Shown: piece after piece, positions 1-62,813 of the stretch
Layout of the letters: every line of letters begins with the position of its first letter
Numbering within the stretch: position 1 is the first letter of the stretch
Notes under the pieces: generated by a model
What the model was told of the DNA's origin: nothing
The model's input: the letters and a program-made list of their open reading frames with translations, nothing else
The model's database searches: none
NCBI GenBank assembly: GCA_016125405.1
Contig: WGLW01000015.1
Location: 1 to 62,813 of the forward strand
DNA length: 62,813 nt
Direction: 5' to 3'
Origin: Alphaproteobacteria bacterium
GTDB taxonomy: Bacteria; Pseudomonadota; Alphaproteobacteria; Caulobacterales; Hyphomonadaceae
Translations under genes and position numbers: made by a program

Positions 1-353
1 CGTGATGAGCCTTGCGTGAATGAGCTAACCCCTCCAGGCGCAGGAGTGTTTCCGGGGACCGGGGGCGAACAGCCCCGGCCCGCACGCCGCCGGCGTCCAA
101 CGCCAGGGGAGTGAAAGACCTCCCCCATACAAGACTGGCCTCAAGCGAGGCCGGCGAGAACAGGCCGCGGGGACGCGGGGCGATCCGCGCCATCAGGCGC
201 CGGCAACGGCGCACCCGGACTACACCACCGACGTGGGTTCCCCGCGTCCCCGGCCCTCCATCCATTCACCGGAGGGCGCACCCGGCAAACCACGGCGCCC
301 AGGGCGCGCGTGAAGGCTGACGTGCGTCAGCGCAAAGCCAAGGAAAGTCACAG
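1..353. other. GC-rich leader without a supported gene
   Basis: Short open frames here have no convincing start context or recognisable product. The stretch is rich in short GC inverted repeats and ends with an AAGGAAAG ribosome binding site for the next gene. It resembles the structured leaders in front of accessory genes; a similar GC-rich leader closes the window at 62656-62813. No promoter could be fixed. Confidence 0.4.
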
Positions 354-668
354 ATGTCGTCCAAGCGGAAAGACCTGCTGTTCACTCTCAACCACGTCCG
401 CAAGGCCGTTCGCCGCGGTGATGCCGCCGCCGCCGATCGATGGCAGAAGCTGGCGGTGCCGCAGGGCCGCCTCGGCGCCATGGCTCCGGACATCGCCACG
501 AGTTACCAGAACCTCGATCTCGCCGAGCGCGGCCGGAAAGAGGAGGTCCAGGCCAGGCTCAGGAATCTTGTCCGCCGCATCGAGGCCGATAGGGAAGCCA
601 GGCGGCAAAGCGTCGATGCCGAAACCGCGTGTCCAGAACCCGCTGACGACCGGCCCGCGACAGACTAG
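354..668 (+). CDS. small charged protein of unknown function
   Basis: A 104-residue, very hydrophilic, Arg/Asp/Glu-rich and probably helical protein with no signal peptide or membrane segment. The ATG has AAGGAAAG about 6 bases upstream. I do not recognise a family. The first 80 residues look helical (NHVRKAVRRGDAAAADRW, then EEVQARLRNLVRRIEADRE) and the tail looks disordered. It ends 9 bases before the 2OG-oxygenase gene, so co-transcription is possible. It could be an accessory gene at the edge of the conserved block. Confidence 0.5.
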   Translation: MSSKRKDLLFTLNHVRKAVRRGDAAAADRWQKLAVPQGRLGAMAPDIATSYQNLDLAERGRKEEVQARLRNLVRRIEADREARRQSVDAETACPEPADDRPATD

Positions 669-677
669 AGAAGAGCG

Positions 678-1298
678 ATGAATCTGTCCCGCCTCTTCGC
701 CACCGAGCTCTATCGCGCCAGTCTTGGCGCCGACCGCGCATCGCGCGTGCTCAACGCCGATCTCGAACAGGCCGCGCTCCAGCTTTCGGAAGACGACGCC
801 GCCGGCCGGGCCTGGTGCAAGGCAAACGGCTATGACGGCTACACATCTTATTCCTCGCTCGACGACCTCACCCGGCGCGCCAGCTGTTTCGAGGACCTGG
901 CGAAGCGACTCCAGAAACACGCCGACGCATTCGGCGCCCAGCTCGAATGGGACCTGCGCGGACGAAAGCTCGTGCTCGACAATCTCTGGGTGAACGTGCT
1001 CACACCCGGCGGCGGGCACTCCGGCCACATTCATCCGCACTGTGTGGTCTCCGGCACCTACTATGTCCGCGTACCGGATGGCGCCTCCTCAATCCGCTTC
1101 GAGGACCCGCGCCTTGCCATGATGATGTCGGCGCCGACGCCGCGCGAGGACGCCGCGCAGGAGCATCAGCGCTTCATCCACGTGGCGCCCGCCGCCGGCG
1201 ACCTTCTTCTCTGGGAGAGCTGGCTGCGCCACGAAGTGCCGCCCAACCGCGCCGCGTCAGACCGCATCAGCGTCAGCTTCAACTATCGGTGGGGCTAG
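678..1298 (+). CDS. putative 2OG-Fe(II) oxygenase (TIGR02466-like)
   Basis: A 206-residue protein resembling the TIGR02466/2OG-FeII_Oxy_5 family of non-haem iron, 2-oxoglutarate-dependent oxygenases. The segment GHIHPHCVVSGTYYVRVP fits the first strand with metal-binding His. The C-terminal WLRHEVPPNRAASDRISVSF supplies the distal His and the Arg expected to hold 2-oxoglutarate. No signal peptide is visible, so it should be cytosolic. The substrate is unknown; some relatives are annotated as prolyl or aspartyl hydroxylase-like. It is convergent with the dienelactone hydrolase gene, with a parS-like site between them. Confidence 0.75.
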   Translation: MNLSRLFATELYRASLGADRASRVLNADLEQAALQLSEDDAAGRAWCKANGYDGYTSYSSLDDLTRRASCFEDLAKRLQKHADAFGAQLEWDLRGRKLVLDNLWVNVLTPGGGHSGHIHPHCVVSGTYYVRVPDGASSIRFEDPRLAMMMSAPTPREDAAQEHQRFIHVAPAAGDLLLWESWLRHEVPPNRAASDRISVSFNYRWG

Positions 1299-1321
1299 AC
1301 GCACGACAGACCGTGCGCCGA

Positions 1322-1337
1322 TGTTTCACGTGCAACA
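1322..1337. promoter_or_regulatory. parS-like ParB-binding site 1
   Basis: TGTTTCACGTGCAACA differs at one position from the bacterial parS consensus TGTTTCACGTGAAACA. It lies between two convergent genes, about 5 kb before parA, and is the outermost of five such sites. Confidence 0.75.
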
Positions 1338-1450
1338 CCGCGGCGGCGCAGGCAGGCGCGAGCACTCCCCTGCCCCGCCGGTTTCTGTCGGCGGATCGGC
1401 TCGCGCCGAAAGTATTGCCGAGGCGTTAATGGCCGACGGCCGCGTCAAAC

Positions 1451-2140
1451 TTACTTCAGATGCTTCGCGAAGAAGTCGAGCGTCCGCCTGTTGGCGGTCG
1501 AGGCGTCGGCGGCGTTGTAGTTCTTGCCGCCCTCCCGCGCGAAGGCGTGGTCGCGTCCAGGATAGGAATGGAGTTCGAAGAGTGGCGGCTTGAGCGCGGC
1601 TTTCATTTTCGCCTGGCTCTCCTTGTTCACGAAGCCGTCTTCCTCCGCGATGTGGAGCAGCACCGGCTTCTTCACCCTGGACGCCTCGCCCAGATAGTTG
1701 TCGATGCCGACGCCGTAGTATCCGACCGAGCAATCGACGTCGGTCCGGCAAGCCGTCAGGTAGGCCAGCAATCCGCCAAGGCAGTATCCGACCGCACCCA
1801 CCTTCTTCGATCCCTGCGCCCGGATCCACGCCAGCGTCGCGCCGATGTCCTCGACGCCTTTGTCGACATTGAAGACCTTGAAGTAGTGAAACGCCTTCTC
1901 CCATTCCGCATCCGTCTTGTCGGTGATGTCGATGCCCGGTTCGATGCGCCAGAAGAGATCCGGGCACACCGCCCAGTAGCCTTCCTCGGCCAGCGAGTCG
2001 CAGATGTCCCGCATCACCTGGTTGACGCCGAATATCTCCTGGATGACGAGGATCGACGGCGCCTGCTTGTTCTTCGGCGCGGCGACGTAGGCGCTGAAAG
2101 ATCCGTCCTTGCCCCGGATGGTTTCCCGGCTGCTGGCCAT
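1451..2140 (-). CDS. dienelactone hydrolase family protein
   Basis: A 229-residue alpha/beta hydrolase of the carboxymethylenebutenolidase (DLH) family. The nucleophile elbow is GYCLGG, with Cys as nucleophile as in DLH. IQEIFGVN near residues 33-40 is the typical N-terminal motif, and the catalytic His is in GRDHAFAR near residues 196-203. Length is normal and no signal peptide is seen, so it is cytosolic. The family hydrolyses dienelactones in chloroaromatic breakdown, but most chromosomal copies have unknown substrates. It stands alone, divergent from mnmE. Confidence 0.85.
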   Translation of the reverse strand: MASSRETIRGKDGSFSAYVAAPKNKQAPSILVIQEIFGVNQVMRDICDSLAEEGYWAVCPDLFWRIEPGIDITDKTDAEWEKAFHYFKVFNVDKGVEDIGATLAWIRAQGSKKVGAVGYCLGGLLAYLTACRTDVDCSVGYYGVGIDNYLGEASRVKKPVLLHIAEEDGFVNKESQAKMKAALKPPLFELHSYPGRDHAFAREGGKNYNAADASTANRRTLDFFAKHLK

Positions 2141-2232
2141 TCCTCGCTCCTGTTCTGGATTGTTTGCGGAGTGAGTTGTAGTCCTCGGCGGCGGCGGTTC
2201 AAGCCGATCGCCAGCAACCAGGTCCTCAAGGC

Positions 2233-3588
2233 ATGACGCGCCCGCGCGCCGACGACACCATCATCGCCCTTGCCAGCGGCGCCGGCCGCGCCGGCGTGGC
2301 GGTGTTGCGCATCTCCGGTCCGGGCGCCGCGGGACTACTGGCCCTACTTGGCGGTCTGCCCGTTCCCGAGCCGCGAAAGGCGGCCATACGGGCGCTACGG
2401 GCGGACGGGTCATACCTCGACGAGGCGCTGGTGCTCTACATGCCGGGCCCGAATTCCTTCACCGGCGAGGACGTCGTCGAGCTCCACGTCCATGGCGGCC
2501 CGGCGGTGATCGAGGCTGTGATTGGCGCGGCGCTGAAGTCCCGCATGTGTCGTCTGGCCGAACCGGGCGAGTTCACCCGGCGCGCCTTCGAGGCCGGCCG
2601 GATCGACCTCACCCAGGCCGAGGCCGTCGCGGATCTGGTCGATGCGGAAACCGAGGGCCAGCGCCGCCAGGCGGCGCGGATCTATCAGGGTGAGGCCGCC
2701 GAGGCGTTCGAAAGCTGGCGCGGCCAGCTGATCTCGGCGATGGCCGCCCTCGAGGCGGCGATCGATTTTCCGGACGAGTCGGACATCCCCCGCGAAATCG
2801 ACATCAGCGCTCTTGCGCCCATCGAGTCGCTGGCTGCTGCGCTGGAAGCGACGCTGGGCGAAGCCACCCGCTTCCGGCTGGTCCGCGAGGGGTTTCGCGT
2901 CGCCATCCTCGGCGCGCCCAACGCCGGCAAGTCGAGCCTGATGAACCGGCTGGCGCGCCAGGAGGCGGCGATTGTCTCGCCGATCCCGGGAACGACCCGC
3001 GACGTGGTCGAGGTCCGCCTGGTCATCGCAGGCTTTCCGGTCTGGGTGGCCGACACGGCGGGCCTGCGCGAAACCGGCGACGCCATAGAGGCCGAAGGCG
3101 TCCGTCGCGCCCTGGCGCGGGCCGGGCACGCCGACCTGCGGATCTGGGTGATCGACGCGTCTGGCGGGACGCCGGCTCTGGACGTTTCACGTGAAACACA
3201 CTGGCGGCCCGGCGACCTCGTAGCGCTCAACAAGGCGGACCTTTCGGACCAGCGAATGTCTGGCGGCGCCGACGGCGACACCTTCGCCATCAGCGTGCTG
3301 ACCGGCGCCGGGGTCGACGCCCTGGAAAAGCGACTCGCGGAGGTCGTCCGCGAGCGCCTGTCCAGTGATGAGGCCCCGCTGATCACGCGCGCGCGTCACC
3401 GCGAGCTGGTGGAAGCGGCGCTCGCGCATGTCGAACGCGCGCTCGAAGGCGCGCGCATCGGTGTCGGCGCGGAGCTGGTTTCCGAAGACCTGCGGATGGC
3501 GGCGCGGTCGCTCGGACGGATCACCGGGACGGTCGATGTCGAGGACCTGCTCGACCGAATCTTCTCGTCCTTCTGCATCGGCAAGTGA
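2233..3588 (+). CDS. mnmE: tRNA uridine-5-carboxymethylaminomethyl GTPase MnmE
   Basis: A 451-residue GTPase that acts with MnmG to place the cmnm5 group on U34 of tRNAs. The N-terminal formyl-THF-binding domain comes first. The G domain is inserted in the helical domain: G1 GAPNAGKSS (227-235), the TTRD loop, DTAG (274-277) and NKAD (333-336). The C-terminus is the invariant CIGK, whose Cys is needed for activity. mnmG follows after about 200 bp. Residues 317-324 (DVSRETHW) are encoded by an embedded parS site. It opens the mnmE-mnmG-rsmG-parA-parB block. Confidence 0.97.
   Translation: MTRPRADDTIIALASGAGRAGVAVLRISGPGAAGLLALLGGLPVPEPRKAAIRALRADGSYLDEALVLYMPGPNSFTGEDVVELHVHGGPAVIEAVIGAALKSRMCRLAEPGEFTRRAFEAGRIDLTQAEAVADLVDAETEGQRRQAARIYQGEAAEAFESWRGQLISAMAALEAAIDFPDESDIPREIDISALAPIESLAAALEATLGEATRFRLVREGFRVAILGAPNAGKSSLMNRLARQEAAIVSPIPGTTRDVVEVRLVIAGFPVWVADTAGLRETGDAIEAEGVRRALARAGHADLRIWVIDASGGTPALDVSRETHWRPGDLVALNKADLSDQRMSGGADGDTFAISVLTGAGVDALEKRLAEVVRERLSSDEAPLITRARHRELVEAALAHVERALEGARIGVGAELVSEDLRMAARSLGRITGTVDVEDLLDRIFSSFCIGK
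3183..3198. promoter_or_regulatory. parS-like ParB-binding site 2, inside mnmE
   Basis: CGTTTCACGTGAAACA has one mismatch, at the outermost base, to the parS consensus. It lies within the mnmE reading frame, in the G domain just before the NKAD motif, and encodes Val-Ser-Arg-Glu-Thr. Confidence 0.85.
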
Positions 3589-3655
3589 GGCCGCTCTGTC
3601 GGCTTTTATACAGGCCGCATGCCGTCATCGACTGTCTTCGCAAGTAGAGCTCAAG

Positions 3656-3671
3656 TGTTTCACGTGAAACA
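3656..3671. promoter_or_regulatory. parS ParB-binding site 3
   Basis: A perfect TGTTTCACGTGAAACA palindrome in the intergenic stretch between mnmE and mnmG, about 2.6 kb upstream of parA. Confidence 0.92.
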
Positions 3672-3784
3672 CCGTCTGGCCCGGCGCCACCGGGCGCCGC
3701 TCCGCACGCAGCATCGTGCGCACTCGACGCCGTCCCCCAGCTCCCTTAAATGAGCGCCTTGTTGAGGATCCGGACACAGCGCGG

Positions 3785-5653
3785 ATGAACCCGTTCGATG
3801 TCATCGTGATTGGCGGCGGCCATGCCGGCGCCGAGGCGGCCGCGGCGGCCGCCCGCACCGGCGCGCACACCGCGCTGGTGACGCACAAGCGCGCCACGAT
3901 CGGAGAGATGTCCTGCAACCCGGCCATAGGCGGTTTGGGCAAAGGGCATCTCGTGCGCGAGGTCGACGCGCTGGACGGCGTGATGGGCCGCGCCGCTGAC
4001 CGGGCCGGCATCCAGTTCCGCATGTTGAACCGGTCCAAGGGACCGGCGGTTCGCGGCCCCCGCACGCAGGCCGATCGCAAGCTCTATCGCCAGGCGGTCC
4101 AGGACATTCTCTCCGAGTACGAAACCCTGACCATCATCGAGGACGGGGTCGAGGACCTGATCGTCGAGGATGGCCCCGGCGGTCCGCGGGTCGCTGGCGT
4201 GATCGGTCTTTCGGGACAAAGCTGGCGAGCCGGCGCGGTCGTGGTCACGACCGGCACCTTCCTCAAGGGCCTCATCCACATTGGCGAGAAGCGCATCCCC
4301 GCGGGCCGCGCCGGCGAGGCGCCCGCAATCGGGCTGTCGGATCGCCTCTATGGTCTGGGCCTGAAAATGGGCCGGCTGAAAACCGGAACGCCCGCGCGGC
4401 TCGACGGCTCGACCATCGACTGGGCCGGCCTCGACATGCAGGCGGCCGATGCCGAGCCCGTGCCGTTTTCCTTCCTGACCGAGAAGATCACAACGCCCCA
4501 GATCGCCTGCGGCGTCACCTGGACCACGGCCGAGGTGCACCGGGTGATCGGCGACAATCTCAACCGCTCGGCGGTTTATTCCGGCGCCATCGCCGGGCGC
4601 GGTCCGCGCTATTGTCCCTCGATCGAGGACAAGGTGAAGCGCTTCGCCGACCGCGACCGCCACCAGATCTTCCTCGAGCCGGAAGGGCTGGACGACGATA
4701 CGGTCTATCCCAACGGCATTTCGACCTCGCTTCCCGAAGAGGTGCAGGAGGTCTTCATCCGCAAGATCCCCGGCCTCGAGCGGGTGGCGATCCGGCGCTT
4801 CGGCTATGCAATCGAATACGATTACGTCGACCCGCGCGAGCTTGGCCCCGACCTTCAGGTGAAGGCTCTGCCGGGCCTCTTCCTGGCGGGACAGATCAAC
4901 GGGACCACGGGTTACGAGGAGGCCGCCGGCCAGGGTCTGATCGCCGGCCTCAACGCAGCGCGTCTCGCCGCCGGGTCCGATCCTGTGATCCTCGACCGCA
5001 GCCAGGCCTATATCGGCGTGATGCTGGACGACCTCACCAGCCGGGGCGTGTCCGAGCCCTATCGGATGTTCACCTCGCGCGCCGAATACCGGCTGACGCT
5101 TCGCGCCGACAATGCCGACCGCCGGCTGACCCAGGCCGGCATCGATGCGGGGTGTGTCGGCGCGGGCCGGGCGCAGGCGTTTCACGTGAAACGTCGCCAG
5201 CTCGATGAGGCGCGCGCCAAACTCCAGTCGCTCTCCCTGACGCCGAACGAGGCGCGGGGCCACGGCATCACGATCAACCTCGATGGCCGGCGGCGGACGG
5301 CAATGGAAGTGCTGGCCTATGCCGGCGTCGACTTTGCGCGGCTCGTCGCCATCTGGCCGGAGCTGGCCGGAACGGCGCCGGTCATCGCCGAGCAGATGGA
5401 GATCGAGGCGGGCTATGCCGGCTATCTCGACCGGCAGGAGGCCGACATCCTGGCTTTCCGGCGGGACGAGGATCTGCGCCTGCCAGCGGATCTCGATTAC
5501 GGCGTGATCGGCGGCCTCTCGAACGAGGCCCGGGAAAAGCTCCGCACGGCGCGGCCCGCCACGCTGGGCCAGGCCGCCCGGATCGAGGGCCTGACGCCCG
5601 GCGCCATCACGGCGTTGCTTGGCCATGTGCGCCGCGCGGCGAAATCCGCGTGA
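3785..5653 (+). CDS. mnmG: tRNA uridine-5-carboxymethylaminomethyl modification enzyme MnmG
   Basis: A 622-residue FAD protein, partner of MnmE in cmnm5U34 formation. The frame is open from 3716, but the ATG at 3785 is chosen because [19 protein letters not shown] puts the FAD-binding GxGxxG at the N-terminus as usual. Family signatures include [33 protein letters not shown] and [20 protein letters not shown]. The C-terminal helical domain is complete. A parS-like site is embedded at codons for FHVKRR. The stop codon overlaps the rsmG start by four bases. Confidence 0.97.
5178..5193. promoter_or_regulatory. parS-like ParB-binding site 4, inside mnmG
   Basis: CGTTTCACGTGAAACG keeps the full 14-bp core and differs from consensus only at the two outermost bases, so it remains a perfect palindrome. 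It is in the mnmG frame and encodes Phe-His-Val-Lys. Confidence 0.8.
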
Positions 5654-6309
5654 CCTTTCCCGAGCACGACGAGGACGGGTTCGGGCCGGACCAGGTCGCC
5701 GAGGCAACCGGTGTTTCACGTGAAACACTTGACCGGATCCGCCGCTATCTGTCCGTGCTCGAGGACTGGCGGACCCGGATGAATCTGATCGGCCCGTCCG
5801 AGGGACGCCATCTCTGGCGACGGCATGTTTTCGATTCGCTTCAGGTCCTGGGCCAGATCGGCGAGGGGCCGGCGAGGCTGGTCGATCTTGGAACCGGGGC
5901 GGGATTCCCGGGCATTGTCCTGGCCTGCGCCTTTGCGGACCAGGGCCGGATCACGGTCACGCTCGTCGAAAAGAGCCCGAAGAAGACGCATTTTCTGGAA
6001 TCTGCGGTTCAGGCCGTATTCGGGGCGAATGGTCCCGTGGTGCTGAACCAGAGAATCGAAGATGATTCGCCAGATCGATTCGACATCGTAACGGCCCGGG
6101 CGCTGGCGCCATTGCCAAAGCTTCTGGGATTTGTGGAGGGCTGGGCGAAACCTGAGGGACGGGCCTTGTTGTGGAAGGGCCGGGAGGCGACATCGGAATT
6201 GACCCTCTCCCGGGAATCCTGGAGTTTCGACGTTTCCGCACAGGCGAGTCTGACGAACCCGGAGGGGCAGATACTCGCGATTTCCAATCTCAAACGACAG
6301 GCAGGATGA
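5650..6309 (+). CDS. rsmG: 16S rRNA (guanine-N7) methyltransferase RsmG
   Basis: A 219-residue SAM-dependent methyltransferase (GidB family) that methylates G527 of 16S rRNA. SAM-binding signature [16 protein letters not shown] is near residues 77-92, and the family motif RMNLIGPSE lies before it. The GTG start at 5650 overlaps the mnmG stop (GTGA), implying translational coupling. Codons 22-26 (VSRET) are encoded by a perfect parS site. Its TGA overlaps the parA ATG. Length is normal for the family. Confidence 0.95.
5712..5727. promoter_or_regulatory. parS ParB-binding site 5, inside rsmG
   Basis: A perfect TGTTTCACGTGAAACA near the 5' end of rsmG, about 590 bp before parA. It is the site closest to parAB. 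Confidence 0.92.
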
Positions 6310-7133
6310 CCATGCGCGTGATCGCGGTCGCCAACCAGAAAGGCGGCGTAGGCAAGACGACCACCGCCATCAATCTTGGAACGGCTTTGGCCGCGGTGGG
6401 CCGGCGCGTGCTGGTTGTCGACTGTGACGCGCAGGGCAACGCCTCGACCGGGCTTGGCGTCGAACCCATGGCGCGGTCGAAGACCAGCTACGATGTGCTG
6501 GTGGGCGAGGCGAGCATTGCCGACGCCGTTCTGCCCACGGTGGTTCCGGGCCTCGACCTTGTGCCCGGCGACGAGAACCTCGCCGGGGTCGAGACCCTGC
6601 TGCACGAGGACGCCCAGAAGAACTTCCGCTTCCGCAACGCCGTGGAAGCCTTTCGCTCCGCGTCCGCAAAGAACGAGGCTTTGTCGCCAGACGGCCGGAC
6701 CCTCGACTATGAGATCGCGCTGATCGATTGCCCGCCGTCGCTATCGACCGTTACGATCAACGCCATGGTTGCGGCCAACGCCGTGCTGGTGCCGCTGCAA
6801 TGCGAGTTCCTGGCGCTGGAAGGTTTGAGCCAGCTTCTCCGGACGATCGACCTGGTGCGCGGCGGGCTCAACCCGCAGCTCGAAATCCAGGGCGTCGTGC
6901 TGACCATGTTCGACAAGCGCAACAAGCTGTCCGACCAGGTCGCTTCGGAGGTCCGCAGCTTCTTCGGCTCGAAGGTCTACCAGACGGTCATACCGAGGAA
7001 TGTCCGTCTGTCCGAGGCGCCGTCGTTCGGAAAACCTGCACTTCTCTACGATCATAAATGTTCCGGTAGTGAAGCTTACATAAAGCTTGCGAGTGAGCTT
7101 TTACAGCGTGAACGCGAGAGGAATGCGGCGTGA
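6306..7133 (+). CDS. parA: chromosome partitioning ATPase ParA
   Basis: A 275-residue ParA/Soj-type ATPase that moves ParB-parS complexes during chromosome segregation. The deviant Walker A motif KGGVGKTT is at residues 12-19, with a second signature DCDAQGNASTGLG. Walker B is IALIDCPPSL and the C-terminal signature is TVIPRNVRLSEAPSFGKP. The ATG at 6306 overlaps the rsmG stop (ATGA); an ATG at 6312 is the alternative. parB follows with a GTGA overlap, so rsmG-parA-parB are translationally coupled. Confidence 0.97.
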   Translation: MTMRVIAVANQKGGVGKTTTAINLGTALAAVGRRVLVVDCDAQGNASTGLGVEPMARSKTSYDVLVGEASIADAVLPTVVPGLDLVPGDENLAGVETLLHEDAQKNFRFRNAVEAFRSASAKNEALSPDGRTLDYEIALIDCPPSLSTVTINAMVAANAVLVPLQCEFLALEGLSQLLRTIDLVRGGLNPQLEIQGVVLTMFDKRNKLSDQVASEVRSFFGSKVYQTVIPRNVRLSEAPSFGKPALLYDHKCSGSEAYIKLASELLQRERERNAA

Positions 7134-8089
7134 ACCAGAATGTGAAACCGGCCCGCTTGGGCCGCGGCCTGTCGGCGCTACTCGGGGACTATGCCGGCGC
7201 CCGCAATGCCATCGATTCCGAGGAAGGTAAGACCGTCGGTGATACCGGCGAGGAAGACATCACGCCGACCGAAATCTCCATCGACCGCATCGCGCCGAAC
7301 CCGAAACAGCCGCGCCGCACCTTCAACGAAGCCGAGCTTGAGGAGCTCAGCGAGTCGATCCGTCTGCGCGGCGTGCTTCAGGCGATCCTCGTCCGCCCCG
7401 ATCCGGCGCGTCCCGAAATGTTCGAGATCGTCGCCGGCGAACGCCGCTGGCGCGCCGCGCGCCGCGCCGGCCTCACCGTCATTCCCGCTGTCGTGCGCGA
7501 GTTCGACGATCGCGATGTGCTCGAGATCGCCATTGTCGAGAACGTCCAGCGCGCCGACCTCAACGCGGTCGAGGAGGCCGAAGCCTACAAGGCGCTGATC
7601 GACCGCTTTGGCCGCACGCAGGAATCGGTTGCGACCCAGGTCGGCAAAAGCCGCGAGCACGTCTCCAACACGATGCGCCTGCTCGGCCTGCCGGATGATG
7701 TGCGCGAGCATGTGCGGGAAGGGCGCCTGTCGGCCGGTCACGGTCGCGCGCTTCTCAAGACGGCGGACCCGTCGGGCTTCGCGGTGATGGTGATGTCGAA
7801 AGGTCTTTCGGTTCGCGAGACCGAAGCGCTCGCGCGCGAGGAAAAATCGCCGAAGCCGAAAAGCGCCCCGGACAAGTCCAGCGCGGCGACCGAGAAGGAT
7901 GTCGATACGGCGGCGCTTGAACTCGATCTTCAGCGCGCGCTCGGCCTCGATGTCGAGATCGTCCACAACGGCGGGAAGGGCGAGTTGCGTATCAAGTATG
8001 CGAAGCTCGAACAGCTCGACGAGATCTGCCGGCTGCTCACGCGCCCGCGCATTGTCAGCAACAATACCGAAGCCGCCAACGAGAGCTGA
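7130..8089 (+). CDS. parB: chromosome partitioning protein ParB
   Basis: A 319-residue CTP-dependent DNA clamp that loads at parS. The N-terminal LGRGLSALLG is the ParA-stimulating segment. ParB/Srx boxes PNPKQPRR, ESIRLRGVLQAI and VAGERRWRAARRAG bind CTP, the last carrying the GERR motif. The helix-turn-helix region has VGKSREHVSNTMRLLGLP. An acidic/lysine-rich linker precedes the dimerisation domain. The GTG start overlaps the parA stop. The five parS sites are all within 6 kb upstream. Confidence 0.97.
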   Translation: MNQNVKPARLGRGLSALLGDYAGARNAIDSEEGKTVGDTGEEDITPTEISIDRIAPNPKQPRRTFNEAELEELSESIRLRGVLQAILVRPDPARPEMFEIVAGERRWRAARRAGLTVIPAVVREFDDRDVLEIAIVENVQRADLNAVEEAEAYKALIDRFGRTQESVATQVGKSREHVSNTMRLLGLPDDVREHVREGRLSAGHGRALLKTADPSGFAVMVMSKGLSVRETEALAREEKSPKPKSAPDKSSAATEKDVDTAALELDLQRALGLDVEIVHNGGKGELRIKYAKLEQLDEICRLLTRPRIVSNNTEAANES

Positions 8090-8099
8090 GCCGGGCTAG

Positions 8100-9116
8100 C
8101 TAGACCTCCCGGCGCGCGATGCGATCGATCAGACGACGGACGATTGCATCGGTCGGGGCCCCTGCCTGCTTGCAGGTTTTCTCCGCATCGTAGAGTGCGG
8201 CGAAGGCGCTGTGCAGCCGCGCGCCCGGCCAGTCCCTAAGCGCCTTGCTGAAGGCGGGCCAGTCGCGGTCGAACACCGGCGGCCGCAATCTCATTCCCGA
8301 TCCGGCGTTCGTGGCGTTGGCGTCGGCCACGCGCAGCATCCGGAAGTGCAGCGTTCGCATGGCTGAAATCGCGTTGCCGCCGGCATCGAGAAACCGGTCG
8401 AGCGATCGCGCCGCGCCTGCCCCGTCGCCGGCGATCGCCGCGTCGGCCGCATCATCGGCGCCGCGCGGCTGTTCAGCCGAGGCGATACGCGAGACATCCG
8501 CCACGGTTACCGGCCGCCCGAGATCCATGGCGTAAAGCTCAAGCTTCTCGACTTCGGAGATGGCAAGGCGCCGATCGCCTGGCAGCTCGGCGACAAGTAC
8601 GGCCAGCGCCTCCGGTTCGATCTCGATGTTTGCGGCGGAAAGTTTTCCGGCGACAAAGTCCGACACGCTCGCCTCGTCGTCCGCATAAAGCTGCAGCGCG
8701 GCGGCGTTGGCCGAGGCTTCGAAAGCAGACCGCAGCGCGGAGCTCTTGTTCAGGTCGCCGGCCTCGACCACCCATCGCGCTTCGGGATTGAGCGTGCCGG
8801 CATCAATGTCCGCAAGGGCCGCGACCGCGCGCTTGCCGGCGCCGGCCTCGCGCTCGACGCGCATCCGCACCAGCCGGTCGCCGCCCAGAAGCGACCGCGC
8901 CACCAGCTCGTCGGAAAGGATCGACGGGTCGCGCTTCAGGTCCTCGTCGGTCAGACGGATCAGGTTCATCGGATCGGGATCGGGCAGCCAGGCCTTGACC
9001 AGCGCATCGGCCGCCGACGACACCAGTCCCGGATCGCCGCCAAAGACGAGGACGAAACGCGGGCGCGCCGGCGGGCGTTCGCAGAAGGCCAACGCCTTTG
9101 CCCCGGCGTGCTTCAT
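8100..9116 (-). CDS. holA: DNA polymerase III subunit delta
   Basis: A 338-residue clamp-loader delta subunit that opens the beta clamp. The frame stays open further upstream, but the ATG at 9116 (MKHAGAKALAFCERPP) gives the normal N-terminus and lies 8 bases after the lptE stop. Characteristic stretches are FVLVFGGDPGLV, AELPGDRRLAISEVEKLELY and the C-terminal helical bundle. It is last in the DUF3576-leuS-lptE-holA operon usual for alphaproteobacteria and converges with parB across 10 bp. Confidence 0.92.
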   Translation of the reverse strand: MKHAGAKALAFCERPPARPRFVLVFGGDPGLVSSAADALVKAWLPDPDPMNLIRLTDEDLKRDPSILSDELVARSLLGGDRLVRMRVEREAGAGKRAVAALADIDAGTLNPEARWVVEAGDLNKSSALRSAFEASANAAALQLYADDEASVSDFVAGKLSAANIEIEPEALAVLVAELPGDRRLAISEVEKLELYAMDLGRPVTVADVSRIASAEQPRGADDAADAAIAGDGAGAARSLDRFLDAGGNAISAMRTLHFRMLRVADANATNAGSGMRLRPPVFDRDWPAFSKALRDWPGARLHSAFAALYDAEKTCKQAGAPTDAIVRRLIDRIARREV

Positions 9117-9123
9117 TGGCCGG

Positions 9124-9723
9124 TCATTGCGTGAAGGGCGGCGCGGTGACCGGGTCGACCGGAGACACGGGCGTGACCGTTGAAACGCCGGTATCGACCT
9201 TCGGCGGCGGCGGCCTCGTAGTGTCCGGATGCGCGGACACTTTCGTTGCGTTGGGGTTGCCCGCTTCAATCAGAAGCTGGTCCCGTATCGCGCGCGCCAG
9301 CAGTGTGGCGACGCGGTTCTGTGCCGCGGTCTGCGCCGCAATGTCGGTATAGGCCGCGTCCGCGAAGTTGAAGCTGGCCGCCTCCTTCGCCACGCCGTTG
9401 GCGATCGTCTGCCCGTTGGCGTCGCGCAGCGTCCAGGTCGCGGTTCCCAGATAGTCGCTCCTCGATGCGGCCTGGTCCGGAGCAAAGGCGAGCCGTGCGA
9501 TCGACTCCGACAGCTTGACGTCGAGCTCCGCGGTACCGGCGATGCCGGGCACGCCCTGACCCACCGTGCGCACCAGCTCCTGTCTCAGGAAGTGGCCGGT
9601 GCGGCCCTTGATCTCGGGAATTGAAATGGCGCCGCTGTTCGCGAGGTCCGGACCGTAGACCGGCGTGAACCCGCATCCGCCGAGAACGGCCAGCATGCCG
9701 GAAAGGACGAGCGCTCGGATCAT
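9124..9723 (-). CDS. lptE: LPS-assembly lipoprotein LptE
   Basis: A 199-residue outer-membrane lipoprotein that plugs the LptD barrel in LPS export. The N-terminus [20 protein letters not shown] has a lipobox ending at Cys17, followed by the family motif FTPVYG. The rest is a small alpha/beta domain with a Pro/Thr/Val-rich tail. Its start overlaps the leuS stop by 4 bases and holA follows 7 bases later; both links are conserved in alphaproteobacteria. Confidence 0.9.
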
Positions 9724-12317
9724 GAGGCCACGATATTCACGATGCGGCCCGGCACGACAATGACTTTTCGCACGGTCAGGCCGGCCAGGTGAGGCTGCAC
9801 GCCGGCGTCCGAGATTGCGGCGCGCTCGACATCGCCCTGCGGCGCATCCTTCGGAAGCACGATCTCGGCGCGCTTCTTGCCGTTAACCTGCACGGGCAGC
9901 GACACGGTGTCGGAGACCAGCAGAGCCGGATCGGCAGCCGGCCACGGCGCCACGGCGACCAGACCTTCGCCGCCGATGCGCGCCCAGCATTCCTCGGCTA
10001 CGTGCGGCGCGAAGGGCGAGGCCAGCTGGGCCAGCATGCGCACGCCCTCGCGCCTCGCGGTCGCCATTCCCGGCGCACTCTGGTTCTCGGCCTTGCGCAG
10101 CGCGTTGGCGAGTTCGTTCATCCGCGCCACGCCCACGTTGAAGTGAAACTTCTGGATGCCGTGCGTGACGTCGCGGATGGTGCGGTGCGTGATGCGGCGC
10201 AGCTCCAGCGCTTCGCCTGAATCCGCAGGGCCGTCATCCGCATCCGGGGCGGCGTCTGCCAGCGCCCAGAGCTTCTGGATCGATCCCCAGGCGCCGCGCA
10301 CGCCCGCCTCGCTCCACTCGAAGTCGCGCTCGGGCGGAGAGTCGGACAGCACGAACCACCGCGCCACATCGGCGCCGAAATCGGAAATGATCGCCAGCGG
10401 ATCGACGACGTTCTTCTTGGACTTTGACATCTTCTCGACGCCGCCGGTCGTGGCCGGCTTGCCGGTCGCAATCTCGGTAAGGACGCCGTCGCGCCGTTCG
10501 ACTTCCTCAGGCCCGATCCATTTGCCGTCCGCCGACTTGTAGGTCTCGTGCGTCACCATGCCTTGCGTGAAGAGGCCCGCGAAGGGTTCGCCCGAAGGCA
10601 GGTCCAGCAGGCCGCAGTCGCGCAGGGCGCGGGTGAAGAAGCGCGAATAGAGAAGGTGCAGCACGGCGTGCTCGACGCCGCCGATATACTGATCGACCGG
10701 CAGCCAGTAGCGCGCTTCTTCGATGTCGATGGGCTCTTCGGCGTTCGGGTTGCAGAAGCGCGCAAAGTACCAGGATGAATCCACGAACGTGTCGAGCGTG
10801 TCGGTTTCGCGCGTCGCCGCCTTGCCGCAGGACGGGCAGGTGGTGTCCTTCCACGTCGGGTGACGGGCGAGGGGATTGCCCGGCTCAGAGAAGTCGGCGT
10901 CGTCGGGCAGCAGCACCGGCAACTGATCTTCGGGAACGGGAACGACGCCGCATTTCTTGCAGCGGACCGCCGGGATCGGGCAGCCCCAGAAGCGTTGCCG
11001 TGAAACGCCCCAGTCGCGCAGCCGGTATCGCACCGCGCGTTCGCCGGCGCCCAGGTCGACCAGCCGGTCGATCACAGCGACCCTGGCTTCGTCGATCGAA
11101 AGCCCGTCGAGGAAATCCGAATTGTAGATTGTCCCGTCGCCAACATAGGCGTCGTCCAGGATGAAGTGCTGCTCGGCGTCCGCGTCCGGCGGCAACACGA
11201 CCGGCTTCACCGGCAGTCCGTACTTGCGCGCAAACTCAAGGTCGCGCTGGTCTCCTGCCGGCGAGCCGAAGATCGCGCCGGTGCCGTAGGACGACAGAAC
11301 GAAATTCGCCGCCCAGACCGGAATCTCCCAGCCCGGAACCAGCGGGTGCTCGACGCGCAGGCCGGTATAGCAGCCGATCTTTTCCGCCGTTTCGATCGCT
11401 TCTTCCGACGTGCCCAGCTTCGCGCACTCTTTCTGGAATTTCTTCAGCTCCTTGTCCTTGCGCGACTTGATCATCGCGTTGACCAGCGGATGGTCGGGCG
11501 CGATGGCGATGAAGCTGGCGCCGTAGAGCGTGTCGGGCCGGGTGGTGAACACCTCGATGCCTTCCGCCTCGAAGCCCTTCGGCAGGTCGGTCGAGGGGTG
11601 GAACTTGAAGGTGACGTTCGCGCCGAGGCTGCGGCCGATCCAGTTGGCCTGCATCAGGCGAACCTTTTCCGGCCAGCGGTCGAGCGTCGACAGGTCGTCC
11701 AGCAGCTCGTCGCCATAGCGGGTGATGCGGAAGAACCACTGTTCCAGCTCGCGGCTTTCAACCGTCGCGCCCGAGCGCCAGCCCTTGCCGTCGACCACCT
11801 GCTCGTTGGCCAGCACGGTGTTCTCGACCGGATCCCAGTTCACCTTCGATGTCTTGCGGAAAACGAGATCGTTTTCCCACAGCTTCAGGAAGATGCGTTG
11901 CTGATGCTTGTAGTAGTCCGGCTCGCACGTTGCGATCTCGCGCGACCAGTCGAACGAAAGTCCGAGTGGTTCAAACTGCGTCTTCATCGCAGCGATGTTC
12001 GCCCGCGTCCATTCGCGCGGCTGCGCGCCCTTTTCGATCGCGGCGTTTTCCGCCGGAAGCCCGAAGGCGTCCCACCCCATCGGATGCAGGACGTTGTATC
12101 CGTTCGCCAGCGAGAAGCGCGCAACGACATCTCCCATCGCGTAGTTGCGGACATGCCCCATGTGCAGCCGGCCCGAAGGGTAGGGGAACATCTCGAGGAT
12201 GTACGCCTTCGGCATGTCGCCGGCTTCCTGCGGCGACTTCGCGCGGAACACGCCGGCGCGCGCCCAGGCTTCACGCCACCTGGCTTCGGTTTCACGGGGA
12301 TTGTAGCGGGAGGCCAT
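9720..12317 (-). CDS. leuS: leucyl-tRNA synthetase
   Basis: An 865-residue class I aminoacyl-tRNA synthetase. The HIGH-type motif is [12 protein letters not shown] near residue 54, and the KMSKS loop is [12 protein letters not shown]. The editing CP1 domain carries the TTRPDTLYG motif that clears misacylated tRNA-Leu. A zinc-type pair CKKC and CPSC is also visible. The C-terminal domain ends [18 protein letters not shown]. Length is typical of bacterial LeuRS. It lies after the DUF3576 lipoprotein gene and overlaps lptE. Confidence 0.98.
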
Positions 12318-12400
12318 CCAGGTCTCGCTGTTCGTCCTGCCGGCTTGCGCGCCGGACTTCTGTTTTGGTCCCAGGCGCCCGCCGAGAGGTTACGCCGCGA

Positions 12401-12862
12401 TTATTCGATGTTGGAAAGCCGGAGCTGACGCGCCTTCGCAAGGATGGCGTTTTCCATCGCAACATTGGTGTCGGGGCTGACCGGGGCGGTCACCCATGTG
12501 CCGCCGTCGCTCTTGGTTTCCCGGAAGACCGCGCACGAAACGCCATCGGCGCGCAGGCGCGTGTCGAGAATGTAGACCGTGACCTTGAAGCGCTCGTCGG
12601 GCTTCTCGGGATTGGCGTACCAGTCGGTGTTGATGACGCCGCCCCAGGGATCGGCGGAGGCGAGCGGCATGAAATCCAGGGTCTCGAGCGAGGCGCGCCA
12701 GAGATAGGAGTTGACGCCAATTCCGCCGGTCTCGTCGCGGCCGCCATTGGATTCGGCGGTCGTCGGCGCCGAGTGGGCCGTGCCGCTGCCAAAGATCGAG
12801 CAGCCGCCCAGCGCGGCAAGCGCGGCCACGACTGCTGCAGCAGCTACTACTCGAGAAGCCAT
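12401..12862 (-). CDS. DUF3576 lipoprotein
   Basis: A 153-residue predicted lipoprotein. The N-terminus is a signal peptide with lipobox LGGC (Cys20). The mature part contains VNSYLWRASLETLDFMPLAS and DPWGGVINTDWY, hallmarks of the DUF3576 family found upstream of leuS in alphaproteobacteria. The position suggests an envelope role linked to LPS transport (lptE is two genes on), but the function is unknown. Confidence 0.88.
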   Translation of the reverse strand: MASRVVAAAAVVAALAALGGCSIFGSGTAHSAPTTAESNGGRDETGGIGVNSYLWRASLETLDFMPLASADPWGGVINTDWYANPEKPDERFKVTVYILDTRLRADGVSCAVFRETKSDGGTWVTAPVSPDTNVAMENAILAKARQLRLSNIE

Positions 12863-13033
12863 TTTACTCTGCTCCGTTGCCCCGCGGCGCGATCCGCCAA
12901 CTCGGGGCGTCGTTCCGCGTCTTCCTTAGCTGGCAGGCCGACTGCCGCGCAAGGGCCGCATGCGGCTGGCTCGTTTGGCATGGACCCCAGTATAGATGGA
13001 TGTACTGACCGGAGATTGCGGAGGAATTCTGGC

Positions 13034-14257
13034 ATGGCGCGCGTATTTGCTCTCACCGGACTGGTTTTGGGAGCGGCCTTGCCGGCCTGTGCGCCCGCGC
13101 ATGCCGAGGACTGGAAGCTCGACGCCCGCCTGACCACGGCGATCGGGGCGATGAATGAAAATTCGGCCGATGTTCCCGCCGCCGACGGTCTGCTGGCCGA
13201 CGGCTCGCTGGCGCTGACCCGGACGGACATCCTTTCGAACGGCCTGCAGCTGACATGGCGCGGCGAGGTCCGGCTGGAGCGCGATGCGCCCTCGCGGCCC
13301 GCATTTTCAGGTGTTCTGGGGAACTGTCCGCCCGCTTCGGCCGGGTGTCCGGCCGTAGCCGACGGCTCGGGCTTTCGTTCGCCGATCTCCCCGGCCACGG
13401 GGCTGTCGGCCTACGGGGACCGTGTCGACGAGGGCGCGTTCGCGACGCTGGAGGGCGCATCCCTTTCCGTTGCAGGCCCGTGGGGGGAAGGCATGGCGGG
13501 CTTCGATTCCGGCGTGGCGACCCGCCTCGACGCCCGCGCGCCAACCGTTCTGGCGGCTGTCTCCGCATTTTCCCCGACGCTGGATCCAACCGGCCTGGTC
13601 ACCGTCCGGGCCCGAAACGACGTGACAGGGCCCTCGTTCAAGGTCGGGTACATGACGCCGCGGCTTCTGGGCCTGCGGTTGGGGGCTTCCTATGCCCCCG
13701 AAGCCAATCTTCGCGGCGCTGATTTCGACGCCAATCTTGACGGACCGGGCCTCGCGCGCGCTGACCTCAAGAATGTCTGGGAGGGGGCTGCGTCCTTTGC
13801 GCGCAACTTCAGCTCGGCCGGGCTGCGATTGCGGGCAGCCCTGACGACGACGAAGGCGACGAGCAGTTCGGACTTTGCCGGGTTTGGCGACTATTCGGCC
13901 TGGGGCGCGGGGCTCGAGCTCGAGAAGGGGGGCTGGTCGACCGGGTTTCGCTGGCTTTCCAGCGACAACGCCTGGAGGGCCGGCCACGCCGGCTACCAGG
14001 CCTGGGAGGCAGGGCTGGTCCACCAGGGGGAAAAATGGCGAATCGGCGTTGAGGGCGGACGGGCGCGGGACAAGCTTACGCTAACGGAAGGCTCGACCTG
14101 GCTGATCGGCGCCAGCCGAAAAGTTAACGACCATGCCGATGTCGGCCTTGCCTGGACCAGCGCCGGCGCCGACCTGCCGGTGTCGGATCTTTCCGGCTTT
14201 CGCCACACAAACGCCCGCAATGACGGGTTAATTCTTGAGCTCAGTGTGCGCAATTAG
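13034..14257 (+). CDS. porin-like outer-membrane protein
   Basis: A 407-residue exported protein. Signal peptide MARVFALTGLVLGAALPACA... is probably cleaved after AHA. The remainder has the alternating, aromatic-poor, Gly-rich pattern of a beta barrel with about 16 strands and ends LILELSVRN. It resembles Gram-negative general porins (the OMP_b-brl_4 type) of alphaproteobacteria. The frame is open far upstream over other genes, but the ATG at 13034 with GAGGAAT upstream starts the signal peptide. It stands alone and is divergent from the DUF3576 lipoprotein gene. Confidence 0.75.
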   Translation: MARVFALTGLVLGAALPACAPAHAEDWKLDARLTTAIGAMNENSADVPAADGLLADGSLALTRTDILSNGLQLTWRGEVRLERDAPSRPAFSGVLGNCPPASAGCPAVADGSGFRSPISPATGLSAYGDRVDEGAFATLEGASLSVAGPWGEGMAGFDSGVATRLDARAPTVLAAVSAFSPTLDPTGLVTVRARNDVTGPSFKVGYMTPRLLGLRLGASYAPEANLRGADFDANLDGPGLARADLKNVWEGAASFARNFSSAGLRLRAALTTTKATSSSDFAGFGDYSAWGAGLELEKGGWSTGFRWLSSDNAWRAGHAGYQAWEAGLVHQGEKWRIGVEGGRARDKLTLTEGSTWLIGASRKVNDHADVGLAWTSAGADLPVSDLSGFRHTNARNDGLILELSVRN

Positions 14258-14368
14258 CGACACGAACGGGAATTATGGCCCGACGACAGGACTAATTAAC
14301 TCGCGTTTACTATTATGTTGCGAGTCGGGCGTATTATAGGGACAGGATCGGGAAGAGGAGGGCTGGAC

Positions 14369-14821
14369 ATGCGCACGTTTGCTGCACTTTTCGTCGCCTC
14401 GACCCTGATTTCCGCGCCGGCGTTCGCCCAGGTTGCGTCAACGGATGGCGCCAGCCGGGCCGCGGCGTCCACGGCCGACAGGCCGTCCAAGGACCTGTCG
14501 CTCGGCTATATCGACCAGTTCACGATCAAGAACGGCACGGAACGGCCGGTCATGACGATCGCGCCAATCGAAAAGAACCAGCTCGACCTGGCCTGGCGGC
14601 CGGGCGGGAAGTGGGGCCTGACTCTCGACCTGACCACCCGCGCGCCGAACGACCTGCTTCCGCGCGAAGAACTGCAGGCCGGCGCCTACTATCAGGTGAC
14701 CCCGCGCTTCCGCTTCGGCGGCGGCCTAACACTGAAGGGCGAATCGCTCAGCTCGCCGGAAACCTGGAAACAGGAACAGGCCGACACGGGCGTTCATATC
14801 GAGTCGGCGTTCTCCTTCTAG
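14369..14821 (+). CDS. NtrZ-like periplasmic protein
   Basis: A 150-residue secreted protein with signal peptide MRTFAALFVASTLISAPAFA. The mature part is a beta-rich module: WRPGGKWGLTLDLTTR, REELQAGAYYQVTPRFRFGG and a final VHIESAFSF. This matches my recollection of the NtrZ family of Caulobacterales, a periplasmic protein reported to modulate the NtrY-NtrX two-component system. No ntrY or ntrX lies in the window, so the link rests on the family alone. The chosen ATG follows GAGGAGGGCTGGAC. Confidence 0.55.
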   Translation: MRTFAALFVASTLISAPAFAQVASTDGASRAAASTADRPSKDLSLGYIDQFTIKNGTERPVMTIAPIEKNQLDLAWRPGGKWGLTLDLTTRAPNDLLPREELQAGAYYQVTPRFRFGGGLTLKGESLSSPETWKQEQADTGVHIESAFSF

Positions 14822-14849
14822 GGTCGTTGCTCGAAACCCATGCAGGGCG

Positions 14850-15539
14850 TCACGCCCAGGCATCCGCAATCGATCCAACCGCCGCCCATCCCGCGAACCT
14901 GCCGTGTGTCTGCATCACGAGCCGGCCGGCGTTGTTGGCCGTGATCCCCCCGAGCGCGAAGACGGGCAGGGGCGCTGTTCGCGCCAGTCGCCGGAAGCGC
15001 TCAGGACCTATGGGGACGGAAGCGCTCGGGCTGCCGCTTTCGAACACGGTTGAAACGATGGCGGCGTCGACGCCGGCCTGTGCGGCGCGACGAAGGGCGC
15101 TTCGCGAATGGACGGCCGCCGTTTCGATGATGCGCCGGGCGCCAAAAAGACGCGGCCGTCGAAGGTGTAAGCGGGTCTCCGGCCAGTGAACGCCGTCCGC
15201 CCCCGTCCTCAGGGCGAGGTCCGGATCCGCCGAGACCAGAAGCGTCAGCCGTCGACGCCGACAGATCCGCGCCAGCCGCGCGCCTGTTTCGAACCGGTCA
15301 TCCGCGCCGAAGTGCCGGTAGATCACGCCCCATCCGCGGGGCAGGGCGGCGACGAGCTCCGGCAGGTCGGGCGTGCGATCCGGGTCGCTCATCAGGAACA
15401 CCGGGGGAAGCCGTGCGCCAGTGCGCGTATAGCGAGGCGGCAGGCGCCGCGCGGCCGCCAGAAGTTTTCGCCGCGCCGATACGGAATCGCGTTGCCGCGC
15501 CTTGCCGGCGCCGGCGGGTTGCTGTTGAAGCGGGACCAT
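14850..15539 (-). CDS. thiamine phosphate synthase family protein (ThiE/TenI fold)
   Basis: A TIM-barrel protein of the ThiE/TenI superfamily, about 229 residues. Visible signatures are PRGWGVIYRHFG, LLVSADPDLALRTGADGVHW and PVFALGGITANNAGRL, the last being the phosphate-binding loop. Canonical ThiE phosphate-binding residues are only partly kept, so this may be the short alphaproteobacterial paralogue rather than the true thiamine enzyme. The start is uncertain: the only ATG upstream of the conserved region is at 15539, inside CCATGG, where it overlaps the start codon of the divergent YggS-type gene. A non-ATG start is the alternative. Confidence 0.65.
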   Translation of the reverse strand: MVPLQQQPAGAGKARQRDSVSARRKLLAAARRLPPRYTRTGARLPPVFLMSDPDRTPDLPELVAALPRGWGVIYRHFGADDRFETGARLARICRRRRLTLLVSADPDLALRTGADGVHWPETRLHLRRPRLFGARRIIETAAVHSRSALRRAAQAGVDAAIVSTVFESGSPSASVPIGPERFRRLARTAPLPVFALGGITANNAGRLVMQTHGRFAGWAAVGSIADAWA

Positions 15540-16224
15540 GGACGAGCAACTGCTCCGGACAATCAGCGCGGCGCGCGAAGACGTTCTCGCCCGCATCGCC
15601 GCCGCCGCCAAGTCGGCGGGCCGCGATCCCGCGTCAGTGCGGCTGGTCGCCGTCTCCAAGGTCCAGCCGCCGGACCGGATCGAGGCGATGTGGGCGGCGG
15701 GCCAGCGCGTGTTCGGCGAGAACCGGGTCCAGGAAGCGCGCGAGCGCTGGTCGGCGCGCCGCGAGGCTGGCGAGGATTTCGAACTCCGTCTCATCGGGCC
15801 GCTGCAGACCAACAAGGCGCGCGAGGCTGTCGGCTTCTTCGATGCGATCGAGACGCTGGACCGGCCAAAGCTGGCGGGCGCGCTTGCGGATGCGGCGGCG
15901 AAGCTGGGCCGGGCGCCCAGGCTCATGGTGCAGGTGAATACCGGCGAGGAGGATCAGAAGGCCGGCGTTTTCCCGCGCGAGGCGGACGCGTTCATCGCAT
16001 CCGTGCGGACGGATTATGGCCTGACGCCGGAGGGCTTGATGTGCATCCCGCCGGCGGACGAACCGGCAGGCCCGCATTTTGCGCTGCTGGCCAAGATCGC
16101 CGCACGCAACGGGCTGGATCAGTTGTCGATGGGCATGAGCGCTGATTTCGAGACCGGGGTGATGTTCGGCGCAACATCGGTCCGCGTCGGCTCGGCGCTG
16201 TTCGGCGAGCGCAAAGCGCACTGA
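15538..16224 (+). CDS. YggS-family pyridoxal phosphate homeostasis protein
   Basis: A 228-residue fold-type III PLP-binding protein (YggS/PROSC/YBL036C). The PLP lysine is in RLVAVSKVQ near residue 40. Other signatures are FGENRVQEARERW, RLIGPLQTNKAREAV, VQVNTGEEDQKAGV, LSMGMSADFE and RVGSALFG. Family members keep free PLP low and affect amino-acid and keto-acid pools; they are not enzymes with a known reaction. Its ATG sits in the same CCATGG as the divergent ThiE-like gene. Confidence 0.92.
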   Translation: MDEQLLRTISAAREDVLARIAAAAKSAGRDPASVRLVAVSKVQPPDRIEAMWAAGQRVFGENRVQEARERWSARREAGEDFELRLIGPLQTNKAREAVGFFDAIETLDRPKLAGALADAAAKLGRAPRLMVQVNTGEEDQKAGVFPREADAFIASVRTDYGLTPEGLMCIPPADEPAGPHFALLAKIAARNGLDQLSMGMSADFETGVMFGATSVRVGSALFGERKAH

Positions 16225-16239
16225 CGACCGGACCAGGGA

Positions 16240-16899
16240 TCAGGCGGACTTGCGTGCGCGCGAGGCTTCCGAAAATCCGCGGGCCAGCAGGATCTGCGCG
16301 ATGGCATAGGTCAGCCAGACCGAATCTTCCGGCGCGGGGATCGATTTGTAGAGCCCCAGCGCAATCAGGCTGTCGGACAGCATGAAGATCACGGCGCCGA
16401 TCCGCGCGATCGCCGGCGCGCGCGAAATCATCGCCGTCATCACCATGGCGGTGATGATGGCCTGATAGCCAAGCCCCGGAACCAGCAGCGCGCCCATGCC
16501 TGGCAGGAACCAGACCAGCAGGACAAGCGACACGGCGAAGACCGCCGCTGCATATATCCAGCTGGCCGTTGCAATCGCGTCGCGACGAACGAAGCGCGCG
16601 AAGGCGATGATGTAAAAGACATGCGCTATGCCGAAGGCGCCCATGCCGCCCACCATGTTCGGGGGCACAAGCTCCAGCATCACATCGCCCGTGGCGGACA
16701 GGAACAGCGCGGCGGCGGTGACCGGGCTGCGGCGCGTGGCGGCGTAAAGGCCCAGCACGACGATGCCGCTGGCCTTCCACACCGGACCTTCAGGAAAATT
16801 CAGCGTGACAAATGGCGCGGCGAGATAGCTGAGCGCGGTGAGCGCGCCGAGTGCGAAGAGAAGATCGCCGGCCTGCCGCGAGACGGTCCTGTCGCTCAT
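16240..16899 (-). CDS. YhhN/TMEM86-type membrane protein (lysoplasmalogenase family)
   Basis: A 219-residue integral membrane protein with about eight hydrophobic segments. GDVMLEL, GMGAFGIAHVFYIIAF and FMLSDSLIA hold the conserved acidic and His residues of the YhhN family. Animal members cleave the vinyl-ether bond of lysoplasmalogens; bacterial substrates are largely untested. It is probably in the inner membrane. It may be co-transcribed with the L,D-transpeptidase gene upstream on the same strand, 39 bp apart. Confidence 0.82.
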   Translation of the reverse strand: MSDRTVSRQAGDLLFALGALTALSYLAAPFVTLNFPEGPVWKASGIVVLGLYAATRRSPVTAAALFLSATGDVMLELVPPNMVGGMGAFGIAHVFYIIAFARFVRRDAIATASWIYAAAVFAVSLVLLVWFLPGMGALLVPGLGYQAIITAMVMTAMISRAPAIARIGAVIFMLSDSLIALGLYKSIPAPEDSVWLTYAIAQILLARGFSEASRARKSA

Positions 16900-16938
16900 C
16901 GTGCGTCTGTGCGCCTCCCGTCCTTGCCCGGGGTTTTG

Positions 16939-17451
16939 CTAGCGCGAAATGGTCAGCCTGTCTCCCGGCGCCGCCGCGCCAACAAGGCTCAGCAGGCTGG
17001 CGAGGCCGGTGGCGATACAGCCTTCGGTTGGTGAAAGGTCCGGCTGCGCGACATGCATGAAAATCGCACTGCCGCGTCCCGCAACGGGCGGCGCGTCATT
17101 GTACCCCAGCACGACGACAAGATCGTAGAGCCCGTCTTCGCGCCACAGCAATTCATGCCGCGCGGCGAAGGGAAGGGCGACCAGCGTGTTGTAGTCGGGC
17201 GAGGCGGGATCATCGCACCAGCCCATCCGGGGCGTCAGGGGTATGGCCGGAAGGCTGGTTTCGGGCGGCGCCAGGCGGTCAGGCCGGAAGAACACCTGCC
17301 GCATGTCCCAGCTTCCCAGCGGCGTCGCGCCGTCGCCTTCCTGTTTGTGCGCCGCGTCGATAACGCCCGACCGGCCAAGCGCACACAGGGCCGACCCATC
17401 CGGCCATCGGAGGTTGCCCGCGGCGCTCGCCTCGAATACCCGTGTCTGCAC
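16939..17451 (-). CDS. L,D-transpeptidase family protein (YkuD domain)
   Basis: A 170-residue YkuD-type protein. The active-site pattern is IFMHVAQPDLSPTEGCIA, giving the His and the catalytic Cys of the SxGC-type motif (here TEGC). It begins with the short-form signature ALGRSGV...KQEGDGATPLGSW. There is no obvious signal peptide; relatives are annotated as L,D-transpeptidase catalytic-domain proteins of uncertain location. The family makes 3-3 peptidoglycan cross-links or attaches proteins to peptidoglycan. Confidence 0.85.
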   Translation of the reverse strand: MQTRVFEASAAGNLRWPDGSALCALGRSGVIDAAHKQEGDGATPLGSWDMRQVFFRPDRLAPPETSLPAIPLTPRMGWCDDPASPDYNTLVALPFAARHELLWREDGLYDLVVVLGYNDAPPVAGRGSAIFMHVAQPDLSPTEGCIATGLASLLSLVGAAAPGDRLTISR

Positions 17452-17540
17452 CGGGACCCATGCCTTTCCTCAACGGCGCTTCGTCCCTAGACTGATAAGC
17501 TTCCGCACGGAAGATGCGGGTCGGGAGGGCGTCACTGGCC

Positions 17541-18227
17541 ATGACCACAGCCAAGACCATTCTGCTCGTTGACGATGATGCGGACCTGCGGGAAGCGCTG
17601 GCCGAGCAGTTCGAGCTGCACGAGGGATTCCGTATCGAACATGCGGCCTCGGCGGGGGAGGGCATCAAGAAGGCCGAGGAAACGCGCGCCGACCTGATCA
17701 TTCTCGACGTCGATCTGCCGGACATGGACGGGCGCGACGCCTGCAAGCTGATGCGCAAGCACGGCATCGCGGCTCCCGTGGTGATGCTGACCGGGCAGAC
17801 GACGGATGCGGATGCGATCCTCGGTCTCGATTCCGGCGCCAACGATTATGTCACCAAGCCGTTCAAGTTCTCGCTGCTGCTGGCGCGTGTGCGCGCTCAC
17901 CTGCGGACGTTCGAGCAGAGCGAGGACGCCACCTTCCGTCTCGGCCCCTACGAATTCCGCCCGGCGGCGAAGCTCCTGATCGACGAGAAGGAACGCAAGA
18001 TCCGTCTCACCGAGAAGGAGACGAACATTCTGAAGTACCTTTACCGCGCCGCCGGCAAGCCGGTTGGCCGCGAAGAGCTGCTTTCGGAAGTATGGGGCTA
18101 CAACGCCAACGTCACCACCCACACACTGGAAACGCACATCTACCGCCTGCGCCAGAAGATCGAGCCCGATCCGGCCAATGCGCGGCTGCTGCTAACGGAA
18201 AGCGGTGGATACCGGCTTCAGGCCTGA
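17541..18227 (+). CDS. OmpR/PhoB-type response regulator
   Basis: A 228-residue two-domain regulator. The receiver domain has the acidic pocket DDD, phospho-acceptor Asp in LIILDVDLPDMDG, Thr in MLTGQT and Lys in VTKPF. The C-terminal winged helix contains RLTEKETNILKYLYRAAGK and ETHIYRLRQKIEPDP. No histidine kinase is adjacent, so it is an orphan here. The ATG at 17541 is preferred because MTTAKTILLVDDD starts right at the receiver domain; an in-frame ATG at 17514 is possible. A strong terminator follows. Confidence 0.9.
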   Translation: MTTAKTILLVDDDADLREALAEQFELHEGFRIEHAASAGEGIKKAEETRADLIILDVDLPDMDGRDACKLMRKHGIAAPVVMLTGQTTDADAILGLDSGANDYVTKPFKFSLLLARVRAHLRTFEQSEDATFRLGPYEFRPAAKLLIDEKERKIRLTEKETNILKYLYRAAGKPVGREELLSEVWGYNANVTTHTLETHIYRLRQKIEPDPANARLLLTESGGYRLQA

Positions 18228-18270
18228 ACTGCTTGACAGGGCCGGTCTGCGGCCGATAGCAAAGCATCCT

Positions 18271-18294
18271 CGCCGGCCCCGAAAAGGGCCGGCG
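18271..18294 (+). terminator. intrinsic terminator after the response regulator
   Basis: A perfect 9-bp stem (CGCCGGCCC / GGGCCGGCG) with a six-base CGAAAA loop, followed by ATTTCCGTTTC. It lies 44 bp after the stop codon of the response regulator. Confidence 0.75.
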
Positions 18295-18372
18295 ATTTCC
18301 GTTTCAGCCTGCTGTCGTTCAACGCCCGCAATCCCGGGCGCGAGCGACGCATTGCGTCCATGAGCATCCAGA

Positions 18373-18924
18373 ATGAACGATCCAGCGCTGCGCGCCGACT
18401 GCGCGCATTGCGACGCTCTTTGCTGCGTCGCACTCGCCTTCGACCGGTCCAGCCTGTTCGCTTTCGACAAGGCGGCCGGCGAGCCATGCCGCCATCTCTC
18501 GGCTTGCGGCGGCTGCACTATCTACGGCGTGCGGGCTGCGCACGGCTTTGGTGGCTGCGTCCGCTATGATTGCCTGGGCGCCGGACAACGTGTCACGCAG
18601 ATGTTCGCCGGCCGCTCCTGGCGCGACAGCGCGGAAACGGCCCGCGACATGATCGATGCGTTCCGCGCGATGCGCTTGGCGCACGAGCTGGCGGTCCTGT
18701 TGCAGGAGGCGGGCAAGCTGTCTCTGGACGCCGCGCACGAAGCAGCGCGCGTGCAACTCCTCTGTGCGCTTCAGGCGGCGCGCCGGACGTTGTGCGATCT
18801 TCGCGCGTTCGAACACGGTCCGTTGGCTTGCGAGGTTCGGGCGTTTCTTTCCGGCCTGAGGGATCAGGCCCGGTGCAGACTTCCCAAGGCGTCGGGACCG
18901 GAACGTGTCAGGCGCAATCCCTAG
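18373..18924 (+). CDS. cysteine-rich protein, putative metal-cluster N-terminal domain
   Basis: A 183-residue protein. The first 75 residues carry eight Cys in CAHCDALCC, EPCRHL, CGGC, GGCVRYDC and neighbours, like the YkgJ-type Cys cluster or the N-terminal module fused to pentapeptide repeats in other bacteria. Here no pentapeptide repeats follow, only a helical domain of about 100 residues. Metal or Fe-S binding is likely but unproven. The stop codon overlaps the convergent xth stop by 4 bp. Confidence 0.7.
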   Translation: MNDPALRADCAHCDALCCVALAFDRSSLFAFDKAAGEPCRHLSACGGCTIYGVRAAHGFGGCVRYDCLGAGQRVTQMFAGRSWRDSAETARDMIDAFRAMRLAHELAVLLQEAGKLSLDAAHEAARVQLLCALQAARRTLCDLRAFEHGPLACEVRAFLSGLRDQARCRLPKASGPERVRRNP

Positions 18925-19733
18925 ACGGCGTCGATCGTCACGCTCACCGGAACATGATCGCTCGGTTTTTCGCCGCCGCGTTCCTTCGTGTGGATACGAT
19001 AGCTGGCGAGATCGACCATCGGCGCTCCGGTGCGGTCGGCCCAGATATGGTCCAGCCTTCGGCCGCGGTTGGACGCCTGCCAGTCGGCGGCGCGGTAGCT
19101 CCACCAGGTGTAGAGCTTTTCCTCCGGCGGATGGCGCACGCGCGCAATGTCGGTGAGCTTGCCGTCCTCGAGGATGCGCATCAGCCCGTCGGTCTCGACC
19201 GGCGTGTGGCTCACCACGGTGAGCAGCTGCCTGTGGCTCCACACATCGTTTTCATGCGGCGCGATGTTGATGTCGCCGACGATGAAGAGCGGCGGGACGG
19301 ATTTCTTTCGAGCGCGTGCGGCGTAGTAGGCGCGCATCCGCTCCACGAAATCGAGCTTGTGGGCGAACTTGTCGTTGACCGCCGGGTCGGGAATGTCGGC
19401 GCCGGCGGGGACGTAAAGATTGTGCAGCTCGAAGCCCGCCACCTTCACCGCGACCGCGCGGGCGTGGTTGTGCTGGCAGAAGGGCGGGGGATCGAGCCGC
19501 TCGATCGGATGGCGCGAGGCGATCGCGACGCCGTGCATGCCTTTCTGTCCAGCGATGGCGACGTGCGGCAGGCCAGCCTTCTCGAAGGCCTTCAGCGGAT
19601 ACTCCGCTTCCTGACACTTGATCTCCTGCAGACACAGGATGTCCGGCTTCTCGCGTTTGATGAACGCGCTCACACGGTCGATGCGCAGGCGAACGGAATT
19701 GATATTCCAGGTCGCCAGGGAAAGGCGGGTCAT
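18921..19733 (-). CDS. xth: exodeoxyribonuclease III
   Basis: A 270-residue Mg-dependent AP endonuclease/3'-5' exonuclease of base-excision repair. Signatures are LATWNINSVRLR at the start, LCLQEIKCQ (metal-binding Glu), GDINIAPHENDVW (Asp/Asn pair) and the C-terminal SDHVPVSVTI with the catalytic Asp-His. The LDHIW motif is present. Length matches XthA. It is located near lolA and ftsK as is common in alphaproteobacteria, although lolA is 400 bp away. Confidence 0.95.
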   Translation of the reverse strand: MTRLSLATWNINSVRLRIDRVSAFIKREKPDILCLQEIKCQEAEYPLKAFEKAGLPHVAIAGQKGMHGVAIASRHPIERLDPPPFCQHNHARAVAVKVAGFELHNLYVPAGADIPDPAVNDKFAHKLDFVERMRAYYAARARKKSVPPLFIVGDINIAPHENDVWSHRQLLTVVSHTPVETDGLMRILEDGKLTDIARVRHPPEEKLYTWWSYRAADWQASNRGRRLDHIWADRTGAPMVDLASYRIHTKERGGEKPSDHVPVSVTIDAV

Positions 19734-20136
19734 GGGCGCCGGGAAGCCGGAGGGGAGGATCAGTTCGACGTCACTGTCGGGCAGCGGGCGGCCTGAATCA
19801 AGGAAAGACGGGGCAGGACGCGGGAAAGTTCGGACGGTTTGCGCTCACATGACCGTCAGAGGCCCGGCTACAAAACAAACGCGCCCGGCCGCGGGGACAG
19901 CCAGGCGCGCTGAGCGCCGAAAAATGGCGCATTGACCGGTAGGGATAGCTCCGGCCGCTTTCCGACGGACCGGGCGCCTGCGGGGGGAAGCTCAGGCAAC
20001 CCATCAACATCGAAACGTGTGGCAATATGGTCACACACGGCGCGATCTGGCAACTTAACCAAGATTAAAATTTGTGTGTTGCCCTAGCGCTACGTCACGC
20101 CTTGACGGGAGTCTTTGGCAGACTAGCGGGGCAGGG
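19734..20136. other. 400-bp stretch without a supported gene
   Basis: Frames in this gap lack ribosome binding sites and known domains. On the minus strand TTGCCA and CATATT, 18 bp apart near 20030-20053, could form a promoter for xth with a long leader. Several GC stems are present but no U-tract terminator, so I do not call an RNA gene. Confidence 0.3.
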
Positions 20137-20868
20137 CTAGCGGCGGTCGTCGCGGGCGTCGGCCGGGTCCTTCACGATGAACAGCGACGGCTTGAGGCTG
20201 ACGTTCTGTTTGGCGTCGGACAGCTTCACGCGCGTCTGTTCGCCTGTGCCGGTTGTCGTTGTCCAGCCCATGAGCTGGAAGTCTGAGGCCCGGAACTGCA
20301 GCGTCATGCTGCCCTGCGCTTCGCCGGTCTTGTCCACCAGCGTCACGAAATACGAGCCGTCGGAGGCTGAAACCTCGGTCACGCTGCCATCGCGCTGCAG
20401 GTCGACGTTCGAGCGCAGGAACAGGTGCAGCGGCGTAGACGCGAGCGGTGCGGCGGTATAGCTGGCGCGCTTGGGCTCCTCGACCGACACGCTGACGCCG
20501 TCGGAAACGATGTGCATCGCCTCGGGGCTTGTGTAGTCGAAGCGCACCTTGCCGGGCCGGCTGATGTAGAAAACCCCCGATGAAAGCTGGCCCAGATTGT
20601 CGATCTGCTCGAACTTGCCTTCCGCTGTGCGCACCGAAGTCAGCGCTGCGGCCGCCTTGTCGATTATCGCGGCCTTGTCGATCGCGGGGGAGGGCGCGGC
20701 GGCCTGCGCCACGGGCGGAACGGGCGCCTGCGCAAGATAAAGCCGGGCCGGGGCCGCGTCGGCTGTGGCGGCGGCGGGCGCAATGTCCGCGGGAACGGCC
20801 GGCGGCGTGGCGACCAGCGGAACGCCCGAAAGGGCCAGCGGGAAAAGGGTCGTCAGGATCATGCTCAT
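20137..20868 (-). CDS. lolA: LolA-like outer-membrane lipoprotein carrier
   Basis: A 243-residue exported protein of the LolA fold, which ferries lipoproteins across the periplasm. The signal peptide is MSMILTTLFPLALSGVPLVA, followed by a long Ala/Pro linker to about residue 65. The domain has ALTSVRTAEGKFEQID, GVFYISRPGKVRFDYTSPE and LQRDGSVTEVSASDG, typical of alphaproteobacterial LolA. GAGG lies 9 bases before the ATG. It is divergent from the MmcQ-like gene. Confidence 0.87.
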   Translation of the reverse strand: MSMILTTLFPLALSGVPLVATPPAVPADIAPAAATADAAPARLYLAQAPVPPVAQAAAPSPAIDKAAIIDKAAAALTSVRTAEGKFEQIDNLGQLSSGVFYISRPGKVRFDYTSPEAMHIVSDGVSVSVEEPKRASYTAAPLASTPLHLFLRSNVDLQRDGSVTEVSASDGSYFVTLVDKTGEAQGSMTLQFRASDFQLMGWTTTTGTGEQTRVKLSDAKQNVSLKPSLFIVKDPADARDDRR

Positions 20869-21008
20869 GGGGCGAACCTCGTCTGGCGGTCCGGCGAAAA
20901 CAAGTCGCCGGCATGGAATTTCCGCCCTGTTTCGCTGAACGCCGGTTCAGGTCAAAAAGGGCCGCGATGGCGGACTGGTACAGCCCGCCCCGGCAGGAGC
21001 CAACGCGC

Positions 21009-21395
21009 ATGACCCCAAAACAGTTTCATGCCCTGGTGTTGAGCTTTCCCGAGACGGTCGAGGCGCAGCATTACGGCTATCCCTCCTACAAGGCGTTCGG
21101 GAAGTTCCTGGTGCGGCTTAGGGCCGAGGACGACAGCATCGTCCTCGGGCTCGAGGATTTCGACGAACGCGACATGCTGCTCGAGGCCGAGCCGGAAACG
21201 TTCCACATCACCGATCACTATCGCAGCTTTCCCTATGTGCTGGCGCGGCTGAAGCAGATGGACGCAAAGCGTCTTCGCGGATACCTCACACGGCGGTGGC
21301 GGAAGAACGCGCCGAAGACTTGGCTCAGGAAATGGGACGCCGAACAGGCGGCCGCCGAGGGCGGGCGGGGAACAGGGAAAGCCAGGATCAGATGA
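21009..21395 (+). CDS. MmcQ/YjbR family protein
   Basis: A 128-residue small alpha/beta protein of the MmcQ/YjbR DNA-binding fold. Signatures are FHALVLSFPETVEAQHYGYPSY, KFLVRLRAEDDSIVLGL and RRWRKNAPKTWLRKW. The role is unknown despite the DNA-binding label. The ATG at 21009 is chosen for CAGGAG 8 bases upstream; the frame extends further. Its stop overlaps the next gene start (ATGA). Confidence 0.83.
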   Translation: MTPKQFHALVLSFPETVEAQHYGYPSYKAFGKFLVRLRAEDDSIVLGLEDFDERDMLLEAEPETFHITDHYRSFPYVLARLKQMDAKRLRGYLTRRWRKNAPKTWLRKWDAEQAAAEGGRGTGKARIR

Positions 21396-21721
21396 AACGC
21401 ATTCTGCTTCTCATCGTCGCCGCGATCGCGGCCGGCGGCGCATATCTCAGCCGGCCCGACGAGGCGACGCTGAAGATGCACATGGACGCCTACTTTGCCG
21501 ACACAGCGAAGGCGCAGGCAAAGTCGCTCAACATCGGTGATCTCATCGAAGGCGCGCTCGACAGTGCAGGACGCAGCAACGCGTTCAAGGACTACTATGT
21601 CGTCACGCGCCTCACCGCGACGGCCGACGGCAAAACAGTCGCCACCTGCTGGGGCGTCTATTCCCGCGTTCTGTGCACGGGTCCGCTCAGCAAGACGCTG
21701 AAGCCGGAGAAGGGGAGCTAG
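21392..21721 (+). CDS. small membrane-anchored or exported protein
   Basis: A 109-residue protein with an N-terminal hydrophobic segment (MKRILLLIVAAIAAGGAYLS), either a signal peptide or single anchor. The outer part has two Cys (ATCWGV and VLCTGP) that could form a disulfide. I do not recognise the family. It overlaps the MmcQ-like gene by 4 bp, so the two are translationally coupled. A bidirectional-looking terminator follows. Confidence 0.65.
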   Translation: MKRILLLIVAAIAAGGAYLSRPDEATLKMHMDAYFADTAKAQAKSLNIGDLIEGALDSAGRSNAFKDYYVVTRLTATADGKTVATCWGVYSRVLCTGPLSKTLKPEKGS

Positions 21722-21753
21722 TGCTCGCCTCGCATTCGGCGCACAAAAGAAAA

Positions 21754-21775
21754 GGCCCGCGTGTTTGCGCGGGCC
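21754..21775. terminator. intrinsic terminator between convergent genes
   Basis: An 8-bp GC stem (GGCCCGCG / CGCGGGCC) with a 6-base loop. AAAAGAAAA lies on one side and CTTCTGTTTC on the other, so it can serve both the small exported-protein gene and ftsK. Confidence 0.75.
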
Positions 21776-21802
21776 CTTCTGTTTCAACTCTTTTGGTGCG
21801 CC

Positions 21803-24289
21803 TTACGCGGCCGCATCGCCATGGTCGCGGTCGCGCGCGACGAGCTGGCGTTTGCCGGAATGGTCGGCGGCGGTGATGATGCCTTCCTTCTCCATCCGTT
21901 CGATCATCGAGGCGGCGCGGTTGTAGCCGATGCGCAGCACGCGCTGGACGTAGGAGGTGGTCGGGCGCTTGTCGCGGATCACGGCTGCGACGGCGTCGCG
22001 ATACATGTCTTCTTCCGGATCGCCCGAGGAGGTGCCGAAGGCGGCGTCGGCGACCGAGGTATCGTCCTCGAATTCGTCGGTGACGCCCTGGACGTATTGC
22101 GGCGTGCCCTGTTCCTTGAGCCACGAGACGACGCGCTCGACTTCCTCGTCCTTCACGAAGGGACCGTGGACGCGCGTGATCTTTCCGCCCGAGGCCATCC
22201 AGAGAAGGTCGCCCATGCCGAGCAGCTGTTCGGCGCCTTGCTCGCCAAGAATGGTGCGCGAGTCGATCTTGGACGTGACCTGATAGGAGATCCGCGTCGG
22301 GAAGTTGGCCTTGATCGTGCCGGTGATGACGTCGACCGACGGGCGTTGCGTCGCCATGATCAGGTGGATGCCGGCGGCGCGGGCCATCTGGGCGAGACGC
22401 TGCACGCAGGCCTCGATGTCCTTGCCTGCCACCATCATCAGGTCGGCGACCTCGTCGATGACGACCACGATGTGCGGCATGGGCTCAGGCTTGATCGCCT
22501 CGTTCTCCCAGACCGCTTCGCCGGTTTCCTTGTCCCAGCCGGTCTGGACCTGGCGGGTGAGGTATTCGCCCTTCGAGGCGGCGTCTTCGGCCTTCTGGTT
22601 GAAGCCGGCGATGTTGCGCACGCCCATCTTCGACATCAGGTCGTAGCGGCTCTCCATTTCGCGCACGACCCATTTGAGCGCGAGCACGGCTTTCGCAGGA
22701 TCGGTGACCACCGGCGAGAGCAGGTGGGGGATGCCTTCATAGATCGACAGCTCGAGCATTTTCGGGTCGATCATGATGAAGCGGCACTTCTCGGGCGGCA
22801 GCTTGAACATAAGCGACAGGATCATCGCGTTGATGCCGACCGACTTGCCCGAGCCCGTGGTCCCCGCGATCAGCAGGTGAGGCATCTTGCCGAGATCGGC
22901 GATGGTCGGCTGGCCTTCGATGCTCTCGCCAAGCGCAAGCGGCAGGGCCGAGCGCGTGCGGCGGAATTCCTGCGCCGCGAGCAGGTCGCGCAGGTAGACG
23001 GTTTCGCGCGACGGGTTCGGCAGTTCGATGCCGATGGCGTTGCGGCCCGGGATGACGGCGACGCGCGCGGCGGTGGCGGACATCGAGCGCGCGATGTCGT
23101 CAGCGAGCGAGATGACCTGGCTCGACTTCACGCCCGGCGCCGGCTCGAGTTCGAAGAGGGTGACGACAGGACCCGGGCGCACTTCGACGATGCGGCCCTT
23201 GACCTTGAAGTCGTTGAACACGCCCTGCAACCGGTCGGCCATGTCGAGCAGGCGCGCCTCGTCGACTTCCGAGCGGCGCGGCGGCGGCACGTCGAGCAGG
23301 TCGAGCGGCGGAATGGCCGTCGAAGCGTTGGCGGCGACAGTGGTCGCGGCCTGGCTGGCGTTGGCGCGGGCCGGGACAGTGGCGCCTGAGGCGGCGGCTT
23401 TCGCAGGCGCGACCACGCGGCCGGTCTCGCGGGCAGGGGATTCCGGGATGGGCCGGCTTTCCAGCACGCGCGGCGTGATCGGGATGGAGCGGCCGCCGAC
23501 GCCTTCGGCTTTCTCCACGGCGTTGAAGAAGCCGCGATCGCCATCCTCGAACTCGTCCTCGTCGGTGACGACGATCGGTTCGATGATGTCCGCCTGCTTC
23601 CGCTTGAACGGATTGGGCAGGGCGGGCATGCGCGAGAACATGGCGGGCAGGCCGCCGCTTTCCTGCTGGCGCGCTTCGGCTTCGGCGCGGCGGCGGGCGC
23701 GGAAGGCGCGGAGCAGGGCGGCGCCGTCGCTGGCGCCAAGGCCCATCGCCATGGCGGCGAAGAGGACGGTGCAGATGCCGGCGACCGCCGCGGCCCAGAT
23801 CTCGGCGTCGGGCGCGCGCAGGGCGGCGAAGGGCATCGAGGCGATGGCGAGCAGAACGTCGCCGATGGCTCCGCCGAGTCCGGCGGCGAGCGGCCAGCTC
23901 TGCGGGATCGGCCATTCGGCAAGGCAGCAGCAGGAGAGAATGGTGGCGGAAGCGCCCCAGAGCCAGGCCGACGGTTCGCGCGGTCCGATGCCGAGCGTCC
24001 GGCGGAGGCCGCCGATCATCAGGGCGAAGCCCATCAGCCAGGCGGTCCAGCCAAAGGACTGCGTCAGCAGGTCGGCGCCGAGCGCGCCGGGACGGCCGAA
24101 GAGGTTGGCCGCTTCACCGGCGACAGCCGAGTTGAGGCTGGGGTCGGTCGGCGAATAGGAGCCGCACGCACCGCAGATGAACACGCCCGCCGAGAAAGCC
24201 AGCAGCCCGGTCAGAAAACGGGCGAACGGGCTCGGACGGCGGAGTTCATAGCCGTCGTCCTCGGAGTGGAGCGCACGCGCATGCGACAT
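21803..24289 (-). CDS. ftsK: DNA translocase FtsK
   Basis: An 828-residue division-site DNA pump that aligns chromosome termini. The N-terminus has about four membrane segments (residues 24-185). A Pro/Ala/Glu-rich linker runs to about 340. The alpha/beta motor has Walker A GTTGSGKS at 476-483 and MIDPKMLELSIYEGIPHLL after it, with VVVIDEVADLMM as Walker B. The C-terminal gamma winged helix (from about 765: SYVQRVLRIGYNRAASMIERM) reads KOPS sequences. All parts are present. Confidence 0.97.
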   Translation of the reverse strand: MSHARALHSEDDGYELRRPSPFARFLTGLLAFSAGVFICGACGSYSPTDPSLNSAVAGEAANLFGRPGALGADLLTQSFGWTAWLMGFALMIGGLRRTLGIGPREPSAWLWGASATILSCCCLAEWPIPQSWPLAAGLGGAIGDVLLAIASMPFAALRAPDAEIWAAAVAGICTVLFAAMAMGLGASDGAALLRAFRARRRAEAEARQQESGGLPAMFSRMPALPNPFKRKQADIIEPIVVTDEDEFEDGDRGFFNAVEKAEGVGGRSIPITPRVLESRPIPESPARETGRVVAPAKAAASGATVPARANASQAATTVAANASTAIPPLDLLDVPPPRRSEVDEARLLDMADRLQGVFNDFKVKGRIVEVRPGPVVTLFELEPAPGVKSSQVISLADDIARSMSATAARVAVIPGRNAIGIELPNPSRETVYLRDLLAAQEFRRTRSALPLALGESIEGQPTIADLGKMPHLLIAGTTGSGKSVGINAMILSLMFKLPPEKCRFIMIDPKMLELSIYEGIPHLLSPVVTDPAKAVLALKWVVREMESRYDLMSKMGVRNIAGFNQKAEDAASKGEYLTRQVQTGWDKETGEAVWENEAIKPEPMPHIVVVIDEVADLMMVAGKDIEACVQRLAQMARAAGIHLIMATQRPSVDVITGTIKANFPTRISYQVTSKIDSRTILGEQGAEQLLGMGDLLWMASGGKITRVHGPFVKDEEVERVVSWLKEQGTPQYVQGVTDEFEDDTSVADAAFGTSSGDPEEDMYRDAVAAVIRDKRPTTSYVQRVLRIGYNRAASMIERMEKEGIITAADHSGKRQLVARDRDHGDAAA

Positions 24290-24484
24290 GCAGTCGGTCC
24301 TCGCTGGAGTTAGGGATAAGTGAGCCCCCCGACAGTGGCTCCGGCGGCCTCAACGGGTGGTAAACGCCGTGTCCCTTTCGGGTCGGATTCCTGCGGATTT
24401 GCGAGAATTTTTGCGGGTGACCCATCACGCATGGCGATTGCGCCGCGGAAATCGCAGAGGAAACCGGATGCAGCGGGCGTCATG

Positions 24485-24613
24485 AAAAAAAGGCTCCGGA
24501 AAGCCGCTGCGCCCAACCTTGCGGCGGCGCGCCGCGTACCGTCCGGAGCCATCCCCATGACCAGCCTTTCGGCGGCGCACAAGTCTGGTTAGCGCGCATC
24601 GCGCCTGCAGCAT
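24485..24613 (-). ncRNA. candidate small RNA with intrinsic terminator
   Basis: Read on the minus strand, a first hairpin has arms ACCAG and CTGGT. A second has arms GGCTCCGGA (24550-24542) and TCCGGAGCC (24500-24492) around a GC-rich inner stem and is followed directly by seven U (24491-24485). This is a textbook intrinsic terminator with no supported protein gene before it; the small frames overlapping it have no homology I recognise. It does not carry the SRP RNA GGAAG tetraloop motif and is too short for RNase P RNA or tmRNA. The 5' end is a guess. Confidence 0.35.
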
Positions 24614-24856
24614 CAGCCAGGATTAACGCGCACGTTTAAGAGGCGCCCGGATGCCTTTTTGGGGGGCGGGGCGAGCAACGGGCGCCCAATAATTGTGCAA
24701 TCGCTCAAGAGCCCCGAGGCCCTTGGGGTCGTTTGCTTGCTCGAAACCATGCCGGAAGTCCCTATCGGCATCGCACCGAACGGGGGGCGGTAGCGCTCGC
24801 ATGTTGGGTGCGGGTTTTCGTCAGCGCCGGTTGCGAGTCAACCTCAGGGGAAGCAT
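24614..24856. other. amtB upstream region
   Basis: No gene is supported. A T-run and G-run at 24655-24671 and GC repeats are visible. No clear sigma-54 (-24/-12) promoter could be identified, although amtB genes are often nitrogen-regulated. The GGGGAAG ribosome binding site of amtB is at the end. Confidence 0.35.
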
Positions 24857-26317
24857 ATGTTTAATAAAATCAGGCGATTGGATCGTCTTTCAACTTGGGG
24901 CGGCGGGATTCGCGCCGGCCTCGCGGCGCTCGCCGCAGGTATGATTTGCGCCACGGGCGGTCTCGCCCTGGCCCAGGAGCCGCCAGCCGATACGACCACG
25001 GCGGCGCCGCCTACGACAGAAGCAACGCCGCCGGATGCGACGCCCGCTCCGGACACAACGGCCGCCACGCCGGCGCCCGCCGCCGAGCCGGCTGCTCCGG
25101 CTGCGGAAGCGCCGAAACTGGATACCGGCGACACCGCCTGGATGCTGACCTCGACCGCGCTCGTCCTGATGATGACGATCCCGGGTCTCGCACTCTTCTA
25201 TGGCGGCATGGTCCGCAAGAAGAACGTGCTGGCGACGGCGATGCAGTCCTTCGCCATCACCTGCCTCGTCACCGTGCTGTGGTTCATCGTCGGTTACGCG
25301 GAGGCGTTCGGGACGAACCCGAACGAAACCATCAACCACTATGTCGGCAACTATTCGAACTTCCTGCTTGGCGGCATGTCGAATGACTCGCTTACCGGCA
25401 CGATTCCGGAATGGGTCTTCGTGGTGTTCCAGATGACCTTCGCGATCATCACGCCCGCGCTGATCACCGGCGCCTTCGCCGAGCGCATGAAGTTCTCCGC
25501 CATGTGCATCTTCATGTCGGCCTGGCTGCTGCTGGTCTACGCGCCGATCGCTCACTGGGTCTGGGGTGGCGGCTTCCTGATGAACGCCGGCGTTCTCGAC
25601 TTCGCTGGCGGCACGGTCGTCCACATCAACGCCGGCATCGCCGGTCTGATGTGCGCCCTCGTCATGGGCAAGCGCAAAGGCTACCCGACCGAGAACATGG
25701 CGCCGCACAACCTGGTGCTGTCTCTCATCGGCGCCTCGCTGCTGTGGGTTGGCTGGTTCGGCTTCAACGCCGGTTCGGCCGTGGCCTCCAACGCCCTCGC
25801 TGGCGCGGCCATGATCAACACCCAGGTCGCCACCGCGGCTGCGGCGCTCGCCTGGATGTTCGCGGAGTGGATCATCGCCCGCAAACCTTCGGTCCTGGGG
25901 ATCATCTCCGGCGCCGTTGCGGGCCTGGTCGCCGTCACACCGGCTTCCGGCTTCGTCAACCCGACGGGCGCGCTGATCATCGGCGTGATCGCGGGCGTGG
26001 CCTGCTACATCTCGGCGGTTCACGTGAAGAAGATGGTCGGCTACGACGACAGCCTCGACGCCTTTGGCGTCCACGGCGTGGGCGGCATCATCGGCGCCCT
26101 GCTGACCGGCGTGTTTGCCGACGTGGCGATCAACGAAGGCGGCAAGGGCCACAATGTCATGACCCAGCTTCTGGGGATTGGCTGGACGGCCGGCTACTGC
26201 GCCGTCGTGACGCTGATCATCCTGTTCGTTCTCAAGTTCACCATCGGTCTGACGGTGAAGCCGGAACAGGAAGAAGAAGGTCTCGACTACTCCCTGCACG
26301 GCGAGAGCGTGCACTAG
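24857..26317 (+). CDS. amtB: ammonium transporter AmtB
   Basis: A 486-residue inner-membrane ammonium channel. It has a cleavable signal peptide (to about residue 40, ALAQ), then a Pro/Ala/Thr-rich segment of about 45 residues before the eleven membrane helices. Family signatures: LALFYGGMVRKKNVL, FAFAERMKF-like GAFAERMKFSAM, WVWGGGF, DFAGGTVVHINAGIAGL with the pore His, and the second pore His in FGVHGVGGIIGALLTGVFAD. The usual partner glnK is not adjacent on either side. A terminator follows. Confidence 0.96.
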   Translation: MFNKIRRLDRLSTWGGGIRAGLAALAAGMICATGGLALAQEPPADTTTAAPPTTEATPPDATPAPDTTAATPAPAAEPAAPAAEAPKLDTGDTAWMLTSTALVLMMTIPGLALFYGGMVRKKNVLATAMQSFAITCLVTVLWFIVGYAEAFGTNPNETINHYVGNYSNFLLGGMSNDSLTGTIPEWVFVVFQMTFAIITPALITGAFAERMKFSAMCIFMSAWLLLVYAPIAHWVWGGGFLMNAGVLDFAGGTVVHINAGIAGLMCALVMGKRKGYPTENMAPHNLVLSLIGASLLWVGWFGFNAGSAVASNALAGAAMINTQVATAAAALAWMFAEWIIARKPSVLGIISGAVAGLVAVTPASGFVNPTGALIIGVIAGVACYISAVHVKKMVGYDDSLDAFGVHGVGGIIGALLTGVFADVAINEGGKGHNVMTQLLGIGWTAGYCAVVTLIILFVLKFTIGLTVKPEQEEEGLDYSLHGESVH

Positions 26318-26364
26318 AGACGACGGTCTGGCGTCGCCGGCGCGGCGCCAGGGGACTACGGGGG

Positions 26365-26390
26365 AGGGCGCGGTCCTTGGGCCGCGCCCT
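26365..26390 (+). terminator. intrinsic terminator after amtB
   Basis: A 9-bp stem AGGGCGCGG / CCGCGCCCT with an 8-base loop, followed by TTCCTTTTTG, 47 bp after the amtB stop. Confidence 0.8.
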
Positions 26391-26454
26391 TTCCTTTTTG
26401 GCGACCCCGCCCGCGGCGGTGGCCTTCGCCGTCCGCCGGCTCTAGATTGCCGGC

Positions 26455-27684
26455 ATGGCCACAGCCCGCATGAAACCGTCCCCGTCCGTCCATGACGTCG
26501 CCATCGCCGGCGGCGGACCGGTCGGACTGACCCTGGCGCTGGCGCTGGCCCGGCGCGGCGTTCGCTCGTGCGTCGTCGACGCCGGAGGAGGACCGGCGCC
26601 CGGCCGCGCCTTCTTCGTCGCGTTCGGCTGCTGGCGCATCTGGCGTGCGCTCGGGCTCGAAGATGCGCTTGCCCCGCACGCGCGGGCGGTGACCAGCGTC
26701 GAGGCAGAGGGTCCGGCAGGCGGCGTCAGCTTCCTCGCCGAAGACTGCAAGGATGAACCGGCGCTCGGCTACATGATCGAACAGGGCCCGCTGGTGGCCA
26801 CGCTCGAGGCGGCCGCGGCGGCCACGGAGCTTGTCGACCTGCGCGCCGGGCGGATTTCAGGCGCCCATTTTGCCGATCCGCACGCCAGCCTGGTGCTGGA
26901 CGACGGCGAGGTCCGCGCCGCGCTGATCGCCGCGTGCGACGGCGCGCGGTCGTCAGTGCGCCAGGCGGCGGCGATCCGGTTCGAGGGCTGGGATTATCCC
27001 TCGCGCGCGATCTCGACCACGATCACCCTGCCGGTGCGGTCGGGAACGGATGGCGGCGCGGCGCGGCAGATTTTCCTTCCTTCCGGTCCGATGGCGGCGC
27101 TGCCGCTGACGCCCCGGCCTGGCGATACCGCGCACGAACGCGTCAATCTGGTGTGGACCGAACGCGCCGCCGCCGCCGAGGCGCTGATCGCGCTCAGTGA
27201 CGACGGCTTCGAGGCCGAGCTGGAAAAACGCGCCGGAGATTTTCTGCCCGGCGCGAAGCTGGCCGGGCCACGCCTGTCCTTTCCGGTCGGGTTGCGCGTC
27301 GCCGAACGGTTTCATGGACCCCGCCTCGCGCTTGCCGGGGACGCCGCGCACCAGATCCATCCGCTGGCGGGGCAGGGGCTCAATCTCGGCCTGAAGGATG
27401 TCGCGGCGCTGGTCGATGTGATCGCCGATGCGATGCGTGTCGGTCTCGACATCGGCGCCGAGACGGCGCTGGCGCCCTATACAAGGTGGCGGCGGGCGGA
27501 TGTGGTCGCCTCGGCGGCGGCGATGGAAGGGTTCGCCCGGGCCTTTGCCGCGCCCGCCCCGGTCCGCATCGCGGCTGCGCTGGCGATGCGTGCGGCGGGC
27601 GATGTCACGCCTCTGCGCAAGCTGTTCGCGCAGGAAGCCGGCGGCGTGCTGGGAGAACTGCCGAGCCTGATGAAGAGCGCCTGA
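26455..27684 (+). CDS. UbiH/UbiF/COQ6-type FAD hydroxylase
   Basis: A 409-residue FAD-dependent aromatic hydroxylase of ubiquinone biosynthesis. The N-terminal dinucleotide motif is VAIAGGGPVGLTLALALARRG. The mid-protein DG motif is IAACDGARSSVR, and the third motif is LALAGDAAHQIHPLAGQGLNLGLKD, with the GD...P pattern of the UbiH family. Which ring position it hydroxylates cannot be read from sequence. It stands alone and converges with the DUF971 gene. Confidence 0.9.
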   Translation: MATARMKPSPSVHDVAIAGGGPVGLTLALALARRGVRSCVVDAGGGPAPGRAFFVAFGCWRIWRALGLEDALAPHARAVTSVEAEGPAGGVSFLAEDCKDEPALGYMIEQGPLVATLEAAAAATELVDLRAGRISGAHFADPHASLVLDDGEVRAALIAACDGARSSVRQAAAIRFEGWDYPSRAISTTITLPVRSGTDGGAARQIFLPSGPMAALPLTPRPGDTAHERVNLVWTERAAAAEALIALSDDGFEAELEKRAGDFLPGAKLAGPRLSFPVGLRVAERFHGPRLALAGDAAHQIHPLAGQGLNLGLKDVAALVDVIADAMRVGLDIGAETALAPYTRWRRADVVASAAAMEGFARAFAAPAPVRIAAALAMRAAGDVTPLRKLFAQEAGGVLGELPSLMKSA

Positions 27685-27694
27685 TGCTGGCGGT

Positions 27695-28099
27695 CTAGTC
27701 CCGCGGAAGACCCAGCTTCTGCATCTTGCCGACATAGGCTGCCATCCGCGCATCGGCCTGTTCGGCCAGCTCGCGCAGGAAGGCCCAGGTGTAGAGCCCG
27801 GTGTCGTGGCCATCGTCGAAGCGGATGCGCACGGCATACCGCCCGACCGGATCGGCGCCTTTCACGGCAACATGCGCCTTGTGCGCGGGCGGCGGCGGCC
27901 GCGTACCGCCATGGCCCCGGGTTTCGGCGCTGGGGCTTTCAACCCGGAGAAGCTCGTAGGGGATTTCGCCCGCCCAGCCATCGTCGAAGCGGATGGCGAG
28001 CCGCGCATCGCGGCTGCGGAAACGCAGTTCGGTCGGCCAGGGCGGATCGCTTCGGGTCGACGGTCGGCCTGCGGCCGCGCCAGTCGCGTTGCCCGTCAC
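27695..28099 (-). CDS. DUF971 domain protein
   Basis: A 134-residue protein with the DUF971/gamma-butyrobetaine hydroxylase N-terminal-like domain. [30 protein letters not shown] and [24 protein letters not shown] are diagnostic. Family members may take part in Fe-S or Mrp-linked functions, but no role is established. It is last in a tight operon with the Trm112 and LON-domain genes, each overlapping by 4 bp. Confidence 0.88.
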
Positions 28100-28320
28100 T
28101 TCGGCGCGCCCAGATCGCGCGCTTCGTCCGCAAGCATCACCGGAACGCCATTACGGATTGGAAAGGCGAGACCGGCGCCGCGCGAGATCAGCTCGTTGGC
28201 TTCGCGATCATACGTGAGCGGACCGCGGCTGACCGGACAGATCAGCACTTCGAGGAGTCTTGGATCGACTCCTGTGTCTTCTTCCGCCGCCGCCGCATTC
28301 TGCTGCTGGGGTTCAGTCAT
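28096..28320 (-). CDS. Trm112 family protein
   Basis: A 74-residue protein with the Trm112p-like fold: [19 protein letters not shown] and [14 protein letters not shown]. In eukaryotes Trm112 activates methyltransferases; the bacterial role is not settled. Only one Cys of the zinc-knuckle set remains, as in many bacterial copies. Both ends overlap neighbours by 4 bp (ATGA), so translation is coupled with the LON-domain gene. Confidence 0.9.
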
Positions 28321-29003
28321 TGTACGTACCCGCCACCTTGCCCGGGGCGCTCCATTACCAGAAGGGCGATGAGCGCGCTACACCGGTCCTGAAGAGTTCG
28401 CGCCTCCAGAAGCGCCTGCTTCTCTGGATTAGTAAAGGGGCATCCTGTCGAAAGTGAGTTGATAAGCATCTCGACGGGCGCTTCGGAAATGCTCGACCAG
28501 TCGGCGTTGAGGCCGTTGCGTTCAAGGTAGTCCTTCAACGCGGTCGTCAAATCCTCGCGCTTCAGCGATGGCGGTTCTGCATCGAGCGCGAGGTCTTCCG
28601 GATAGCGCGACCAGTCTGCGCGAACGGTGCGATAGGGCGTCGCGCGTGTTGTTTCCTCGATCACGCCGAAGCGCGCCACGCCCTGCAGGGCGATGAGATA
28701 CCGCCCGTCATCCGTTTCCTGAAAAGAGGTGAGGCGGCCGACGCAGCCGATGTCCGCCAGGTCCGGATGTTCACCTTGTCCTACCAGTCCCGCCGGCTGG
28801 ATCATGCCGATCAGGCGCGATCCGGACAGCGCGTCGTCAACCATGTTGAGGTAGCGCGGCTCGAAGATGTTGAGCGGAAGCACCGACTTGGGAAACAGCA
28901 CGGCGCCGCCGAGCGGGAACACCGGAATCTCGGCGGGCAGATCAGCGGGTTTGCGATAGATGTGCGGCAATTGTTCCTGCCTCGGGTCGGCGTCCCCACG
29001 CAC
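28317..29003 (-). CDS. LON substrate-binding-domain protein
   Basis: A 228-residue stand-alone Lon N-terminal (LAN) domain protein with no ATPase or protease part. Signatures are [34 protein letters not shown] and [13 protein letters not shown]. It is first in the LON-Trm112-DUF971 operon. In many alphaproteobacteria a CnoX-like thioredoxin gene lies directly before it; here that gene is 5.5 kb away, so the usual neighbours appear split. Confidence 0.9.
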
Positions 29004-29051
29004 CCCGGTTATTCTGAACTTGGTATCGCGCAGGGGCCAAGTCCAGACGTT

Positions 29052-29453
29052 TCAGCCGTGGGGCGGAACGAAGGAATGGACGAGGAGGGCGCCCGCGACA
29101 GCGAGATAGACGAGCATTGTGCCGGCCGTCCCGATCAATCGGCCGGGCGAGAAGCCGCTTGAGCCGGCGAGCCCCCAGGCATGGAGAATGCGGGAGACCA
29201 GAAGCGTCACGCCAACCATGTGAATATACCATGTCGGCATGTTGAGCGCGGCGAGGGCCATGATGCCGACCATCAGGACCGGCACATCCTCCACCGCGTT
29301 GAGCTGCACGCGCGTGGCGCGGTTGAATTCGGGATGGGTTTCTCCGGAGGGCACTTTCAGCTTTCCGCGCCGGTTGCCCACATACATCTTGAGACCCAGC
29401 ATGAGAACAATGAGCAGACCCACATAGAAGGCGGCCGCATGCGTCGCCGTCAT
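29052..29453 (-). CDS. MAPEG family membrane protein
   Basis: A 133-residue four-helix membrane protein of the MAPEG (eicosanoid/glutathione metabolism) type. NRATRVQLNAVEDVPVLM holds the conserved Glu/Arg-Asn motif. The first helix is AAFYVGLLIVLMLGLKMYVG. The ATG at 29453 is chosen over an open frame reaching 29519 because it starts at the first helix. Bacterial members may be glutathione transferases; the substrate is unknown. Confidence 0.83.
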   Translation of the reverse strand: MTATHAAAFYVGLLIVLMLGLKMYVGNRRGKLKVPSGETHPEFNRATRVQLNAVEDVPVLMVGIMALAALNMPTWYIHMVGVTLLVSRILHAWGLAGSSGFSPGRLIGTAGTMLVYLAVAGALLVHSFVPPHG

Positions 29454-29591
29454 GTCCGTGAACAGGTTCAAGGTCGTCCTCCCCGATAGCGGTCCGTCCC
29501 GGACCCATATGATGCACACTGAAGGGTTTGCCGCGCAGGCGGAAGGGGCGCCGCAGAGGCAAGCAGTCTTCGACGTTCGCGCCTGCAGCGG

Positions 29592-30308
29592 CTAGGACGG
29601 CGCCTCGCCCGGGTTCGATTTCAGCCGGTAGGTCATGTGCTGCCCGCTCGCGGTGAAGGCGCAGTCCACCCAGTGTCCGTCCGCGTCATACCAGAGATCG
29701 ACCGTCAGCGTGCCGCTCACCCGGACATGGTCGGCGACGATGCGGGCGCCGCCGATGTTGATCGTCTCTTCGCCGATGCGCGTCACTGTGACGGGCAGGG
29801 GCTCGCCGGTCTCGGTGTTGATCATCTCGTACTGGCCCGGCGGCGGGCGCCGCCACCAGCTGGTCGGCAGCGCGTTCGCTGGAAACGTCTGGCTGGTCTT
29901 GCCCGCCGTGACCTGCAGGCCGTTTTCGGCCGGCGCCACATCGACCTCGGTCCGCTTGCCGTTCTTGAGCGTGGAGCAGGCGAGGCCGGAGAGCGTGTCG
30001 CCAACCCAGGTTTCGCGGCAGTTCTGCGTGTAGTGGAATAGGGTGAGCGGACCGAAGCCGGCGCGGAGGTCGGCCGATGTCCGTGCGACGACCCCGCTGG
30101 CGGTGCGTGTGACCTCAACGCCCTGGTCGCCGAAATGCGCGCCCCCGCGCAAGACTTCAAAATCGATACGACCCGGGGTCGGCGCCTCGGCCGATGCCTG
30201 CAATGCGCCCGCCGCCGCAGCCACCCATGCAGCCGCAAGGGCGCCGCGGCAAACGCGGGACGGTGAAAGCTGGAACCGGCTCGGCGCCAAGGCGCGCCTC
30301 CTTTCCAC
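29592..30308 (-). CDS. exported DUF6134-like protein
   Basis: A 238-residue secreted protein with a long signal region (to about residue 42, ASA). The mature part is a beta-rich domain with IDFEVLRGGAHFGDQGVEV, LFHYTQNCRETWVGD and VSGTLTVDLWYDADGHWVDC, as in DUF6134. It is divergent from the DUF1295-CFA-DUF2177 operon, with which this family is often found, suggesting an envelope-lipid link. The function is unknown. Confidence 0.7.
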   Translation of the reverse strand: MERRRALAPSRFQLSPSRVCRGALAAAWVAAAAGALQASAEAPTPGRIDFEVLRGGAHFGDQGVEVTRTASGVVARTSADLRAGFGPLTLFHYTQNCRETWVGDTLSGLACSTLKNGKRTEVDVAPAENGLQVTAGKTSQTFPANALPTSWWRRPPPGQYEMINTETGEPLPVTVTRIGEETINIGGARIVADHVRVSGTLTVDLWYDADGHWVDCAFTASGQHMTYRLKSNPGEAPS

Positions 30309-30415
30309 GCTTGCGCGCAGGACTGCTCGCGGATCGCGATATGGTTTCTCTACGCGCCGTCCCGTCCGCCGGATCAGGGCTGATCCAGGCCGCGAGCCGG
30401 CGCGTATGTGGAGAT

Positions 30416-31240
30416 ATGGCGCTCGTTCTGTCCTTTGTTGCCGTGCTCGCCGGCATGGCGGTCTTGATGACCGCCGCCTGGCTGACGCAACGCGCCGCCC
30501 ACAATGCCGGCTGGGTCGATGTCTTCTGGACGTATGGCACGGGCGCTGCGTGCAGTCTCGCGGCGTTCTGGCCCGCGCCCGCCGACAGCGTCGCGCGGCA
30601 AATCCTCGTGGCGCTCCTGGGCGCCGTATGGTCGCTGAGGCTTGGCACGTATGTCGCCCTGCGCGTTGCGGGCAGTTCGCGCGAGGATGCGCGGTATGCC
30701 GGCCTGCGGCGAGAATGGGGCGCGGCTTTCCAGCGGCGCATGTTCGCGCTGGTGATCGTGCAGGCGCCAGCGACGGCGCTGCTGACCCTTTCGGTTTTCG
30801 CGGCCGCGCACGGCGGCGGCGCGTCGCTCGGCCTGCGCGATCTTCTGGGCGCCCTGGTGCTGCTTGTCGCCATCGCAGGAGAGGGGCTGGCGGACGAACA
30901 GATGCGCCGGTTCAAGGCGTCGACGCCGCATGGCGGCATTGCAGATACCGGGCTCTGGGCCTGGTCGCGCCATCCCAACTATTTCTTCGAATGGATCGTC
31001 TGGCTGGCCTATCCGGTCATTGCCTTCGAACCAGCGCACCCGCTGACCTGGGCGACATGGATCGCGCCTGTCCTGATGTATCTGATCCTGCGCTACGGCA
31101 CCGGCGTTCCAGCGCTTGAGCGCGTCATGCTCGAAAGCCGCGGCGAGGCGTTTCGCGATTATCAGGCGCGGGTCAGCGCCTTCATTCCCCGCCCGCCCCG
31201 CAAGGCCGCGAACCCTTCGCTGCAAAGGAAGCCGTCATGA
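30416..31240 (+). CDS. DUF1295 (steroid 5-alpha-reductase-like) membrane protein
   Basis: A 274-residue membrane protein with seven to eight hydrophobic segments. The C-terminal ICMT/5-alpha-reductase core shows GLWAWSRHPNYFFEWIVWLA and the final ESRGEAFRDYQARVSAFIPR. The ATG at 30416 with GGAG upstream is preferred over upstream in-frame starts. It probably acts as an NAD(P)H-dependent reductase on lipids. Its stop overlaps the methyltransferase start, making a coupled operon. Confidence 0.85.
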   Translation: MALVLSFVAVLAGMAVLMTAAWLTQRAAHNAGWVDVFWTYGTGAACSLAAFWPAPADSVARQILVALLGAVWSLRLGTYVALRVAGSSREDARYAGLRREWGAAFQRRMFALVIVQAPATALLTLSVFAAAHGGGASLGLRDLLGALVLLVAIAGEGLADEQMRRFKASTPHGGIADTGLWAWSRHPNYFFEWIVWLAYPVIAFEPAHPLTWATWIAPVLMYLILRYGTGVPALERVMLESRGEAFRDYQARVSAFIPRPPRKAANPSLQRKPS

Positions 31241-32274
31241 GCCTGATGTCCCGCGCCCTAATCGCCTTCGAGAGCGCTTCGCTGCCGGACAGCGTGCGCA
31301 AGGGCGCGGTCTCCATGCTGGTCAGCAACGCCCGCCGACAGCTGAAATCCGCCCCGCGGGACGCCTCCGCGCGCTTCGCCGCCGACATGGCTTCGCATCC
31401 GATCGCCGAACACACCGAGGACGCCAACGCGCAACACTATGAAGTGCCGGCCGCCTTCTTCGAGGCCTGCCTCGGGCCGCGCCTCAAATACTCCTGCTGC
31501 CGCTATGACGCCGCCGACGACACGCTGGCGATCGCAGAGGAGCGGGCCCTGACCGAAACCTGCCGCAACGCCCGGCTGGAAGACGGCCAGGCGGTGCTGG
31601 AGCTGGGCTGCGGCTGGGGATCGCTGACGCTCTGGATGGCGGCGCGCTATCCGCGCTCGCGCTTCACGGCGGTCTCCAACTCGTCCAGCCAGCGCGCCCA
31701 CATCGAGACGAAGGCGCGCGAGCAGGGGCTGAACAACCTCACCGTCATCACCGCCGACATGAACGTCTTTGACACCACGGAGACGTTCGATCGCATCGTC
31801 TCGGTCGAGATGTTCGAACACATGTCCAACTGGCGCGCGCTGCTGGAAAAGTGCCGCGCTTGGCTGGCGCCCGAGGGGCGCATGTTCATGCATGTCTTCG
31901 CGCACCGCGCGGCGCCCTACAGGTTCGACGTGAAGGACCCCACCGACTGGATCGCTCAGCATTTCTTCGCCGGCGGCGTCATGCCCAGCCGCGACCTTAT
32001 CGGCAATTTCAGCGATCTCTTCGAGGTCGAGCAGGACTGGTGGTGGAATGGCCGGAACTACCAGCGCACCGCGCTCGATTGGCTGGCCAATTTCGACGCC
32101 AACAAGGACGCGCTGCGTCCCGTGCTGAAGCAGGTCTACGGCCGCGACGCGCGGTTGTGGGAACATCGCTGGCGGCTGTTCTTCCTCGCAACAGCCGGTC
32201 TCTTCGGCCACGATGGCGGCGAGGAATGGGGCGTCGTGCATCACCTGCTGAAACCCGCTCGGCGCAGGTCATGA
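31237..32274 (+). CDS. CFA synthase-like SAM-dependent methyltransferase
   Basis: A 345-residue class I methyltransferase close to cyclopropane-fatty-acid synthases. The SAM site is VLELGCGWGSLTLWMAARYP near residues 114-133. SVEMFEHMSNWRALLEKC and KYSCCRYD are family features. The usual CFA lipid domain is short here, so this is the family variant that travels with DUF1295 genes. A role in modifying unsaturated acyl chains is inferred. It overlaps both neighbours by 4 bp. Confidence 0.85.
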   Translation: MSLMSRALIAFESASLPDSVRKGAVSMLVSNARRQLKSAPRDASARFAADMASHPIAEHTEDANAQHYEVPAAFFEACLGPRLKYSCCRYDAADDTLAIAEERALTETCRNARLEDGQAVLELGCGWGSLTLWMAARYPRSRFTAVSNSSSQRAHIETKAREQGLNNLTVITADMNVFDTTETFDRIVSVEMFEHMSNWRALLEKCRAWLAPEGRMFMHVFAHRAAPYRFDVKDPTDWIAQHFFAGGVMPSRDLIGNFSDLFEVEQDWWWNGRNYQRTALDWLANFDANKDALRPVLKQVYGRDARLWEHRWRLFFLATAGLFGHDGGEEWGVVHHLLKPARRRS

Positions 32275-32684
32275 AGGCCGGCGCCGCGGCATGGCTCGTA
32301 ACCTGGCTGGCGGGCGCGCTCGTCTTCATCGCGCTCGATGCGATCTGGTTGTCGCAGGTCAGTCCGCTCTTTTATCCGGCGATGATCGGTGAGGTTCTGT
32401 CCGGCGAGGTTCAGCTCGCGCCCGCGATCGCGTTCTATGTCATCTACACCGGCGGCATTGCGATCCTCGCCGCCTGGCCGGCAGTCGCGTCGGGGGGCTG
32501 GAAGAAGGCGCTCGCGCTTGGCGCGGTCATGGGTCTCGTCGCCTATGGCGCCTACGACCTCACCAACCAGGCGACACTTAAGGCTTGGGACATCCGCGTC
32601 ACGCTGGCGGATCTGGCGTGGGGAACCTTCGCCACGGCCATCGCCGCGGCAGCCGGCGCCATGGCTGGCCGCCGCGTGCGCTGA
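32271..32684 (+). CDS. DUF2177 membrane protein
   Basis: A 137-residue protein with four membrane helices. FIALDAIWLSQVSPLFYPAMIG, FYVIYTGGIAILAA and YGAYDLTNQATLKAWD are the DUF2177 signatures. It is third in the DUF1295-CFA-DUF2177 operon, coupled by an ATGA overlap. Conserved acidic residues in the helices hint at a catalytic or transport function, but none is known. Confidence 0.88.
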   Translation: MKAGAAAWLVTWLAGALVFIALDAIWLSQVSPLFYPAMIGEVLSGEVQLAPAIAFYVIYTGGIAILAAWPAVASGGWKKALALGAVMGLVAYGAYDLTNQATLKAWDIRVTLADLAWGTFATAIAAAAGAMAGRRVR

Positions 32685-32689
32685 ACGGG

Positions 32690-32830
32690 CCCAGGACGTG
32701 TGGCTGAGCGACCAGACACAGGCCGCAACCGCCCCAAGATCTTCATCCGACAGGGACTGGCCGCCCAACAGCGGCATCGGGCGGCTGAAATTCTTCGGCG
32801 TGGCGACGCCTCGTTTCTGCCGCCGCCGCA
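32690..32830 (-). pseudogene. possible cytochrome c C-terminal fragment
   Basis: On the minus strand the translation includes RPMPLLGGQSLSDEDLGAVA followed by ACVWSLSH. This resembles the C-terminal Met-ligand loop and last helix of a c-type cytochrome. No CxxCH motif, start codon or stop fits, and the frame runs on into the DUF2177 gene. It would be a decayed remnant; chance similarity cannot be excluded. Confidence 0.3.
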
Positions 32831-33037
32831 AACCGGCGGCCAATCTGAATTCTAAGGTGAATCCGCCATAGTCCAGCGAGCGCTGAGGGGCCGGGCGCGC
32901 GGGTTGCGCAGCCGCCGACCTTGACGGCCAGCGGGTTATGGTGTGCGAGAAAGCGGATCGCGACCGATCTGCGGCCTTCCGGCTGGCGCCGGGGCGCTCC
33001 GGCAAGCGGGTTCGTCGCGATAAGGAGACCTGTTCCG

Positions 33038-33466
33038 ATGAAGACCTTTGCGATTGCGACCATGACCGCCTGCCTGATCGCGCTTGTGGCGACCGGAGCG
33101 GCCGAAGCCCAGCGCGGCGGGCGGGGCGGCGGCGGTGGCGGCGGATCCAAGTCGGCGCCGTCCAAGCCGCTTCCGCCGAGCCCTGAATACACAACCGGCG
33201 TTGTCGGCACCTATGTTCCGGAAACGCGCACGCTGAAATTCAACACCGGCGGATCCTACAAGCTTTCGCCCGCAGCCGGGGATGTCGCCATTCACGCCGG
33301 CGACAAGGTGCAACTGCGCTGGCTGATGAAGGGCGACACGCGCGTCGCCGATGAAGCCACCGTGACGATGAAGGCGCCCCCGCCGGAGCCCGCGCCCGAC
33401 AAAGCCTCAGCCGATGCGCCTGCATCCGCGCCTGCCGCAACCGACGCGCCAGCCAGCAGCAGCTGA
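33038..33466 (+). CDS. exported Gly-rich protein of unknown function
   Basis: A 142-residue exported protein. Signal peptide MKTFAIATMTACLIALVATG is cut near AEA. It is followed by a Gly/Arg-rich stretch (RGGRGGGGGGG), a small beta domain of about 60 residues (TTGVVGTYVPETRTLKFN) and a Pro/Ala-rich tail. I do not recognise a family. AAGGAG lies before the ATG. Whether it is co-transcribed with the TPP-enzyme genes 25 bp downstream is unclear. Confidence 0.6.
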   Translation: MKTFAIATMTACLIALVATGAAEAQRGGRGGGGGGGSKSAPSKPLPPSPEYTTGVVGTYVPETRTLKFNTGGSYKLSPAAGDVAIHAGDKVQLRWLMKGDTRVADEATVTMKAPPPEPAPDKASADAPASAPAATDAPASSS

Positions 33467-33490
33467 TCCAAAGCCGGGGAGGGCGCCGCC

Positions 33491-33988
33491 CTGAGCGCAG
33501 AGCAACCCGCCGCGGGTAACGCCCTGTTCGCTTCGCTCAGCGCGGCGAAGCCGAAGCTCGTCACCGGCGTGCCGGACGGCATGCTCGCCGAAACGATCCG
33601 GCTCTGCGCCGCCTCGGACATTCCCTACATTCCCTGCGCCCGTGAAGAAGAATGCATTGGTGTTGCGTGTGGCGCGGCGATGTGCGGCGAGCGCGCTGTG
33701 GTGCTGGTGCAGAACGCCGGCCTGCTCAATTCGCTGGGCGCCTTCGCCACCATGGCGCTGCGCTACCAGTTGCCGTTTGTTGTCCTGACGACGAACCGCG
33801 GCGTGCTGGCTGATCCCAACTCCTACGACATAGAGAAGTTCATGGCGTTCGAGGCGTCGGTGAAACCCCTGACGCCGGTGTTCAGCTATCCCGCATCGAA
33901 CCTGCCGGCGGATCTCGTGCTCGCCGCATTCAAATGGGCCGAGGCGGCGCGCCGTCCCGCCGTCATCGCGCTGGAGAAGTCGCTGTGA
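33491..33988 (+). CDS. TPP-dependent decarboxylase, PYR-domain subunit
   Basis: A protein of about 165 residues like the alpha part of sulfopyruvate/phosphonopyruvate decarboxylases. CAREEECIGVACGAA carries the catalytic Glu for TPP, and VVLVQNAGLLNSLGAFATMAL is the family core. The nearest standard start, GTG at 33569, would cut off the conserved first strand and helix (AKPKLVTGVPDGML). No ATG, GTG or TTG lies between it and the in-frame stop at 33464-33466. CTG at 33491 with GGGGAGGG upstream is the likely start. The stop overlaps the partner gene by 4 bp. Confidence 0.7.
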   Translation: MSAEQPAAGNALFASLSAAKPKLVTGVPDGMLAETIRLCAASDIPYIPCAREEECIGVACGAAMCGERAVVLVQNAGLLNSLGAFATMALRYQLPFVVLTTNRGVLADPNSYDIEKFMAFEASVKPLTPVFSYPASNLPADLVLAAFKWAEAARRPAVIALEKSL

Positions 33989-34551
33989 GCCGCGCCAATC
34001 TTCCTTCGCAGAAAGAGGCGATTGCATCGGCGCTGGCGCTTTACGATACGCGGCCCTTCACCGTCGCCGACATCGGCTCGCAGTCGGCCTGGCTCAAGGC
34101 CGCCTCGCACGATGCACGCAATCTCTATGTCTCGGGGCCGATGGGGCTGGCGTCTTCGGTCGCGCTGGGCGTCGCCGCCTCGCGCCCCAACGATCAGGTG
34201 CTGGCCGTCTGCGGCGACGGCGCGCTGGCGATGAACCTGTCGTCGCTGGTCACCCTGCAAGGCGCGCGCACCGCAAACCTCGCCGTGCTGGTCGTCGCCA
34301 ACGGCATCTACGAATACACCGGCTCGCTGCCTGTCCCGACGCGCGATCTCGACTGGCTCTTGCTGGGCCGCGGGATCTTCGGCGCGGAGGGCTGCTTCCG
34401 TCTCGAAGACCTGACGCCGGAAAAATGGAAGACGGTGAAACGCCCGGCGATGATCGTCGCCGATATCGCCCCATCGACGGAAAAAACGCCCGCCCTCGGC
34501 ATGACGCCGATGCAAATCCGCGCGGCGTTTCTGGACGCGGCGAAGGCCTAG
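33985..34551 (+). CDS. TPP-dependent decarboxylase, TPP-binding subunit
   Basis: A 188-residue C-terminal TPP domain. VLAVCGDGALAMNLSSLVTL starts the GDG...N cofactor motif and VVANGIYEYTG completes it. Together with the preceding gene it forms a split enzyme as in sulfopyruvate decarboxylase (ComDE) or the phosphonopyruvate type. The true 2-oxoacid substrate is unknown; no phosphonate or coenzyme M genes are near. The GTG start at 33985 overlaps the upstream stop. Its stop overlaps the convergent CnoX-like stop by 4 bp. Confidence 0.8.
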   Translation: MSRANLPSQKEAIASALALYDTRPFTVADIGSQSAWLKAASHDARNLYVSGPMGLASSVALGVAASRPNDQVLAVCGDGALAMNLSSLVTLQGARTANLAVLVVANGIYEYTGSLPVPTRDLDWLLLGRGIFGAEGCFRLEDLTPEKWKTVKRPAMIVADIAPSTEKTPALGMTPMQIRAAFLDAAKA

Positions 34552-35471
34552 CGGAACAGCAGCGCCGAGAGCCGGCGGCGGCCGTCTTTCGTCACATCCG
34601 CCTTCGGTCCAGCCGCCTCGAAGATCTTCAGCAGCTGTTCCTTAGCCGCGCCGTCCTTCCACGCCATGTTGGTTTCGAGGATGGCGAGCAGCTGGTCGGC
34701 GGCTTCCTCGTGCTTGCCTTCGCCGGCGAGCAGACCCGCCAGTTCAAACCGCGCATCAAGGTCGCCGGGCGTGTTGGCCACGCGGGTCTTGAGGTCGAGC
34801 GCCGCGTCCGGCTCGGCCACATGGCTCGCCAGCTCCAGCGTCGAGAAGATGCCGGCGGCGGCCGGATGCTTGCGGCTGGCCTCGGGGATCATGTTGGCGA
34901 TCTCGCGGGCGCGCTCCATGTCGCCGGTCTTGAGATAGCAACGGGCAAGGCCGGCGAGGCCCTCGATGTTCTCCGGCTGGTCCTGCAGCACGGCCGCGAA
35001 GAGTTCGGCGGCGCCGGAATAATCGCCCGCATCCATCGCCTCTTCGGCGGCGGCGAGGATTTCCTCGGTGCTCGGCCCCTGGTCGGCGGCGCCGTCGCCG
35101 ATCTGCTTGCCGATAAACGCCTTCACCTGGCTCTCGGGCAGGGCGCCCATGAAGCCATCCACCGGGCGTCCGTCCTTGAAGGCGATCACGGCGGGGATCG
35201 ACTGGATGCCAAGCTGGCCGGCGATGCCGGGGTTCTTGTCGATGTCGATCTTGACCAGCTTCACCTTGCCCTTGGCGTCGTCGACCGCCTTCTCGATCAC
35301 GGGGCCAAGCTGCTTGCAGGGCCCGCACCAGGGGGCCCAGAAATCGACGATGACCGGCTGCGTCTTCGACGGCTCCATTACGTCCGCAACAAAGGTGCGG
35401 TCCGAGCCGTCGCTTACATGCGGGCTGGCGTGTCCGTTGCTTGCCGGCTTTCCTGCGCCGATGATGTCCAT
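34548..35471 (-). CDS. CnoX-like thioredoxin with TPR domain
   Basis: A 307-residue thioredoxin-TPR fusion. Residues 25-130 form the thioredoxin domain with active site FWAPWCGPCKQLGP, keeping both Cys (CGPC). The remainder is helical repeats (IEGLAGLARCYLKTGDMERA). CnoX proteins are chaperedoxins that protect substrates from oxidation and hand them to GroEL. It is downstream of the ProX-type gene on the same strand. Confidence 0.88.
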   Translation of the reverse strand: MDIIGAGKPASNGHASPHVSDGSDRTFVADVMEPSKTQPVIVDFWAPWCGPCKQLGPVIEKAVDDAKGKVKLVKIDIDKNPGIAGQLGIQSIPAVIAFKDGRPVDGFMGALPESQVKAFIGKQIGDGAADQGPSTEEILAAAEEAMDAGDYSGAAELFAAVLQDQPENIEGLAGLARCYLKTGDMERAREIANMIPEASRKHPAAAGIFSTLELASHVAEPDAALDLKTRVANTPGDLDARFELAGLLAGEGKHEEAADQLLAILETNMAWKDGAAKEQLLKIFEAAGPKADVTKDGRRRLSALLFR

Positions 35472-35570
35472 CGGATGCTCCTTGAAACTTCAAAACCCTG
35501 GGGCCGGCGGGGCCCCGTCCTCTTCCGCCCTAAATGGTCGCTTGGCGGCAAAACGGCAACAGTCATCCTG

Positions 35571-36140
35571 TCAGCCAGCCAGTGCGGCAAAATCGATACG
35601 CCCGACGTCATGCCCGGTCGCGGCGGCGAAAGCGAGGAAATCCCGGGTGGCGATACTGGTCGTCATGTCGTTGCGCAGCGGGTGGAAGTTTACCGTATCA
35701 AACGCCAGCAGCGCTTCGTCGGCGATGAATTTCACCTTGCCGTCCGGGTCATTCATCAGCGCAAACCCGGTCACCGAGCCGGGCGTCACCGCCAGCGCGT
35801 CCCACAGGAGGTCCGCCCCGGTGAAGGAGAGACGCTGGGTTCCGATCAGCCGGTGAAGCTGGTTCAGCGGCAGCTGGCTCTCCGCCCACGCCGACACCAG
35901 CACCAGCTGGCCCTTCTTGTCCTTCATGAAGAGGTTCTTGGTATGGCCGCCAGGCAGGTCGGGCTTCACCTTCTCGCTTTCCGCCACCGTCATCACCGGG
36001 GCGTGGGTCGCCGTCCGGTAGGAAAGCCCGAGCCGGTCGAGCAGGGCGAAGAGGGGAGCCTCCGGCGCCCGGGAAAAGTCCGTCGGCGCCGGCATCGGTC
36101 CGCGCGGCGAGGCGGGGTTCGGGGCGGTTGGATCGCTCAT
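35571..36140 (-). CDS. ProX/YbaK-type aminoacyl-tRNA deacylase
   Basis: A 189-residue YbaK/ProX-domain protein that hydrolyses mischarged tRNA-Pro in trans. Signatures are GGHTKNLFMKDKKGQLVLVS with the catalytic Lys, TPGSVTGFALMND and FHPLRNDMTTSIATRDFLAF. The N-terminal 20 residues are Pro-rich and disordered. It is likely the bacterial ProXp-ala class, although specificity cannot be fixed by eye. It precedes the CnoX-like gene. Confidence 0.85.
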   Translation of the reverse strand: MSDPTAPNPASPRGPMPAPTDFSRAPEAPLFALLDRLGLSYRTATHAPVMTVAESEKVKPDLPGGHTKNLFMKDKKGQLVLVSAWAESQLPLNQLHRLIGTQRLSFTGADLLWDALAVTPGSVTGFALMNDPDGKVKFIADEALLAFDTVNFHPLRNDMTTSIATRDFLAFAAATGHDVGRIDFAALAG

Positions 36141-36198
36141 GGCTACGTGGTCTAGTGGAGCCTCGCCCGCACGTGAAGCCCCGCACCGCGAAGCAAGG

Positions 36199-36552
36199 AT
36201 GATGGACGAAACCAGCCTGCTGAACCGTCTCTACGCCGCCTTCAACGCGCGTGACATCGACGGCGTGCTTGCGCACACGCATGCCGACATCGACTGGCCC
36301 AATGGCTGGGAAGGCGGTCGGCTGCATGGAACCGCGGCTGTACGGGACTACTGGACGCGCCAGTGGGCCGAGATCGATCCGGTGGTCACGCCCGAGGCGT
36401 TCACGACGCGCCCGGATGGCGGCATCGCCGTCACTGTCCACCAGGTCGTCCGCACGCATGACGGCGCCGTCCAGTCAGACAGTCGCGTCATACATGTTTA
36501 TCGCTTCGAGGCGGGCCGTGTGCGCGCCATGGATATCCTGCCCTCCGGCTGA
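36199..36552 (+). CDS. SnoaL-like/NTF2-fold protein
   Basis: A 117-residue cone-shaped NTF2-like protein: LLNRLYAAFNARDIDGVLAH then DIDWPNGWEGG and VIHVYRFEAGRVRAMDIL. The family includes isomerases, hydrolases and proteins with no activity, so no reaction is assigned. ATG codons at 36199 and 36202 are both preceded by AAGG. The frame is open upstream but overlaps the divergent ProX-type gene. Confidence 0.75.
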   Translation: MMDETSLLNRLYAAFNARDIDGVLAHTHADIDWPNGWEGGRLHGTAAVRDYWTRQWAEIDPVVTPEAFTTRPDGGIAVTVHQVVRTHDGAVQSDSRVIHVYRFEAGRVRAMDILPSG

Positions 36553-36636
36553 ACGGATAATCTTCCGTCCGCCGCGGAGGCATGGTCTATTTCCCGACAC
36601 CCCGCGCGGCCCTCCCTTGCCCGAAGAGAAAGCCTG

Positions 36637-37392
36637 ATGCGTCTCGACTGCTACAAGATTCACGAATTCGCCCCGGAGATCGTGCCCGGCACGGCCCGCC
36701 GCGCCTGGATGGACGCCTTCCAGGACCGCCATCCCTACCGCTGCTTGCCGCTCACCATGGCTAACTCATCGGGCTGGGAGATTCTCTGCCCCATCGGCCT
36801 CACCATCGAATGGAATGGCGGCCTGATGGAGGACGCCATCAAGATCACCGGCGATGAGGAATGGCCGCCGGTGCGCAATGTCGCCGACAGCCACTTCCGG
36901 CGCGGTATCGTCACCTTCCACACCGGGCATCTCTTTCGCACGCCGCCGGGCTGGGCCGTCTGGGCGATGGGCCCGCCCAACGAGCCGAAGGACGGCATCT
37001 ATCCGCTCTCCGGTCTGGTGGAGACCGACTGGCTGCCATTCCCCTTCACGATGAACTGGCAGATGACGCGGCCGGGCAAGGTGCGCTTCGAAAAGGGCGA
37101 GCCCTTCTGCTTCGTCACCCTGGTCGAGGACAAGAAGCTGGAGGACGTCCAGCCCACGCTTCGCCTGCTGGAGTCCAACGAAGCGCTCAACAAGGAGTTC
37201 AAGGTCTGGGCCGAGAGCCGGGGCGACTTTAACAAACGCCTCAAGGACATGGAATCCGAAGCCGTGCGCGACCGCTGGCAGCGCCACTACATGCGCGGCA
37301 AGAACGTCGCCACTGGCGGCGAACACGGCGAACACGTCACCAAGCGCCGCCTCAAGCCGCCGAAACCGCCGCTGCCGGGCCTGGGGGAATAG
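36637..37392 (+). CDS. DUF6065 family protein
   Basis: A 251-residue protein like DUF6065. ANSSGWEILCPIGLTIEWNG, IVTFHTGHLFRTPPGWAVW and FPFTMNWQMTRPGKVRFEKG are the conserved blocks. There is no signal peptide or membrane helix. The C-terminus is Lys/Pro-rich. The function is unknown; homologues occur near secondary-metabolite and aspartyl-beta-hydroxylase genes. It is the last conserved gene before the tRNA and the accessory region. Confidence 0.75.
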   Translation: MRLDCYKIHEFAPEIVPGTARRAWMDAFQDRHPYRCLPLTMANSSGWEILCPIGLTIEWNGGLMEDAIKITGDEEWPPVRNVADSHFRRGIVTFHTGHLFRTPPGWAVWAMGPPNEPKDGIYPLSGLVETDWLPFPFTMNWQMTRPGKVRFEKGEPFCFVTLVEDKKLEDVQPTLRLLESNEALNKEFKVWAESRGDFNKRLKDMESEAVRDRWQRHYMRGKNVATGGEHGEHVTKRRLKPPKPPLPGLGE

Positions 37393-37538
37393 CCGGCGGC
37401 GGGACCGGCTGCGAGGGCGGGAGCAGGGCCCTTGCGCCGGGGCCTTGCGTCTGGCGGCTCTTTCGGCTTAAAGACGCCCTCCCGGCGGGTTGCCGGGATT
37501 ACCCAGCCAACCGGCGCAAGCCGGCGCTTTGCCAGGAT

Positions 37539-37765
<227 letters not shown>

Positions 37766-38061
37766 GCACCTCCCGTCGTAGTGTGAAGGCGGATTTGTCT
37801 TCGCCGCTGGATATCGGCGCACCGAGATTCGCCCGACGATGCGCAGTAGCTGCGGCAGGCTAGCTCTGGCATTCGTGCTGAGTTGCAAATCGCCGACATC
37901 TTCAGTCGTTTCAAATCGTCTTTCGGCGATCACGAAGGTGCATGGCGCTGATCGATGCGCTGGCGCAGCGAAGGTCTGTGACATCCGGATTTTAAGCGTC
38001 GATACAATCGCTCTTCATGTTGAAGAGGCCTGACTTTGAACGAACAAGAAGGGCGACACAT

Positions 38062-39333
38062 ATGCCAACGCTGACGCGCCAAGCTCTATACGATCTCGTG
38101 TGGGCGGAGCCCGTCCGCACAGTCGCCGAACGGTTCGGGCTTTCCGATAACGGACTGAAGAAGATATGCGTCAAGGCGGACGTGCCGGTACCCGAGCGCG
38201 GCTATTGGGCCAAGCTGGCAGCTGACAAGAACGTCCTTAGGCGACCGCTACCGCCGCGTGGGGTCGGTATGCCTCATGACATCAGTATCGGTGTACAGCG
38301 GACGTTTCACTGGCCCCCTGACCCTGTCGCGGAACTTGCCGAGCCTGTGCCAGACGAGCCCATTTTTGACGAGCCGTTGACCGCGGTTGAGGATCGTATC
38401 CGCAGGTCCGTGAAGAAGATCGCTGCTCTGAAAAACTTTGACCGCACACATCACGAAATTCGCAAGCTCATCACCAAAGATGATCAGCGGCGGGAGAAAT
38501 GGCGCAATTCTCGCTACCCATCGTCCTGGGACGAACCTTATTTCGACAGCCCCTTTGAGCAGCGGCGTCTCAAGGTGCTCAACAGTCTCTTTCTCGGCCT
38601 CGCAGAACAGTGGGCCAAGCCGTGGGTCCGCGGCCATCAGGCGCGCGAGCTTGGAGTGGGTGTTGGCTGCCAACAGGTGAGCTTCACGCTGGACCATCCG
38701 AGCGCCAAGCCCAATCGACATGGCGAAGCCGTTATTCACGGCGGCAAGACCGACACGCTCAAATTGCAGGTGCGGTCTTCCGATGAAGGAGGGCAGACGC
38801 TCGTCTGGCGGGATGAGGACGACCGGAAGATCGAGACGCGCCTCACCGAAATTGTAGTCGCGCTGTTGCTGCACGGCGAATGGTCATATCGGGCGTCCTG
38901 CATCCATCGGTACAGGTACGCACTGGAGCGGCGGGAGGAGATGAAGGCTCTTCTCGTCCAGCAGAAGGCGGAAGCAGAGGCCGCGGAGCGCAAGCGGCGA
39001 GCCGATGAAGAGAAGCGCCAACGTGGCATCCTGCTTCATCAAGCCAGAGACTGGCGCCAGGCTGCGGATCTCCGCGCCTTTATTGCGACCGTCGAGGCGG
39101 GACAGGCGGGTGGAGATGGGCTCGAAGCGTGGGCGTCCTGGGCGAGAGGGATTGCGGACCGGTTAGACCCTCTGACGAGTTCGGATTTCGCTGCAATGCT
39201 GCCGGTTGCGTGGTTGTCAGCGCGCGCGCTTGGTAGCGTGCGTGACAACGGGCCGGAGGGAACAGAGCCCTGCGACACCCTCTGTGGGGTGACCGGCGAT
39301 GATTTGCCCGGCGATGATTTTTTGTCACGATGA
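38062..39333 (+). CDS. HTH-containing protein of unknown function (integrated element)
   Basis: A 423-residue protein. The N-terminus TRQALYDLVWAEPVRTVAER followed by FGLSDNGLKKIC is a helix-turn-helix-like module seen at the start of a widespread island-borne protein family. GYWAKLAADKNVLRRPLPP follows. The middle is helical and charged (residues 110-180). A later section is beta-rich (TDTLKLQVRSSDEGGQTLVW), with a coiled-coil RREEMKALLVQQKAEAEAAE. No catalytic motif is seen. The ATG at 38062 fits the family start. It is convergent with the Fic gene. Confidence 0.65.
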   Translation: MPTLTRQALYDLVWAEPVRTVAERFGLSDNGLKKICVKADVPVPERGYWAKLAADKNVLRRPLPPRGVGMPHDISIGVQRTFHWPPDPVAELAEPVPDEPIFDEPLTAVEDRIRRSVKKIAALKNFDRTHHEIRKLITKDDQRREKWRNSRYPSSWDEPYFDSPFEQRRLKVLNSLFLGLAEQWAKPWVRGHQARELGVGVGCQQVSFTLDHPSAKPNRHGEAVIHGGKTDTLKLQVRSSDEGGQTLVWRDEDDRKIETRLTEIVVALLLHGEWSYRASCIHRYRYALERREEMKALLVQQKAEAEAAERKRRADEEKRQRGILLHQARDWRQAADLRAFIATVEAGQAGGDGLEAWASWARGIADRLDPLTSSDFAAMLPVAWLSARALGSVRDNGPEGTEPCDTLCGVTGDDLPGDDFLSR

Positions 39334-39343
39334 GGGCGAGCGA

Positions 39344-40510
39344 TTATGCTTGAAGCGGCGCGGCGCCCTCGCTCAGAATTGAGAAGAAGGCGTCGTACTG
39401 GAAGACGCGATCGCGTTGCCGGCCGGTGATCTCGCGCAGCATGCCAAGGTCCACGAGTGTCGAAACTGCTTTTGCGCATGCAGGAAAGGAGAGGTCGGTC
39501 GCGGTCGCGACCGCTCGGGTCGTCGCCAGCGGCCGACGTTGAAAATGGTCGTGCACACGCATCACCGTGGACGCGCGCCGTCCCAACCCCTGGATGGCAT
39601 GCCTGTCCTTTTCGAAAAGATCGAGAATTCGTCTGGCGGCGTCGGTTGCCTGATCGGATACTTCGAGCACGCCCTCAAGGAAGAAATCCAGCCACGCCTC
39701 CCAGTCCCCTCGCTGCCGGACGCGTGTCAGCAGGTCGTAGTACTGGTCGCGATGCGCCTTCAGGTAGAGGCTGAGATAGAGGGTCGGCGCTTTCAGCGCG
39801 CCCTCCTTGCAAAGCATCAGCGTAATCAGCAGACGGCCCAGGCGGCCATTGCCATCAAGGAAAGGATGGATCGTCTCGAACTGCACATGAGCGAGGGCCG
39901 CGCGAACAAGGATAGGCAGAGGCCGCTCGTCATGGATGAAACGTTCAAGCGCGTTCAGCGTCTCGTCGAGATGCGTGACGGGAGGGGGAACGAAAGTCGC
40001 GTTTCCAGGCCGCGTCCCGCCGATCCAGTTCTGGGACCGTCTGAACTCGCCGGGCTGTTTGCTGGCGCCGCGTCCGCCTCTCAGAAGGATCGCGTGGATC
40101 TCGCGAAGCAAGCGAAGTGAAAGGGGGAATCCCTCCTCAAGCCGCCGAAGGCCGTGATTGATCGCCGCGACGTAGTTCGAGACCTCCTCGACGTCGTCAA
40201 TGGGCGTCACGGTTTCCTGGTCGCTTTCGAAGAGCAGGAGATCGGCGAGAGAGGATTGCGTGCCCTCAATCTGGGAAGAGAGCAGGGCTTCCTTCTGGAC
40301 ATAGAGATAGAGAAAGAGCGACGTATTCGGCAGCAGCTTGGACATGCCGTCCAGCCTGCCCAGAGCCTGATTGGCCCGGTCAAGAAGACCGAAGCGCGGA
40401 GCAAGATCGATCACCGGATCGGGCGGAAGATCTGGCGGCACAAACGCACGGACCGTCTCGCCGGCGACTGTCGCGGAAATGAAGGCTCCGGCCCGCGGCA
40501 TCCCGATCAA
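39344..40510 (-). CDS. Fic family protein (class II, N-terminal inhibitory helix)
   Basis: A 388-residue Fic/DOC enzyme, probably an AMP-transferase. The active site HPFLDGNGRLGR is at 215-226, matching HPFx[D/E]GNGRxxR. The inhibitory motif SSQIEG at 78-83 fits [S/T]xxxE[G/N], so activity should be self-restrained. The C-terminal 100 residues are a winged helix (TRAVATATDLSFPACAKAVS). Such Fic proteins can regulate their own promoter, and a perfect inverted repeat lies directly upstream. The target is unknown. Confidence 0.92.
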   Translation of the reverse strand: MIGMPRAGAFISATVAGETVRAFVPPDLPPDPVIDLAPRFGLLDRANQALGRLDGMSKLLPNTSLFLYLYVQKEALLSSQIEGTQSSLADLLLFESDQETVTPIDDVEEVSNYVAAINHGLRRLEEGFPLSLRLLREIHAILLRGGRGASKQPGEFRRSQNWIGGTRPGNATFVPPPVTHLDETLNALERFIHDERPLPILVRAALAHVQFETIHPFLDGNGRLGRLLITLMLCKEGALKAPTLYLSLYLKAHRDQYYDLLTRVRQRGDWEAWLDFFLEGVLEVSDQATDAARRILDLFEKDRHAIQGLGRRASTVMRVHDHFQRRPLATTRAVATATDLSFPACAKAVSTLVDLGMLREITGRQRDRVFQYDAFFSILSEGAAPLQA

Positions 40511-40519
40511 CGCTCCAGT

Positions 40520-40548
40520 CGTTTAATAGCGACTCACACTATTAAACG
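40520..40548. promoter_or_regulatory. inverted repeat upstream of fic
   Basis: CGTTTAATAG and CTATTAAACG are perfect 10-bp arms with a 9-bp spacer, 10 bases upstream of the Fic start codon. Its place and AT-rich arms suggest an operator, perhaps for the Fic winged helix. Confidence 0.55.
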
Positions 40549-40583
40549 GTTTCTATGTTTTGTTTAACAGGGGTCTTTGGCCG

Positions 40584-40785
40584 TTGCCAAGGTCGAGGTC
40601 GCGGGTTCGAATCCCGCCGCCCGCTCCAAAAGCCTAATAAAAACAACCGGCTAGCGCCGCAAGAAATTGCGGGGGCGAAGCCATTTTTGGTTTTGGGGTG
40701 GGATTGGGGCACTGACCGGCTTCGCTGCAATTTTTTTTCGATGTGAGCAGATGCGTTTCAATAGCGTCGTCACCCCAATCGGGCT
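40584..40785 (+). repeat. attR-like repeat: tRNA-Gly 3' end plus tail
   Basis: The second copy of the tRNA-Gly 3' part (TTGCCAAGGTCGAGGTCGCG through the CCA at 40626-40628) and the following tail, offset by exactly 3015 bp from the first copy. Upstream tRNA parts are missing, so it is not a functional tRNA gene. No further gene is seen up to 40905. Confidence 0.85.
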
Positions 40786-40905
40786 CTACGGCGAGTGTCT
40801 CGAGCTGAAGTTCATCGTGCCTACTTGCAGTCAGACTCCGTGACCCACGGACGTGATTTCGTTCTGAAGGCACCGACGAGGATTAAAGTTGGGGCCGAAA
40901 GGCTT

Positions 40906-43900
40906 CTAGGCTGCGGGCAGCGGCGTCACGTCGATTACGATTACTTTGATGCGGTGGCGGTCAGCTTCAGGCACGAGTGAAGTTAGTGCGACCTGCATCT
41001 CGTCGGCGGTTCCTGGTGCCGCAACTCCGCTTGGCGGGGCAGGAGCGCCCCGGCCCAATGCCCGTCCATGCCAAATGACCAAGTAAACCCCATAGCCTTT
41101 TGCGTCGGGGTCTCGAGTGTAGAGGCGGTCGAGCTGATCCCGGCACGCCGACCAGACTTCTGGATGAGCGTCGCGTTTAATCTCGATAACGACTTTTCCA
41201 GCTTGGTCATGAGCTGCAACGATATCGCATCGACGATCTGCAGCCATATGACCTTCTGGCTCCGCAGAAACGGCGCGTTGTCTGAGAGCCGATCGAAGCA
41301 AATCCAACAGCCGGTCTCGGCAGCTCTCCTCTACCTTTGGAGATGACACTCGGGCTGTACCCGGCGCTTCATTCCAAAAGGCTTTGTAGCTGTCCGTATT
41401 TGAAACCCGAACGACCCGGGCGATTTCTTCGAGATCATCCACCACTAAGGCGTGCAGGTCAGCCACGGTAGCCGGAGCGGACGTAAACAAGCCACGAATT
41501 GTCTCGTCCCAACTAGGCCTCACATACTCCTTCTGCCGTGTCAGCTCGCGCTGATTGCCGGCGAAGTGCATCAGCGTTTCCCGATGGGTTAAGAGCCGAT
41601 CGTCAAGGCAAAGCCGATTGAATGCGGCACCAACATCGCGACCTGCGCGCCCGGAAAGTATGTTGGCAAGGCCCTGCACAAAGTCTGTTGCATCCCAAGG
41701 ATTGGTGTCGCCGATCGATCCATCCTCAGGGTGCTCTGCTCGTGCGAACCCCGCCCCGAACTCTGCAATCAAGAATTCGCTCTGCTCGGTTGTAAGGATG
41801 CTCCAGGCTGAGCGATCCTGCATCCGCCGCCGGGAAGTTTCGGCGCTCAGCGCTCGGATGATCCAAAGGTCGTTCGGTGCGGTGGCATAGTGAATACGCA
41901 GCGCCGCCTCGTAGTGTGTGAAGTCCAACCAGAAGGCGGCGGCGAGCCAATGGGGCCTTTGCTGAGACGTTGTCTCCGTGTCTGCAAGAGCTGAGCGTGT
42001 CAGTGAACGGAGATCACCATGCTTGTGCGAATCCGAGAGTGCAGCTTTCAGCAACTTGGAAAGAGTCTGATCGGACCAGCCCCCGATCATCAGCAGCTCG
42101 ACAGCTACTTCACCGTGAATGTCGCGCGCAGCGTCCATATACAGAAAATCATCCAACCCAACCGGAGTGTGGGGCGACGGACGATCGGGCGTCCTACGGA
42201 TGCACGTCAGCAGCGTTCGCCGCATCAGGTCGGGACGGTCTCGGAACGCTGCAGCAAGCCAGCCGTCTGCATCGCGGTCGTTGAGACCTTCGCGCATCAT
42301 GTAGCCGTAACACCAGACCATAGCACTCGATGCGGCCAAGGCGTCGTCGGACAGTCCGACAAGCAGACGAGTTTCGTCCCAGCGCTCGTCCATTCCGGCG
42401 ACAGCAGCCATCCACCACGTGAAGTATTTGTCGCTCGCCCACTCATCGACAACCGCTTCGGGGGAGGGCCAGCTGGTAGCGTCCGTAAGCGCTATTAGTC
42501 CCCTTCGAACTGCGCCGGCACGATCAGCTCCGAAGGCCTCCTCGACTCGTGGAATGCCAGCGACCTTGCCGAGTGTGCCGTCACTCCGAAAGTAAAAGTA
42601 GCGAGCCAAATGACCTAGCCAGTTCACATGCGTGCCTGCCTCGATGGCGACGACGTGGGCGTCAAAGTCCGCGACGTTGCGTTCGTGCTGATCACGCTCC
42701 TTTTGGAGTTGGCGCTCTCGACGCTCTTGTTGTTCTTCACGCCAGGCTTCGATTTCCCAGTAACAGGCCCGTCGCCGAACTTCTTGCAAGGGCGATGACT
42801 TGGCCATGTCGTAGAGCTGGTCAAAATACTCCGTTCCGAATGAGGAACGCAGGGCGAAGCCGTAGAGAGCGCTTTGGCGCTCGCTCGTGAGAGTCCCCTC
42901 CACAATTAGAGCAATCGCTTCTTGCAGGAAAAACGTGGTCGTGAAGGCTTTTGCCGTGGCGTGAGTGAAATGGCTCCAGAACCCCGCAAGGCGGTCGGGA
43001 TCGGCCTCATTGAGCGCGATGCGGAATAGCTGTCGGGGCCGGTGCGCTGGCGTCCTAAGCTGATCCCGAAAGCCGTCGTCGGACTCCTCGGCAAAATAGT
43101 GGTCGCGGAAGCTGGCCATGAACTGGAGCCAGCACCAGAGCCTATCCGGAGCTACCTCGCCATCGCGGCTAAGGACGCTCTCAATCCACTCGATAAGTGC
43201 CGACCGCACTTCTCCATGTGACATGTCCCTGGCAGGGGGGCGGGTCAGGTTAGAGTCGCAGAGTTGATCCAGCGCTTCTGCCGAAATTCTGGGCGCAAGG
43301 TTTTTCAATTCCCAAAGCAAGCCAACCGTGTTGTCCGATTCGCGGTTGAGGAAGTCCCGAATGATCTCGGCAACGTCACCTGCATCAAATTCGGCGGGGA
43401 ACAGTTCTTGCGCAGCATGAACCCTAAGACGCACAGTGGCGGAGCGGCCTCGCGCAGAAGCGCGAAGAAATGCGATTGCTTGGGCACGTGTTTCTTGTCC
43501 AGCACGCAGCGCCGCAGCCAACGCCGCTTCGGCTGCTGCGTACCCTTCGTCAGGTCGCGCCATCACCGCGCAGAGTTCGGGACCAAATCCGGGCTGTGGC
43601 GGTCCGAAGCGGAGCGCATCCAAGACAGTCATCAACAGGTCGTAGGGCACGTCTGGATCTACGAGGGCCGCTCGGAACTCGCTGGCCAAGTCGATGTCGG
43701 ATAAAACCGCGAGTTTCGGGTTTGGCCAGTCTCCACGACGAAAGCCGGGGTGGGCTCGCGAAAGCCGCGCGAGTTCTGCGAACAGCACGCGCTTGTTCGA
43801 AGGCGTAAGGCACTCCGGTGTCCCATGCGTGACAACCCCATATGGATCGGCTGCGAGAAACACCTGTGCGTGATCTGGAAGAGTGGCGGGGAGCCAGCCG

Positions 43901-44910
43901 AAAAGCCCGCGCAGCTCCTCAGCCGGCGAACCCTCCGACGAAATTAGCGCGAGCACGCGTCTCAACGACAACCCTTGCCGAACCTGCGCCGCGAGCCATT
44001 CAGCGGCTAGGAACTCGGCAACTGTACGATGGGGCGGTGACACCCCTCTCTGAGGATCAGCTTCAAAGAGCATGCGCGAGACGCTCGCGAAAAGCAGGTC
44101 CTCGTCCACCGGAAGCGCGCGCAGTGGCGGAGTGTTTTCGTCTGGGGTTGCGCCGGGCAGGCTGAGCCGAGCCGTGTCTGAAACCAACAGGGTCGCCGAT
44201 AGCGCGCCAGCAACCGAGCGCAGCTCGGAAGCGACATACTGCCCATCGACGTGCAGTTGATGACGCGGGTTTACTTCCGTCAGCATGTCCCGAGCGGCGG
44301 CGTCGAACAATTCGCGGCGGTTGCTTGGCCAATCGCCGTATTGGACTTGGCGGGCGAGCATCGTCAGAGTTTGAGGGCTTTCAAGAAGGCGCTGAACACC
44401 CCGTTCTAGAGCGCGGTAAACAAACGCGTCCGCATCGGAGACGCCCAGCTCCTGGAGAAGAGTCTTGGTCTCATCCAATGACAGCGGCTCCAATCGCACG
44501 ACGGCGTATTCGCCAATGTTCTCGAACAGCGGCCCGAAGTCGGTCTCGTCGGCAACTCCAAGCCAGTTGATAGTTCTGCAGGAGATGCGGAGTTTCGGCG
44601 GCTCGGCTGACACCAGCCGTTGAATAAGTGTTTCAGTAGTCTCCTCGGGCGCTGTGCGCGGCCGTTTTTCGTCTAGCGCATCTACGTAGAGCGCGCGTCC
44701 AGCTGAATTTCGTGCACCGTAGACGGAGAACGCCTTGGCAGTCAGAAGCACGCCTTGCTCAAGTTCGTGAAGCGTCGAAAAGCATGTGCTCTTGCCCGAG
44801 CCGGGGTCGCCCAGAAGCACAAGCGCCGGGTACTGCAGAGCGTCTGCGATAAGAGCGACTTGGCCCTCTCTGCTCGCGGGGCGGATGTAGCGGATGCGGC
44901 GTGAGATCAT
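40906..44910 (-). CDS. STAND-like P-loop NTPase with C-terminal PD-(D/E)XK-type domain
   Basis: A 1334-residue protein. Walker A GDPGSGKST is at 34-42, Walker B ALYVDALDE at 73-81, and a sensor-like RISCRTINWL at 108-117. This resembles NACHT/STAND NTPases whose LDALDE replaces the usual hhhhDE. Residues from about 350 to 1150 are a helical, repeat-like array, a likely sensor. The last 110 residues hold CDIVAAHD (Asp1229), VVIEIKR (Glu1243, Lys1245) and RDQLDRLY, matching the D...ExK...Q pattern of restriction-like nucleases. It overlaps the 185-residue gene by 4 bp. Base composition is visibly lower in GC than the core genes. A phage-defence role is inferred. Confidence 0.75.
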   Translation of the reverse strand: MISRRIRYIRPASREGQVALIADALQYPALVLLGDPGSGKSTCFSTLHELEQGVLLTAKAFSVYGARNSAGRALYVDALDEKRPRTAPEETTETLIQRLVSAEPPKLRISCRTINWLGVADETDFGPLFENIGEYAVVRLEPLSLDETKTLLQELGVSDADAFVYRALERGVQRLLESPQTLTMLARQVQYGDWPSNRRELFDAAARDMLTEVNPRHQLHVDGQYVASELRSVAGALSATLLVSDTARLSLPGATPDENTPPLRALPVDEDLLFASVSRMLFEADPQRGVSPPHRTVAEFLAAEWLAAQVRQGLSLRRVLALISSEGSPAEELRGLFGWLPATLPDHAQVFLAADPYGVVTHGTPECLTPSNKRVLFAELARLSRAHPGFRRGDWPNPKLAVLSDIDLASEFRAALVDPDVPYDLLMTVLDALRFGPPQPGFGPELCAVMARPDEGYAAAEAALAAALRAGQETRAQAIAFLRASARGRSATVRLRVHAAQELFPAEFDAGDVAEIIRDFLNRESDNTVGLLWELKNLAPRISAEALDQLCDSNLTRPPARDMSHGEVRSALIEWIESVLSRDGEVAPDRLWCWLQFMASFRDHYFAEESDDGFRDQLRTPAHRPRQLFRIALNEADPDRLAGFWSHFTHATAKAFTTTFFLQEAIALIVEGTLTSERQSALYGFALRSSFGTEYFDQLYDMAKSSPLQEVRRRACYWEIEAWREEQQERRERQLQKERDQHERNVADFDAHVVAIEAGTHVNWLGHLARYFYFRSDGTLGKVAGIPRVEEAFGADRAGAVRRGLIALTDATSWPSPEAVVDEWASDKYFTWWMAAVAGMDERWDETRLLVGLSDDALAASSAMVWCYGYMMREGLNDRDADGWLAAAFRDRPDLMRRTLLTCIRRTPDRPSPHTPVGLDDFLYMDAARDIHGEVAVELLMIGGWSDQTLSKLLKAALSDSHKHGDLRSLTRSALADTETTSQQRPHWLAAAFWLDFTHYEAALRIHYATAPNDLWIIRALSAETSRRRMQDRSAWSILTTEQSEFLIAEFGAGFARAEHPEDGSIGDTNPWDATDFVQGLANILSGRAGRDVGAAFNRLCLDDRLLTHRETLMHFAGNQRELTRQKEYVRPSWDETIRGLFTSAPATVADLHALVVDDLEEIARVVRVSNTDSYKAFWNEAPGTARVSSPKVEESCRDRLLDLLRSALRQRAVSAEPEGHMAADRRCDIVAAHDQAGKVVIEIKRDAHPEVWSACRDQLDRLYTRDPDAKGYGVYLVIWHGRALGRGAPAPPSGVAAPGTADEMQVALTSLVPEADRHRIKVIVIDVTPLPAA

Positions 44911-45464
44911 GACGACGCTGCCGAAGGCGCAAAGGGGGCGGATGGCAACGCCGTATCCGGCAGCATGTCTTTCGCGCCGATATCCATCGCGGCTTCGATC
45001 AGGGCGGTGTAGCTGGCCTCGGTCAGTCCCGGTGTGCCCAACTCATAGTGGTGCCGGATCACGAAATGCGGGTTGTAGATGATCACGTGATTGAAGGGGC
45101 CGGATTTCCCGGCTTTGAAGTCGATGAACTTCAGCTCCTGAAGCTTTTTCATACGCGCGGCCCAAGTATGCTCTCCGCGCTGCCCGCCAAATCCCGCCGC
45201 GTGGGCGAGGTCGAGAGGCTTGTTGATCACGACGAATGAGTTGTCCCACGTCGAACACCACAACGACAGGAAGGTCGATGAAACCGGAGCGCCCTTTGTC
45301 ATGTCATCCATGATGTTCATGACGAGCGGCATCGTTTTTGGGATGGTGGCAAAGCCCTTGTTGATCTTGCGATCCCAAAGCCAAGGCGCTGCACCCTCAA
45401 ACAGATGGTCGCGCAGCATGAGCTGCTTCTTTGCAATCGCGGTCAGTTCTTTGACGGAAGCCAT
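44907..45464 (-). CDS. unknown protein coupled to the NTPase-nuclease gene
   Basis: A 185-residue soluble protein with no recognisable motif. It is helical with KKLQELKFIDFKAGKSGPFN, which could be the wing of a winged helix, then NHVIIYNPHFVIRHHYE. GGAG lies 10 bases before the ATG at 45464; an in-frame TTG 12 bases upstream is less likely. The stop overlaps the start of the 1334-residue NTPase, so the two are made together. It may regulate or gate the NTPase, or be a replication-initiator-like DNA-binding protein. Confidence 0.7.
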   Translation of the reverse strand: MASVKELTAIAKKQLMLRDHLFEGAAPWLWDRKINKGFATIPKTMPLVMNIMDDMTKGAPVSSTFLSLWCSTWDNSFVVINKPLDLAHAAGFGGQRGEHTWAARMKKLQELKFIDFKAGKSGPFNHVIIYNPHFVIRHHYELGTPGLTEASYTALIEAAMDIGAKDMLPDTALPSAPFAPSAASS

Positions 45465-45613
45465 TTTCGTCTCCAAAGGGCGGGGCCGGGTTTGGACCCC
45501 GGCCCCTATTCAGAAAGACCGTCGAGATGCTGGCACCGGTTTGGAGGCGGGCCATGTCGTTGGCCTGTCGACTGTATCGCGCGTAAAATCTAGATAAATC
45601 AAGGAGTTAAGTA

Positions 45614-45636
45614 CTTACTCGACGCGAATGAGTAAG
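45614..45636. promoter_or_regulatory. inverted repeat upstream of the NTPase operon
   Basis: CTTACTC and GAGTAAG, perfect 7-bp arms with a 9-bp spacer, about 150 bp upstream of the 185-residue gene. It is a candidate operator. The surrounding 45465-46069 has no supported gene. Confidence 0.4.
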
Positions 45637-45929
45637 CATAACCGACACACCCGACCTGCGTAGATTGCAACAAAAAAGTGTAACTCAAAAGTTCACCTGC
45701 AATAAATACTGCAAGTGGTCATGGATTTTCGTCATGAATTCAATGCTTTGCGCGGCCGCCAGCAGTGCTCACGCGTACTATCTGTGCTGACAGGTGCTGA
45801 TCGTGCTCCACGTGCTGTCAGAGGATGGTGCGGAAGGAGAGCGGCCGCGTGGAGCGTGGACCGGAATATTCTCGGACGGAATATCGCCGAAGGCTACATA
45901 GAAGGTGTCTCTTCTAACAGGACAAGAAA

Positions 45930-45979
45930 CGCCCCTAACGAAGGCGGGAATGCCGGTTCGACTCCGGCGACGCACGCCA
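45930..45979 (+). repeat. tRNA 3'-half remnant (possible att site)
   Basis: An anticodon-like arm (CGCCC-CTAACGA-AGGCG, one mismatch), a 5-base variable loop, a perfect T arm (GCCGG-TTCGACT-CCGGC), a 7-base acceptor strand GACGCAC, G and CCA. The matching 5' half (GTGCGTC and a D arm) is absent. This is what is left when an integrase duplicates the 3' half of a tRNA. It is different from tRNA-Gly. Confidence 0.45.
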
Positions 45980-46069
45980 GCTCTGCCGCCCATAGTTACG
46001 GTGAGTGGTGAGCAGCAATTAATGACTGGCGATGACGACTTGAAATCCGCTCGCCAGCGGCTCGCCTAG

Positions 46070-47272
46070 TTATCTGCCTTCAAACCGAAACGGCAGCACG
46101 TCGCCTGCCTTGGTCTGCGGCAGTCGCGCTACTTCGGATCGGGGTATGAGTTTGACGATCCCTCCTTGCTTTTCATCGAACCAGCCAAGTGGAAGGCCGG
46201 CGAGGCTTTCAGCATCACGAGCAGAAATCGTCAGATCGGAATTGAGCAGATCGATTTTGGTCCGCAGTTGAGCGTCTACAACGGCGTTGAAGCCCTCCGC
46301 CAAAGCGCGAGGGCGGGGCACTGGCCATACATCATCAAAAGGCTCACCTCTGCTCCAGCCTCGCGCACTGTATGACTTATATAACGCGCGAGCGGATTCT
46401 GGATCCAGAATATTTAGATCGCTCAGCCGTTTGATCTGCGCTTTGATTGAGACCTTCCAGCGGTCTTTCAACGCTTCAAACTCCGCCAAGCTATGGAAGC
46501 GAGTTTCATTCGGATAAGTTGTCCCCGGTAGGAGGAATGCGCTTCCCAGCCTGAACGCCTGCTGTTCAATGAGCTCAAAGTTTTCGGCGAAGTCGATCGC
46601 CGACACTCCGCGGTGCAACACGGCGTGAGCCATCTCATGTGCAGAGTCCATCTGCCTACGGGAGAACGACATCTTGTCGTCCGCAAGCAGCACATAAGGA
46701 CGCTGCTCTTCATCGCGCCAACGGCATAGCCCATCGAGACGAGAAGTCCCCATTTCTTCGGAGGCAACCACGAAACCGCTGCGCTCCATGAATGCGACAA
46801 CATCCACGCATGGACCTTGGCCCAACCCCCAGTGCTCGCGGAGTTGAAGCGCGATCCGCTCCAAATCCTCGTTCCTTAGCTGTTTGAAGGAGGTGCGGCC
46901 CATAGCGTCCGGAATATCCACGCTCGGCAGTTCGATGTATTCCTGCAAGGCCGTGGACAAATCGAACAGCCACGACATGCGTGCACGTTGAAGAGCCTTT
47001 TCGCGCTTCAGCGTGGAGGCTAGCGATCGGAAGAAAACCGGGCGATCAGATTGGAGAAGCGGTCGAAGGAAATGCTCGGGCCGAACATTCAAAGCTTCCG
47101 CGAGCGAGCGCAGAGCGTCTGGCTCCGGCGTTGCGCTTCCATCTTCCCAGCGTTGAACCGTGCTCGCGCTTTTACCAACGCGCCGAGCCAGCGCTTCACG
47201 CGTTACGTAGCCTTGAGCTTCGCGGGCCAAGACCAGCCTGCCGGGAACAAACCCTGGGGTGCCGTTGCGCAT
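46070..47272 (-). CDS. XRE-type HTH / ImmA-IrrE metallopeptidase protein
   Basis: A 400-residue protein. Residues 20-70 are an XRE helix-turn-helix (LARRVGKSASTVQRWEDG). The middle is a COG2856/ImmA-IrrE zinc peptidase with SAHEMAHAVLH (HExxH) and a downstream Glu in ELIEQQAFRLGSAFLLP. Family members such as ImmA cleave repressors to induce mobile elements, or act as antitoxins. It is downstream of an unknown gene on the same strand, 81 bp apart. Confidence 0.85.
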   Translation of the reverse strand: MRNGTPGFVPGRLVLAREAQGYVTREALARRVGKSASTVQRWEDGSATPEPDALRSLAEALNVRPEHFLRPLLQSDRPVFFRSLASTLKREKALQRARMSWLFDLSTALQEYIELPSVDIPDAMGRTSFKQLRNEDLERIALQLREHWGLGQGPCVDVVAFMERSGFVVASEEMGTSRLDGLCRWRDEEQRPYVLLADDKMSFSRRQMDSAHEMAHAVLHRGVSAIDFAENFELIEQQAFRLGSAFLLPGTTYPNETRFHSLAEFEALKDRWKVSIKAQIKRLSDLNILDPESARALYKSYSARGWSRGEPFDDVWPVPRPRALAEGFNAVVDAQLRTKIDLLNSDLTISARDAESLAGLPLGWFDEKQGGIVKLIPRSEVARLPQTKAGDVLPFRFEGR

Positions 47273-47353
47273 CGGCCCTCGAATCCCTCTGCCCGACTAG
47301 CTCCGGAGAGCTGTCGGGCAAATGCCTGAATAAACCGTGTGGACCTAATTCCG

Positions 47354-48040
47354 TTACTTCTTGTCGGGTTCCGCGGAAGTGCCTTCCTCGGTCGCCGCCG
47401 ACTTGGGAGCCTTGAGCTTCACGAGAGGACCCTTCGGCGGCGGAACTGCGGCCACCGGCGGCGCTATTGAACCGTCATCGGGATAGGAGGCAAGAAAGTC
47501 CTTGAGCGACTGCCGAAATACGAACCGGCTAAACGTCGCATCGATGACGGCGATCTCCACATCCTTGGCGGTACCGCGAACAGTGGGATCGCGCGACACG
47601 AGCAAGGCAACGTACAGGTCTGGGTCCGTCTCAAATTCTGGCCCAAAGGGAAGGGTGGGCGTGCAGAACAAGTTCATCGACACGGCGGCGCCGCGTGTTT
47701 TGTTCTTGGTTGGCAGTTCACCGGGCTCCGGTTGGGAGGAGATGCCCACAACGCAAACGCCGAACCGCTGCATTGGCTGAAAAAAGGCTTGGTCGGTGCC
47801 AGGCACGAGGTGCCCAAGCAGACACTCGCCCCCGTGCCGGTCGCCGACTTCCTGAAAGGTCTGTTCCAGCTTCTGGAAACGGACGAATCCTTCCGCGCGC
47901 GCGGAGCGCCAAGCCGTGAGGTCAGTCTTCTTGGCCCACTCGGCCGCGGAGCGAAGCACTCCCGGCACCACGTCCAGCACGCCTTGTAGAAAGCCGCGTG
48001 GGAGGTGCTTGCGGATTAAGTCGGCGACATCGACGGGCAT
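47354..48040 (-). CDS. unknown partner of the XRE-ImmA gene
   Basis: A 228-residue protein. The frame is open upstream into a VirB10-like fragment, but the ATG at 48040 has GGAGG seven bases before it and is chosen. It starts MPVDVADLIRKHLPRGFLQG. The central part is beta-rich (MQRFGVCVVGISSQPEPGEL) and the C-terminus is Pro/Lys-rich and disordered. No family is recognised. Its placement before an XRE-ImmA gene fits a two-gene regulatory or toxin-antitoxin-like module. Confidence 0.6.
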   Translation of the reverse strand: MPVDVADLIRKHLPRGFLQGVLDVVPGVLRSAAEWAKKTDLTAWRSARAEGFVRFQKLEQTFQEVGDRHGGECLLGHLVPGTDQAFFQPMQRFGVCVVGISSQPEPGELPTKNKTRGAAVSMNLFCTPTLPFGPEFETDPDLYVALLVSRDPTVRGTAKDVEIAVIDATFSRFVFRQSLKDFLASYPDDGSIAPPVAAVPPPKGPLVKLKAPKSAATEEGTSAEPDKK

Positions 48041-48139
48041 TTCCGCCTCCGATTCCGTTAATACGGAATCCATAGCCGATTTATACCGGAATGCAACTTG
48101 TCCTAGTGGCAGGCCTGTTAGTAACATACAATATGTTGA

Positions 48140-48429
48140 TTCAGCGAACGAAGTTAGATCGTCGCTCTCGATTACCGAAATCCACTTTCCGGCCTCCACG
48201 CGAATGGTCGGCGGAATGCCGAGACTGCGGTCGACGACGCGGTTGGTGATGATGCTGGCGCTTCGCTGGACGCCTTCGTTGATCGCGGATTCGACGGAGT
48301 CGCGGATGGCGCCGATGCCGACATAGGTGAGCTGCGGGTCTTCGGTGGGGCGAGGCCGATGTTGATCAGTGTTCCTAGGGCCGCTGCGCCGAATACCTCT
48401 CTCGCACCAAGCTGCACGAGCTGACTCAT
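48140..48429 (-). pseudogene. TrbI/VirB10-like C-terminal fragment, frameshifted
   Basis: Two minus-strand frames joined by one missing base in a C run (48347-48350) give AALGTLINIGLAP, then VGIGAIRDSVESAINEGVQR and SLGIPPTIRVEAGKW. This looks like the end of a conjugation-channel VirB10/TrbI protein. The 5' part is lost exactly at the left end of the recombinase element. The frame then runs into the downstream gene. I am moderately sure of the family. Confidence 0.4.
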
Positions 48430-48533
48430 AATGCCGAGCGCCGGATTATGCCGCGCGGCGGCGCCAGCGCCTTGAGAACGCTGGCCCCAGCCGCGCGGCG
48501 CTCGGCATAATCAGAGCGCTTCGAGGAAGGCGA
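48427..48533 (+). repeat. left terminal inverted repeat of the RIT-mer element
   Basis: It matches 55163-55270 in inverted orientation with high identity. It contains the motif CGGCATAAT (or its complement) three times and an inner hairpin GCCAGCG/CGCTGGC. Its inner end overlaps the last codons of the third recombinase gene. Confidence 0.85.
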
Positions 48534-49506
48534 GGAGCTGATCATCCGGCCGGTATCGGCCCGGCGGCTGTTCAGGCGCGGCGATGCGGGCGAGCGCGGT
48601 CTCCTTCATCTTGAGGTCGGCGTGCAGATAGATCTGGGTCGTCTCCACCGACTCGTGTCCTAGCCACAGCGCGATCACGGATTGATCGACGCCATGTCTC
48701 AGCAGTTCCATGGCGGTGCTGTGCCGCAGGACGTGCGGGCTCACTTTTCGGCCAGCAAGCGATGGGCGCGACCGCGCGGCGGTTTCGCCGTGACGGCGAA
48801 CCAGGCGTTCGAGAGCATCCCGGCTGAGGTGATCACCACGCAGCGTCGGGAACAGCGGTTCTTCTTCTCTCACGTTCCGTTCCCTGATCCAGGCTTCCAG
48901 CAGCCTGGCGGTTTCTCGCCGCAGCGGCGTGCATCTCTCTTTGCGGCCCTTTCCCTCGCACCGGATATGGGCGCCGGCGCCCAGCACGACATCGCGTCGG
49001 CGCAACCCGATCAACTCGGACGCCCGAAGACCAGCCTGCAGGGCGACCAGCAGGACCAGGTGATCCCGCCGGCCCACCCAAGTCGTCCGGTCGGGCGCGG
49101 CAAGGAATGCTTCCATCTCCTCGCTATCGAGGAAGGTCACCGCCTGCTTCACATGGCGCTTGCTGGGCATCGTCAGAATGCGCTGGCAGTGAAGGAGATA
49201 AGCAGGTTCGTTCATCGCCACGAACCGGAAGAAGGAACGGATCGCCGCCAGCCGCGTGTTGCGGCTGCGGGCGCCGTTCTGTCGTTCCGTCTCGATGTGG
49301 ACCAGGAAGTCAGTGACGAGGTCCGCGTCGATGTCTTCTACCGCCAAGCGCGTCGGCGGCCTGCCCAGGCGCCTTTCGGCGTACCGGAGCAGCAGGCGGA
49401 AGGTGTCGCGATAGCCCGCGACCGTGTTGGGGCTGGCGTTCATCTGGATCGCAAGCCGTTCGGTGAAGAAGCGCTGCAGCAGCGCCGGGAACGTCGAGGC
49501 GGTCAT
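48511..49506 (-). CDS. tyrosine recombinase, third of the trio
   Basis: A 331-residue phage-integrase-family recombinase. The N-terminal SAM-like domain is within residues 1-110. Catalytic residues are Arg in LQAGLRASELIGL, Lys in CEGKGRKERC, HVLRHST (HxxR), the GHESVETTQIY His and the nucleophile Tyr. The last residues LLAFLEAL are encoded inside the left inverted repeat. It starts within the second recombinase stop (4-bp overlap). It presumably acts as a complex with the other two. Confidence 0.92.
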   Translation of the reverse strand: MTASTFPALLQRFFTERLAIQMNASPNTVAGYRDTFRLLLRYAERRLGRPPTRLAVEDIDADLVTDFLVHIETERQNGARSRNTRLAAIRSFFRFVAMNEPAYLLHCQRILTMPSKRHVKQAVTFLDSEEMEAFLAAPDRTTWVGRRDHLVLLVALQAGLRASELIGLRRRDVVLGAGAHIRCEGKGRKERCTPLRRETARLLEAWIRERNVREEEPLFPTLRGDHLSRDALERLVRRHGETAARSRPSLAGRKVSPHVLRHSTAMELLRHGVDQSVIALWLGHESVETTQIYLHADLKMKETALARIAAPEQPPGRYRPDDQLLAFLEAL

Positions 49507-50444
49507 GAACGCGCCTCCTCGGCATGTTCGACCCGTGCGGCGGCCAGCTCCAGAAGCTCGGGGACCGCCTCGATGTACCAGTAGGTGTTCTCCGGTCGGG
49601 AGTGGCCAAGATAGGTCGTGAGCTTGATCATCTCCTGCCCGGCATCTTTGCCGGAGCGATACCAGCCGATCAGCGTGCGGGCGGCGAAGGTATGCCGCAG
49701 ATCATGGATGCGCGGCCCACGCCCGTGTCGGAGATAGCGCTGCGCTGGGCGCATGCCGATCTGCTGGCAGATGCGGGCGAAGGTGTACCTGGCGGCGCAG
49801 TCACCGGTACGCACGCCATGCTCATTGACGAACAAGGCCGCTGGCGAAGAACCCAACAGCCTGTCGCGCTCGGCGATGTACGCCCGCAAACGCGCCGTGA
49901 CGCTGTCAGAGAGCGGGACAAGGCGCGCCTTGCCAAGCTTGCCGCGCTGGATGACCAGAACGCCAGTCTCAAGCTCTGCGTCGGTGGTATCGAGCGCCAA
50001 CGCTTCGCTGATGCGCAGGCCCGTGACGGCGATCAGGCCGAAGAGTGTTGTGTAGGTCAGGCCGCGTAGCCCGTACGCTGAAGGCAGGTCCGCCGCGGCG
50101 AGGAGGATGCTGGCTATCTCAGCCTCGCTGTAAATGTACGGCCGCGAGCGCCGGGTCCGTTGCGGGATCAGCCCGGCCGGCGGCGGCTCATGCGCCGGGT
50201 CGAGCCCATGTAGCCACTGGGCGAACAACCGGACTATCCCTAAGCGGGCCGCCCATGTCTGGCGCCCGGCGACACCGAAGCTCGCCTGCCAGCGGAGGAA
50301 GAGACCGGGCGTGATGTGGCTGGCGTTCTGGGTTTCGGCGAAGGCGATGAAGCGGCGGAGCACACGAGCGGAGGTGTCGAGATCGTAGCCGAGGCTACGC
50401 CTGACGGCGAGGTAGCGATCGAGTTCCTGGCGAAGCGGGCTCAT
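49503..50444 (-). CDS. tyrosine recombinase, second of the trio
   Basis: A 313-residue recombinase with an N-terminal core-binding domain and catalytic residues Arg (VTGLRISEAL), Lys (QRGKLGKARL), HDLRHTF, GHSRPENTYWY. An insertion GWYRSGKDAGQEMIKL lies between HxxR and the GH motif, typical of the middle RIT protein. It overlaps both neighbours by 4 bp, implying strict co-translation. Confidence 0.92.
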   Translation of the reverse strand: MSPLRQELDRYLAVRRSLGYDLDTSARVLRRFIAFAETQNASHITPGLFLRWQASFGVAGRQTWAARLGIVRLFAQWLHGLDPAHEPPPAGLIPQRTRRSRPYIYSEAEIASILLAAADLPSAYGLRGLTYTTLFGLIAVTGLRISEALALDTTDAELETGVLVIQRGKLGKARLVPLSDSVTARLRAYIAERDRLLGSSPAALFVNEHGVRTGDCAARYTFARICQQIGMRPAQRYLRHGRGPRIHDLRHTFAARTLIGWYRSGKDAGQEMIKLTTYLGHSRPENTYWYIEAVPELLELAAARVEHAEEARS

Positions 50445-51364
50445 TGCGCGCCTCCCACTGCCGGCCAGGGCTGGGCGATGGAGCGAAGGCTTTCGACATC
50501 GAGTCTGGCATAGATCAGGGTGGAGGCGCGCGAGCGGTGGCGGAGCATGTTGCCCACCTCCTCCAGTGAGGCGCCGTCCCGAACCAGCCGCGTCGCCAGG
50601 CTGTGCCGCAAGACGTGCGATCCGACATAGGGAACAGGCGGCTTGACACCCGCCCGCGCAAAGGCCTCGCGAAGAACCGCATTGAGCACCTGACTGTCCT
50701 TGAATGGCCGGTGCGGCGCCCGCTCGGTGACGAACAGGTGGCGCGAGTCGGAGACGCGATCCCGAAGGTAAGCGGCAATCGCCTCGCCAACATCAGGCGG
50801 GATGGGAACGCGGTCGTGGCTCTTGCCCTTGCCGCGCACCAACAGCTCGCCGGCGCGCCAGTCGATATCCTCCAGACGGATGGCGATCACCTCGTGCGCC
50901 CGCAAGCCCAGCCGGGCGAGCAGAAGCGCCATGGCGTAGTTGCGAGCGCCGGACCGGTTGTCGGCGCGCACTTCTTTTAGAACGGCCTCCACCTGTTCGG
51001 GACTGAGATGGCGCGGCAGCCGGGCGTTGTACCGATGGGCGATGCTCGGGATCGATAGCGCCAGGTTGGTCTTCGTCAGGCCGCACCGGAAGAGATATCT
51101 GAAGAAGTTGCGCAGATGCGTCGGCGGGGTCTTGTCGCGGTACGGCGCCTTGCTGGCTGTCAGTTTCTGGAGGAAGAGGACAATGTCAGTGGGGGTGATC
51201 GCGGCGAGATCGACGTCGCTTTGACCGAAGCGGAAGTCTAGGAACCGGTCGGCGAAGCGCCAGCAGTGGCCGATGGTGCGTTCGCTCAGGCCGCGTTGGC
51301 GGCGGAGATGGTCTTCGTAGTCATGGCGCAGGCTCGCGCGCAGGCTTGCAGTCTGGTCGGCCAT
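50441..51364 (-). CDS. tyrosine recombinase, first of the trio
   Basis: A 307-residue recombinase with catalytic residues Arg (LGLRAHEVIAI), Lys (VRGKGKSHDR), HVLRHSL, LRHRSRASTLIY. The frame is open upstream, but the ATG at 51364 with GGAGC eight bases before it is chosen because MADQTASLRASLRHDYEDHL begins the core-binding domain. The 51365-51582 gap upstream holds a perfect palindrome ATGGACCA-AGAC-TGGTCCAT (51500-51519), perhaps an operator. Confidence 0.92.
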   Translation of the reverse strand: MADQTASLRASLRHDYEDHLRRQRGLSERTIGHCWRFADRFLDFRFGQSDVDLAAITPTDIVLFLQKLTASKAPYRDKTPPTHLRNFFRYLFRCGLTKTNLALSIPSIAHRYNARLPRHLSPEQVEAVLKEVRADNRSGARNYAMALLLARLGLRAHEVIAIRLEDIDWRAGELLVRGKGKSHDRVPIPPDVGEAIAAYLRDRVSDSRHLFVTERAPHRPFKDSQVLNAVLREAFARAGVKPPVPYVGSHVLRHSLATRLVRDGASLEEVGNMLRHRSRASTLIYARLDVESLRSIAQPWPAVGGAQ

Positions 51365-51582
51365 GTTGTTGCTCCTTCTAGGGTGAAGGAGCGACGTCTG
51401 GTCTAGGTTCGAAGCGTTGTCGCCGCAAACGGCGCACTTACAGTATCGCTCCCTCCAAAAAAGGCAGGCCGTTCTAAGCTGGTATCTGGCGGCATGGAGA
51501 TGGACCAAGACTGGTCCATGATGGCTAAGTCGGTCGTCGTTGCGCGCCATAGCCAGAGATCGGGTCCAGCCGGAACGAGCAT

Positions 51583-51975
51583 TCAGTCGTGAAAGCGGTT
51601 TGCGCGGTAGCGTCCCTGGATCCACTCGGGAACAAAGGTTAGCCCAGCCAGCGCAAGCGCAGCCCAGACGATGTCGCCGATATAGCGCGGCTCGATCGGT
51701 ACGGCGCCCGTCGCGACGAGCAGCACGGCGAACGCAGCGACGAGGAAGACGGGCCCCGAATAGAAACAGTGCCGGCGCCCACATCGCGCGGCGTTGGCGA
51801 GGCAGGCGACGCCCATCCATGCAAGCGCGACTATAGTGAGGCCCGCATCGGCGAGGAGCGGAGTGTCGCCGCGAAAGAGCGAAAGGGCGAGAAGAAGAGC
51901 GAGCGGTGCGCCCCAGGCCGCCAAGAACGACATTGGCTTGGCCAGAAAATCCTTCGCTTTCGAACGGTCGCCCAT
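51583..51975 (-). CDS. small membrane protein of the mer operon
   Basis: A 130-residue protein with four hydrophobic segments. Between the second and third is NAARCGRRHCFYSGP, two Cys in a CxxxxC arrangement that could bind Hg(II). It follows merA by 4 bp, so it is probably the last gene of the operon. I recall similar CGRxHC proteins of unknown function near mercury genes. A GTG at 51990 overlapping merA is the alternative start. Transport or sensing of mercury is inferred. Confidence 0.65.
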   Translation of the reverse strand: MGDRSKAKDFLAKPMSFLAAWGAPLALLLALSLFRGDTPLLADAGLTIVALAWMGVACLANAARCGRRHCFYSGPVFLVAAFAVLLVATGAVPIEPRYIGDIVWAALALAGLTFVPEWIQGRYRANRFHD

Positions 51976-51979
51976 CGCG

Positions 51980-53398
51980 TCAACCCGCACAGCAAGAGAG
52001 CTTGGCCACGTCCTTCTCGAAGCCTTGCGCGGCGAGCTTCAGGCCTTCGACCGTGGTGAGGTAGGGGAAGATCGTATCGCCCAGAGCCTTCGCCGTCATT
52101 CCGTGCCTGAGCGCAAGTGTGAGCGTCTGGATAGTCTCAGCCCCTTCCGGGGCAATCACCTGGCCACCGAGCAGCCGATCCGTTCGCGAATCTGCAATGA
52201 GCTTGATAAGCCCGCGCGTGTCGCGCGCGGCAAGCGCGCGCGGAACCTGGTCAAGCTGCACAACAGAGATCTTGACGGCATGGCCCGCGTCTTTGGCCTG
52301 CGCTTCACTCAAGCCTACGCCCGCGACTTGCGGATCGGTGAACACGACCCAAGGCATCGAGGAGTTGTCGTACCGATCATCGCCGCCCATGGCATTGCGG
52401 GCGGCGAGCTTGGCGCCGTAAGCGGCCATGTAGACGAACTGGTCGCGGTTCGTGACGTCGCCCGCAGCGTAAACGCCGTCGCGCGAGGTTCGCATACGCT
52501 CATTGACGACGATGGCGCCTCGCGCGTCTTGAGCGACGCCGGATTCAGTGAGGCCGAGCCGCTCGACATTGGGCGTCCGGCCCGTTGTGAGCAATATTTT
52601 CTCGGCTTGAATCTCGATGCGTTCGCCGTTCTCGGTCACGCATAGTGTCACGCCGCCCTTGTCCTCACGGCAGGCGTCGTAAGCAATGCCGCAGAAGAGG
52701 CGAACGCCTTCGGCCGCAAACGCCTGCATCAGGGCAGCCGAAACCTCGATCTCGGCCTGCGGCAGTAGCCGCGAGCGGCAGACCAGCGTTACTTCAACAC
52801 CCATGCGCGCCATCATCTGCGCAAGCTCGGCGCCGATGAAACCCCCGCCGACGACAATCAGACTCTTCGGGAGCCTATCGAGATCGAGCAGCGAGGTGCT
52901 GGTGAGATAACTCACCTTGTCGATGCCGGGAATCGCAGGAATGGCGGGCCGCGTGCCGGTCGCGATGATGATCTTGGGCGCCTGGATGAAGCGGTCGCCG
53001 ACCTGCACACCACTATCGGCTAGGCGCGCCGCGCCTTCGACGTACTCAATCGTCGGATATTGGGGCAGCAGCTCGGCGTACTTCTTCTTGCGCAAGTCGG
53101 CGACGAGTTCGTCCTTTTCGGCGATAAGCGCACGCCAATCCGTCACGCGCGCCTGGCCGGAGAGCCCATGAAACCGGCCGGCGGCTCGCGCGGCGTAGAG
53201 GGCTTCAGCGGCCCGGATCATGGTCTTGGACGGCACGCAGCCGACATTGACGCACGTGCCGCCGATAACCCCATGACCAATGAGAACCACGCTTGCGCCT
53301 TGCTCTGCGGCGGTGATGGCGGCGGAGAATCCGGCTGACCCTGCGCCAATGACGGCGAGATCGTAAGCGCGCTTCTTCGGCGTGCAGCAATCGGGCAT
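51980..53398 (-). CDS. merA: mercury(II) reductase
   Basis: A 472-residue FAD/NAD(P)H disulfide oxidoreductase that reduces Hg(II) to Hg(0) in the cytosol. The redox pair is GGTCVNVGCVPSK (Cys49, Cys54), FAD motif AVIGAGSAGFSAA, NADPH motif IVVGGGFIGAELAQ and YAAGDVT. The C-terminal Cys pair 469-470 delivers Hg. The N-terminal MerP-like domain (NmerA) is missing; instead the first residues are MPDCC. It starts one base after the merF stop. Confidence 0.95.
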   Translation of the reverse strand: MPDCCTPKKRAYDLAVIGAGSAGFSAAITAAEQGASVVLIGHGVIGGTCVNVGCVPSKTMIRAAEALYAARAAGRFHGLSGQARVTDWRALIAEKDELVADLRKKKYAELLPQYPTIEYVEGAARLADSGVQVGDRFIQAPKIIIATGTRPAIPAIPGIDKVSYLTSTSLLDLDRLPKSLIVVGGGFIGAELAQMMARMGVEVTLVCRSRLLPQAEIEVSAALMQAFAAEGVRLFCGIAYDACREDKGGVTLCVTENGERIEIQAEKILLTTGRTPNVERLGLTESGVAQDARGAIVVNERMRTSRDGVYAAGDVTNRDQFVYMAAYGAKLAARNAMGGDDRYDNSSMPWVVFTDPQVAGVGLSEAQAKDAGHAVKISVVQLDQVPRALAARDTRGLIKLIADSRTDRLLGGQVIAPEGAETIQTLTLALRHGMTAKALGDTIFPYLTTVEGLKLAAQGFEKDVAKLSCCAG

Positions 53399-53632
53399 TT
53401 AAGCACTCTTTTTCGAAGAAGGTTCAGGAGCCCGTCCGCTTCGCGGTCGCCACCAAGCCCAGATAAGGAGCGCCGCCAGGACGGCGACGCCCCCGATCAG
53501 CGGAGCCCCCGCGCGTCCCAACAGCGCCCAAAGGCCTGCGGCGCCGAGGGACAGCAAATTTAGCGGCGTGAGCAGGCAGCACAAAGTGGCGGTGAGAATG
53601 CCGACGGAAAAGATCGGCCAGTCTTTCATCAC
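53399..53632 (-). CDS. merF: MerF-like mercury transport protein
   Basis: A 77-residue protein with two membrane helices. The first holds the vicinal Cys pair in TATLCCLLTPLNLL, as in MerF. The second cytosolic Cys pair of typical MerF is absent: the C-terminus is a basic, Ser/Pro-rich tail. The start overlaps the merP stop by 4 bp, and merA starts at the next base after its stop. It would move Hg(II) across the inner membrane. Confidence 0.75.
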   Translation of the reverse strand: MMKDWPIFSVGILTATLCCLLTPLNLLSLGAAGLWALLGRAGAPLIGGVAVLAALLIWAWWRPRSGRAPEPSSKKSA

Positions 53633-53967
53633 GAACCGCTAGTGACGGCTCGCGCCGGATAGCCTGCATTTGCGGACGCAGCTGCGATTTGCTCGGGCGT
53701 GGCGCGCGCCGGATCAAAGGTCACGGTGGCGCGCTTGGTGGCGAAATCCACTTCGACGCTACGCACGCCCGCGACGCGCGACATGGCGGTGCGCACAGTG
53801 ATTGGGCAGGTGGCGCAGGTCATTTTATCGACGACGAACACCGTCGTGCGCATCTTGGCGGGCGCTTGGGCGCCGGTCTGCGCGGCCGATGGTAACGGCA
53901 CGAGCGCTGCAAGGCCGCCAAGACCGAGAGCGGCGGTGATCACCGCTGCGACGAGAGTTTTTTTCAT
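53629..53967 (-). CDS. merP: periplasmic mercury-binding protein MerP
   Basis: A 112-residue exported protein. Signal peptide MKKTLVAAVITAALGLGGLA is followed by a heavy-metal-associated domain with VDKMTCATCPITV (the two Hg-binding Cys), VRSVEVDFATKRATVTFD and ATPEQIAAASANAGYPA. It binds Hg(II) in the periplasm and passes it to MerT/MerF. It lies 13 bp after merT. Confidence 0.93.
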   Translation of the reverse strand: MKKTLVAAVITAALGLGGLAALVPLPSAAQTGAQAPAKMRTTVFVVDKMTCATCPITVRTAMSRVAGVRSVEVDFATKRATVTFDPARATPEQIAAASANAGYPARAVTSGS

Positions 53968-53980
53968 AGGAGTTCCTCCT

Positions 53981-54370
53981 TCAATAGAAAAACTTGGCCC
54001 ACCAATCGATTGTGGCCGAAACCACGACTAGCGCCGCTGCGATCCAGAGCGCGAGTTGGGTGATGAGCGAGGATTCCGGGCGGGCGCAGTATGAGCCGTC
54101 CTCGCACGCGGGTTTCGCCCGGAAATAGACGTGCCAGAAGCCTACGCCGATGAAGACCGCCGCCACCAAAAGGAACACCGGCTTGAACGGCTCAAGCAGC
54201 GTGAGCTGGCCGATCCAGGCGCCGGAGGCGCCGAGCGTCACCAGCGCCAAAGGCAGGACGCAGCAAGACGAGGCGAGCACCGCGCCCACGACCCCGCCGA
54301 CAGCGAGCCAGCGCCGCGGGCCGCTGCCGGGGACTGACTTTAGCTTTGGATTTTGCTCTGTATCGATCAT
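53981..54370 (-). CDS. merT: mercuric transport protein MerT
   Basis: A 129-residue inner-membrane protein with three helices. The first helix has the Cys pair in VLASSCCVLPLALVTLG, and the loop CEDGSYCARP gives the second Cys set. It imports Hg(II) from MerP. An upstream ATG at 54379 would lie in the -10 box of the inferred promoter, so 54370 is preferred, which would make the mRNA nearly leaderless. Confidence 0.9.
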   Translation of the reverse strand: MIDTEQNPKLKSVPGSGPRRWLAVGGVVGAVLASSCCVLPLALVTLGASGAWIGQLTLLEPFKPVFLLVAAVFIGVGFWHVYFRAKPACEDGSYCARPESSLITQLALWIAAALVVVSATIDWWAKFFY

Positions 54371-54377
54371 GCGCTTC

Positions 54378-54408
54378 ATGCTACAAGCTGTAGTAACTAC
54401 AGGATCAA
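54378..54408 (-). promoter_or_regulatory. mer promoter with MerR operator
   Basis: On the minus strand, TTGATC (54408-54403) and TAGCAT (54383-54378) are separated by 19 bp, the long spacer typical of MerR-controlled promoters. Between them sits the palindrome CTGTAGTTACTACAG (54402-54388), placed for MerR binding and DNA twisting. It lies between the divergent merT and merR. Confidence 0.75.
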
Positions 54409-54423
54409 GAGAAATCTGCAGTG

Positions 54424-54891
54424 ATGACGTCTGGCTTGAATCAAGGCGATTTACGGCGCGGGGAACTCGCGCGTGAGGCTGACTGCAACCTCGAAACCAT
54501 CCGCTATTACGAGACCATCGGCCTTATTCCGCATCCGCCGCGCAGCGAGGGCCGCCACCGTCTTTACGGGCGTGCGCACATCAATCGGCTGCGCTTCATC
54601 TTGCGTGGGCGCGAACTTGGTTTCTCAATTGATGAAATCCGCGCTTTGCTCGCGATCGAGGACAGCGGCGGGGCATGCTCAGATGTTTATGCGCTGACGA
54701 CGCAGCACCTGGTGCAGGTGAAGCGCAAGATTGCCGATCTGCGGCGGCTCGAACGTATACTTGCGTCCACGGCGGCAGCGTGCGCGCGCGATGCTTCGCC
54801 GGAATGTCCGATTATCGAGGCGCTGTCGGCTCGGATGGGCACGCAGAAGCCCACGATGCCACGACGGCGAGGCGCTCGATCGCGTCAATGA
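54424..54891 (+). CDS. merR: mercury-responsive regulator MerR
   Basis: A 155-residue MerR-family activator/repressor. The winged helix has CNLETIRYYETIGLIPHPPR and GRHRLYGRAHINRLRFI. The effector part has Cys in GGACSDVY and in AAACARDASPEC, the three Hg-binding Cys; the last two are one residue closer than in Tn501 MerR. It is divergent from merT and should control it and itself. A GTG at 54421 is an alternative start. Confidence 0.9.
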   Translation: MTSGLNQGDLRRGELAREADCNLETIRYYETIGLIPHPPRSEGRHRLYGRAHINRLRFILRGRELGFSIDEIRALLAIEDSGGACSDVYALTTQHLVQVKRKIADLRRLERILASTAAACARDASPECPIIEALSARMGTQKPTMPRRRGARSRQ

Positions 54892-55162
54892 CGCGCGAGT
54901 GGTATCGGCTCCGGGCGTTGGGCGCGATACCGATTGCGCGAGCAGCGCCAGCCCAAGTCCAGATGGGCCTATTACTTCGCTCACCTCGGGCATCTGCGTA
55001 GCTTCGTTGCCAACGCCATGTCATTGCTAACTCCGAGACGCGAACATTGTCTTTGCTCGGCTTGGGTTGATTGACCCTGTTCGGCGTAAAATTGCCGAAC
55101 CTGGCAGTGCTAGCGAGTGACTGACTTGGAGAATGTCGGTCGTCTCACTGGAATCCGTGACT
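54892..55162. other. segment between merR and the right inverted repeat
   Basis: No supported gene. A hairpin GTTCGGC-GTAAAATT-GCCGAAC (55079-55100) without a T tract is visible. Confidence 0.35.
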
Positions 55163-55270
55163 TCGCCTTCCTCGAAGCGCTCTGATTATGCCGACCTGGC
55201 GCGCGGTTGACGTCAGCGTTGTCAACGCGCTGGCCTAGTCGCGCGGCATAATCCGCCGCTCGGCATTATG
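55163..55270 (-). repeat. right terminal inverted repeat of the RIT-mer element
   Basis: An inverted copy of 48427-48533. It includes a copy of the end of the third recombinase gene (CGCCTTCCTCGAAGCGCTCT) with no gene in front. Another palindrome, TTATGCCGA-CA-TCGGCATAA, follows directly at 55275-55294. Confidence 0.85.
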
Positions 55271-55333
55271 GGTCTTATGCCGACATCGGCATAATGGCCA
55301 CTGGACAGGACACGCCTCCCGGTTGAACCGTGA

Positions 55334-55609
55334 TTCTCAGGTCGGCGTGGCGGCGACGCTTACACCCGCGAGGAGCTGGTCGCCGAACTTGGCTCGGCCT
55401 TCATCTGCGCCGAGCTGGGGATCATGCCGACTGTTCGTCACGCCGATTACATCGGTGCCTGGCTTGAGGTGCTCAAGACTGACAATCGGGCGATCTTCCA
55501 AGCCGCGTCGCTGGCGTCAAAGGCCGCCAATTTTGTTATGGGCCGACCCGAGGCGCACGGAAGCCAGTCTGACGCGTGTAAGACCTCAACCCATCAAGCT
55601 GGGGCTTAA
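55334..55609 (+). pseudogene. ArdC-like antirestriction protein remnant (C-terminal part)
   Basis: One frame reads YTREELVAELGSAFICAELG, then HADYIGAWLEVLKTDNRAIF and FQAASLASKAANFVMG. This is the C-terminal zincin-like region of ArdC/DUF1738 proteins carried by conjugative elements. An in-frame stop at 55331 and the absence of the N-terminal ssDNA-binding part show it is truncated. It begins right after the recombinase element. Confidence 0.7.
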
Positions 55610-55621
55610 AGGGACCGCAGC

Positions 55622-56134
55622 CTAATCGCCGGGAGAGAAGAGCCGTCTGAGGTCAGATATCGCTCCACGCAGCACAGCATGAGCCGGAGGGTAGTCATCC
55701 GACTCGATCTCCTGGGCCACCACCTCCAGCTTGGCGATCGCCCCAAAAACGTTTTGCGCGCGCATGCGGCCTAGTTTCTGGATCAGCTGGCTGGTTGTCT
55801 GGCAGATCTGCTCCAGCTCGTCGTCAATGTCGTAAAGGGCTTTTGCTTCGCTGACCGCCCTGCGTTGAACACGGGTCAACGAAAACCAGTTGTAATTGTC
55901 CGCAAGGGTCGCTTCGACATCGCCTGAAAGGACAAGCAGGTGTTCGCGTCGCGCTTCGAGCGCAAGGTAGTTGTTGCAGAGCTCAACGATAGCGTCGGCA
56001 CGAGTTTGGGCGGTATCAGTTGTCAGCACTGCATCAGCAGAAACATTCGATTCTGACGTCTCGGCTTTTGTTCGATGGACCGGGCGGCGTCTCATCACTG
56101 ACATCCGTGCGCAAACAAACGCAACAGCACACAT
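55622..56134 (-). CDS. small helical protein, paralogue of the next gene
   Basis: A protein of up to 170 residues; in-frame ATGs at 56104 and 56095 may be the true start. It is helical: RADAIVELCNNYLALEARRE, WFSLTRVQRRAVSEAKALYD, IDDELEQICQTTSQLI. It shares the pattern W..LT..QRR...EA..L..IDDELD with the 56220-56714 product, so the two are ancient duplicates. The function is unknown. It lies 85 bp downstream of its paralogue on the same strand. Confidence 0.6.
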   Translation of the reverse strand: MCAVAFVCARMSVMRRRPVHRTKAETSESNVSADAVLTTDTAQTRADAIVELCNNYLALEARREHLLVLSGDVEATLADNYNWFSLTRVQRRAVSEAKALYDIDDELEQICQTTSQLIQKLGRMRAQNVFGAIAKLEVVAQEIESDDYPPAHAVLRGAISDLRRLFSPGD

Positions 56135-56219
56135 CCAAACGGTTGTGCGGAGCTCTCCGAGCGTGATTGCACCAGCTCCATCACGAGCGAAACATGAGCA
56201 GGGTCAGACCGGTCCATGC

Positions 56220-56714
56220 TTACGCCCGCAACCTTGGAGCTAGAGCGCTGAAATCGCCGACGATGCTCACGATCAGGTTGTGCGCGGCTTCGTTTTCCTC
56301 GCGACGAACTTCAATCGCAGCCACATTCAGCTTGGCCGCTAAACCTGGGACGGTGACGGCTGGAACGGCGGGGAGCGAGGCAAGCAGCCCTGCATTTGCC
56401 TCATGAAGAACGTCGAGCTCGTCGTCGATTGCATCGAGCTCCTCAGCTTGCGGCAGCAGCCGACGTTGCCCGAGCGTGAGATTGTGCCAGGCGTGTTTGC
56501 GGACGAGGTGGGTTTCCAGAGCTTGCCAACGCGCAATGAGACGGATGCGTTCGGCATGGCGAGCCAGCCATTCGGCGCAGGGTGGTTCTGAGGGATCGAT
56601 AGCTCGGGCGCCGTTGGCTGCCAGCGGCATAAATGTGCCGCCGATGATTAACTGGCGGCGGGAGAAGGCATCAAGGCGCGCGCTCGCAAGCGCCTTTAGA
56701 GGGCGGCGGGACAT
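56220..56714 (-). CDS. small helical protein with Tat-like signal
   Basis: A 164-residue protein. The N-terminus FSRRQLIIGGTFMPLAANGA looks like a twin-arginine signal, suggesting folded export. The body is helical: WHNLTLGQRRLLPQAEELDA, IDDELDVLHEANAGLLASLP, and EENEAAHNLIVSIVGDF. It resembles the neighbouring 170-residue product. It is divergent from the small HTH gene, with an inverted repeat between them. No function is known. Confidence 0.6.
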   Translation of the reverse strand: MSRRPLKALASARLDAFSRRQLIIGGTFMPLAANGARAIDPSEPPCAEWLARHAERIRLIARWQALETHLVRKHAWHNLTLGQRRLLPQAEELDAIDDELDVLHEANAGLLASLPAVPAVTVPGLAAKLNVAAIEVRREENEAAHNLIVSIVGDFSALAPRLRA

Positions 56715-56747
56715 CGGTTTACCTTTATGGTACGTCTGACTTGTTTT

Positions 56748-56774
56748 CGATCACATCATATAACTCCGTGATCG
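56748..56774. promoter_or_regulatory. operator-like inverted repeat before the HTH gene
   Basis: CGATCAC and GTGATCG are perfect arms 13 bp apart, and another TGATCAC follows at 56788-56794. The region between the divergent genes is AT-rich, fitting a promoter with binding sites for the adjacent HTH protein. Confidence 0.5.
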
Positions 56775-56803
56775 TTTTAAGTAAATATGATCACAAAAAG
56801 AAA

Positions 56804-57052
56804 ATGTCTGATCTCACCGCTTCTCAGATACGCGCTGCCCGAGCGCTGCTGGACTGGACCCAGCCGAAGTTGGCCGAAATCTCAAAATTGTCGGTGCCGA
56901 CGGTGCGTCGGATGGAGGGTCCTCGCGGACCCTCCCAGAGCACCGCTGCCAATGTCGAAGCCGTTCGACGCGCGTTGGAGGCAGCCGGCGTCATTTTCCT
57001 CGATCTTCACGACACTGCGGATGGCGGGCCAGGCGTGCGGCTCAAGAAGTAG
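56804..57052 (+). CDS. XRE-type helix-turn-helix regulator
   Basis: An 82-residue HTH protein: SQIRAARALLDWTQPKLAEI then SVPTVRRMEGPRG, with NVEAVRRALEAAGVIFLDLH after it, the typical short XRE regulator of mobile elements. The frame is open from 56741, but the ATG at 56804 fits the family start. It is divergent from the Tat-signal paralogue and likely represses both genes through the inverted repeat. Confidence 0.75.
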   Translation: MSDLTASQIRAARALLDWTQPKLAEISKLSVPTVRRMEGPRGPSQSTAANVEAVRRALEAAGVIFLDLHDTADGGPGVRLKK

Positions 57053-57565
57053 CCGCGCGTATCCTCGCATTTCTAAGACGCCATTTTAAATATGCAGGGA
57101 TCGTTTGGCGCTTCGCCGAAGCTGATTCGCATCGCCGACGGGATATGTCGCGATCATTGGCCCACGCCCGGCGGCAGGACACGCTTGTGCATCAGATCGC
57201 GAAAGACCTGCCATCCATCTCTATTTCCAGAGCCAAGAGGGCAAGCTTCTCATCCTGGATGTCCCGGACCTGTTCCAGCCGCTCAGACGCGTGATCGACC
57301 GCCTAATGCGACAGTCCGGCGAGACGCCGGCGGGCGGATTTCCTCTCGGCAAGTCTGCGTCGATAGCTCGTTCCGAAACTCCCTCGTGAAATGAGGGTGT
57401 AAAACGAGCGGAAACGGGCGCTAGCCAAGGATTTTTCTTGGAATTCTGAGCGAGTTGCAGGGTTTGCGCGCGAGGAAGATTGGCTGTCTGAGGAAAGGCC
57501 ACCGACAGTAGGCCTCTAGCCTAACCCTCTCACGGCGGCTTTCCTCGTCGTGACGACGGCCGCCA
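57053..57565. other. region with decayed coding character
   Basis: Several interrupted frames occur on both strands. One minus-strand stretch near 57220-57310 reads as a helix (SERLEQVRDIQDEKLALLAL) but is broken by stops. I see no intact gene. Confidence 0.3.
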
Positions 57566-58765
57566 TTATTTTCCGCGCCGAGAAGGAGCGGGGTGCTTGC
57601 GCTTCATGAACTCGTCGAACAACGGGACAGTGAACGCCGCCAGTCCGTATTTCGGGCTGTAGATCATGCCGCTCTTAATGAGCGCGTCGCGGACGGGCCC
57701 AAGCTGTTGGGCTGTCCGTCCCTGCGCCTTCGCAATGTCGCCCGTCTTGTGCGGACCGGGACCGAGTTCGGCCATGGCGCGCAGGTAGGTCTTTTGCGGA
57801 TCCGTCAGGCGTTCATAGCGGTGGCGGAAGAAGTTCTCGTCCAGCCGTTTGATGGCGATGCGGGTGGCTTTCTCGACATCTTTCGCGGTGATGGGCGAGC
57901 CTTGCGCTGCGTTCCAGGCTTGGTAGCCCCACTCCTGCAGGAAGTAGGGATAGCCCTTTGTCTGCTGGATGATGGCGTCGACGGCGGCGGGGTCATAGGC
58001 GACGCCGGCGTCCTTGGCAGGCTGGACGATGGCGCGCCGCGCCTCGTCCGGATCGAGGGGACCAATATCGGGATATTCGAATAGACGCTCGGAATAGGAT
58101 TTTGCCTCTCCGGTGAGTTGGACAAGGAGCGGGAGGCCAGCGCCGACAATGAGAATCGGCAGGCCTTTCTGATCGACGCGGTGCACCGCCATGATCAGCG
58201 CCTCGAATTCTTCGCGGTCGAGGTTCTGGATCTCGTCGATCAGGAGGACGATGGAGGTTCCGCGCGCCTTGGCGGCTTCGCCCGCCGCCACGAATAGCTC
58301 TGGCAGGTCGCGCGACAGCGTTCCGCTGTCGGCGACGCCTGCCTCCGCATCGATGTCGATCGAGAACTCAATGTCCGCATGCTTAACCTTGATCGCCGAG
58401 ACGAAGCTCTTGAGCACGCGCAGCCCGCGCTTCACCTGCTCGCTAACGCCTTTCAGGCGGTCCAGCTTCAGCAGCGCGGCGCGCATGCTGGCGATGATCA
58501 CTTTCGATAGCTTGGTCGTCGAACTGACCTCGATGAAGTCGGTGAGGGCGCCTTCCTTCTCGGCCAGCGCCTGGACCTCGTTGAGGAGGACGGTCTTACC
58601 GACGCCGCGCAGGCCCACATAGATGAAGCTGCGGGCGGGCTTGCCGTTCTTGGTTCGCCGGACAGCCAGCCGCGCCTCGGCCAGCAACGAATCCCGTCCG
58701 GCTAATTCGGGCGGTGGGGTTCCGGCGCCGGGGGCGTAGGGGTTGGTTCCGGGGTTGTTGGGCAT
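57566..58765 (-). CDS. Orc1/Cdc6-like AAA ATPase
   Basis: A 399-residue AAA+ ATPase. Walker A is YVGLRGVGKTVLL near residues 49-61 and Walker B is SIVLLIDEIQNLDREEFEAL. ILIVGAGLPLL is a sensor-1-like strand. The C-terminus is a winged helix with a helical linker (LTDPQKTYLRAMAELGPGPH). This family of bacterial archaeal-type ATPases is common on mobile elements; roles in transposition or replication are possible. Three palindromes lie directly upstream. Confidence 0.8.
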   Translation of the reverse strand: MPNNPGTNPYAPGAGTPPPELAGRDSLLAEARLAVRRTKNGKPARSFIYVGLRGVGKTVLLNEVQALAEKEGALTDFIEVSSTTKLSKVIIASMRAALLKLDRLKGVSEQVKRGLRVLKSFVSAIKVKHADIEFSIDIDAEAGVADSGTLSRDLPELFVAAGEAAKARGTSIVLLIDEIQNLDREEFEALIMAVHRVDQKGLPILIVGAGLPLLVQLTGEAKSYSERLFEYPDIGPLDPDEARRAIVQPAKDAGVAYDPAAVDAIIQQTKGYPYFLQEWGYQAWNAAQGSPITAKDVEKATRIAIKRLDENFFRHRYERLTDPQKTYLRAMAELGPGPHKTGDIAKAQGRTAQQLGPVRDALIKSGMIYSPKYGLAAFTVPLFDEFMKRKHPAPSRRGK

Positions 58766-58779
58766 TGAGTTGTATAGGT

Positions 58780-58937
58780 AGTTTATGAGTGGAGGTCATA
58801 AACTCCCTATACGATTTGAATTGAGAGTCTAGTGAGTTTATGAGTTCAGCCGATAAACTTATAAGTCTTCGGCAATGCCAAAGCAGCCGAATTGTCCAAT
58901 TGAGCTCTACCGAGTTTATCAGTACGGGTCATAAACT
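58780..58937. repeat. three copies of a 25-bp palindrome between the ATPase and AlkB genes
   Basis: Each unit is AGTTTATGA-N7-TCATAAACT or close to it: 58780-58804 perfect; 58835-58859 two mismatches in the second arm; 58913-58937 one mismatch. The spacers differ (GTGGAGG, GTTCAGC, GTACGGG), so the arms are conserved, not the whole unit. They occupy the intergenic region of two divergent genes. Confidence 0.85.
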
Positions 58938-59010
58938 CTATCTCCATTGTCAGTTCGGGGAGGGGTTAAAACTGACTATTGGAACGACTATTCGTCCCCA
59001 TATTCGGTCG

Positions 59011-59642
59011 ATGACTTCATCCGATCAGCTGGACCTTCTTGGGTTTGAAGACCCTTCTTCGGCGCCGCTTCCACAGGGTGTTCGATACGCGGCTGAGGTG
59101 CTGAGTGCGGCGGAGGAGAAGGCTGCTGCGGCTGCGGTCGCCACCCTCGATCTCAAGCGTTTCGCCTACCGGGGCTTTCTCGGAAACCGACGCACGGCCT
59201 CATTCGGATGGCGCTACGATTTTAACGGCGGCGGCTTTCAGAAAGGCGATCCGATCCCAGCGGCGCTCCTCCCGTTCCGGGAGATCGCCGCCGAGTTCGC
59301 CGGCATCCCGCCCGAAAGTCTGGAGCAGCTCCTGGCGATCGAATATTCGCCGGGCGCGGGCATAGGCTGGCATCGCGACCGGCCGCAATTTGGCGTTGTC
59401 GTCGCGCTCTCCCTCCTTGCGCCTTTCCGCATGCGATTTCGCCGGAAGGCCGGTGAACGATGGGACACACGTGACCAGGTGCTAGGGCCTCGCTCCGCCT
59501 ATCTACTCGATGGACCAGGCCGGACGGAGTGGAGCACTCCATCCCCTCCGTGGACGTGCTTCGTTACTCGCTGACCTTTCGCGCGCTGAGCAGCCTTGGC
59601 GCCGACGCGTCGCGTCGTCCTAAAGGCGGCCGCGAGGAGTGA
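59011..59642 (+). pseudogene. AlkB-like 2OG dioxygenase, frameshifted near the 3' end
   Basis: The frame from 59011 encodes 187 residues with the AlkB signatures AYRGFLGNRRTASFGWRYDF and WHRDRPQF (metal His121, Asp123). It then reads RTEWSTPSPP where AlkB proteins have RTEWEHSIPSVDVLRYSLTF. Restoring one G at 59531-59532 gives that ending and extends to the stop at 59640-59642. The distal metal His and the 2OG-binding Arg are thus out of frame. AlkB repairs alkylated bases. Either a true mutation or a sequence error. Confidence 0.8.
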
Positions 59643-59770
59643 GGCGCCGAGGCAGGGCGCCCGCAGGCGCCGATGATCGGCACCTTAAGCACACGCCAGC
59701 GCTTCCGCTGCTGCCGATGCTGCTGCTGGTGTTCGTGATCATCATCGTCGCCTTGTTGTTGCGGTGAGAG
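59643..59770. other. short gap before the IS66 element
   Basis: It contains a CTG-rich run. One frame from 59717 encodes a 16-residue hydrophobic peptide, MLLLVFVIIIVALLLR, without a convincing ribosome binding site. Confidence 0.25.
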
Positions 59771-59796
59771 GTAAGCGTCCGGCGCGCGCACGTCAC

Positions 59797-61320
59797 TCAG
59801 GTGTTGACGCTGTTTCCGGTTTTCCACGCCCACGGCAGGAGCTCATCGAGCCGGTTCGCCGGGCGGCCGGCAACCATGCGCATGAGCACGTCCTTGAGCC
59901 AGGCGTAGGGCTCGACGTCGTTGAGTTTCGCCGTCTCGACCAGCGATCCGATAATCGCCCAGCGCTCGCCGCCGCCGTCGCTGCCGGCGAACAGGTGGTT
60001 CTTTCTGCCGAGAGCCACCGGCCGGATCGCCCGCTCGACCGGGTTGGTGTCGAGTTCGACGCAGCCATCGTCGAGGAACCGCGTCAGGCCCTCCCAGCGG
60101 GCGAGGGCATACCGCATGGCCTCGGCGAGCTTGCCGCGAACCGGCAGGCGCAGCAGCTCTGCTTTCAGCCAGACATGCAGCGCATCCACGATCGGCTTCG
60201 ACCGCGCGCGGCGCGCCGCCAGGCGATGGGCCGGAGACTGGCCGCGCGCCAGGTCTTCCACCGCATAAAGCGCTGCAATGCGGCGTAGCGCTTCAAGCGC
60301 CAGGGGCGCCGCCTCGGCTTCGGCAAGCTCGTAGAACTTGCGACGCGTGTGGGCCCAGCAGGCGGCGAGCGCGATCCTTCCACCGGCGGCCAACCGCTCG
60401 AACCCGGCATAACCATCGACCTGAAGCACGCCCCTGAACCGACCCAGGTGCGCTTCCGGCCGCTCCGCTTTCCGGTCCGGCGCATAGATGAAGACCGCCG
60501 CTGGCGGCTCTGGTCCGCTCCAGCCGCGCTGCTCGCGTGCATAGGCCCAGAGACGACCCGTCTTGGTCCGTCCGCGTCCTGGATCGAGCACTGGAACCGG
60601 CGTGTCGTCGGCGAACAGGATGTCGGAGGCGAACACATGCTCGCTCAACCGGCGATGCAGGGCTTCGAGCCACCAGGCGGCGCCGCCGACCCAGCCGGCC
60701 AGCGTCGAGCGCGACAGCTCGACGCCATGGCGGGCGAAGATCTTCGACTGCCGGTAGAGCGGGGTGTGGTCGCAGTATTTGGCGACCAGCACCTGGGCGA
60801 TGAGGCCCGGAGTCGCCAGGCCGCCGGCGATCAGTCGCTCGGGGGCCGGCGCCTGCAGGATATGATTGCACGCGCGGCAGGCGTATTTCGGGCGCGAGAT
60901 GCGCAACACCTTCAGCTGTGCAGGGACCCAGTCCAGCATCTCGCTGACGCTTTCCCCGATGCTGTGGACCTCGCCGCCGCAGCCAGGACACGCCCCGCTG
61001 CCGACATCGAGCACGAGGGTTTCGCGGGGCAGGTGGTCTGGCAGCGCCTTGCGCGAAGGCGGCGAAGGCGGATCGGCCTTGGCGACCGGACCGCTTTCCT
61101 CGATGCGCGCGATGTCGGCGTCGAGGTCTTCCAGGGCTAACAGCAGCTGGTCGGGATCGAGCTGCTCCGAGCGCTTGCCGAACTGCATGCGCTGCAACTG
61201 CTTGATCAGCGCCTGCAGGTCGATCTCACCGTCGCGATGAGCGACGGCTCCCGCCATGTCGCGCACCAGGCGCTGCAGGAGCGCCACATCGGACGGCAGA
61301 TTGTCCAGATCGAGCCGCAT
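59797..61320 (-). CDS. tnpC: IS66 transposase TnpC
   Basis: A 507-residue DDE transposase. The N-terminal helices (LIKQLQRMQFGKRSEQLDPD) and the zinc-finger-like CPGCGGEVHSIGE precede the catalytic core. DDTPVPVLDPG carries Asp, LQVDGYAGFERL the second Asp, and NPVERAIRPVALGRKNHLFA the Glu. The ATG at 61320 (MRLDLDNLPSDVALLQRLVR) is preferred over the longer open frame. It is intact. Confidence 0.93.
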   Translation of the reverse strand: MRLDLDNLPSDVALLQRLVRDMAGAVAHRDGEIDLQALIKQLQRMQFGKRSEQLDPDQLLLALEDLDADIARIEESGPVAKADPPSPPSRKALPDHLPRETLVLDVGSGACPGCGGEVHSIGESVSEMLDWVPAQLKVLRISRPKYACRACNHILQAPAPERLIAGGLATPGLIAQVLVAKYCDHTPLYRQSKIFARHGVELSRSTLAGWVGGAAWWLEALHRRLSEHVFASDILFADDTPVPVLDPGRGRTKTGRLWAYAREQRGWSGPEPPAAVFIYAPDRKAERPEAHLGRFRGVLQVDGYAGFERLAAGGRIALAACWAHTRRKFYELAEAEAAPLALEALRRIAALYAVEDLARGQSPAHRLAARRARSKPIVDALHVWLKAELLRLPVRGKLAEAMRYALARWEGLTRFLDDGCVELDTNPVERAIRPVALGRKNHLFAGSDGGGERWAIIGSLVETAKLNDVEPYAWLKDVLMRMVAGRPANRLDELLPWAWKTGNSVNT

Positions 61321-61384
61321 GCCTGATTCTGTCCGCGTTCGTCGCGACCGCCAAGAGAGATGCAACGAACGGCGAGTATTTTCT

Positions 61385-61738
61385 TCAGGCGGCGCGTGTC
61401 GGTGTCCAGCGGCGCTCAGGCGATCGCCAGTCGATGCCCTCAAGCAGGAGCGCCAGCTGGCCCGAGGAGAGCGCTACCGCGTCCCCGGCTTCACCCATCA
61501 TCGGCCAGGCGAACACGCCGACGTCGAGACGCTTGGTGAACAGGCAAAGCCCGGTTCCATCCCAGAACAGGATCTTGATGATGTTCGCCTTGCGGCCGCG
61601 GAAGCAGAACAGGTGTCCGCAGAACGGATCGAGCTTCAGGACCTCCTGAACCAGCGCGGAGAGACCTTCCATGCCCTTGCGCATGTCGGTGTGGCCGAAG
61701 GCCAGGTGCACTTTGACGCCGGCCGGCGCGATCATCAT
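61385..61738 (-). CDS. tnpB: IS66 accessory protein TnpB
   Basis: A 117-residue IS66 Orf2 protein. HTDMRKGMEGLSALVQEVLK, GHLFCFRGRKANIIKILFWD and GTGLCLFTKRLDVGVFAWP are diagnostic. It is required for transposition with TnpA and TnpC, but its biochemical role is unclear. The start overlaps the tnpA stop by 4 bp. Confidence 0.93.
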   Translation of the reverse strand: MMIAPAGVKVHLAFGHTDMRKGMEGLSALVQEVLKLDPFCGHLFCFRGRKANIIKILFWDGTGLCLFTKRLDVGVFAWPMMGEAGDAVALSSGQLALLLEGIDWRSPERRWTPTRAA

Positions 61739-62571
61739 TGGCCGCTCTCCTGTTGGGCGACGTGTTGGCGAACAGCGGCCGGATCAGCGCCGATGGCGGC
61801 ATAGACACGCCGGCCATCGCCGATGTCCACCGTCGCCATGCCGTCAGGCGCCGGGATCAGCCCGTCCAGGATCAATGGAGCCGCGCTCGCGTCCGACATG
61901 ACTGTGGCCAGATGAGCCTGCGGTTTGCGGCGCAGGCCGTACTGGACCCGCCAGCGGAACAGCATGCTGGTGACGATCCCATGGCTGCGGCAGACCATGG
62001 CGGCGCTCACGCCAGCAACTTCGGACTCGGCGACAATGGCGCGCTTGTCGGCGTCGCTGAAGGTCCGGCGCGTGGTGGGAAGCGGCCTTTGCTCGCTTTC
62101 CGTCAAGTCCAAATCCGCTGCTTGTCGGATAGCAGCGCTGCTTGTTGGCCGCCGTTTCCGGGGAGGCGCGGCAGGATTCACCAGCTCGCGCCAGTCGGTT
62201 TCGAGAGGGGCTTCCTCGAACCGGATGCGCCATTCGCGCAAGGTGGAGACGCCGAGATGGTGCGCCTTGGCGTAGGCCGCCGCCGAGAAGCCGCTCCACA
62301 GCATCGCCTCGACATGCATCGCCCAGAAGGCCTGCACCGCCTTGCTCCGCGCCGCCCGGGACGATGGGTGATGACGTCCAAAGCCGGGACGTTTTTCCTT
62401 TTCGGTCAAGGCATCCGGCGCAAGCCGTTTGACCCAATAAGTCATCGAGCTGGTGTGAAGCCGGTGCGCGCGGCAGTAGTCATTGCGCTTCAACCGGCTC
62501 GTCAGCCAGGCATCGATATGGCCCGCCCAGACGTCACGCAGCGATGTGTCGGTTGGCTTCGCGTTGCTCAT
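61735..62571 (-). CDS. tnpA: IS66 accessory protein TnpA
   Basis: A 278-residue long-form TnpA. It has three helix-turn-helix-like repeats: DYCRAHRLHTSSMTYWVKRL, AAYAKAHHLGVSTLREWRIR and AAMVCRSHGIVTSMLFRWRV, the last being the usual IS66 TnpA domain (TFSDADKRAIVAES). DNA binding at the ends is inferred. It is first in the operon. Confidence 0.88.
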   Translation of the reverse strand: MSNAKPTDTSLRDVWAGHIDAWLTSRLKRNDYCRAHRLHTSSMTYWVKRLAPDALTEKEKRPGFGRHHPSSRAARSKAVQAFWAMHVEAMLWSGFSAAAYAKAHHLGVSTLREWRIRFEEAPLETDWRELVNPAAPPRKRRPTSSAAIRQAADLDLTESEQRPLPTTRRTFSDADKRAIVAESEVAGVSAAMVCRSHGIVTSMLFRWRVQYGLRRKPQAHLATVMSDASAAPLILDGLIPAPDGMATVDIGDGRRVYAAIGADPAAVRQHVAQQESGQ

Positions 62572-62655
62572 CGAACGTCTCCTCGATCGCTGTGAGGAGA
62601 CCGTTGTGAGTCAAATCCGGTGTGCGGAACAATCGTGCAACGACCGGACGGTTAC

Positions 62656-62813
62656 CCGGGAGAGCGGCTTATTGCCAGCGTAACCGCAGGCGCGTTGCAG
62701 CCGCCTCGCCCTGAATCTGATCCGCCGGCCGTTCCGGCGCCGGCGGCTGTCCTCCACACTGACGTCCTCAGCAAACCCGGGGCGTTGGCGCGCCCCGCCC
62801 GACAGCGAAGGAG
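62656..62813 (+). other. structured leader of a gene beyond the window
   Basis: GC-rich inverted repeats (CCGGCC...GGCGCCGGCGG) and CGGGGCGTTGGCGCGCCCCG precede AGCGAAGGAG at the very end, which looks like the ribosome binding site of a gene starting just outside. Confidence 0.4.

Follow-up and report, generated by a model that had tools for sequence, protein, structure and literature searches.

The DNA analysed here is a 62,813-nucleotide stretch of a contig of a Hyphomonadaceae bacterium (WGLW01000015.1; the whole stretch is called the window below), in which a trio of tyrosine-recombinase genes lies near a mercury-resistance (mer) operon, raising the question of whether the two form a single mobile element and, if so, where and how such an element inserts. 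An earlier note on this DNA had proposed a recombinase-in-trio (RIT) element with mer cargo at 48427-55270. Our analysis favours, with a probability of about 0.8, a complete mer-carrying RIT transposon that was integrated site-specifically into a truncated ardC, at the active-site codons of this plasmid anti-restriction gene, and that is described by a two-core circle model. As far as comparison of sequences can establish them, its ends, target, orientations, tags, empty site and cargo variants are all documented.

Boundaries and recombinase genes of the element

Comparison with an empty site (L139) present in a relative (G007) placed the insert at 48424-55295; in separate alignments of the two flanks to L139, the match of the left one ends at base 1501 and that of the right one starts at base 1500. 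Both the RIT trio (48511-51364) and the mer operon (51583-54891) lie inside this element, which spans 6,878 bp from junction tag s1 to junction tag s3, mer included (Table 1). The location proposed in the earlier note was right, although its exact coordinates were a few bases off and the palindrome of the right end had been missed. The long terminal inverted repeats that it described do enclose mer, with the ardC halves outside them: the arms (48423-48533 and 55163-55274) are 87% identical (E = 4.9e-30) and hence not a product of chance. Their innermost 32 bp are 100% identical and extend 23 bases into ritC, and the 34-bp RIT inverted-repeat motif (PMC10214605) was found within the window's 112-bp repeats. 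We regard the length of these repeats as a secondary feature, since most cargo-free copies have repeats of only 30-37 bp. The interior left end of the element is TAATGCCG, and TTATGCCG was found only at both outer ends and twice far away. A near-DNA search for the whole element in plasmids yielded no record covering 80% of it (0/168), and a left-flank DNA search of plasmids gave no match.

Table 1. Features of the mer-carrying element and its flanks in the window
Feature	Position	Strand	Basis
Last codons of truncated ardC (R-T-K-L-H-E-L) before element	48403..48422	+	sequence; same trbI-like/ardC junction in empty site L139
Junction tag s1, 6 bp, GACTCA; spans HExx|H codons	48423..48428	+	junction comparison
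Left terminal inverted repeat, ritC-proximal, 23 bases into ritC	48429..48533	+	repeat comparison, empty-site alignment
ritC, 331-aa tyrosine recombinase	48511..49506	-	ORF, Pfam, alignment
ritB, 313-aa tyrosine recombinase	49503..50444	-	ORF, Pfam, alignment
ritA, 307 aa; without first ~100 residues of most RitA relatives	50441..51364	-	homologue starts, alignment
135-aa membrane ORF after merA; similar ORF in L069 and L071	51583..51990	-	ORF; no family matched
merA, mercury(II) reductase	51980..53398	-	TIGR02053 above its cut-off
merF-like small membrane protein (weak)	53399..53632	-	NF033565 20.5 bits, below cut-off of 50
merP-like periplasmic protein, HMA domain	53629..53967	-	PF00403; TIGR02052 below cut-off
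merT transporter	53981..54379	-	PF02411
merR-family regulator	54421..54891	+	PF09278/PF13411; TIGR02051 below cut-off
Right terminal inverted repeat, copy of ritC-proximal end	55163..55268	-	repeat comparison, empty-site alignment
Inner tag s2, 6 bp, GACCCA on minus strand	55269..55274	-	end-motif search
20-bp palindrome P, TTATGCCGACATCGGCATAA	55275..55294		sequence, palindrome searches, end motifs
Junction tag s3, 6 bp, TGGCCA	55295..55300	+	junction comparison
3' part of ardC (GHWTGH onward), frame change before 55334	55296..55543	+	PF18818 on 55334-55543

The three recombinase genes overlap, as had been noticed earlier, by 4 bp each and all lie on the minus strand, with PF00589 found in every one. 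Identity to annotated trios was 69-72% for RitC (L016 left out), 59-66% for RitB and 56-62% for RitA, and membership of the three families was supported by alignments and a tree without use of curated RitA/B/C profiles; pieces of 250 aa or less had been excluded from the RitC tree beforehand. The catalytic R, HxLRH and Y regions are retained according to motifs and alignment, from which activity can only be inferred. A longer, 459-aa RitA frame (50441-51820) was rejected, as the homologues in G008 and G010 start at the equivalent of 51364. The RitA proteins of the window, L005 and L016 begin at the residue equivalent to 105 of their relatives and do not meet the description of a typical RitA with two CB domains given in the available part of PMC8138268. 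Because its RitA lacks the first ~100 residues, we class the window element as a RIT variant, and the activity of this copy is uncertain because the missing N-terminal domain is common to most relatives.

Cargo variants

The window's repeats enclose merR, merT, merP, a weak merF match, merA and the membrane ORF. Another element with the same ends (L016, in G008) has a 91% identical trio and carries a YCII-sized ORF, TetR and GST instead, and a further one (L005, in G010) has a 92% identical trio and a PepSY_TM gene, its contig stopping before the far end. Two further RITs have mer directly upstream of ritABC: L071, in which both ends and ardC are visible, and L069, in which the contig is the element itself. 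Other metal cargo comprises chromate in L019 and arsenic genes in L044; no Pfam family matched the cargo ORFs tested in L035 (two) or in L036, L039 and L021 (one each). The idea of a resistance-carrying RIT transposon is supported by these same-end copies and different-cargo variants, and by the insertion junctions at the ardC breaks and the empty site. It was to be refuted by relatives ending just outside the trio together with an absence of mer from the same repeats elsewhere. The former exist, as many relatives are cargo-free and ~3.4 kb long, but mer does lie inside the same kind of ends in other genomes. In the favoured reading the cargo is an exchangeable segment between ritA and the distal end; how it is swapped is inferred only.

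A fixed target within ardC

In 32/35 loci with canonical ends, ardC is broken at HExx|H, and each orientation accounts for 16 of these. Plasmid loci were partly chosen because ArdC was annotated alongside; with these excluded, ardC was interrupted in 12 of the 15 genome-scan loci. All 61 flank matches at E <= 1e-3 showed the expected ardC arrangement and none any other, with no arrangement filter applied; a first count had kept the expected arrangement only, and the unfiltered repeat gave no further matches. L060 and L073 have canonical ends outside ardC, L044 and L039 have ardC on one side only, and solo ends in ardC occur (G006, L018). Of 106 loci, 58 yielded no motif-bearing pair of ends; many of these lie on short contigs or belong to distant RITs, but the group also includes five loci on plasmids (L020, L121, L122, L125 and L126). 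Since the motif search requires the tags to finish in CA, the presence of CA carries no weight on its own.

In the window itself, ardC is truncated already and its 3' part is frame-changed. An intact ardC as the left flank was ruled out: only seven codons belong to ardC, and the remainder matches a trbI-like minus-strand segment. The fixed target inside ardC, which the earlier note had missed, is the most surprising property of the element.

Junctions and a proposed two-core circle model

The palindrome was present at 26/26 ardC 3' junctions (with a one-base change in two) and absent from 30/30 5' junctions. When the palindrome alone served as the query, it was found in 7 of the 398 genomes searched within the order and in 2 of the 385 searched within the class, one of the latter being that of the window once more; the reversed control gave 0. 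An ardC-like frame follows at 8 of these 9 sites, and at 5/6 once the window and both sites in G008 are excluded. The tags correspond for the most part to ardC codons: translated in the frame of ardC, they yield G, T, A, S, V, I or C in 31/31 (s1), 29/31 (s2) and 28/31 (s3) cases, against 8-19/31 in other frames (L128, which duplicates L029, was omitted). Among plasmids that have the same ardC occupied (L024/L048/L127; L023/L120/L128), s1 is constant and s3 variable. The inverted pair L024/L048 (99.97% identity) has only s1 in common and neither supports nor excludes this tag rule, with which the 6-bp rule of SEs agrees as described in the available part of PMC9345347.

On the basis of these junctions, we propose that RitA, RitB and RitC, whose roles are inferred, would recombine a pair of short core sites (CGGCATWA-N6-TWATGCCG) with CAYGARnn-NNNNCA-Y in ardC, the crossover spanning a 6-bp region that closes within the codon for the second His of HExxH. 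The element would be a circle of two pieces, an interior (rit genes and cargo, with inverted-repeat ends) and the 20-bp palindrome, linked by two near-identical cores. As either core could recombine with ardC, the interior would occur in both orientations, ardC-5' always abutting the interior and ardC-3' always abutting the palindrome. The target's own 6 bp would stay on the left, the 6 bp of the used core would land on the right, and the unused core would retain the tag of an older site. The circle, the site roles and present-day mobility are inferences; neither movement nor a circle nor any action of the recombinases was observed.

Two Acidiphilium plasmids, pACMV1 and pACRY01, have the same ardC locus (flanks 96.8% and 93.9%) and a 3347-bp interior that is 100% identical yet inverted; between the two, the palindrome is also turned into its reverse complement, and tags s2 and s3 have changed places. 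To judge from their sequences, these differences fit the prediction of the two-core model. A plain reversed insertion was rejected as the source of the two orientations, as the palindrome would then switch sides.

Alternative explanations

The orientations might also have arisen from a single insertion of fixed orientation followed by a flip in place, in which the recombinases act on the inner core and on the core at the left junction, as in invertible promoters or DNA invertrons. The 16:16 ratio and the inverted identical interiors within the same ardC agree with this, as does the identity of s1 and s2 in 11/32 loci (1.5 expected, by shuffles that ignore relatedness and with L128 duplicating L029), which is expected if these two cores swap tags. 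We nevertheless hold it to be quite unlikely, as a flip of the interior alone would leave as they are both the palindrome and s2/s3, which differ within the Acidiphilium pair, and a second inversion, of the 20-bp segment, would be required. A doubt of another kind is that the mer-RIT is a fossil, its ends and genes intact by sequence and its shortened RitA no longer working. The late RitA start and the two CB domains described for RitA speak for this, which remains improbable given that three elements of the lineage, with different cargo in different places, keep open rit frames and that several distant RITs likewise match only from about residue 105.

As for the cargo, mer may have become trapped with a complete RIT on one side and the ritC-side end of another RIT on the other, the remaining end of which now serves as the distal end. 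This possibility, for which we have only limited confidence, concerns cargo gain and is compatible with the two-core circle model. The window's distal repeat does copy the ritC-proximal end, including the 23 bases of ritC, and repeats of at least 60 bp occur in 10/17 cargo-bearing against 2/15 other ardC loci (Fisher p 0.012); however, 7 of the 17 cargo-bearing loci have only short repeats, and gene conversion between ends would be expected to yield the same repeats. That a cargo-free RIT merely landed next to a mer operon, the outer repeat (55163-55274) being an unrelated RIT scrap, is barely tenable. Cargo-free relatives are common and solo ends in ardC exist, but the ardC halves at the outer ends are contiguous in L139, the stretch from ritA to mer contains neither a core nor a palindrome, and L016 and L071 show, respectively, other cargo within the same ends and mer in the same position. 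A chance neighbourhood of mer and RIT was likewise rejected.

Comparison with known systems

Mer transposons of the Tn21/Tn501 and Tn5053 types hold the mer operon within terminal inverted repeats and encode DDE transposases; the window element shares the former and lacks the latter, no DDE transposase family having been found among the proteins scanned between its ends. Inteins and self-splicing introns insert at conserved active-site codons of proteins, an analogy that ends where RITs interrupt the gene without splicing.

RITs themselves are already known. The available parts of the literature describe elements of about 3.5 kb whose mobility and target specificity were not tested (PMC3414803, PMC10214605), with an inverted repeat and a palindromic sequence at the ends, on alphaproteobacterial and betaproteobacterial plasmids and islands (PMC3414803, PMC2864759, PMC10214605). 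The window element shares the adjacent, overlapping tyrosine-recombinase genes of three families and the end repeats with a palindromic sequence. It differs in its fixed ardC target, separate 20-bp palindrome, long repeats and short RitA; at 6.9 kb with mer, it does not meet the size of the cargo-free ~3.5-kb RITs (PMC3414803), for which those parts mention no cargo. SEs resemble it in tyrosine recombinases, fixed targets, resistance cargo and donor 6 bp at the right junction, as far as the accessible text goes (PMC9345347, PMC10214605); they carry intA-tfp-intB-srap, a set absent from the window element, and the same text reports neither a palindrome nor two orientations at SE junctions. Tn554 and GInt elements, according to the portion of PMC5385486 available, also combine several recombinases, site-specific insertion and cargo, including mercury genes in GInts. 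Their targets are different and, judged from gene content, their TnpA/B/C or GinA-D sets appear to differ from the window element's genes, with three recombinases here versus two plus TnpC in the Tn554 family. Judged by gene content only, without protein comparison, neither an intA-tfp-intB-srap nor a ginABCD four-gene set lies between the ends. RITs in ardC, RITs with mer or other resistance cargo and a two-core circle were not found in the literature searched, which did not cover the RIT papers of 2009, 2013 and 2017.

Other RIT lineages and implications

Other RIT lineages interrupt catalytic HxLR|H codons of tyrosine-recombinase genes, and a third RIT target is presumably DUF3489. We would give even odds to a broader reading in which RITs are homing transposons, each lineage having as its target a conserved His codon of a catalytic site or motif (HExx|H in ardC, HxLR|H in tyrosine-recombinase genes, WQx|H[ST]VRG in a further gene). 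They would travel in the form of a two-core circle whose spacer is palindromic, the 6-bp tags being a record of travel and the ardC lineages being interchangeable metal-resistance carriers, and one mer module would be shared by two deeply separate RIT lineages. The junctions supply a defined target and a crossover region of 6 bp, together with an empty site and a circle model that makes sharp predictions, so that whether and in what way RITs move becomes directly testable; if right, this also adds a class of vehicles by which alphaproteobacterial plasmids carry resistance to mercury, chromate and arsenic. The role of ardC is in the entry of plasmids, and since conjugation did not depend on ArdC protease activity in the experiment reported in the available part of PMC7213743, we infer that interruption of the protease motif may cost the plasmid little.

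A RIT transposon that carries mer and sits at a fixed target

The earlier note had claimed that an overlapping recombinase trio and long inverted repeats surround a mer operon, and this was borne out by the coordinates of the trio and by repeat arms (87%, E 4.9e-30) flanking both the trio and the operon. The mer operon comprises merT, merP, a weak merF-like gene, merA, a 135-aa membrane ORF and a divergent merR, with the rit trio lying downstream and transcribed the same way. In profile searches, the window MerA scored above the curated threshold; matches to MerP, MerR and MerF fell short of theirs. No second copy of the element was found when its own genome was searched.

Coordinates of features in the window and in related loci
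Feature	Location	Strand	Remark
Large ATPase-like ORF	40906-44910		near element; named by eye from sequence
HTH + peptidase-like ORF	46070-47272		near element; named by eye from sequence
trbI-like segment	48166-48399		fused to truncated ardC
Inverted-repeat arms	48423-48533 / 55163-55274
ritC	48511-49506	minus	tyrosine-recombinase gene, overlapping trio
ritB	49503-50444	minus	tyrosine-recombinase gene, overlapping trio
ritA	50441-51364	minus	tyrosine-recombinase gene, overlapping trio
Membrane ORF after merA	51583-51990		no known family
Palindrome (20 bp)	55275-55294
PF18818 match	55334-55543		ardC 3' part
IS66-like transposase	59797-61443		near element; named by eye from sequence
Membrane ORF after merA	L069, 2949-3290		no known family
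Membrane ORF after merA	L071, 4228-4653		no known family
Solo RIT end	L018 (G006), 1979-2105		in ardC; single repeat left

On the right, the element is flanked by the 3' part of ardC, which has a frame change before 55334; on the left, the last codons of the flank read RTKLHEL. In the relative G007, an empty site aligned with the left flank down to base 1501 (72% identity) and with the right flank from base 1500 (73%), each flank being aligned separately. G007 and the window share an older event that fused ardC to a trbI-like segment, so the window ardC was truncated before the element entered. The fused segment, similar to a trbI-like gene, is present in several copies in related genomes.

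The mer-carrying RIT transposon in the window is real and complete, and its target is fixed; that it moves is only inferred. What is new is a variant of known RIT elements with a testable mechanism. In passages of PMC3414803, PMC2864759, PMC10214605, PMC8138268, PMC5385486, PMC9345347 and PMC7213743, RITs are described as about 3.5 kb long, with 28-34 bp repeats and with insertions into radC and into an IS66 tnpA; whether they move and how they choose targets is stated there to be untested. RITs in ardC, mer cargo and a two-core circle were not found in this partial literature, which did not cover the RIT papers of 2009, 2013 and 2017.

RIT elements in ardC

Relatives were drawn from plasmids (23 stretches, 20 of them from 60 rows listed; five were picked since ArdC was annotated alongside), one genome-contig scan (best 80 of more) and related genomes. 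Both ends were found by motif in 48 of the 106 loci having RitC, and 35 of these 48 had canonical ends, defined by a palindrome core of ATAT, ACAT or ATGT with at most one mismatch. Thirty-two of the 35 lay inside ardC, 28 with both ardC halves seen, and the break point was always HExx|H; genome-scan loci alone gave 12/15 in ardC. A search for the palindrome alone, independent of rit genes, hit 7 genomes among the 398 from the order and 2 among the 385 from the class, both counts including the own genome; 8 of 9 such sites, judged by eye, entered an ardC-like frame. In L119 (G761), the palindrome, with a core, lies outside ardC. At the solo end in L018, the GHWTGH codons are absent and there is a short sequence in common at the break.

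Junctions and a proposed two-core circle

The 5' junction reads ardC-CAYGARnn-[NNNNCA]-TAATGCCG-interior and the 3' junction interior-CGGCATTA-[TGNNNN]-TTATGCCGATATCGGCATAA-[NNNNCA]-Y-ardC, with 6-bp tags at the left junction (s1), between interior and palindrome (s2) and at the right junction (s3). In an ardC-anchored listing, all 26 element 3' junctions had the palindrome, altered by one base in two of them, and none of the 30 5' junctions had it. Despite this, interior orientation in ardC loci was 16 vs 16. All 61 unfiltered flank matches showed the expected arrangement.

Plasmids pACMV1 and pACRY01 carry the element in the same ardC (flanks 96.8% and 93.9%), with 3347-bp interiors that are 100% identical but inverted, and palindromes that are reverse-complemented (GACATC, GATGTC). 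Their s1, s2 and s3 are GGGGCA, GGGGCA and CGGCCA in the former and GGGGCA, CGGCCA and GGGGCA in the latter. We propose a circle in which interior and palindrome would be linked by two equivalent cores, either able to integrate; the tag of the used core would become s3, that of the unused core would remain s2, and s1 would be the target's own. Such a circle predicts exactly this inversion, palindrome flip and tag change. A second inverted pair, L024/L048 (99.97% over 3344 bp), has only s1 in common, and where one ardC is occupied in several loci (L024/L048/L127; L023/L120/L128), s1 is constant and s3 variable. Since reading in the ardC frame gives small residues (s1 31/31, s2 29/31, s3 28/31; other frames 8-19/31), the carried tags look, from sequence, like codons of earlier ardC sites. 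Placement of the donor 6 bp at the right junction is a rule reported for SEs (PMC9345347).

Targets other than ardC

Among 16 loci with both ends not counted as ardC, two read as ardC (L057, L064), three were unclear and 11 lay in a frame continuing RH[ST]..., the HxLR|H box of tyrosine recombinases (L060, L063, L065, L073, L074, L075, L077, L089, L096, L098, L107), with a matching upstream half in 10/11. Seven of 10 interrupted frames tested matched PF00589 from profile position 133 or 134; the other three, RitB-like in look, gave no profile match. Some interrupted genes are apparently rit genes themselves. In IMG/VR, the palindrome occurred in 12 contigs, eight continuing H[ST]xRG; five of these (L143, L144, L149, L151, L152; RitC about 54% like the window's) had both ends within a small gene reading WQx|H[ST]VRG, perhaps DUF3489. 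Because breaks also fall at HxLR|H and WQx|H[ST]VRG, homing to conserved His codons may be general among RITs.

Cargo, long arms and mer modules

At least 1 kb separates RitA from the end on that side in 17 of 32 ardC loci. Variants with different cargo, which the earlier note had suggested seeking, were found: GST-TetR in L016, a sister element; chromate resistance in L019; arsenic genes, NhaA and MFS in L044 (ardC at left flank only); alkene reductase-TetR-glycosylase in L025, L026 and L030 (rit genes damaged in the latter two); DMT transporter and XRE in L027; and a carbon-nitrogen hydrolase in L129. Another sister, L005, has a 92% identical trio and PepSY_TM cargo, its contig ending before the far end; homology among the three sisters ends just upstream of ritA, at window 51436. 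Contents of the remaining cargo-bearing ardC loci were unnamed or transposase-like. Arms of at least 60 bp occurred in 10/17 cargo-bearing vs 2/15 other ardC loci (p 0.012). In loci with such arms, the distal one duplicates the ritC-side end, and the window's copy includes 23 bases of ritC. Together, these observations point to a possible origin of long arms by capture between RIT ends or by gene conversion.

Among ardC loci, mer cargo was present in the window and L071. The idea of a resistance-carrying transposon was to fall if related copies ended just outside the three recombinases and no other genome had mer inside the same repeats; the first part was seen in many cargo-free relatives, but L071 has mer inside ends of the same kind. 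The whole contig of L069 is element, and its target lies outside the data. L069 and L071 carry merR, T, P, A and a membrane ORF directly upstream of ritABC, with a MerF-like match in L071 only. MerA is 76-87% identical pairwise among the window, L069 and L071 (closest plasmid MerA among matches listed, 69.3%), whereas identity of the window RitC to the RitC of L069 and L071 is just 60%, and in the RIT tree the two lineages separate with full support. The simplest reading would be a mer module common to RIT lineages and moving between them; the MerA tree has 9 rows only. The membrane ORF is about 44% like an ORF near a second merR in the own genome (G000:C16).
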